IMG/VR virus record: IMGVR_UViG_3300035670_008177
Coordinates: 1 to 27,753 of that record
Source of the DNA: a virus
Strand: one strand, 5' to 3'
Length of the DNA stretch: 27,753 nt
Of the stretch, positions 1 through 27,753 are shown in pieces. Under the pieces are notes generated by a model. The model was not told the origin of the DNA and made no database searches. It saw only the letters and a list, made by a program, of their open reading frames with translations. How positions within the stretch are numbered: the stretch's first letter is position 1; the number at the start of each line of letters is the position of its first letter. The position numbers and the translations under genes are program-made.

Positions 1-606
1 TTTGATGTTAGAGGTACTGTAACAGAAATCAATTCACAAACAGGAGAACATACCAAGAGAAACATCAAACCCGAAGAAACTGTTTGGGCAAGATACGAAG
101 AAATTTTTACTCAGAAATACAAATACGTAAGTGAGGACTTTGGAAAAACATTGAAGAAGTTCATTCAAGATGAACACAATGAGTTTATTGACGAATCATA
201 CAGACGAGTTTGGACACTTCCCGTGACTTCATATGCTAAAAATTACTCTAAGTTTGACGTATCTTTGGCACCTATTAAAAATCACGTGTTCAATCGTATG
301 AAATCACAACTCAAAGTAATCGAAGCGGGTTTCTACAAAAAAGCTCTAATCGCATCTAATCTCGGTCCCTATACCATAGATTTGAAGCATTGTCTCAAAA
401 ATGGTGAGTTTGTTGATGGTAACGCACTATTAGTTGATGAAAGTCGTAATCACGGTGATTGGGCTAAGTTTATCCAAAAACTTTTGAAAAACAGGAATCT
501 TGTAACCGACATGGGTGAAAGATTATATGAAACTGTTAAAGACACTTATGACTTGAACACAGTTACTAAAACAAGAAGTGAATTTTACAAAAGTATTATC
601 AAATGA
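1..606 (+). CDS. Glycosyltransferase (GT4-like), C-terminal part, cut by window start
   Basis: The reading frame is open from base 1, so this is the 3' part of a longer gene; the codon at 151 is only an internal TTG. About 200 residues are visible. The second half looks like the C-terminal Rossmann domain of GT-B retaining glycosyltransferases: a segment reading APIKNHVFNRMKSQLKVIEA, where the Glu-Ala of the donor-binding E-x7-E region is expected, then KKALIASNLGPY and a closing amphipathic helix containing LVTDMGERLYETV. Similar C-termini are common in phage glycosyltransferases. The likely role is sugar transfer from a nucleotide sugar in the cytoplasm. The stop overlaps the next start in ATGA, so it is translated with the exonuclease gene. 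The acceptor and donor cannot be read from the sequence. Confidence 0.7.
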   Translation, partial: FDVRGTVTEINSQTGEHTKRNIKPEETVWARYEEIFTQKYKYVSEDFGKTLKKFIQDEHNEFIDESYRRVWTLPVTSYAKNYSKFDVSLAPIKNHVFNRMKSQLKVIEAGFYKKALIASNLGPYTIDLKHCLKNGEFVDGNALLVDESRNHGDWAKFIQKLLKNRNLVTDMGERLYETVKDTYDLNTVTKTRSEFYKSIIK

Positions 607-1313
607 TAAAACAAAACATTCATAAGATTTTATTCTTGGATATTGAGACAGTCGGATTAGAAAAAAACTATGACGACTTATTAATCAAGCATCCAAGAGT
701 TGCCGAACAATTTGACAAATATTTTGATTGGTTTCTCAAAAGATTTCCTGAAGATCAACTAATAGAATCTGATCAGAAAAATAAAGTTTTCGAAACAAGA
801 GCAGCATTAGTTCCTGAGTTCGCGAAGGTTGTTGTTGTCAGTTTAGCATTTGTACTTGAAAATGGTGAAATAAAAAAACAAACATTTTCAGGTGACAACG
901 AATACGAACTATTGAAAAGTTGTCAGGGTCTGTTGGATCGTACAGGTAAGTTAGATTTTTGGTTGTGTGGTCACAACTTAAAAAACTTTGATATTCCAAT
1001 GTTGGCAAAAAGAATGGTTATCAATGGATTGATGCCACCGTCAATATTACCTTCATACGATACAAAACCTTGGGAGGTTAAGGCCATTGACACGAAAGAA
1101 GTTTGGCAGTTCGGTGCGTATACACACATTGGTTCTTTAGATTTACTGTGTGCATGTATGGATGTTCCAACTTCGAAAGCGGGTGAAGTTACTGGTGATA
1201 AAGTTCATGATGCCTATTGGAATCGTGGTATGTTAAAGGAAATTGGAGAATACTGTGAACGTGATGTTCAAGTATTAATTGATGTTATTTTTAAACTAAA
1301 AATGCTTAAGTAA
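603..1313 (+). CDS. DEDD-type 3'-5' exonuclease (PolB exonuclease-like)
   Basis: This 236-aa protein carries the three motifs of DnaQ/PolB-type exonucleases: Exo I as LFLDIET (Asp13, Glu15), Exo II as CGHNLKNFDIPML near residue 122, and Exo III as YCERDVQVL near residue 218. These supply the four acidic residues that hold two metal ions for 3'-5' nucleotide removal. No polymerase domain follows, so it is a stand-alone exonuclease like those annotated as predicted 3'-5' exonuclease related to the PolB exonuclease domain. It probably acts in replication, repair or host DNA turnover. The start overlaps the upstream stop (ATGA) and the stop overlaps the dUTPase start (TAATG). The family call is firm; the precise role is inferred. 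Confidence 0.88.
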   Translation: MIKQNIHKILFLDIETVGLEKNYDDLLIKHPRVAEQFDKYFDWFLKRFPEDQLIESDQKNKVFETRAALVPEFAKVVVVSLAFVLENGEIKKQTFSGDNEYELLKSCQGLLDRTGKLDFWLCGHNLKNFDIPMLAKRMVINGLMPPSILPSYDTKPWEVKAIDTKEVWQFGAYTHIGSLDLLCACMDVPTSKAGEVTGDKVHDAYWNRGMLKEIGEYCERDVQVLIDVIFKLKMLK

Positions 1314-1918
1314 TGGATTTACAGAACGACGCAGAATTTCAAAATGAATTGAAAAAACTTTTTGATGAAATTAAAAACTTCAATCCTACGGGAGATAACG
1401 AAGCCTTAAATTCTTTACAAGAGGACTTAGGTTTTAACATTGATGATTTTAACGATTTTATTGAGAATGGTTTAACAAAAAAAATCATATCATACAAAAA
1501 ACTTGACAAGAATTCAAAAGAACCCACCTACGCATATCCCACCGATTCAGGTTTTGATTTTTATTCCACTGAAGAAATAGTATTACCTCCCTTTGGTAGG
1601 GCTTTAGTACCCACAGGTCTTAGTTTTGATCTACCTGTAGGTTACGAAATGCAAGTAAGAACAAAGAGTGGATTGGCTATTAACCAAGGGTTAATGGTTT
1701 TAAACAGTCCTGGTACCGTAGACAGAGGATATCAAGGTGAAATTAAAGTAATCGTGTTTAATACTAATAATCACGAACTCATTATTCCTAAAGGTATGAA
1801 GGTTGGTCAAGGTGTTATTTGCCCTGTATTAACCGGAGAAGATATCTTGTTTGATCAGGTAAATGAGTTCGAACCAAAAGAAAGAGGAGATAATGGATTT
1901 GGTTCAACAGGAATTTAA
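1313..1918 (+). CDS. dut: dUTP diphosphatase (trimeric dUTPase)
   Basis: The enzyme hydrolyses dUTP to dUMP and pyrophosphate, which keeps uracil out of DNA and feeds dTMP synthesis. All five motifs of trimeric dUTPases are present in order: TDSGFDFYS (residues about 77-85), VRTKSGLA, LNSPGTVDRGYQGEIKV with the catalytic Asp, KGMKVGQGV, and the C-terminal Phe-containing P-loop-like RGDNGFGSTG. The protein is 201 aa, against roughly 140-150 for the core family, because of an extra N-terminal stretch of about 57 residues that is acidic and probably helical. It overlaps the exonuclease stop at its start, and its end overlaps the following HAD gene by 26 nt. Confidence 0.95.
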   Translation: MDLQNDAEFQNELKKLFDEIKNFNPTGDNEALNSLQEDLGFNIDDFNDFIENGLTKKIISYKKLDKNSKEPTYAYPTDSGFDFYSTEEIVLPPFGRALVPTGLSFDLPVGYEMQVRTKSGLAINQGLMVLNSPGTVDRGYQGEIKVIVFNTNNHELIIPKGMKVGQGVICPVLTGEDILFDQVNEFEPKERGDNGFGSTGI

Positions 1919-2306
1919 TGAAGAAAATATTAGTCCCGTTCTACCTGAAGGGATAAAAAACTATTTGATTGATATCGATGGTACTATAACTGACGATATT
2001 CCAAATGAAGAACCTTGGAGAATGGAAACTTGTTTACCATATAAGGACTCTGTGGAACTTATAAATGATTGGTACGATGAAGGTCATATCATTACTTTTT
2101 TTACTTCAAGAACTGAAGAACATCGAAAAGTAACTGCCGAGTGGTTAACCAAGCACGGATACAAATATCACGGACTTTTGATGAACAAACCACGTGGAGG
2201 AAATTATCATTGGATCGACAACCATATCGTTAGAGCAACAAGATACAATGGTAAATGGACACCTTTAACTAAGAAAACAACCAACATAGAAGTATTTGAG
2301 GAATGA
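1893..2306 (+). CDS. HAD-family phosphatase
   Basis: A HAD-superfamily hydrolase of 137 aa. Motif I is LIDIDGTI with nucleophile Asp27 and acid/base Asp29; motif II is the FFTSRTEEH segment; a lysine follows in LLMNKPRGGNYHWIDNH, whose trailing Asp fits motif IV. The small size means no large cap domain. I chose ATG 1893 because AGAGGAGA sits just upstream and the upstream ATG at 1863 would add ten residues lying inside the dUTPase end; 1863 remains possible. It sits between dUTPase and a glycosyltransferase, so the substrate could be a nucleotide or a sugar phosphate, the latter fitting the genes that follow. The stop overlaps the next start (ATGA). Confidence 0.8.
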   Translation: MDLVQQEFNEENISPVLPEGIKNYLIDIDGTITDDIPNEEPWRMETCLPYKDSVELINDWYDEGHIITFFTSRTEEHRKVTAEWLTKHGYKYHGLLMNKPRGGNYHWIDNHIVRATRYNGKWTPLTKKTTNIEVFEE

Positions 2307-3955
2307 TTACTATTGCATATTCAACGAAGTCACCCAAACCCGATCTTATCCAACACTTTAAAAAAAGTTCAGGATATGAGAAGGGTATTACTGTTATTGA
2401 AAAAATTAATAATGGTGAAAAGTCATTGTCACAAGTTTATAATGAAATACTTGAGGAAAGTCCGAATGATATAATAATCTTTACTCACGACGACATTTAT
2501 TTTGACACCCAAGCTTGGTTCAGTAAAATCAAAAAACATTTTGAAAAAACTGATTATGGTATCTTAGGTTTGGCAGGAACTACACATCTGTCTGAAACTG
2601 GTATGTGGTGGGAACCCTCCAAAAGACGGAATATGATTGGTATAGTAAATCATGAAAGTGGAGGAAAAAAATGGGAATCAAAATATTCAGAATCATTTGG
2701 AAATGATGTTAAGAGTTGTGTGATTGTTGATGGTGTCTTTATTGCCGTAGATAGAAAAAAACTTAAGAAAAAATTTAATGAAGATTTTCAAGGATTCCAT
2801 TTTTATGATCTTCCATTTTGTTTTGAAAACTATTTGGAGGGTGTAAAAGTCGGGGTTATCACCAATGTGAGAATAACTCACAAATCTATTGGTATGACTA
2901 ATGAAACTTGGGAAAAAAACCGTCAACTTTTTGTCGAAAAGTATTCAAGTAATTTACCATCAAAAGTGGAGTTTGACCCCAAACAAACCATTAAAGTTTT
3001 ACTATCTTGTTTGTCATTTCAAACTTTCACAGGTTCCGAAGTTTATGTGTACGAACTCGCTAAGAGTTTACAAAAACAAAATTGTCAGGTAACCGTTCTA
3101 TCTCAAATAGGTGGTCCACTTACTGATTTGGCAAAAAAAGACGGGATAAAGTGTGTTTCTTTTCAAGAGCCACCAGGATTTAAACTTGGTGATGGTGTGT
3201 GGGCGTTCTCTAAACCAGATGGAACCCAAGAAAAATCACAAATGGGCGTTCTTTATAAAGTCGCTGAAGTTGATTTTGACATCATTCACGCACAACACAA
3301 ACCTGTTATTGAACGATTAATCGGAATGTACCCTGAGTGTCCTAAAGTGTGCACAATCCATTCTGAAGTAATGTCTCGTAACTTGGAAGATCCCGTTTTA
3401 GATCAAAGTATAAAAGGATACATTGCAATTCGTCCTGAAATCAAATCACATATAATTGAAAAGTTTGAGGTTCCCGAAGAAATGATTGAAGTAATCTACA
3501 ATCCTGTAAACCCCGAAAAATATAACAACAAGGGAAATAAAGATGGTGATTACGTTTTATTTGTTGGAACAATAGACTATTTGAGAGAACAGGCAATACG
3601 AGATTTGATTGAACACACATTCTCGGAAAATAGAGAACTTTGGTTAGTTGGGGCAAATCATTCATCATATCTTGATGATATTTTGAAACACCCACATGTT
3701 AAACATTTTCCACCAACTTGGGATCTAAAAAAATACATATCAAACTGTTATCAAACTGCGGGTATTCAACTTGGTAGAACAACCATCGAGAGTTGGATGT
3801 CAGGTAAAAAATCTTGGATATACAAAGTAGATGAACTAGGAAACATTCTATCTAAAAACCTTACTGATATACCGGATGATATTGAGAAGTTTTACTCTCA
3901 AAATGTGGGATCTCAAGTGAGGGATTTTTATGTTAAAAATATTTCTAAACTATGA
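2303..3955 (+). CDS. Bifunctional glycosyltransferase, GT2-like plus GT4-like fusion
   Basis: A 550-aa protein with two apparent transferase domains. Residues about 1-225 resemble the GT-A type Glyco_tranf_2_5 group: IIIFTHDDIYF supplies a DxD-like His-Asp-Asp metal site, followed by a glycine-rich acceptor region and a GFHFYDLPFCFE helix. Residues about 230-550 look like a GT-B (GT4) enzyme: GSEVYVYELAKSLQ near the start of its N-terminal Rossmann fold, YVLFVGTIDYLRE at the inter-domain strand, and GIQLGRTTIESWMSGKKSW at the donor site. A fusion suggests two successive sugar additions by one polypeptide. No membrane segment is seen, so it acts in the cytoplasm. Both flanks overlap neighbours by four bases (ATGA), so it is translationally coupled in the glycan block. 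Confidence 0.85.
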   Translation: MITIAYSTKSPKPDLIQHFKKSSGYEKGITVIEKINNGEKSLSQVYNEILEESPNDIIIFTHDDIYFDTQAWFSKIKKHFEKTDYGILGLAGTTHLSETGMWWEPSKRRNMIGIVNHESGGKKWESKYSESFGNDVKSCVIVDGVFIAVDRKKLKKKFNEDFQGFHFYDLPFCFENYLEGVKVGVITNVRITHKSIGMTNETWEKNRQLFVEKYSSNLPSKVEFDPKQTIKVLLSCLSFQTFTGSEVYVYELAKSLQKQNCQVTVLSQIGGPLTDLAKKDGIKCVSFQEPPGFKLGDGVWAFSKPDGTQEKSQMGVLYKVAEVDFDIIHAQHKPVIERLIGMYPECPKVCTIHSEVMSRNLEDPVLDQSIKGYIAIRPEIKSHIIEKFEVPEEMIEVIYNPVNPEKYNNKGNKDGDYVLFVGTIDYLREQAIRDLIEHTFSENRELWLVGANHSSYLDDILKHPHVKHFPPTWDLKKYISNCYQTAGIQLGRTTIESWMSGKKSWIYKVDELGNILSKNLTDIPDDIEKFYSQNVGSQVRDFYVKNISKL

Positions 3956-4662
3956 TTATTCTAACAACAACATTCAACTGTCAGGAATACGTTGAAAGGT
4001 CTTTGGCCAGTATTATGAGTCAGACCTTCAAAGATTTCACCTGTTATATCACCGATGATATGTCAACGGATAACACTCGTGAAGTTGTAAAAAAATTTAT
4101 CAAAGATGATCCGAGGTTTATCCTGATTGAGAATCAACAAAAGTTTTACCAACCAGGTAACTATGATCAAATCATTCGTTGGAGAAACATTGATGGTGAA
4201 GAGATTTGTGTTGAAGTTGATGGTGATGATTGGTTACCTCATTCGGGTGTCTTAGAGAAGATAAATGAGGTCTACAAAGACCCTAATGTTTGGATGACCA
4301 GTGGGTCATTCAAATACCATAACGGTAATCCCGGATTTGCCAGTCCCCCCACTTCTATGGATAAAGTTAGATCAGGGGCGTTCACACTATCTCATTTGAG
4401 AACTTGGAAGGCTTGGTTATGGAAAAAAATTGACGAGAAAGATCTTAGAGATGAAAATGATTGGTATTATGAAGTTGCAGGTGATTTAGCTTTTATGTAC
4501 CCAATGGTGGAAATGTGTGGTTTGGAACATTTTAAATTTATTCCTGATCACCTATATGTTTATAACGGAGCAAATCCAATAAACGACCATAAAGTTAGTT
4601 TTGAAAAAGTACAACGAGTTGTAAATATATTCAGGGCTAAACAACCATACAAGAAACTGTAA
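3952..4662 (+). CDS. Family 2 glycosyltransferase
   Basis: A 236-aa GT-A enzyme of the GT2 type. The N-terminus reads IILTTTFNCQEYVERSLASI, the usual nucleotide-sugar binding start, followed by SQTFKDFTCYITDDMSTD with the uracil-contacting Asp pair. Asp90-Gly-Asp92 in VEVDGDDWLP is the DxD metal/diphosphate motif. WYYEVAGDLAFMYPMVE later in the chain is placed like the catalytic-base region. No membrane helices are visible, so the product is likely a soluble transferase. It overlaps the bifunctional transferase (ATGA) and the sulfotransferase (TAATG). The family call is firm; the sugar and acceptor are unknown. Confidence 0.88.
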   Translation: MIILTTTFNCQEYVERSLASIMSQTFKDFTCYITDDMSTDNTREVVKKFIKDDPRFILIENQQKFYQPGNYDQIIRWRNIDGEEICVEVDGDDWLPHSGVLEKINEVYKDPNVWMTSGSFKYHNGNPGFASPPTSMDKVRSGAFTLSHLRTWKAWLWKKIDEKDLRDENDWYYEVAGDLAFMYPMVEMCGLEHFKFIPDHLYVYNGANPINDHKVSFEKVQRVVNIFRAKQPYKKL

Positions 4663-5261
4663 TGCCGATATCCCATTCCCATAAGTTAGTTTTTATTCAT
4701 ATTCCCAAAACTGCGGGAACTGCAATCACCGAATCTTCGGGAATAAAGTTTGATTCTTTTAATGGACATTTTACTTGGCAAAATACCCAAATGGAACTGG
4801 GTCCAAAGTGGGATGAATATTTTAAGTTTACCGTAGTCAGGAACCCTTGGGATAGGGTAGTCTCAAACTACAAATACGCTCGTATGCTAAAGAGTTATTG
4901 GCACTCAAATGACGGTACCACAAAATACTCCAAACACGTCGACTATGACGTTTGCTCAAAACTTTCATTTGATGATTGTGTAAAACTTTTACAAAAAAAT
5001 CCCAACAATTTAAGACATCAAGGATGGAAACCACAATATCCTTATGTTTGTGATTCTGATAAAAATATTGTTGTTGATAAAGTTTTTGATTACACAGATT
5101 TGGATGGTGATGAGTTTAAAAAAATCATTCCAAAAATGGATAGAATTAACGTGTCTCAAGGTGAAAAAGAATCATACAAAGATTACTATAACGACGAGTT
5201 AATTGATATTGTTTCTGAGATTTACAAAGAAGATATAAAAATATTTAAATTCAAATATTAA
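4662..5261 (+). CDS. PAPS-dependent sulfotransferase (carbohydrate sulfotransferase-like)
   Basis: A 199-aa protein with both cofactor signatures of the Sulfotransfer_2 type. FIHIPKTAGT at residues about 11-20 is the 5'-phosphosulfate loop with Lys16, and VVRNPWDRVVSNY at about 58-70 is the 3'-phosphate site with Arg60 and Ser68. Such enzymes move sulfate from PAPS to a hydroxyl, often on a sugar. A basic RHQGWKPQYPYV stretch in the middle fits the hexuronic-acid/acceptor region of the family. Position directly after a glycosyltransferase and before a methyltransferase points to glycan decoration. PAPS must come from the host, because no ATP sulfurylase or APS kinase gene is visible here. The protein is shorter than eukaryotic homologues, which carry a membrane anchor. 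Confidence 0.87.
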   Translation: MPISHSHKLVFIHIPKTAGTAITESSGIKFDSFNGHFTWQNTQMELGPKWDEYFKFTVVRNPWDRVVSNYKYARMLKSYWHSNDGTTKYSKHVDYDVCSKLSFDDCVKLLQKNPNNLRHQGWKPQYPYVCDSDKNIVVDKVFDYTDLDGDEFKKIIPKMDRINVSQGEKESYKDYYNDELIDIVSEIYKEDIKIFKFKY

Positions 5262-5262
5262 A

Positions 5263-5823
5263 ATGAACGAAGATTACATTAAAAGCGATGGATGGTTTGA
5301 TTACCAAGACTTTTACACAAAAATGGCAAATAAACCCTTCAAAGTTTATGTGGAACTCGGAACGTGGAAAGGATATTCAGTCGCATTTTTAACCCAAAAA
5401 ATACTTGAGACAGGTAAAGATGATTTCAAAGTATACGGTATAGATTTATTTGAGGATTCATCGATTCACCTAAAAAATAATAACTCTCACTTATCTGACC
5501 AGATGCCTTACATCTATCAGATTTATAATGAAGTTCTCACAAGATATAATGTCCGTGATCATATAACCGACATTAAAGGATATTCATGGGAGACATCCGA
5601 ACACTTCGAGGATGAATCTGTGGATTTTATCTTCATTGATGCCGATCACGCATATGAGTCTGTTAAGAAAGATATTCAGGCTTGGTGGCCTAAACTTAAA
5701 AAGGGGGGTATCATGTCAGGTCACGATTATTTCAATCCGTTTGGTGTAAAACAAGCAGTTGATGAAATTTTCTCTAATGTTCAAATCTCATCTGACAGGA
5801 TTTGGTACATTGAGAAGGAGTAA
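5263..5823 (+). CDS. SAM-dependent methyltransferase (class I, Methyltransf_24-like)
   Basis: A 186-aa class I methyltransferase. Motif I is VYVELGTWKGYS (residues about 28-39), motif II is the KVYGIDLFE strand ending in the ribose-binding Asp, and motif IV is VDFIFIDADHAYESVKKDI, typical of the Methyltransf_24 group that includes glycan and natural-product O-methyltransferases. The GGIMSGHDY strand follows. It starts one base after the sulfotransferase stop with no clear Shine-Dalgarno, only an A-rich run. It closes the first glycan stretch and is followed by an intergenic hairpin. The substrate is unknown; O-methylation of a sugar is suggested by neighbours only. Confidence 0.85.
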   Translation: MNEDYIKSDGWFDYQDFYTKMANKPFKVYVELGTWKGYSVAFLTQKILETGKDDFKVYGIDLFEDSSIHLKNNNSHLSDQMPYIYQIYNEVLTRYNVRDHITDIKGYSWETSEHFEDESVDFIFIDADHAYESVKKDIQAWWPKLKKGGIMSGHDYFNPFGVKQAVDEIFSNVQISSDRIWYIEKE

Positions 5824-5837
5824 AATCTTTCTTTTGA

Positions 5838-5874
5838 TTTGTTTTTATTTATTTTCATTACAAATAAAAACAAA
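5838..5874. repeat. Perfect 13-bp inverted repeat between methyltransferase and phoH block
   Basis: The arm TTTGTTTTTATTT (5838-5850) is exactly complementary to AAATAAAAACAAA (5862-5874), separated by 11 nt. The stem holds only two G-C pairs and has no U tract typical of an intrinsic terminator. It overlaps a TATTTATT promoter-like octamer at 5846-5853. It could be an operator, a transcript-stabilising or processing hairpin, or a weak bidirectional terminator. Confidence 0.75.
5846..5853 (+). promoter_or_regulatory. Putative late promoter TATTTATT (upstream of the 5880 gene and phoH)
   Basis: TATTTATT lies 26 nt before the ATG at 5880 in the sense direction. The same octamer precedes other genes of the window. 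It is embedded in the inverted repeat described above, so the match could partly reflect the T-rich stem. Confidence 0.4.
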
Positions 5875-5879
5875 CAAAT

Positions 5880-6017
5880 ATGGATAACATAGAAAATAAC
5901 GTTATCACTGATAAGGTGTACATTTACGAAAGTCCTGACGGAGGTAAAACAGTTTACCGAAGAGAGTTCGGACAACCTCACAATACTCGTGAATTAATAT
6001 CTAACACCCAAGAATGA
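5880..6017 (+). CDS. Small unrecognised protein (45 aa) upstream of phoH
   Basis: An open frame of 45 codons begins at ATG 5880 and ends in TGA 6015-6017, which overlaps the phoH ATG at 6014 (ATGA) as most real neighbours here do. The product starts MDNIENNV and has a central segment VYIYESPDGGKTVYRREFG that looks like a beta-hairpin with a DGGKT turn. It has no membrane segment. It is preceded by the inverted repeat and a TATTTATT motif, with an A-rich leader (ACAAACAAAT) and no Shine-Dalgarno. Coupling to phoH and good coding character support a real gene. I do not recognise a function. Confidence 0.7.
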   Translation: MDNIENNVITDKVYIYESPDGGKTVYRREFGQPHNTRELISNTQE

Positions 6018-6745
6018 AAAAAAGGTCTATACCAACAGCAACTCCTGTACCAACTCAGAACGAAAGTTATAGGACAAAAAAACAGGCAATCTGTTCAATT
6101 TTAAAAAGAAAAACTAAAGAAAAATTTTTATCTCAGAGTCAAAGGGAATATTACGAAAAACTTGAAAAGGGAGAGATCGTAGTTTGTTCAGGACCTGCAG
6201 GTGTTGGTAAAAGTTATATCGCAATGAAAGCTGCGATTGATTTATTATCAGATCCGAACAATGCGTATGAAAAATTGATTATCGTTCGACCTGCTGTTGA
6301 AGCAGAGGAAAAGTTAGGTTCATTACCTGGTAATGTTGAGGAAAAACTCGACCCTTACATTTTCCCATCTTATTATTTGTTGAACAAAATTATTGGTAAA
6401 GAAACCAGAGAAAAACTCAAAGAAATGGAAGTCATTGAGGTTTTTGCCCTGGCATATATGAGAGGTATGAACATAGACAACTCGATTCTGATTTTTGAAG
6501 AAGCACAAAACTCTACACCCAATCAGATGAAACTTCTGTTAACCAGAATCGGGTTTAACTCTAAGTTTTTTATCTCAGGAGACTTAGAACAGACTGACAG
6601 ATATAAAGATAAAACACAAAGTGGTCTTTGGGATGCCATCCATAGATTCAAATCCATGGAAAGTATTTTAACCCATGAGTTTAAAGACTCAGATGTTGTT
6701 AGAAATCCATTGATCACTAAAATTTTACAAAAATACGAGGATTAA
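6014..6745 (+). CDS. phoH: PhoH-like ATPase
   Basis: A 243-aa P-loop ATPase of the PhoH family. Walker A is GPAGVGKS (residues 60-67), followed by the family hallmark LIIVRPAVEAEEKLGSLPGN, Walker B in LIFEEAQNS, and the sensor-like FISGDLEQTD. The preceding SQSQREYYEKLEKGEIV helix corresponds to the usual Q-motif-like region. PhoH proteins are common in T4-like and marine phages; their RNA-related helicase or nuclease-linked role is not settled. The first 35 residues are basic and probably flexible. It overlaps the 45-aa gene (ATGA) and abuts the HAD-like gene (TAATG). Confidence 0.93.
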   Translation: MKKRSIPTATPVPTQNESYRTKKQAICSILKRKTKEKFLSQSQREYYEKLEKGEIVVCSGPAGVGKSYIAMKAAIDLLSDPNNAYEKLIIVRPAVEAEEKLGSLPGNVEEKLDPYIFPSYYLLNKIIGKETREKLKEMEVIEVFALAYMRGMNIDNSILIFEEAQNSTPNQMKLLLTRIGFNSKFFISGDLEQTDRYKDKTQSGLWDAIHRFKSMESILTHEFKDSDVVRNPLITKILQKYED

Positions 6746-7338
6746 TGAGAATTGCGATTGATGTAAACGGAGTTTTAAGAGATACCATCACAAAAATACA
6801 ACAGGTCTATGATAAATGGTATATTGACAATCCACATCTACCCGAGTCAGGGTATACATACGAAATATTATCCCCTATTACATCTTTAGATATTTCAAAA
6901 CATCTTAAGTTTCAAAATGAAGATGAGGTCTATGATTTTCTATATACGGAACATTGTATGGAAATTTTTGGACACGCACCATCAGTTGAAATGTCAACCT
7001 TTGTAGACTTCAATGATTTTTATAAGGATAATAGAGATAACCACGACATTCTTATTATTTCAGATGAAATTGGAAGGTCAAAACCGGCAACATTATTCTT
7101 TCTTTCAAAGTTTGGATGTCAGGTTGAAAAAGTGGTTTTTTACAGTAAAGTTACTGTAGATAAAGTTTGGGAAGAATTTGATGTTTTACTTACTGCGAAT
7201 CCTGACTTACTTTTAAACCATCCTAAAGATAAAAAAGTGATCAAGTTCAACACGGTTTATAATCAAGACATTGATTTTGACGAAAGTATTGATAACTTAA
7301 AATCTTTAAATGAAAAAATAATACAATACAATGCTTGA
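6745..7338 (+). CDS. HAD-like protein with altered catalytic motif
   Basis: A 197-aa protein whose start, MRIAIDVNGVLRDT, matches HAD motif I, but the second acidic residue of the DxD pair is Asn8 instead of Asp. Asp6 is kept as potential nucleophile. IIISDEIGRSKPATLFFLS resembles motif II/III with Ser and Lys, and LLTANPDLLL sits where the motif IV acidic loop is expected. The layout recalls phage deoxynucleotidase-like HAD proteins, but the change at position 8 removes the usual proton donor. It might therefore be a slow phosphatase, a phosphotransferase or a binding protein. It overlaps the next gene by 8 nt. Confidence 0.6.
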   Translation: MRIAIDVNGVLRDTITKIQQVYDKWYIDNPHLPESGYTYEILSPITSLDISKHLKFQNEDEVYDFLYTEHCMEIFGHAPSVEMSTFVDFNDFYKDNRDNHDILIISDEIGRSKPATLFFLSKFGCQVEKVVFYSKVTVDKVWEEFDVLLTANPDLLLNHPKDKKVIKFNTVYNQDIDFDESIDNLKSLNEKIIQYNA

Positions 7339-7606
7339 AATTTTTAAAGAAAACTACTACGTAGATTTTGATGCTATCGAAAAGTACGTCGATATTTCAG
7401 AAATCAACACTTCAGAAGTTTCTGGTGGAACCGAAGTGAAAATTAACATAGTAAGATACGAAATGGTCAAATTGATGATGGATGTTGTAATGACTGAACA
7501 AGATATTCAAGATGAGAAACTTGGAATACAAAATTCAAATCTTTCAATACCATTCAAACTTGCATTCAATAGCCTATTAAATAAAAAATTGATTAACAAA
7601 TATTAA
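7331..7606 (+). CDS. Small conserved-looking protein of unknown function (91 aa)
   Basis: I do not recognise this protein. It is 91 aa, acidic in the first half (DFDAIEKYVDISEINTSEV) and probably alpha/beta, with a hydrophobic helix RYEMVKLMMDVVM around residue 45-57 and a Lys-rich C-terminus. No signal peptide, Cys motif or membrane segment is present. The overlap with the HAD-like gene and the single base before the next start show it belongs to the same transcript. Confidence 0.65.
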   Translation: MLEIFKENYYVDFDAIEKYVDISEINTSEVSGGTEVKINIVRYEMVKLMMDVVMTEQDIQDEKLGIQNSNLSIPFKLAFNSLLNKKLINKY

Positions 7607-7607
7607 A

Positions 7608-8663
7608 ATGGATCAAGAACAAATTGAAAAGGTAAAACTTTCTATTCAAAACTTAGAAGACAAAACTTCGAGAGTTTATTTTTTTGTACACGATACTAAG
7701 GGCAACGCCAAAGCCTCTATCAAGTACATTTATGACATGGCATTAACACTTCGTAAGAATGGTTATAATTCGATCATTCTCCACGAAAAGAAAGACTATA
7801 TGGGTGTTGCGTCTTGGTTAGGAGAAGAGTACATGACTGGAATTCCACACCAAGTTATTGAAGGTGAAAATATTCAAATTGCTCCCGAGGACTTTTTGGT
7901 TGTTCCTGAAATATTTGGATTTATGATGGACCAAGTAAAAAATCTTCCATGTGGAAAGATTGTTCTTACACAAGCCTACGCACACATGTTGGAAACGCTT
8001 CAACCAGGTCAAAACTGGAGTCAGTTCGGATTCTTTAAATGTATTACCACCACAGATGTTCAAAAGAAACAAATCGAAAAGGTTATGAGAAATAACTCAT
8101 TTGATATCTGTGAACCATATATTTCAGATGTTTTCAAAAAACAAGAAAAACCACCAATGCCAATCATCGGTGTTCACTCAAGAGAACAAGAAGATACGAT
8201 TAATCTTATCAAAACATTTTATCTTAGATTTCCACAATATCGTTGGTTCACCTTCCGTGACTTGAGAGGTTTAAGTCATGAACAGTTCGCGAACGCGGTT
8301 TCTGAATGCATGTTGACTGTTTGGATTGACAGTGAAAGTGGTTATGGTACTTTCCCATTGGAATCTATGAAATCGGGAGTCCCTGTGATGGGAATCGCAC
8401 CTGAGTTGGTTCCATACTGGATGAATGAAGAGAACGGGATATGGATCAAAGATCGTATTTTACTTCCTGAACTTTTAGGTGATTGGATTCAAAATTGGTT
8501 AGAGGACAACATAGCACCTTCAATTTATGAAAATATGGAGAAAACGATTTCATCTCTACCTTCAAGAGATGACTTCGAAAATAAAGTTTTAAGTCTTTTT
8601 GAGGAATATCTCACAATCAGAGCAAACTCAATGAAAGATCAAATTTCAAAATTTATTGATTAA
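7608..8663 (+). CDS. Glycosyltransferase, GT-B fold (GT4-like)
   Basis: A 351-aa protein resembling divergent GT-B glycosyltransferases. The N-terminal half has RVYFFVHDTKGNAKASIKYI, placed like the first glycine-rich loop and helix of a GT4 enzyme, then alternating strands. The C-terminal half contains PIIGVHSREQEDTINLIKTF and VWIDSESGYGTFPLESMKSG, the latter matching the E-x-FG-x-x-x-x-E/A-M donor-site motif of retaining GT-B enzymes, followed by VPVMGIAPELVPYW. No membrane segment is seen. It begins one base after the previous stop and is followed by a GT2 gene, so it opens the second glycosyltransferase pair of the block. Confidence 0.75.
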   Translation: MDQEQIEKVKLSIQNLEDKTSRVYFFVHDTKGNAKASIKYIYDMALTLRKNGYNSIILHEKKDYMGVASWLGEEYMTGIPHQVIEGENIQIAPEDFLVVPEIFGFMMDQVKNLPCGKIVLTQAYAHMLETLQPGQNWSQFGFFKCITTTDVQKKQIEKVMRNNSFDICEPYISDVFKKQEKPPMPIIGVHSREQEDTINLIKTFYLRFPQYRWFTFRDLRGLSHEQFANAVSECMLTVWIDSESGYGTFPLESMKSGVPVMGIAPELVPYWMNEENGIWIKDRILLPELLGDWIQNWLEDNIAPSIYENMEKTISSLPSRDDFENKVLSLFEEYLTIRANSMKDQISKFID

Positions 8664-8664
8664 T

Positions 8665-9471
8665 ATGGAAAACATTTTAGACGTAACAGTAGTATTACCA
8701 ATCAAGTCAGCTTTATCTAAAGATTTTGCCGAGTTGTTCGGAAACGCAGTGAATTCACTCAAAAATCAAAAAACTCAAATTTCAGAGTTATTAGTTGTTG
8801 CAACACAAGAAGAACATCTTCAGGATTTTCTAAAATCATTTGATTTTAGGGATCTTAAACATCAGGTTTTAACTTGGGAAGGTTCACCTAATTTTGCAGA
8901 TCAAGTAGATTTTGGTGTTAAGAGTGCTAAATCAAAGTGGGTTTCTATTTTGGAATTTGACGATGAATACTCATCTATTTGGTTTGACAACGTTTCAAAG
9001 TATGAAAAATATTATACCGATGTGGAGGTTTTCTTACCCATTGTAGTCGATACAAATGAAAAAGGTGTGTTCGCAGGTTTCACAAATGAAGCGGTGTTTG
9101 CAGCAAACTTTGCACAAGAAATGGGTTTCTTAACCAATGACATTTTACAAGATTACCAAAACTTCCAAACATCAGGTATGGTTTTCAAAAAATCAGTTTA
9201 TGAAAACTTCGGAGGGTTTAAAGCAAGTATCAAGTTAACATTTGTGTATGAGTTATTCCTACGTTGGACATATAACTCCGTTAAAATAATGAGTATTCCT
9301 CGTATTGGATACAAACACGCAAATATGAGAGAAGGTTCATTGTTTTGGAACTACAAAAATGGTGAAGAAAAGATGTTGGATGAGGAAGTTAAGTTTTGGG
9401 TTCAAACCGCAAAAAAAGAATACTTCTTCAATGAGGACAGATCCATAAAGTATGAGTCAAATAATGACTAA
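8665..9471 (+). CDS. Family 2 glycosyltransferase (divergent)
   Basis: A 268-aa GT-A type protein. TVVLPIKSAL near the start is the first strand, and WVSILEFDDEYSSIWF supplies a DxD-like Asp-Asp pair near residue 95. FQTSGMVFKKSVYENFGGFK matches the conserved GT2 segment in which a residue pair after the central sheet contacts the acceptor. I chose ATG 8665, directly after the upstream TAA at 8661-8663. A TTG at 8656 would add three residues but is less likely. The stop overlaps the sigma-factor start (TAATG). Acceptor and donor are unknown. Confidence 0.75.
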   Translation: MENILDVTVVLPIKSALSKDFAELFGNAVNSLKNQKTQISELLVVATQEEHLQDFLKSFDFRDLKHQVLTWEGSPNFADQVDFGVKSAKSKWVSILEFDDEYSSIWFDNVSKYEKYYTDVEVFLPIVVDTNEKGVFAGFTNEAVFAANFAQEMGFLTNDILQDYQNFQTSGMVFKKSVYENFGGFKASIKLTFVYELFLRWTYNSVKIMSIPRIGYKHANMREGSLFWNYKNGEEKMLDEEVKFWVQTAKKEYFFNEDRSIKYESNND

Positions 9472-10217
9472 TGTCCGAGACACTCACGGCAATAACCGAA
9501 GATGTCACCGCTAAGAAAAGGGGTAGAAAGGCAACGCAGACAAATTATTTCGATGTTAAGGAAGAAGAGGCGGTAAGAGAATATCTTTTAGCCGACACTT
9601 TTGAAGAAAAAAATCGTATATACAATGAGCACCTGCGTGGTCCTTTGGATAAAATGATTTCTTCAATTATTCGTCGTTATAAACTGTATAGAAAAGATAT
9701 GGATTTTCGTGAAATTCACACGGATACCCATTCTTTTTTGATGACAAAGGTAGATAAGTTTAAGCCTTCAAAAAACAAGAAGGCTTATTCTTATTTTGGT
9801 ACAATCTGTAAGAATTATCTTATGGGTCAAATCATCAAAGATCAAAAGGATACCAATAGAAAAGTTTCATATGAAGACATTTCAAGTTCTTTAGAGGAAA
9901 GACCCGACATGATGTATACTATCGATAATGACACTACAGAAACTGAAGTTATTATCCAACAATATTTAGATGATTTGAAGTCTTTTATTGATAATGAAAA
10001 TCTTTCGGATAGTGAAGAAAAACTCGGATTTGCATTGATAGATTTATTCGAAAACTATGAAACGATATTCCCTGGCAGTGACAACAACAAGTTTAATAAA
10101 AATATCATACTATTGTCATTAAGGGAAATGACAAATTTATCCACTAAAGAGATCAGAAACTCAATGAAAAAGTTCAAAAAACTATATTTGGTGGTTCAAA
10201 CAAGAATGAAGGATTAA
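9471..10217 (+). CDS. Late-transcription sigma factor, T4 gp55-like
   Basis: A 248-aa protein resembling the gp55 family, which replaces host sigma on host RNA polymerase to read late promoters. The signature is the segment around residues 98-125, VDKFKPSKNKKAYSYFGTI followed by CKNYLMGQIIK; it corresponds to the sigma region 2 helix that binds the beta-prime coiled coil and melts the -10 element. Basic N-terminal residues (AKKRGRKATQ) and an acidic middle follow. The C-terminal region carries ALIDLFENYETIF and a final basic helix, with no obvious sliding-clamp motif that I can point to. It closes the metabolic block just before the virion genes, and TATTTAT octamers begin to appear upstream of virion genes right after it. 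Confidence 0.75.
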   Translation: MSETLTAITEDVTAKKRGRKATQTNYFDVKEEEAVREYLLADTFEEKNRIYNEHLRGPLDKMISSIIRRYKLYRKDMDFREIHTDTHSFLMTKVDKFKPSKNKKAYSYFGTICKNYLMGQIIKDQKDTNRKVSYEDISSSLEERPDMMYTIDNDTTETEVIIQQYLDDLKSFIDNENLSDSEEKLGFALIDLFENYETIFPGSDNNKFNKNIILLSLREMTNLSTKEIRNSMKKFKKLYLVVQTRMKD

Positions 10218-10250
10218 CTTTTCATTTTTTTTGAATATTTTAGTTGTAAG

Positions 10251-10258
10251 TATTTATT
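10251..10258 (+). promoter_or_regulatory. Putative late promoter TATTTATT (upstream of virion genes)
   Basis: GTATTTATTGG lies in the 44-nt gap after the sigma gene. It ends 3 nt before ATG 10262, so if it is a -10 element the transcript would begin at or after that ATG. Either the mRNA is leaderless or translation starts at ATG 10307. Confidence 0.5.
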
Positions 10259-10261
10259 GGT

Positions 10262-10633
10262 ATGCCACGTCCGCAAAGAAAAGAAATTAAATATACGAAA
10301 GAGTCTATGTTGGCTCTAATGCAAGAAATCTACAATGAGATTGTAGAACAAAGAAATACTGCAGTTCGCATACAGAATAAAATGTTAACTATGATGAAAG
10401 AGCCCGAAGACATGAAACAAATCGGACCGGTCATAGAAAAACAACAAAGAATAATCAACGATTGTGTAGAGAAAAAACTTACACTTTCGAAACTTCAGTC
10501 CCAGATATGGGAAAAATCAAACAATACACAAGAAAGTTTTTCTCTATCTGATATGGATGAAGATCTCATCAATCAACTTATCGAAAAAGATTCCGATGTT
10601 GACGATGAGGAACCCACATATAGAATGAGATAA
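10262..10633 (+). CDS. Coiled-coil protein, possible small terminase
   Basis: A 123-aa helical protein with a long charged coiled-coil hairpin (residues about 15-90) and an acidic tail (DMDEDLINQLIEKDSDVDDEE). I do not recognise it by sequence. T4 gp16 (small terminase) has a similar plan, two antiparallel helices joined near a short MKEP-like turn plus an acidic C-terminus, so a TerS role is possible on architecture only. A prohead or baseplate assembly protein is equally open. The start is uncertain: ATG 10262 lies 3 nt after the TATTTATT motif, while ATG 10307 (codon 16) is preceded by GAAAGAG. The stop overlaps the next start (TAATG). Confidence 0.6.
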   Translation: MPRPQRKEIKYTKESMLALMQEIYNEIVEQRNTAVRIQNKMLTMMKEPEDMKQIGPVIEKQQRIINDCVEKKLTLSKLQSQIWEKSNNTQESFSLSDMDEDLINQLIEKDSDVDDEEPTYRMR

Positions 10634-12795
10634 TGCCACTACCAAACTTTGAACCTACCGATTTAAAAAGTGGTTATCAATCGATAAACTCACAAATATC
10701 TGCATTACAATCTTATAAAGCAGTTTCGGATGCCCAAAATGACAACGAAAGAAACCGAGGAAATTCTGACGCTCAATATACAGGTTTATACGCAACACAG
10801 TTAAATCAAATCGCTACCCAACAAAAAAGATTTGAAAGAAATGTTCCTACCTCATACAATGAACTATTAAGTTTAATACAAAAGACAAAGGGTGGAGGTT
10901 TAGAAACAACACAAGAACTTCGTAAAGTATTATTAACCGCAATGGTTAAGCTTGAACCAGAAGTGAATCAAATTGTTGCCGAACAAGCTCTCAAAGTTTT
11001 AGGTTGTTCACAACAACAAACTTACACAGGAATTTCTGAGACACAACTTCAACTTAATGGTATTAATTCATTAAGTTCTTTACCAGCGTCAAAAAGTGTT
11101 TACGTCAGCTTCGACCAGATAGATTTTTTTAAAGCACTTACGGTAAAACCTGATTCTTTAATAGGAAAATTGTACTATGAAAGACAAGATATTGGTAGTC
11201 TTCAAACGTACAAAAACTATTATGGACAAAAAGATTTTCCTATGAATTACGAATTGTGGGAAAGAACACAATACCCCTCAAAAACTTATAAAGATCAGTA
11301 TGAAGTTTTCTATAATGGTGGAAGTTCAAAAGATAGATTATTTGATTTTACCTTTACTGATAAAGATGGGTTCGGTAACAATGGTCAATTTGTAAGAATA
11401 TTTTTTATTGATAGAACAGGAACCCCTGTTGATCCTGGTCAAGACAAACTTGCATATTCAGGTCAAACTATTGGTAAAGCTCTTGGGGATTATTATAAGT
11501 CAATAAAAATTTATAACTCTAAAACATTTACCGCTAACATACTAAATTCACTTTTAGGAACTCTATCATCTAATCTATCGATAAATCAAATATCTGGACA
11601 AACTGTGTTATCAATAATAATAAACAGAATTTTGGGAAGATGTGAATCGGGCGAATCAGAGATAGATGTTAGTGGTTCCGCTAAGGTTTCAGAATTGGAT
11701 GTTGATGACGATCAATTTTTTGAGTTAAATCAGATAGACGAAAAGTTCATTCAAGATAGAATAGACAGAGTACAGGGTAATTTCGCAACATTCGTTGATT
11801 GTGGTGAAGTTAGATTCCCATTGGATCAAAATGCGATATTGAATGATCTTGATAGGTTTGGACAAATTGCCGACGACTTATCAGTTGAAGAACAAGTATC
11901 GGAGATAGAAAGACTTGTTGATTCGATTGCCGATCAGTGGGAACAAAGTGGGGGTACACAAACAATAGGATTTGCAAAAGAGGCATTCATTAAAGATTTT
12001 ATTTCACAAATACCGAATGCACTCGCAGCGTCCATTTTTACCCCAAAAGTATTATTACCAATTTTCGCGTTTTATCAATATATTCAAAATGAAGTATTAG
12101 GATTCACAAATACCTTAGTTACAAGTGGAAACACTGTGATAAGTGTGCCAAACAGTTTCATCTCATCCGCAAACACTCTGAACCAACAAGCAAATCTTCA
12201 AATATCATCGGTGGAGCAGTTCGCAAAGAAGTTTAGAAAGTTTCTATTCGGTGTTATAGGTGCGATTGCATCCAAATTTATTGAGATACTTTTTCAAATA
12301 TTAAAGAAAGAACTCCTGTTCTTAATTAAAACTGCTTTAGCAGACATTTACAAAACAACAAATAATATTTACGCACTCAAAGTTAGATCATTGATTGTTG
12401 CAAGTGAATTTTTGGTTGACGCATTTATCAATGTGCAAAACTACCGAGAATGTAAATCATTGGTGGCACAAATACAAAAAATACTAAAGTTAATATCAAG
12501 ACGTATACCAAATGCACCCGTAATATCTAAAGGGTTAATTGGTTTGGCAAACTATCTTCCCGGTGTATCACCTGAAAGATCGGTTATCAATATTCTTGAA
12601 ATAATGCAAGAATTTAATTTACCAACGGGACCTTTATCCGATGGATCGCCAAATAAAATGACTCTCTACACCTTAGCAACACAATTAGGTTTCAAAAAAG
12701 AAGAAGCTGAAAACGGGGTTGTAGATATTGGGGTTGATCCCTTACAAACAGCCGCACTAGGAGGTATACCAGTCTTTGTTGGAAAAAATAGATAA
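10633..12795 (+). CDS. Large virion structural protein, probably baseplate-related
   Basis: A 720-aa protein that I cannot assign to a named family. It is Gln/Ser-rich at the N-terminus (residues 1-75), has a mixed alpha/beta middle, an acidic stretch around 345-380, and then hydrophobic segments (around IPNALAASIFTPKVLLPIFA and FLFGVIGAIASKFIEILFQI, residues about 450-560). These could be membrane-active or buried helices. It is followed by a 69-aa coiled-coil gene and the gp5-like baseplate gene, so a baseplate or hub-associated role is the best guess. Tape measure is less likely because long repeats are lacking. The start overlaps the upstream stop. Confidence 0.6.
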   Translation: MPLPNFEPTDLKSGYQSINSQISALQSYKAVSDAQNDNERNRGNSDAQYTGLYATQLNQIATQQKRFERNVPTSYNELLSLIQKTKGGGLETTQELRKVLLTAMVKLEPEVNQIVAEQALKVLGCSQQQTYTGISETQLQLNGINSLSSLPASKSVYVSFDQIDFFKALTVKPDSLIGKLYYERQDIGSLQTYKNYYGQKDFPMNYELWERTQYPSKTYKDQYEVFYNGGSSKDRLFDFTFTDKDGFGNNGQFVRIFFIDRTGTPVDPGQDKLAYSGQTIGKALGDYYKSIKIYNSKTFTANILNSLLGTLSSNLSINQISGQTVLSIIINRILGRCESGESEIDVSGSAKVSELDVDDDQFFELNQIDEKFIQDRIDRVQGNFATFVDCGEVRFPLDQNAILNDLDRFGQIADDLSVEEQVSEIERLVDSIADQWEQSGGTQTIGFAKEAFIKDFISQIPNALAASIFTPKVLLPIFAFYQYIQNEVLGFTNTLVTSGNTVISVPNSFISSANTLNQQANLQISSVEQFAKKFRKFLFGVIGAIASKFIEILFQILKKELLFLIKTALADIYKTTNNIYALKVRSLIVASEFLVDAFINVQNYRECKSLVAQIQKILKLISRRIPNAPVISKGLIGLANYLPGVSPERSVINILEIMQEFNLPTGPLSDGSPNKMTLYTLATQLGFKKEEAENGVVDIGVDPLQTAALGGIPVFVGKNR

Positions 12796-12796
12796 T

Positions 12797-13006
12797 ATGA
12801 CACAAGAAGAATTTAAAATAATAGGGGAAGTCGTTAAGGATTTGAAAAATATACCCAATGCCAAGTTAGAAGAAACTATGGATAAAATTTCCAATGAGTT
12901 TGATCAAACTAAGAACACAATTTTGGGTTTAAGTTTTTACTTAGATAAACTTGAAGAGATGTATAACAATCTCTTAAAAGAATATACTGATAGGAATGGC
13001 GGCTAG
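12797..13006 (+). CDS. Small coiled-coil protein (69 aa), unknown
   Basis: A 69-aa acidic helical protein, MTQEEFKIIGEVVKDLKN onward, ending in a heptad-like stretch LGLSFYLDKLEEMYNNLLKE. ATG 12797 is chosen because it follows the previous TAA by one base; a TTG at 12776 in the same frame would overlap the upstream gene. Its end overlaps the gp5-like gene by 11 nt. It is probably a small assembly factor or chaperone of the baseplate genes, judged from location alone. Confidence 0.65.
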   Translation: MTQEEFKIIGEVVKDLKNIPNAKLEETMDKISNEFDQTKNTILGLSFYLDKLEEMYNNLLKEYTDRNGG

Positions 13007-14498
13007 ACTTTGGTATTATGCTAAGGTCCTTGATAACAAGGATCCACTCAACTTAGGTCGGATAAGAGCAAATCTTCTTACCGATGACGAGTCAGCTATC
13101 ACGGGTTCCGAAAAAGATTTCAATCCGTTAACGGACAAATGGACGGAAAAAGATCCATATATTTTCAATAGTCTATTACCTGTTTACATCTACGCAGTTC
13201 CGAAGGAAGAGGAACTTGTGCAAGTCTATTATCATGATACTCAGACAGCACAATTCTTAAATGCATATTACATATCAGGACCTCTTTCTAGAATACAAAA
13301 TATAGTCCAAGAGGATTATAACCAATCAGGAAAATACACGGACATTAGTGGTATTCAAATTATAGGTGCAAAAAACTTACGAAATCCCGATGGAACATAC
13401 AAAGACTCAGACCCCGAAGGAGTGTTCCCAAATCCTGGTGACGTAGCCATATTGGGACGTGGTAACACGGATTTGGTTTTACAAGAAAACACCACCCTAC
13501 TTAGAGCCGGAAAATACAAGGGAGAACTTGTTAGTGATACCCCACCTTCAGGTAATCCAAGAAGGGCGTTTCTTCAACTATCAAAGTTTCAACAAAAAAC
13601 CATTATAGGTTCAACCAAACAAGTTGCCGAGGTTAAAGTTCAAAGTCTACAAGTAAACTTCTTAATAGAATATGATGTAATAAATCCTGAAAATAGTTTC
13701 AATTTATTTTCAGGAAGTGTTCGTCTTTACAGATTAAAACCAACAGAGCAAACATCTTCAAGAAACATCAAGGTAGATTCAGACTTAGAACAATTTAAAA
13801 TATTAACCGCCCAAGTTAGTTACAACTTACTTTCAATAGATGGTGTTATTGCGTTTATTAATCAGTTTATTCAAGATTGTAATACCAAGTTAAAAACAAA
13901 AACAGGTATCCAACTTTTCAGTGCAGCAGAACAAAGATTCCCAATATTCTACCGACCAACCAATAGAATATACGGTATGATGAAGACATCACCGGACGCA
14001 AATACAAGAACAAACCTTGCAGCAATATTCCAATCTGTAAAACTTAACCCGAACTCACAAAAGGGTGGGTATAACTTGATCTATCAAGAATCAAGAGAAG
14101 GAGAACCTGTTAAGTTAGATTTTAAAAACTACAAACCCGTTACAACAACTAACTTACCCGAGACCTATGCCACATTGGGGGCAAACTATCTGTATTTATT
14201 ATCTTCTTTATCTCAGATTCCTGGTAAGAATAAAATCAACTTCGAGAATAATCTTTATGGTATTGAAGAAGAACAGTTTGTTAAAGAGATATTTCCAAGA
14301 ACTTCAAGTGCCGTAAGAGGTGAAGAACTTTTGGAGTTACTAAATCTCATTGTTAGATTTTTAGTTAGTCATGAACACGGGTTTCCCGGTGAACCACCGG
14401 TCCCTGTAACACAGGATGGTTCGACTGTGTCAAACCTTCTTCAAGAACTTAATAACTCATATCAAAAGGTACTTAGCCAATATATTCGTTTGAATTGA
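12996..14498 (+). CDS. Baseplate spike/hub protein with gp5-like OB fold
   Basis: A 500-aa protein. The N-terminus, YYAKVLDNKDPLNLGRIRAN, followed by PVYIYAVPKEEELVQVYYHD near residue 60-80, is the pattern of the OB-fold of T4 gp5, gpV and VgrG spike proteins, in which a short beta-barrel connects hub to spike. A later segment, VSHEHGFPGEPPVPVTQDG (residues about 459-477), is typical of baseplate proteins. No lysozyme domain is visible and no clear triple-stranded beta-helix repeat is seen, so the needle may be a separate gene. The large middle part is beta-rich. It sits among virion genes and overlaps the 69-aa gene. Confidence 0.65.
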   Translation: MAARLWYYAKVLDNKDPLNLGRIRANLLTDDESAITGSEKDFNPLTDKWTEKDPYIFNSLLPVYIYAVPKEEELVQVYYHDTQTAQFLNAYYISGPLSRIQNIVQEDYNQSGKYTDISGIQIIGAKNLRNPDGTYKDSDPEGVFPNPGDVAILGRGNTDLVLQENTTLLRAGKYKGELVSDTPPSGNPRRAFLQLSKFQQKTIIGSTKQVAEVKVQSLQVNFLIEYDVINPENSFNLFSGSVRLYRLKPTEQTSSRNIKVDSDLEQFKILTAQVSYNLLSIDGVIAFINQFIQDCNTKLKTKTGIQLFSAAEQRFPIFYRPTNRIYGMMKTSPDANTRTNLAAIFQSVKLNPNSQKGGYNLIYQESREGEPVKLDFKNYKPVTTTNLPETYATLGANYLYLLSSLSQIPGKNKINFENNLYGIEEEQFVKEIFPRTSSAVRGEELLELLNLIVRFLVSHEHGFPGEPPVPVTQDGSTVSNLLQELNNSYQKVLSQYIRLN

Positions 14499-14506
14499 TA
14501 TTTATT
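14499..14506 (+). promoter_or_regulatory. Putative late promoter TATTTATT (upstream of 14522 gene)
   Basis: GATATTTATTACT begins just after the gp5-like gene stop and ends 15 nt before ATG 14522. It is followed by AAAAGAGAG, one of the few Shine-Dalgarno-like sequences of the window, 3-4 nt from the ATG. Confidence 0.55.
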
Positions 14507-14521
14507 ACTAAAAGAGAGTAA

Positions 14522-16039
14522 ATGTCTATTCTAAGATCATATTTTAAAAGGAATAATACGTTAATTTCCAACCTTTACACAAACACCGCAAGGAATCCTG
14601 TGGTGGAACTTAATTTTGGTTCATCTGATCTTATTATCCCAAACTTTGGATTTACAAGATTGATCTTTGACTTGGATTTGGATTATCTACAACAACAGAT
14701 TGCAAGTAAAGTTATTTCAACAGGTTGTACCCCCACTTTAACTCACACCCTTAATATGGTTAACACATCATCCTTTGACGATGATTTGTTAAATACCAGC
14801 ATGTCCAACGCAAGAAAAAGAGCCACTTCATTTGACTTAATCTTATTTAGAATACCCAAAACATCAGGAAATACAGGAAACCCCCAACTTTGGGATGAGG
14901 GTGTTGGATACGACTATAATGATTTTGGTACAACTCAAAACGGCATATCAGGTTCGTTAACCGCAATCCAACAGTACAATGACAAGATGTTCTCTACACG
15001 TCCATCCAATTGGTACCAAACAACTACCCTATCTAACTGGACGGTACCAGGTATCTATGATAACCTGAACACACAGACAGGAGCCACGGCAGGATTAAAC
15101 TTCTCGGCACTTACCATCGTCGACACTCAACATTTTGAGCTCGGTAATGAGGATATTTCATTTGATATGACAAATGAGATCAACTCCATATTAAATGGTA
15201 CTCTTACAGGTGTTACGGGATGGGGGGTAGCATATGTTCCTGATTTGGAAACGATCACAGGTTTAACCTCAGCCTACAGTGTGGGATTCTTCTCGAAGTT
15301 TACTCAAACATTCTATCAACCATTCTTACAAACAGATTATAACGATTTGATTCAGGATGATAGAAATAACTTCCTTAAGAATCAAACAAACAAACTATAC
15401 CTATATGTTTATCAGAATGGTGACTACGTTAACTTAGATAACCTACCTGGTGTGAATATTCTTGATGCTAACGGAAATCCATTCGCAGGTGGACAAGGAT
15501 TGACAACCTGTCAAGTAACAAAAGGAGTTTATGAAGTTACCGTACCAAATATTTTTTCCGCATCACCAACACCATGTCTATACTATGATGTGTGGACAGG
15601 TCTAACCATTAACGGACAGAGTATTCCTGATATCGAAAATCAGTTTGTTCTACAACCATACACTGCCGGTATCAATATTGGACCTATGTCAAGAGAACCT
15701 GAGAAGTTTGGATTTGATTTCTATGGTATCCTCCAAAATGAAAAGATACTTAATACAGAACTACGTAAAGTGGGGGTTGTTGTTAAGAAACAATGGTCCA
15801 CTAACGTTCAAATCCCTAACATAGACATCTACTATAGAGTTTATGTTAGAGAGGGGACTACAGAAGTTCAAGTTCAAGATTGGACACCTGTCAACAGAAC
15901 CCCTAATGAATACTACTTTATGTTTGATATGAGAGACAAGATACCCAATGAGTATTTTGTTGATATCAAAGTTAATACTAGTGGAGAGAAAGATATTTAT
16001 AAGGATACTCTTCAATTTCAAATCGTTAACAAAAAATGA
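14522..16039 (+). CDS. Virion structural protein, DNRLRE-like beta-rich
   Basis: A 505-aa protein whose first 250 residues follow the pattern of DNRLRE-type domains found in phage virion proteins. A conserved start with PVVELNFG and FTRLIFDLDLDYL leads to ATSFDLILFRIP, WDEGVGYDYNDF, then an NWYQTTTLSNWTVPGIYDN segment and QHFELGNEDISFDMTNEIN. The C-terminal half is beta-rich with few charged helices and repeated aromatic strands. The domain is thought to be structural, possibly carbohydrate-related, and here it probably forms part of the baseplate or a fibre. It has its own promoter-like motif and purine-rich ribosome site. Its stop overlaps the next start (ATGA). Confidence 0.6.
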   Translation: MSILRSYFKRNNTLISNLYTNTARNPVVELNFGSSDLIIPNFGFTRLIFDLDLDYLQQQIASKVISTGCTPTLTHTLNMVNTSSFDDDLLNTSMSNARKRATSFDLILFRIPKTSGNTGNPQLWDEGVGYDYNDFGTTQNGISGSLTAIQQYNDKMFSTRPSNWYQTTTLSNWTVPGIYDNLNTQTGATAGLNFSALTIVDTQHFELGNEDISFDMTNEINSILNGTLTGVTGWGVAYVPDLETITGLTSAYSVGFFSKFTQTFYQPFLQTDYNDLIQDDRNNFLKNQTNKLYLYVYQNGDYVNLDNLPGVNILDANGNPFAGGQGLTTCQVTKGVYEVTVPNIFSASPTPCLYYDVWTGLTINGQSIPDIENQFVLQPYTAGINIGPMSREPEKFGFDFYGILQNEKILNTELRKVGVVVKKQWSTNVQIPNIDIYYRVYVREGTTEVQVQDWTPVNRTPNEYYFMFDMRDKIPNEYFVDIKVNTSGEKDIYKDTLQFQIVNKK

Positions 16040-16521
16040 AAAAGATCGTAAAAATCACGGAATCAGACTTAGCCTCAATCGTTGCTAAAGTATTACAAGA
16101 AGCTAAACACGAGAATGATCGTTATATGTTCTTCTCTAACTTAGAACAGATTAAAAGACAAGCCGACATGTTGTTGGAGATGGACAAGGACGTTCTTCAC
16201 AACATTTTAGAAAACGGTCATGATTGGGCACAGGACCATGTTGCTTCTGCAAAAGAAAATATGGATCAGATCTTTGACTTCTTTATGAATGAAATCAAAG
16301 GTGATGGTGAAGACCAAATGGATTATGTCCAAATGGACATGGACGTAATGGAGGGTAAGAAAAAAACGGGTAGCAAACTTTGTGCTAGAGGTATTGCGGC
16401 GGCTAAAGCTAAGTATGACGTCTACCCCTCAGCTTACGCAAATGGATACGCAGTACAGGTGTGCAAAGGAACACAACCTGGTACTGACGGTAAAAAAAGA
16501 TGTTCAGGCTCGTATTGTTAG
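16036..16521 (+). CDS. Cys-containing virion-type protein with possible capsid-targeting N-terminus
   Basis: A 161-aa protein in three parts. Residues 1-24 form a helix, ITESDLASIVAKVLQEA, seen in many phage proteins of this kind and ending in an LQE|A site that the T4-type prohead protease could cut. Residues 25-110 are acidic and helical with Met/Asp-rich ends (MDYVQMDMDVMEG). The C-terminal 50 residues, starting KLCARGIAAAKAKYDVYPSA, are basic with four cysteines and a KRCSGSYC end. The VYPSAYANGYAV segment is common in phage proteins of unknown function. The four Cys could bind a metal. A possible promoter octamer TATTTATA lies 34 nt upstream inside the preceding gene (15994-16001). Confidence 0.65.
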   Translation: MKKIVKITESDLASIVAKVLQEAKHENDRYMFFSNLEQIKRQADMLLEMDKDVLHNILENGHDWAQDHVASAKENMDQIFDFFMNEIKGDGEDQMDYVQMDMDVMEGKKKTGSKLCARGIAAAKAKYDVYPSAYANGYAVQVCKGTQPGTDGKKRCSGSYC

Positions 16522-16545
16522 TTTCATAGAGATGTTGTATATTTG
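16514..16545 (+). promoter_or_regulatory. Putative host-type (Bacteroidetes) promoter
   Basis: ATTG at 16514-16517 and TATATTTG at 16538-16545 are separated by 20 nt. The Bacteroidetes primary sigma consensus is TTTG at -33 and TAnnTTTG at -7 with about 19-21 nt between; the -7 match is complete and the -33 match is 3 of 4. It lies in the 41-nt gap upstream of ATG 16563, and this gap has no TATTTAT octamer. This suggests transcription by the unmodified host polymerase, early in infection. Confidence 0.45.
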
Positions 16546-16562
16546 TATTCAAATATCAACCT

Positions 16563-16964
16563 ATGAATAAACCTTACCACTACCTACGTAGGTCCATCCA
16601 AAAGATGATGATCTACATTTACAGAACCGTACAGTCTGATTACGATAAATCAGTTTACGAACGAGATTGTACTTCAATTTGTAAGAAACTTATCAATCAG
16701 AAAGAAACTACATTACTCTTAACCCCCAAGACAGGTAAACGTTACATCAAAAGTGAAGACTCAAATGTGTTCATTATTTTGGATAGTCATAGAGTTAAGA
16801 TTATTAATCACGTTTACGCCTATGACGTTCATTTCACAGAAAAAAGCTGGAATCAACTGATTGACATTTTTGATACTGAAGTAGAGAAACGTAGAGAAGA
16901 GTTCGAAATTCAAATCACTTCAAACATCAAAAGTTCACTTAAAAAAATCCTTTCAGATATCTAA
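16563..16964 (+). CDS. Unknown protein (133 aa), probably helical/beta mixed
   Basis: I do not recognise this protein. It begins with a basic helix (RRSIQKMMIYIYRTV), has a central beta segment with TTLLLTPKTGKRYIK and NVFIILDSHRVKIINHVYAY, and ends in a long amphipathic helix around VEKRREEFEIQITSNIK. Proteins of this plan occur as hypothetical proteins in phages. No membrane segment or metal motif is evident. It follows a host-type promoter-like sequence and overlaps the next gene's start by one base (TAATG), so the two are probably co-expressed. Confidence 0.6.
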   Translation: MNKPYHYLRRSIQKMMIYIYRTVQSDYDKSVYERDCTSICKKLINQKETTLLLTPKTGKRYIKSEDSNVFIILDSHRVKIINHVYAYDVHFTEKSWNQLIDIFDTEVEKRREEFEIQITSNIKSSLKKILSDI

Positions 16965-17329
16965 TGAAAAATATATACGACAACCTTTTTTGGTCGGGAG
17001 TTATTTTACTCACATTCGTTTTAAGTTTTTTGGTTTTAATCGGGATAAATGTTTATCCCTACATTTCAAATAAATTGACTGATAAAACCGTGACTGTCAC
17101 ACAATCAGAAACTAAACATAGAGGTGAGAATACTCCCCTAACACCACCAACCCCAAAAGATGAACCTAAAGAAACTGTTATAGTAAAAGAGAATCCTAAA
17201 CCAATTCAACAGGTAACTAAATCAGTCACCGTACATGATACCGCTCATGATACCGCTCATGATACCGCTCATGATACCGTTAAAATAAAATCTGAAGAAA
17301 AAGATACTACTTCCTTAAAGATTCCTTAA
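16964..17329 (+). CDS. Single-pass membrane protein with HDTA tandem repeat
   Basis: A 121-aa protein with one hydrophobic membrane segment (WSGVILLTFVLSFLVLIGI, residues about 10-28). A polar Pro/Lys/Glu-rich stretch follows, and then HDTAHDTAHDTAHDTV (residues about 91-106) encoded by four 12-bp units. With the short N-terminus inside, the C-terminal part would lie in the periplasm. It could be a lysis-associated or superinfection-related envelope protein; no lipobox or holin signature is seen, so this is only a guess. Its 3' end overlaps the opposite-strand DUF5872-like gene by 23 nt. Confidence 0.6.
   Translation: MKNIYDNLFWSGVILLTFVLSFLVLIGINVYPYISNKLTDKTVTVTQSETKHRGENTPLTPPTPKDEPKETVIVKENPKPIQQVTKSVTVHDTAHDTAHDTAHDTVKIKSEEKDTTSLKIP
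17042..17059. repeat. 18-bp interrupted palindrome inside the membrane-protein gene
   Basis: GGGATAAA, TG, TTTATCCC: 8-bp perfect arms with a 2-nt centre. It lies just downstream of the codons for the membrane segment. It could be a binding site or coincidence within the codons for GINVYP. Confidence 0.5.
17234..17281 (+). repeat. Four tandem 12-bp units encoding HDTA
   Basis: The unit CATGATACCGCT occurs at 17234, 17246, 17258 and (with CGTT end) 17270. Each unit is in frame and encodes His-Asp-Thr-Ala; the last ends in Val. Near-identity at DNA level suggests recent slippage expansion. Confidence 0.95.
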
Positions 17330-17702
17330 GAACTTTGTGGATTAAATTTCTTAATCCTTCATTTTTTTTCTTTTTAGGTTTGTAAGACGTCATAGTTGGT
17401 TTATTTCCTTTACCAACTTTGGGGTCTTTTTTTTCGGCTTTTCTCTTTTGAGCACAAGCGGCTTTCTTCTGAGCATCTGTCATTTTTGACGCCACTCCCG
17501 CCGCTCTACATTTTGGATAACCTTTTGAATCGGCTTCAGGTCTTCCACATGGTGGATGTCCTCCACCTTCTTTTTTTCTACAGATATTTACCCAAGGTCC
17601 CTTAGGTTGTTTAGACCCTTTAGGTTTTTTTTTAGTTCCAAACCAAACTGCTAAATCCTCTTTGAGTAATTCTTTGGCAAAATCATCAGGTATATTTGAC
17701 AT
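17307..17702 (-). CDS. Basic Cys-containing protein, DUF5872-like
   Basis: A 131-aa basic protein starting MSNIPDDFAKELLKEDLAVW. The start at 17702 is chosen over in-frame codons further upstream, which would run through the promoter-like region. The middle reads PWVNICRKKEGGGHPPCGR, then YPKCRAAGVASKMTDAQKKA and a fourth cysteine, a pattern I associate with DUF5872, found in phages, bacteria and large viruses without a known function. The four Cys may bind zinc. The C-terminus is very Lys-rich and ends GLRNLIHKVLKESLRK, similar to the N-terminal tag of the 16036 protein. The high charge suggests nucleic-acid binding or packaging inside the head; this is inferred. Confidence 0.6.
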   Translation of the reverse strand: MSNIPDDFAKELLKEDLAVWFGTKKKPKGSKQPKGPWVNICRKKEGGGHPPCGRPEADSKGYPKCRAAGVASKMTDAQKKAACAQKRKAEKKDPKVGKGNKPTMTSYKPKKKKNEGLRNLIHKVLKESLRK

Positions 17703-17721
17703 ATTTTTGGTTTTTCTTATA

Positions 17722-17729
17722 TATAAATA
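17722..17729 (-). promoter_or_regulatory. Putative late promoter TATTTATA for the DUF5872-like gene
   Basis: On the - strand GTATTTATATATAAG ends 19 nt before ATG 17702. The same bases read TATATAAATA on the + strand, 2 nt before ATG 17732, too close for an ordinary leader. The - strand reading fits the spacing of the other sites better. Confidence 0.5.
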
Positions 17730-17731
17730 CA

Positions 17732-17959
17732 ATGGACACATCATTTTTACTTTTCGATAGAATACAAATTAGAGAGGATATTCATTTTGAAACATTTATT
17801 AATGATCTAAATGAAGAACAATCACTTTATATTATCAGATTGGCATTAGACTCTGCACAGAGTAAAGGACTATTTTCTTTGGAGGAATCTGAAATAGTTT
17901 CAAAATCAATCCGAATACTAAATCGGTTAGATTCAAATAACAATAATCAAGGGTCTTAG
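17732..17959 (+). CDS. Small acidic protein (75 aa), unknown
   Basis: A 75-aa protein starting MDTSFLLFDRIQIREDIHF. It is acidic and helical, with a segment DLNEEQSLYIIRLALDSAQ and an Asn-rich tail. I do not recognise it. ATG 17732 is preferred over an upstream TTG at 17696. Its TAG stop lies in the loop of the intrinsic terminator that ends this transcript, so termination and end of translation are packed together. It is divergent from the DUF5872-like gene. Confidence 0.6.
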   Translation: MDTSFLLFDRIQIREDIHFETFINDLNEEQSLYIIRLALDSAQSKGLFSLEESEIVSKSIRILNRLDSNNNNQGS

Positions 17960-17973
17960 GACCCCTTTTTTTT
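17951..17973 (+). terminator. Intrinsic terminator after the 17732 gene
   Basis: GGGTC (17951-17955) pairs with GACCC (17960-17964) around a TTAG loop that contains the stop codon. The stem is followed by C and eight T residues. Confidence 0.8.
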
Positions 17974-17984
17974 GCATTAGAGAG

Positions 17985-18170
17985 ATGAATAAGAACGAGA
18001 TAATGAAACGTATAGTTAACGGGGAGTTACTACTTACAAATGTAGTAAGAGAAGGTCACAGACCATTTTATGGTGATCAATATGAAAGTGTTCGCACCGA
18101 GGTAGGTATACTCAGATGTTTATACTATGGAAATGATTCGCCCTTTTGTTCTCAAAGGTATAGAAAATAA
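17985..18170 (+). CDS. Small protein (61 aa), unknown
   Basis: A 61-aa basic protein, MNKNEIMKRIVNGELLLTN onward, with REGHRPFYGDQYESVRTEVG in the middle and two Cys near the C-terminus (ILRCLYYG and PFCSQRYRK). It has an AGAGAG sequence one base before the ATG, unusually close for a ribosome site. It sits between a + strand terminator and the capsid-gene terminator, so it must have its own promoter; none is clear in the 25-nt gap. It is the last + strand gene before the convergent head module. Its function is unknown. Confidence 0.5.
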   Translation: MNKNEIMKRIVNGELLLTNVVREGHRPFYGDQYESVRTEVGILRCLYYGNDSPFCSQRYRK

Positions 18171-18190
18171 AAAAGGGGACCGAAGTCCCC
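18165..18190 (-). terminator. Intrinsic terminator of the capsid gene transcript
   Basis: On the - strand GGGGAC-TTCG-GTCCCC forms a 6-bp stem with a UUCG tetraloop (18190-18175) followed by six T residues. It lies 23 nt past the capsid gene stop. On the + strand the hairpin lacks a U tract. Confidence 0.9.
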
Positions 18191-18212
18191 TCTGATAAAG
18201 TATTTTGAGATA

Positions 18213-20018
18213 TTATCTCAATTCTCTCAAGTCGAATGTTCTAACACCATCAACTGTGATTCTACCGTAGAATCTGTTGTTCACCATCTTCTTAGCGTAT
18301 CTAGTCATGATACCCTTGATTGGGGTGAAGTTGAATGGGTTGTACATCGTTGGAGTTAACTGAAGAGGTACATACGGAGCGTAAATGTAACCTGTATCAA
18401 GTAACGAAGTACCTTTGTGTCCTAACAACACCTGGTTTGCAGGGAAGTAAGGGTCACGGTAAACTTGATATCTACCAGCAAGTGTACCTACTCTTTCGAT
18501 ACCCATGTTGTATTGGTCTTGCTCAGGAGCTGCGTTTGAAACGTGGAAGTACTCCAAGTCATCAAAGATTGCAGAAACCTCAGAAGAAACAACGATCCAG
18601 TTAGCACCACCTCTTAAGGTTGACTTGTGGATTTGAGCCGAGATTTGGTTGATTGCTGTGATAAGAGTTTGGTTCCAGTCCTTCTGAGTGTAAGGTACTG
18701 CGTTTGATCCAAGTCTCTTCCATCCGTTGTAGTCCCAACGAAGATCCCAAGCAGCACCTTTTCTAAGGTCTCTAAGGATTTCACGGTCGATTTCAGCCGC
18801 AACTTGCTCAGACAATAAAGCTGTTAATTCAGCTTCAGCGTCGATGTTGTGGAATGCAGCAACGTCCTGAGCCATTTCAGGTGACCATTGAGCTCTAAGT
18901 TTTCTTTCAGTAACCGAAACAGTCACAGACTGAAGGTCGAAAGAAACTTCACCGATCTTATCTTCAAACTCAAGATTCTTGTACAATCTGTAAGTTGCAA
19001 CAAATGCGTTGTTAGCAGCTGTAGATGAAGAGAATGGAGTACCAATGTATCCGTCGATTGAGTTAGCACCAACAGTTGCAGGTGTAGTTAAATCAACCTC
19101 AAGGTAGATCTGTCCAGCCGCGTTACAAACGTCGTCATACTTACCACCATCAGTTAAACTGTTAGGGTAAACTGCAGTTGCCTGTGAACCGTATTGAACA
19201 ATACCTTTACCGTATCTTTGAGTAACTACTCTGAAGAGGTAGTTGTTTGAAGTGTTTGCAGATGTGTAAACGTTACCTGCAGCGCCTCTGATTGTTAAAC
19301 CAGCCAAGAAAGTTTCGGTATCCATTGGGTTACCATCAGGACCGATAAGTTTACCAGCTCCGTCAGAAGCGAAACCTGACATGATCAACAATACTTTAGT
19401 TGTTGCTGAGTTGTAACCGTAAGCCGCTGCTCCTAAGTTAGTACCATTCCAAGTTGCAGTAACTACTGAAGTTGTAGGTGCAGTGATTGCACTCCACTCA
19501 CCTCTTGAGTAGTCGAAAAGACCTGGAGGATCCAAAGCAGCTTCGTTACCTTCGTAGAATCTATCGTAAAGGTCTTTCTGAGTGTTTACGTCGTAACCAC
19601 TATCAGGAGTTTGACCCGCAGCTGCGTTAGGTGAACCGTAAGGTGCGTAGTGTTGTTTATTAGTTGCTGTATCAACTCTGTAGTCCTGAATCAAAGGGAC
19701 AAAGTAAAACAACTTACCGATTGGAAGGTTCATCGCTTGAACAGAAACGATGTCGTTAGCCAAAAGCTTAGAGAATACTCTTCTTACGATTGGGAAAACA
19801 ACAGTTTCGAATGAACCTGAGTCAGCTGTAGTTGAAGCTTCGTTTATCAAATATGAAGCTTGGTTTTCGTACAACTGAGCTACGTTTTCTTTAAGGTGAC
19901 CATTAAGACCCTCGAGGAATCCTAATTTGTCCCATTTGTTGATTGTATCTTCCTTGATAACTTTAAGGTGCTTAAGACCGATGTTACCAACAAGACCACT
20001 TTCTAATAATGCTCCCAT
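18213..20018 (-). CDS. Major capsid protein, T4 gp23-like
   Basis: A 601-aa protein of the gp23 family, which forms the hexamers of the head with an HK97 fold. The first 60 residues (MGALLESGLVGNIGLKHLKV onward) form the scaffold-binding propeptide, and YLINE|AST at residues 56-63 is the expected prohead protease site, cleaving after Glu60. The conserved block FPIVRRVFSKLLANDIVSVQ, then AMNLPIGKLFYF, matches gp23. Conserved C-terminal parts include SPEMAQDVAAFHNIDAEAEL and the closing NPFNFTPIKGIMTRYAKKM. The leader is AAACTAAATTTAAAA, A-rich with no Shine-Dalgarno. It follows the scaffold gene with a 29-nt gap that lacks the TATTTAT octamer and ends at a strong terminator. Confidence 0.95.
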   Translation of the reverse strand: MGALLESGLVGNIGLKHLKVIKEDTINKWDKLGFLEGLNGHLKENVAQLYENQASYLINEASTTADSGSFETVVFPIVRRVFSKLLANDIVSVQAMNLPIGKLFYFVPLIQDYRVDTATNKQHYAPYGSPNAAAGQTPDSGYDVNTQKDLYDRFYEGNEAALDPPGLFDYSRGEWSAITAPTTSVVTATWNGTNLGAAAYGYNSATTKVLLIMSGFASDGAGKLIGPDGNPMDTETFLAGLTIRGAAGNVYTSANTSNNYLFRVVTQRYGKGIVQYGSQATAVYPNSLTDGGKYDDVCNAAGQIYLEVDLTTPATVGANSIDGYIGTPFSSSTAANNAFVATYRLYKNLEFEDKIGEVSFDLQSVTVSVTERKLRAQWSPEMAQDVAAFHNIDAEAELTALLSEQVAAEIDREILRDLRKGAAWDLRWDYNGWKRLGSNAVPYTQKDWNQTLITAINQISAQIHKSTLRGGANWIVVSSEVSAIFDDLEYFHVSNAAPEQDQYNMGIERVGTLAGRYQVYRDPYFPANQVLLGHKGTSLLDTGYIYAPYVPLQLTPTMYNPFNFTPIKGIMTRYAKKMVNNRFYGRITVDGVRTFDLRELR

Positions 20019-20047
20019 TTTTAAATTTAGTTTTAGAGATTTTTATT

Positions 20048-21613
20048 TTAAATTTTTGACATTAGATCCTTAATTCTTAAGAACTGAGGATTTTCGTATG
20101 TCTTAGACTCAATGAGGTTTTGTGATGATCCTGATGAAACTGAATTATTAACAGTTCTTTGAACACTTTCATTAATGCTCTTAGTATCAACAGTATCCAA
20201 TTCCTCTTTGATTGTCTTATAGAGATTCTTTGACTCTTTCATACTTTCTACAGAATCAAATCTTCTCAAGATATTTATTTTTTCTTTTTTGGTAGTGGAG
20301 TGTTCAGTGAACAATCTTGTTGCATATGCGAGATTAGAGTTGAATACCGCAACTTCGTTAAGTTTTTCTCTGAAAACGTTTAACGCTTTTCTGTATTCTT
20401 CATTTTTCTCTCTCAACATTTTGAGTTCTGCATCTACAGATTCTACTTTAACACCATTATCACTGTAAACATAATTTCTATTGTTAGTGATACCTTTTCT
20501 TAAACCTCTACCTTCTTTTGATCCTGAACCGTAAGTACGTGCAGCTTCTTTAGTTTCAGTTTTTTCGTAATCTTTTTTACCAGGATGGGTCTTAGACTTA
20601 TCACCTTTATTTCCTCCGAACTTTCCTTCGTAGTCTTTATAGTGTCCATCTTTTCCTTCACCAGCCTTCTTTTCAACTCCGTCTACTTTCTTACGTCTGT
20701 ATTCGTCCTTGTTAGAACCCCAGTCTTTTTCACCTTCCTTAAACTCAAACTTAGCTTTACCTGTACCCATAGTTTTGGGACCCTCTTTCTTGTGGTCATC
20801 GAATCCTTGTTTTGGTAAAGTTTTACCGTACTTAAACTTAGGACTACCCATGCCAACGCCTTTAGGTTTTACAGTCATTTTAGCTTCAGATAGATCATAG
20901 TCTTCGGTGTTCATTTCGTCTTCTTCCATCATGTCGTCTTCCTCCATCATGTCATCTTCCTCCATCATATCACCTTCTTCCATGTCATCTTCTTCCGACA
21001 TTTCGATTTCATAAACAACATCGTCACCCTCTTCCATTTCGTCCATCTCTTCAGAGTAATCTCCTTCAAGATTTAACGAAGCTAGAACAGCGTCAAGGTC
21101 AGCGTCTTCGTCTTCCATTTGCATGTCGTCCATTTCTTGCTCACCCATCTCCATTTCAATATCATCTTGTTCGCCTTCGTTCATTTTTACAATGTACTCG
21201 ACGTCTTCATCACTATCAGTAATGTGAACATTATCACCATCCTTTTGAACAATGATACCATCCTCTTCACCCATAGCTTTGAATATTTTCAAGATATCCT
21301 CATCAGATGCGTTTGTTAAATCGACAGTTTCTTCCTCGTCGTCAAATTCCATGTCCATATCCATGTCCATTTCCATGTCGTCGTCAGAAACTTCATCGTT
21401 ATCAACTTCCATATCGATGTCACCCATCTCCATATCAGTATCCATTTCAATCTCTTCATCGTCAGCTTGCTCACTGAGAGATTCTTTTACTAATTGACTG
21501 ATTTCTTCCTTCATAGTAGAAGCAAGTATTCCTTTTGCGTTTTCGGCAATAACTTCTTCAACATTTTTCATTTGAATAAGTGCCTCTTCAACTAAATTCT
21601 TAGTTTCTTGCAT
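20048..21613 (-). CDS. Prohead core/scaffold protein, gp22 position, with hyperacidic repeats
   Basis: A 521-aa protein, about twice T4 gp22 (269 aa). Residues 1-50 are helical (LVEEALIQMKNVEEVIAEN). Residues about 50-250 are extremely rich in Asp, Glu and Met, including MEMDMDMDMEF and a three-fold EEDDMM repeat. Residues about 250-375 change to a Lys/Gly-rich, probably disordered stretch (KFKYGKTLPKQGFDDHKKEG). The C-terminal 140 residues are a coiled coil with LKMLREKNEEYRKALNVFRE and VFNSNLAYATRLFTEH, the segment typical of phage core scaffold proteins. Position between protease and capsid genes, the acidic nature and the helical C-terminus support scaffold. It is expected to be degraded by the gp21-like protease during maturation. 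Confidence 0.8.
   Translation of the reverse strand: MQETKNLVEEALIQMKNVEEVIAENAKGILASTMKEEISQLVKESLSEQADDEEIEMDTDMEMGDIDMEVDNDEVSDDDMEMDMDMDMEFDDEEETVDLTNASDEDILKIFKAMGEEDGIIVQKDGDNVHITDSDEDVEYIVKMNEGEQDDIEMEMGEQEMDDMQMEDEDADLDAVLASLNLEGDYSEEMDEMEEGDDVVYEIEMSEEDDMEEGDMMEEDDMMEEDDMMEEDEMNTEDYDLSEAKMTVKPKGVGMGSPKFKYGKTLPKQGFDDHKKEGPKTMGTGKAKFEFKEGEKDWGSNKDEYRRKKVDGVEKKAGEGKDGHYKDYEGKFGGNKGDKSKTHPGKKDYEKTETKEAARTYGSGSKEGRGLRKGITNNRNYVYSDNGVKVESVDAELKMLREKNEEYRKALNVFREKLNEVAVFNSNLAYATRLFTEHSTTKKEKINILRRFDSVESMKESKNLYKTIKEELDTVDTKSINESVQRTVNNSVSSGSSQNLIESKTYENPQFLRIKDLMSKI
20921..20997 (-). repeat. 18-bp tandem repeat encoding EEDDMM
   Basis: On the + strand the unit CATCATGTCRTCTTCCTC starts at 20927, 20945 and, with changes, 20963; a shortened fourth copy starts at 20981. 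It encodes the acidic Met-containing repeat of the scaffold protein. Confidence 0.9.
21349..21379 (-). repeat. 6-bp repeat encoding Met-Asp/Glu dipeptides
   Basis: CCATGT/CCATAT/CCATTT hexamers repeat five times on the + strand and encode alternating Met and acidic residues (MEMDMDMDMEF) in the scaffold protein. Confidence 0.85.
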
Positions 21614-21634
21614 AAATTGTTATTTATTTTACCT

Positions 21635-21642
21635 AATAAATA
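21635..21642 (-). promoter_or_regulatory. Putative late promoter TATTTATT for the scaffold-capsid transcript
   Basis: On the - strand CACTATTTATTAGG ends 21 nt before ATG 21613 and begins just after a tandem terminator. This is what is expected for the start of a separate scaffold-capsid transcript. Confidence 0.6.
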
Positions 21643-21653
21643 GTGCAAGAAAT

Positions 21654-21704
21654 AAAAAAAGTTCATTCCCGATGTTCTAATAATAAAAAACACCGAAAAT
21701 GAAC
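21654..21704 (-). terminator. Intrinsic terminator, 16-bp stem
   Basis: As - strand RNA, bases 21704-21689 pair with 21676-21661 along all 16 positions, with three G-U pairs and a 12-nt loop. A run of seven U residues follows (21660-21654). On the + strand the three wobble positions become A-C mismatches, so the structure is made for the - strand transcript. Confidence 0.88.
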
Positions 21705-21705
21705 C

Positions 21706-21732
21706 AAAAAAAAAGTGGTCAAATTTGACCAC
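21706..21732 (-). terminator. Intrinsic terminator with perfect 18-bp palindrome
   Basis: GTGGTCAAATTTGACCAC (21715-21732) is a perfect palindrome, followed on the - strand by nine T residues (21714-21706). It lies 7 nt past the DUF4494-like gene stop and is the first of two tandem terminators. Confidence 0.88.
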
Positions 21733-21739
21733 CTTAAAG

Positions 21740-21949
21740 TTATTCGATTACCTCATCGATTTTACTTTCACCAACAGAGAAGATTCTCCAATCGTGTTGA
21801 AACCCTTGGTACTTCTCAGTTACCTTTGCTTCCACATCTGTCACAGAATAACCCTTGACGAGTTTCTCCTCTCGGATTTTTTTTAATCTACCCGAATTTT
21901 CATCAGGAAGTTCATAAACAACTTTAGCTACAAAATATTTCTCATCCAT
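21740..21949 (-). CDS. Small DUF4494-like protein
   Basis: A 69-aa protein, MDEKYFVAKVVYELPDENSG onward, with LKKIREEKLVKGYSVTDVEA and a closing beta/helix WRIFSVGESKIDEVIE. The order of features (a Lys-containing first strand, an EE-x-LV-x-x-x-S-x-T-x-x-EA segment, then a final strand) resembles DUF4494, a small family I associate with Bacteroidetes and their phages; its function is not known. The gene starts 11 nt after the protease stop and is followed by two tandem terminators, so it ends the protease transcript. T4 has no gene at this place. Confidence 0.6.
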   Translation of the reverse strand: MDEKYFVAKVVYELPDENSGRLKKIREEKLVKGYSVTDVEAKVTEKYQGFQHDWRIFSVGESKIDEVIE

Positions 21950-21960
21950 GTTTTTAAGAT

Positions 21961-22677
21961 TTAACGTTTTAAATAATCGGTTAATTTTTTCATTAAATCA
22001 ACTGACTTACCCATTCCTGAGTCAGAAATTTTTTGTTTATTTTCTTCTTCCAAGTTTTCTTCGTACTTAGCCCTATCTTCAGGTTGTCCAAATAGATATG
22101 CACCAGGTGTTGATGGTGAAGATACCAAATCAAAACAAATCAACTCAAAGTCATCTTGTACTTCATTTTGTTCCCCAACTTTCTTTAATGAACCAACACC
22201 TCTTGAAGATACCCCCATGGTAACTCCTTGTCTCATTAAGTTAGCTGCAATATCTCCTTTAGTGGATACTATACCTCTTTCGTGAAAACCTGGTGAAGTT
22301 AAAAGTTTTAACTTACCCATCAAAATATGACCATCCCACCAAATGTCAGTTATTATATGGGAAACTCGGTCTAAGTCGATCAATGATGATTCTGGATGAT
22401 TCAACTCAGATGTTGACAAACCCTTTTTGATCATCGTTTTATATTTGTCCGCTTCTCTTTTTAAAATCCTTTCAGGATACACACGACCATTTCTATTTGG
22501 AACCCCATACTTTTGTAGAACGGCATAAAATTCAAATGGATTTCTATAATCTACTTCTTTTTGTTCTTTTAGAACATCGAGATTTAATGGGTCCTGTGGA
22601 GATACAAATCCCGCATCCATTTCAATTAATATTCCTTTACCTGTCTGACCGGCACCCAAAATACTATAATCTTTCAT
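21961..22677 (-). CDS. Prohead maturation protease, T4 gp21-like
   Basis: A 238-aa serine protease of the T4 gp21 family that cuts scaffold, capsid and internal proteins after (L/I)xE during head maturation. The conserved VPNRNGRVYPERILKREADK region opens the domain. SELNHPESSLIDLDRVSHII carries the catalytic His, and TMGVSSRGVGSL carries the catalytic Ser, as in herpes- and T4-type prohead proteases. It has an acidic Lys-rich tail likely removed by self-cleavage. The gene lies between an unknown gene and a DUF4494-like gene; its start is preceded by AAAAGG and a TATTTATC octamer. Confidence 0.92.
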   Translation of the reverse strand: MKDYSILGAGQTGKGILIEMDAGFVSPQDPLNLDVLKEQKEVDYRNPFEFYAVLQKYGVPNRNGRVYPERILKREADKYKTMIKKGLSTSELNHPESSLIDLDRVSHIITDIWWDGHILMGKLKLLTSPGFHERGIVSTKGDIAANLMRQGVTMGVSSRGVGSLKKVGEQNEVQDDFELICFDLVSSPSTPGAYLFGQPEDRAKYEENLEEENKQKISDSGMGKSVDLMKKLTDYLKR

Positions 22678-22692
22678 ATATACCTTTTAAAA

Positions 22693-22700
22693 GATAAATA
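22693..22700 (-). promoter_or_regulatory. Putative late promoter TATTTATC for the protease gene
   Basis: On the - strand AATATTTATCTTTT ends 15 nt before ATG 22677 in a 28-nt gap. The last base deviates from the TATTTATT form. Confidence 0.5.
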
Positions 22701-22705
22701 TTATG

Positions 22706-23158
22706 TTAGTCCATAACTTCTTCAACTTCCGAGTTTTTGGTTGGGTAAAAAAGAAAATACTTGTTTTTCAACACACAATCTTTGTATATTTGTCGTATTA
22801 CCATTCTGATAGAGTCTTTTATTTCATTTGATTTGAAATCCATCTCATTGTTTAAAAATAGATTTACCTCGAGATTCATAAAAGATTTTTTATTTATTTG
22901 AATACCGCTTGTTCTCAAATCTAAGTCCACAATAAAGTTGGTTTTATAATAGTTTGTATTCAAACTTTCAAGTACGGAGTGTTTCACTTCTCTTGATAGA
23001 TTTGCGACAATACGATCCCAATTTTCATATTCATCTTTTGGTTGTACCCAACTTTGAATGTTCAAATAGAGTGACTTCAAATTTTTTGAATCTACAGTGC
23101 CATAACTCGTTTTTAGTGATTGGTATTGATTAATTTTTACAGTTTTACCTTTTTTCAT
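22706..23158 (-). CDS. Unknown head-module protein (150 aa)
   Basis: A 150-aa protein of mixed alpha/beta content that I do not recognise. It has YLNIQSWVQPKDEYENWDRI near residue 30-50, a helix REVKHSVLESLNTNYYKTN, then beta strands FIVDLDLRTSGIQINKKSF, and a C-terminal helix IRMVIRQIYKDCVLKNKY. It lies between portal and protease, where T4 encodes the small core proteins 67 and 68, but no acidic core-like composition supports equivalence. A 5-bp hairpin (CAGAT/ATCTG, 23163-23177) sits right before the start codon and might influence translation. Confidence 0.65.
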   Translation of the reverse strand: MKKGKTVKINQYQSLKTSYGTVDSKNLKSLYLNIQSWVQPKDEYENWDRIVANLSREVKHSVLESLNTNYYKTNFIVDLDLRTSGIQINKKSFMNLEVNLFLNNEMDFKSNEIKDSIRMVIRQIYKDCVLKNKYFLFYPTKNSEVEEVMD

Positions 23159-23192
23159 ATATCAGATTTTTCATCTGTTTATTTTTATATGT

Positions 23193-23226
23193 CAAAAATA
23201 TAAGGGTAAATTATTGATACACCAAA
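23193..23226 (-). promoter_or_regulatory. Weak Bacteroidetes-like promoter candidate for the 23158 gene
   Basis: On the - strand TTTG (23226-23223) and TATTTTTG (23200-23193) match the TTTG/TAnnTTTG pattern, but the 22-nt spacing is longer than usual. It lies in the divergent gap shared with the bS21 gene. Confidence 0.25.
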
Positions 23227-23228
23227 CA

Positions 23229-23236
23229 TATTTATA
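23229..23236 (+). promoter_or_regulatory. Putative late promoter TATTTATA for the bS21 gene
   Basis: ACATATTTATAAAAC ends only 4 nt before ATG 23241. If used as a -10 element, the transcript would begin at or next to the ATG, a leaderless mRNA. Confidence 0.4.
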
Positions 23237-23240
23237 AAAC

Positions 23241-23426
23241 ATGTTAGTAGTTGAAGTTAATTCCAACATTGAAAAGGCTTTAAAAACCTTAAAGGGAAAA
23301 GTTATTAAAACTAAGCAGAATAAAATTCTCAATCAAAATAGAGAATTTGTAAAAAAATCAGTAAATAAAAGATTGAAAAAATCTAAAGCGATTTACATAC
23401 AAAGGTTTAAGAACCAAGAAGAATAG
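23241..23426 (+). CDS. rpsU: Phage-encoded ribosomal protein bS21
   Basis: A 61-aa very basic protein. The N-terminus MLVVEVNSNIEKALKTLKGK matches the bS21 start (hydrophobic strand, then IE-x-AL-x-x-x-K), and the C-terminal part SVNKRLKKSKAIYIQRFK with an NQEE end resembles Bacteroidetes bS21. bS21 sits on the 30S platform near the 3' end of 16S rRNA and takes part in start-site selection; phage copies are known from environmental phages. The gene is the only + strand gene within the - strand head module, overlaps the end of the convergent 23407 gene by 20 nt, and shares an 82-nt divergent gap with the 23158 gene. It has no Shine-Dalgarno. The family call is strong for its size. Confidence 0.85.
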   Translation: MLVVEVNSNIEKALKTLKGKVIKTKQNKILNQNREFVKKSVNKRLKKSKAIYIQRFKNQEE

Positions 23427-24114
23427 AATCTTTGAGTTGTTTTAAACGAACGTAGTTAATCTGATCAAAACTTTCTGATTGAATTTTTCCAATAGTCTCA
23501 ACTATTTTAGATTTTATTTCTTCATCAGTGTTAGATTCTGCTAAAGTTTCAAGTTGTCCTATTGTAGTCTCTTTCAAGTTATTATATTCGTTTTCTAAAT
23601 CCTCAGACTTAGAAGCTAAAACATGAAACACTTCTTTTTTGATATTCTCATCAAGACTCTCAATATAGTTTTGTACAGTTTGATTAGCGATTGAAACCAT
23701 TGATTTGAAAGGTAATACAACCTTAGTCTCATTAACTTTTGGCTTTGATGTAAGAATACTTAATATGTTTTTCTTAGACTGTAATCTCTCGGAAATATTG
23801 ATGTTATTAAGATATACTAAGTTGTCTAAATCAATGTATAAATTTTCAGAAACCTCACCCTTTTTTGGGAGATTAGTCTTTTCTAAAATAACTCTAATCA
23901 AAGATAGACCTTCTTCTAAATAATCTTTAGCTTCAGTTTCATTCAAACCTTTTGGTGTTGTCAAATCATCATATAAACTATAAAGTTTTGAAAAATCTTT
24001 ATTATTCAAAACATTGTGTTTGAACTCTTTTAGAGTTTGCTTAAAGTTCGAAGGGTTCGAATATGATTCTAGTAGATTCTTTTCTAGAATGGATTTGATC
24101 TGTCCAAAGGTCAT
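23407..24114 (-). CDS. Unknown helical head-module protein (235 aa)
   Basis: A 235-aa, mostly helical acidic protein located directly after the portal gene, where T4 has its small core genes. The N-terminus MTFGQIKSILEKNLLES is an amphipathic helix ending in an LLE|S site that fits the prohead protease, so the protein may be an internal head or core protein delivered with the scaffold. The body has helices such as KEVFHVLASKSEDLENEYNN and IVETIGKIQSESFDQINYV. No known domain is recognised. It has its own TATTTATT motif upstream and an A-rich leader without Shine-Dalgarno. Its 3' end overlaps the convergent bS21 gene. Confidence 0.7.
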   Translation of the reverse strand: MTFGQIKSILEKNLLESYSNPSNFKQTLKEFKHNVLNNKDFSKLYSLYDDLTTPKGLNETEAKDYLEEGLSLIRVILEKTNLPKKGEVSENLYIDLDNLVYLNNINISERLQSKKNILSILTSKPKVNETKVVLPFKSMVSIANQTVQNYIESLDENIKKEVFHVLASKSEDLENEYNNLKETTIGQLETLAESNTDEEIKSKIVETIGKIQSESFDQINYVRLKQLKDSILLGS

Positions 24115-24137
24115 TTTGAGGTATTGTTTAATTCAAT

Positions 24138-24145
24138 AATAAATA
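24138..24145 (-). promoter_or_regulatory. Putative late promoter TATTTATT for the 24114 gene
   Basis: On the - strand GTAATATTTATTATTG ends 23 nt before ATG 24114, right after the portal stop codon. The gap is only 31 nt. Confidence 0.55.
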
Positions 24146-25996
24146 TTACGAATTAAGCAACTTTTTCAATTCTTCTTCAATTTGACCCAAACTTTGTTGT
24201 CCTACACCTAAATCAAGGTATTTTGAACTGAAGGCATCATTCTCAACGAGTATATTCATATCTCTCATAGAAACAGATTCAGGTGTCACTTCACCACCTG
24301 GTTCAGGTGCACCTCCCTCAGCTTCAGCACCACCTAATTCAGGTCCCGTTGGAGCTCCCAACTCGGCACCTAAACCACCAAGTTCAGCACCTGCAGGTTC
24401 AGTTGTTTCACCAGGTGCCGCTGGTGGTGTTTCACCAGGTTTAGTACCATAAAGTTTGTCCACAGTGTCAAAGACACCTGTTTTAGATATGACTGTTGCG
24501 GTATTCTTAAGTTCTTCACCGATAGCCTTTTCCATTCTTTGTTGTAGGAGATCTGTTCTGATTTCCTCATCTGACCAATTAAATAGGTGTTTTTTGGCCC
24601 ATGTAGATGAAGTTGCTTGAATACCATTACCAGGATCAGAAACCATATCTTTGTAGAGTAACATTTTTTCTTTCCAAATATCAACCTTAAGTAAGTCGGC
24701 TTGAGTAGATGGATTAGTTAGTCCAAGTGTGAAGTTAGCAATTTCTTCTTCGAATCCGAGTAAGAAAAGATGCACAATAGCGATCTTATTGAGCTCTTGC
24801 AACATAGATTTTTGAATCCTGTTGATAGTTCTAGCAAAACGAATATCCATTAAAGCCAACGTCTTACCGTCACCAACCACTTCTTCAAATCCTAAAAATG
24901 CTTTAGGTATTCTAAGTGCGGTAACAAGTTTCTTTTGGATATACTCAATATCTGCAATCTCAGACAAGTTTTGTGCTCCAGCTAAGGTTTCAATTGGAGA
25001 TGGTTGTGCGGGATCTCTAACAGGGATAAAATAATCTTGATCAACCGCCATTTGGTTGAATCTCATGTCAACATTCCCCGTTTTAGCATCAACAATCTGT
25101 TGTCTCTTAAACTTATTTGCCACACGTTGTACATATGCTTCCACATCGTCATCATTCATGTTTCCAACATAAACTTTGAATACTCTTCTTTCAGGGGCTC
25201 TCGATGTTCTATAGATCAACATCGCATCCTCTGAAAGTAATAGTTGTTTCCAAATACGACGAGATTTTTCTAACATTGAAGTACCGTAGGGTAATTTTCT
25301 ATCATCACCCAATAATCTGAAGTGACCAATTTCCCATGGTTGGAATTCCATATTCTGAGCTTTCCAAACAAACTTAAGACCCTTATTTTCGGATCCTGTT
25401 GGTGGTTGTCCACTCATATTAAAGTTATGAGACTGTAGTCCTGTTTCATATCTTTCAACTTCTATGTTAGGAAGTTGTTGACACCCGATAACACCCTTTT
25501 CAGGATCTAATCTAAGATAAATAAAGTTATCACCATACTTACAAGTGTTTCTTGTCCACATTGGAAGGTTGGTATTGATATCCAAATTATTATTGAATAA
25601 ATCGGCTAATACGGATTTTATTCTTTTAGACTCTGAATAAATCTGTAATATAAATCCATCCTCATTAGGTGTGGTAGATTCTTCCGCATAGATGTCTAAG
25701 GCTGCCGAAATCTCAGGTGTATATTCCATAGACTCGTAATCATAGTATGCTGCGAGTCTGTTAGGTTCGTAATAAACTGCTTGGTTATAAAGGTTACTTT
25801 CAACCTTAGCAAACTGATTCGCTAAATAGGTTGATTGTTGGGCTTGTAGTTTTTCTCTTTCAAATTCAGCACGATCCTGAGTTCTTAAAATTTCTTTTTT
25901 GTCGAACTTATAGGTCGGGAAATCCTGATTTAAAAGTGCGTCAGGTCCCAAAGCTCTTGAGAGCCTTTGCCAAACAGTATTATTTTGATTACTCAT
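24146..25996 (-). CDS. Portal vertex protein, T4 gp20-like
   Basis: A 616-aa portal protein, forming the dodecameric ring through which DNA enters the head. Hallmarks of gp20 are YDYESMEYTPEISAALDIYA, TRNTCKYGDNFIYLRL, WEIGHFRLLGDDRKLPYGTS, then LLSEDAMLIYRTSRAPERRV and the clip/stem part KLVTALRIPKAFLGFEEVVG with DGKTLALMDIRFARTINRIQ. After about residue 525 there is a Gly/Ala/Pro/Glu-rich linker (GGLGAELGAPTGPELGGAEA) before a short conserved helix end. T4 gp20 is 524 aa, so the extra length is this tail. The start is at ATG 25996 with no Shine-Dalgarno, and a TATTTATA motif lies upstream. Confidence 0.95.
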   Translation of the reverse strand: MSNQNNTVWQRLSRALGPDALLNQDFPTYKFDKKEILRTQDRAEFEREKLQAQQSTYLANQFAKVESNLYNQAVYYEPNRLAAYYDYESMEYTPEISAALDIYAEESTTPNEDGFILQIYSESKRIKSVLADLFNNNLDINTNLPMWTRNTCKYGDNFIYLRLDPEKGVIGCQQLPNIEVERYETGLQSHNFNMSGQPPTGSENKGLKFVWKAQNMEFQPWEIGHFRLLGDDRKLPYGTSMLEKSRRIWKQLLLSEDAMLIYRTSRAPERRVFKVYVGNMNDDDVEAYVQRVANKFKRQQIVDAKTGNVDMRFNQMAVDQDYFIPVRDPAQPSPIETLAGAQNLSEIADIEYIQKKLVTALRIPKAFLGFEEVVGDGKTLALMDIRFARTINRIQKSMLQELNKIAIVHLFLLGFEEEIANFTLGLTNPSTQADLLKVDIWKEKMLLYKDMVSDPGNGIQATSSTWAKKHLFNWSDEEIRTDLLQQRMEKAIGEELKNTATVISKTGVFDTVDKLYGTKPGETPPAAPGETTEPAGAELGGLGAELGAPTGPELGGAEAEGGAPEPGGEVTPESVSMRDMNILVENDAFSSKYLDLGVGQQSLGQIEEELKKLLNS

Positions 25997-26027
25997 CTTC
26001 GTTAGAAATTAACAACACAATCGTTAA

Positions 26028-26035
26028 TATAAATA
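26028..26035 (-). promoter_or_regulatory. Putative late promoter TATTTATA for the portal gene
   Basis: On the - strand GTTAGTATTTATATTAACG directly follows the terminase stop codon and ends 31 nt before ATG 25996. Confidence 0.55.
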
Positions 26036-27753
26036 CTAACGGGCACCAAATAACCAACCATATTTCATATAATCCTCACGAGTTACATCGTGCATTTGAT
26101 TTCTACCTCTACCAGGTTGGTTAAATGCTGGTACTTGTGGATTAAAAAATTGTGATGGTTCTTTATTTTCGTTAACAAATGTGGACCAAGAATCTATCAT
26201 CGCCTTGGTATGGTTTGTGACCTTTTGAAGGGATGGGAATGCCGCCTCTGCAACATACAAGGCCATTGATATAGACATAATACAATCATCATGATGACCT
26301 TTTTGGTGATCAGGTCTTCCATTTATATAAACAAAAGTACCCATCTCATTATGTAAACGATTAGATCTAATCTTAAACTCATGCCTCATTGCCTCCTCAA
26401 AAGAAGCAATAATTTGAACACGTTTGTTATTAAAGTTGATACCTGGAATTTTGTCTTTTACTTTAGGATCGTATTTCCATTTGTTTGTTAAATCAACACC
26501 ATCATAGAAGAAGTTTTCATACCCCAACTCCTGTAATCTACGAGCAGTTGCTACACCCATTCCACCGGTTAAATCAATAACACAAAGAGCACTGTACATA
26601 GTTCCCCATTTATACGCAACATCCGCCAAAATATCAGGTGGAATTTTACCGACATATTCCAAGACCTGTTCTCTTGTATCGAAATCAATAATTTCAATAC
26701 ATGAAAAATCTTCAGAATCTCCCCTTGATACGTCGACACCCATAACATATTTGTGACCATTCTCAGGCTCTTTCCATAACCAAAGTTGATTACCCATAAG
26801 TTTGGCTTGAGGGTCTCTAATGTCATTCTTCAATATGTCTTGAAGCATTTGAGAGTCGAATACATTGTCACCTGAACCCAAAAAGTTACATTCCAATTCC
26901 TGTGCAACTTTTCTCCTGTCATATTTGAGTTTTTTAACCATTGCCTCAAACCAACTTGAACATGGTTTATAACCATCTTCAATGTATTTGTGTAAAGTTT
27001 CTAAACTTCTCTCATGACGGTTTTCTTCGGATAGGTCAATAATGGCATCACTTGGATATTCTTCTTTGTTAAGAAGAAAATGAACCAAATCGTTGGTTTT
27101 CACCATATATAAGTCTTTTGTGTAACGAGGATCTCGGTACCAAAACATTTCGGTGATTTTGAAATCGTTCATCCCTCTAAGAGCTTGATCATAGATTTCA
27201 TAATAAATGGGATCAAATCCGTTGGGGGTTGATATAACAACTACTTTACCACCCGTAGATAGAGATGCCATACAAGCAGCCCAGAAGTCACTGTCTGCCT
27301 CAATAAACGCAGCCTCATCAAATATCAATGTAGTGGGGGTATATCCACGAAGTGCGTCTCTTGATGTTGCAACCGCTTTTACCTCACACCCATTAGTAAG
27401 TTTAAAGTGTCTTGCGGAGTTTTTTTCAGGTGCAAATCCTATACCAACCCATTTAGGCCACTGTTCGGTAAATCCTCTAATCTTGTTTGCAAATTCAACT
27501 GATGTATCAAGTTTGTTTGCAATTATAAGGATTTTTTCAGGTTTGTTCTTGTTAGCAAATGCTAACCTTTTACTTGCCCATGCCGCAGTTACAGTTGACA
27601 CACCCGCCTGACGATACTTTAACGCGATGTTTTCGTTATAGTTTTCATAATCCTCAACCAAATTTACTTGGTCTTGGAATAACTCTAAAGGGACATACCT
27701 TGATACTGTATTGTCGTAAGTTTGTAGATATGTTTTAAGAGCATAAGGAGTGC
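26036..27753 (-). CDS. Terminase large subunit, T4 gp17-like, start beyond the window
   Basis: The frame stays open through 27753, so the start lies outside; the TTG at 27661 is an internal codon. The product packages DNA by ATP hydrolysis and cuts concatemers. Seen here are an adenine-binding LFQDQ region, a Walker A variant KYRQAGVST, Walker B TLIFDEAAF, and the coupling motif VVISTPNGFD. The RNase H-type nuclease follows, with acidic residues in VMGVDVSRGDSED, LCVIDLTGGMG and GHHDDCIMS. The C-terminus reads SQFFNPQVPAFNQPGRGRNQ, then a polar end. In T4 the tail sheath and tube genes follow gp17; here the portal gene follows after a 39-nt gap. Confidence 0.95.
   Translation of the reverse strand, partial: TPYALKTYLQTYDNTVSRYVPLELFQDQVNLVEDYENYNENIALKYRQAGVSTVTAAWASKRLAFANKNKPEKILIIANKLDTSVEFANKIRGFTEQWPKWVGIGFAPEKNSARHFKLTNGCEVKAVATSRDALRGYTPTTLIFDEAAFIEADSDFWAACMASLSTGGKVVVISTPNGFDPIYYEIYDQALRGMNDFKITEMFWYRDPRYTKDLYMVKTNDLVHFLLNKEEYPSDAIIDLSEENRHERSLETLHKYIEDGYKPCSSWFEAMVKKLKYDRRKVAQELECNFLGSGDNVFDSQMLQDILKNDIRDPQAKLMGNQLWLWKEPENGHKYVMGVDVSRGDSEDFSCIEIIDFDTREQVLEYVGKIPPDILADVAYKWGTMYSALCVIDLTGGMGVATARRLQELGYENFFYDGVDLTNKWKYDPKVKDKIPGINFNNKRVQIIASFEEAMRHEFKIRSNRLHNEMGTFVYINGRPDHQKGHHDDCIMSISMALYVAEAAFPSLQKVTNHTKAMIDSWSTFVNENKEPSQFFNPQVPAFNQPGRGRNQMHDVTREDYMKYGWLFGAR

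Follow-up and report, generated by a model that had tools for sequence, protein, structure and literature searches.

The window, as the whole stretch of DNA analysed here is called, is a viral contig of 27,753 bases and represents a fragment of a genome. At positions 23241-23426, on the plus strand, it carries an open reading frame with an ATG start and a product of 61 aa, which was assigned to ribosomal protein S21 (bS21) through Pfam PF01165, matches to bS21 chains in the PDB and an alignment of 143 phage with 42 host bS21 sequences. The product matched PF01165 (Ribosomal_S21) significantly, with an E-value of 3.9e-8 and a score of 33.3 bits against a gathering cut-off of 27, and the match was also obtained from the DNA; residues 4-54 were aligned with profile positions 4-54 of 55. 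The top PDB sequence matches were bS21 chains, namely 9i5v (E 3e-6) followed by that of F. johnsoniae, 7jil (E 1e-5). The identity proposed by the initial annotation is thereby borne out, and the Bacteroidetes-like affinity that it had suggested agrees with the F. johnsoniae chain standing among the best PDB matches and with the alignment to host bS21.

The protein is nevertheless a divergent member of its family, and by the NCBIfam model TIGR00030 it is not an equivalog. Its score of 19.3 bits lies under the curated cut-off of 28.95, as do those of two other phage copies (16.9 and 24.4, so that the phage proteins span about 17-24 bits), whereas the host control, F. johnsoniae bS21, reached 54.7. 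When genome contigs were searched, the F. johnsoniae protein retrieved host relatives and the phage protein retrieved none. In the isolate collection only one close bS21 relative was found, a 735-kb uncultured phage that is listed twice. The median dN/dS of phage bS21 was 0.12, which denotes purifying selection, and the values for the two flanking genes were 0.09 (HP150) and 0.17 (CN235).

The head module and the placement of bS21

From 18213 to 27661 every other substantial open reading frame lies on the minus strand, and bS21 is therefore the sole plus-strand gene of a T4-like head module, just as had been noted for the interval of 18.2-27.7 kb. The minus-strand genes comprise the major capsid protein gp23 (18213-20018; Pfam Gp23, 2.2e-73), an acidic scaffold-like protein (20048-21613), a protein matching the C-terminal part of DUF4494 (21740-21949; Pfam, 2.1e-8) that belongs to the conserved module, a gp21-like prohead protease of the Peptidase_S77 family (21961-22677; Pfam, 5e-24), the divergent neighbour HP150 (22706-23158), the convergent neighbour CN235 (23407-24114), the T4-like portal gp20 (24146-25996; Portal_T4, 1.9e-74) and the large subunit of a T4-like terminase, TerL, listed with a TTG start (26036-27661; Terminase_6N, 1.5e-13). 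The scaffold-like protein, which had no family match, was named by its conserved position and its composition; it contains long acidic, methionine-rich repeat runs (MEEDDMMEEDDMMEED).

The initial annotation had placed bS21 between the portal and protease genes, which holds for the region and not for the direct neighbours, since CN235 and HP150 intervene. The 20-nt overlap that it described with a convergent gene was recovered: bS21 and CN235 meet tail to tail, and the shared stretch includes both stop codons. The placement, on the other hand, can no longer be regarded as unusual and was dropped as a novelty. An orientation opposite to the TerL, portal, protease and capsid genes is the rule for bS21 in Bacteroidetes phages (Chen et al., 2022; PMC9723584), and the same slot and orientation were found in 189 of 195 related viral loci, these being the loci that hold both portal and protease, with the outgroup immuto excluded. 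All 80 close viral relatives carry bS21 in this placement, and none of the loci examined has it in the orientation of the head genes. Some of the 195 loci represent one contig twice; after removal of identical portals, 148 distinct loci remained, 142 of them with bS21.

The phages of clades a-e described by Chen et al. (PMC9723584) resemble the window in several respects: bS21 runs opposite to TerL, portal, prohead protease and major capsid protein, it is flanked by two hypothetical genes, it is Bacteroidota-like with an aromatic residue at the Tyr54 position, and the structural genes are T4-like. Their genomes measure 293-331 kb, compared with a fragment of 27.7 kb here. The gene is real and rightly named; since its kind and its placement are already published, it is an unremarkable find in phages of this group. 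What is new beside that work is the absence of the Shine-Dalgarno (SD) signal of host rpsU, a TATTTNT element near the ATG, the repeated loss of bS21 with its convergent neighbour kept, and an overlap of stop codons in every distinct bS21-bearing locus measured. The SD contrast and the pattern of loss constitute the added value over the published analysis.

Repeated loss of bS21 and the two flanking genes

CN235 occupies the position of bS21_CN, the convergent neighbour whose expression and trees are similar to those of bS21 (PMC9723584). By AF2 it is predicted to be all-helical (pTM 0.50), and HP150 to be an alpha/beta protein (pTM 0.84). Fold comparison of both returned matches to uncharacterised phage proteins only; HP150 had no match in the PDB at E<=0.001 and one strong match elsewhere, to an uncharacterised protein of Myoviridae sp. 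ctPuP5.

Six loci (L241, L263, L283, L309, L329 and L335) retain CN235 and HP150 without bS21 between them. On the portal tree, supported branches force six changes, one of which concerns the distant outgroup immuto, so that the six loci occupy at least five independent places. No bS21 was found elsewhere on the 45-48 kb contigs of L241 and L263, which, like those of the other four loci, are fragments. The absence of bS21 from 6 of the 195 loci indicates that the gene is dispensable in some backgrounds, and the six loci that keep CN235 show that CN235 does not depend on bS21; judged by its position, CN235 is probably a head-assembly gene. The cultured Flavobacterium phage immuto (MW353176) shares the T4-like order TerL-portal-protease-MCP, with a portal only 36.5% identical to that of the window, and its interval between portal and protease holds no homologue of bS21, CN235 or HP150.

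Each of the 142 distinct bS21-bearing loci has the stop codons of bS21 and CN235 within an overlap of 4-26 nt, most often 4 or 9 nt, which leaves no space for a terminator between the two genes. A strong hairpin followed by a T-run (-11 to -13 kcal/mol) is present after CN235, where bS21 would be, in four of the six loci that lack bS21. These hairpins, which resemble intrinsic terminators, were seen in L241, L263, L283 and L329; the positions noted for the bS21-less arrangement are 6830-6969 in L241 and 8566-8704 in L263. The constant overlap, together with the similar expression and trees of the published pair, would suit an arrangement in which bS21 and CN235 act or are regulated jointly through their overlapping 3' ends, be it as the bS21_CN idea has it or by antisense effects. 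Such coupling is improbable given that CN235 persists without bS21 after at least five independent losses and that a terminator hairpin replaces bS21 in four of the six loci. The published idea of a partner gene is accordingly weakened by these losses with neighbours kept, and bS21_CN as an obligate partner with it.

Upstream elements and the missing Shine-Dalgarno sequence

A promoter-like element, TATTTATA, lies at 23229-23236 on the plus strand and ends 4 nt before the ATG of bS21, with no SD in between. The heptamer TATTTAT is widespread in this phage group: among the intergenic upstream regions of eight contigs it occurs in the sense direction in 93 of 239, against 11.2 expected (8-fold), and its reverse complement is enriched about 2.8-fold. 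Its position peaks at 11-13 and at 21-24 nt upstream of the ATG. Among distinct sequences it precedes CN235 in 123 of 123 cases, the protease in 123 of 125 and the portal in 109 of 127, and the form TATTTNT precedes bS21 in 93 of 126, with a mode at -12. In the window, TATTTAT was also observed in the upstream regions at 14522, 10262, 21613, 22677, 24114 and 25996, as well as in the eight related contigs.

TATTTAT looks like a phage promoter element, perhaps a late one. Nothing relevant was retrieved from the literature on TATTTAT as a late promoter of Flavobacterium phages, and the assignment of a possible sigma factor at 9471-10217, checked as a fit to the late-promoter idea, found no support. 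Transcription of bS21 would probably start at TATTTATA, just 5' of the ATG, and yield a near-leaderless mRNA. If TATTTNT serves as a promoter -10 element, many such mRNAs, that of bS21 included, would be nearly leaderless. A second element, GTCAAAAA (23191-23198, in the divergent intergenic region), was set aside as a promoter element of bS21: it persists in three relatives without bS21 (L241, L263 and L329) and for this reason probably belongs to the divergent gene.

The location in the head module could also suggest a structural or injection role, with bS21 packaged into the virion or working away from the ribosome; Chen et al. mention packaging as one option (PMC9723584). Since the gene has its own strand and its own promoter-like element, and the protein is retained as a plain bS21, this role is very unlikely.

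In F. johnsoniae, rpsU is autoregulated: ribosomes without bS21, in which the anti-Shine-Dalgarno (anti-SD) is free, favour the rpsU mRNA with its extended SD (McNutt et al., 2023; PMC9976891). Such ribosomes initiate poorly on mRNAs that lack an SD, and most genes of these hosts are also without one (PMC9976891). Host and phage genes were compared here by one method, the ViennaRNA duplex between the 3' tail of 16S rRNA and the last 25 nt upstream of the ATG. With a single generic Bacteroidota sequence as the tail, which may differ from that of the individual hosts of these phages, an extended SD was found in 79 of 79 Flavobacterium rpsU genes (-18.6 to -24.7 kcal/mol), whereas the 126 distinct phage bS21 upstream regions had a median of -1.8 and a best value of -8.8 kcal/mol, none being below -10. 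The window itself gave -2.4 kcal/mol, and by a criterion of < -13 kcal/mol an extended SD is absent from the window bS21 and from all 126 phage upstream regions. The gap between host and phage likely far exceeds what differences in the tail sequence would make. Over 699 phage genes, SD pairing did not rise above the shuffled expectation (mean -3.02 against -2.91). The contrast was not found stated in the literature searched, the coverage of which was partial. As most host genes also lack an SD, its absence from the phage gene could be a default and not a selected escape.

Conserved residues and a proposed replacement of host bS21

The phage proteins belong to the same family as the products of rpsU in F. 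johnsoniae and its relatives (PMC9976891), and share with them the conserved C-terminal helix and the Tyr54 position. In the window this position is held by Tyr52, which thus supplies the aromatic residue that marks Bacteroidota bS21 and stacks on A1534 of the anti-SD. The position is aromatic in all 143 distinct phage sequences (Y in 130, H in 10 and F in 3), a feature already described for phage bS21 (Chen et al., 2022; PMC9723584). Six further residues, K17, K20, K22, K40, S42 and R46, are invariant in the 143 phage proteins. Host and phage proteins differ in residues 18-29. Across 143 phage and 42 host sequences, residues 18-28 separate the two sharply, with a signature close to LK[SG]KVIKT[KR]Q in the phages and YKRKFDKTGT in Flavobacterium.

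The initial annotation had proposed that the phage protein could redirect the choice of start sites. In its strong form, bS21 would expose or reshape the anti-SD and let SD-bearing phage mRNAs win. Two points favour this: bS21 lies at the anti-SD, and the helix that faces the mRNA has diverged in phages, as seen in the alignment and in PMC9723584. However, phage genes carry no SD above chance, the 699 genes behaving much as their shuffles do, and all 143 phage proteins keep the aromatic residue that blocks the anti-SD. Unmasking of the anti-SD is therefore unlikely, and strong redirection is disfavoured, with little probability left to it.

The simplest model that fits is a replacement bS21 that hides the anti-SD and whose mRNA is not subject to the feedback. 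The reading preferred here, to which about an even chance is given, holds that the Bacteroidota-type phage bS21 replaces the host copy on the 30S subunit late in infection and outside the feedback on rpsU. The phage protein would most likely displace host bS21 on 30S subunits at that stage; the late timing, also suggested by the initial annotation, agrees with published transcript data for the bS21 of relatives (Chen et al., PMC9723584). The fixed slot and the purifying selection count in favour of this reading, and the dispensability of the gene in some backgrounds counts against it. Through the C-terminal helix and aromatic position that the protein retains, the anti-SD would stay hidden, by analogy with F. 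johnsoniae, and the signature LK[SG]KVIKT[KR]Q in the N-terminal helix, in place of YKRKFDKTGT, would adjust initiation to phage mRNAs that have no SD. The phage mRNA lacks the extended SD that ties the translation of rpsU to bS21-free ribosomes, so replete ribosomes might go on making phage bS21 while host rpsU would be shut off by its own feedback. That the protein is incorporated, shifts mRNA preference and silences rpsU through feedback is inferred. A more specific version, in which a phage bS21 that hides the anti-SD and comes from an SD-less, possibly leaderless mRNA saturates the ribosomes, silences host rpsU by way of its own autoregulation and yields phage-specific ribosomes insensitive to bS21 shortage, is offered more tentatively.

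The main rival to replacement with altered preference is plain resupply, by which 30S subunits would be kept replete with bS21 once the host ceases to express its genes or its bS21 is broken down, and mRNA preference would not change. The conserved ribosome-binding C-terminus and the purifying selection on phage bS21 are consistent with it, and so is the weakness of bS21-less ribosomes on SD-less mRNAs (PMC9976891), the sole kind of mRNA in these phages. Plain resupply would, however, need no near-invariant signature unlike that of the host, such as the one seen in the 143 phage sequences, and it is rated as rather unlikely, though ahead of the other alternatives.

A comparison can be drawn with the bS21 of Pelagibacter phage HTVC008M, also encoded by an aquatic myovirus (Mizuno et al., 2019; PMC6375957). 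That protein is of the Proteobacterial type and enters E. coli ribosomes. In E. coli, ribosomes with the Pelagibacter phage protein showed an activity of about 5% (PMC6375957); phage bS21 proteins may thus act as inhibitors and not as retuning factors.

The SD contrast makes a loose idea of ribosome hijacking testable with simple reporters in a tractable host. If escape from feedback is true, expression of phage bS21 in F. johnsoniae should lower an rpsU'-gfp reporter and leave a phage-bS21'-gfp reporter steady. In this way, phage ribosomal proteins are brought together with a known example of ribosome specialisation in bacteria, and the missing host start signal suggests how a phage could take over ribosomes.

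Elsewhere in the window, a cluster of genes that by eye resemble those for glycosyltransferases, a sulfotransferase-like protein and a methyltransferase lies at 2303-5823 and 7608-9471. A PhoH-like gene (6014-6745) adjoins this cluster and is the only assignment confirmed there. Finally, the open reading frame at 16964-17329 contains a short HDTA tandem repeat in its C-terminal part (HDTAHDTAHDTAHDT).
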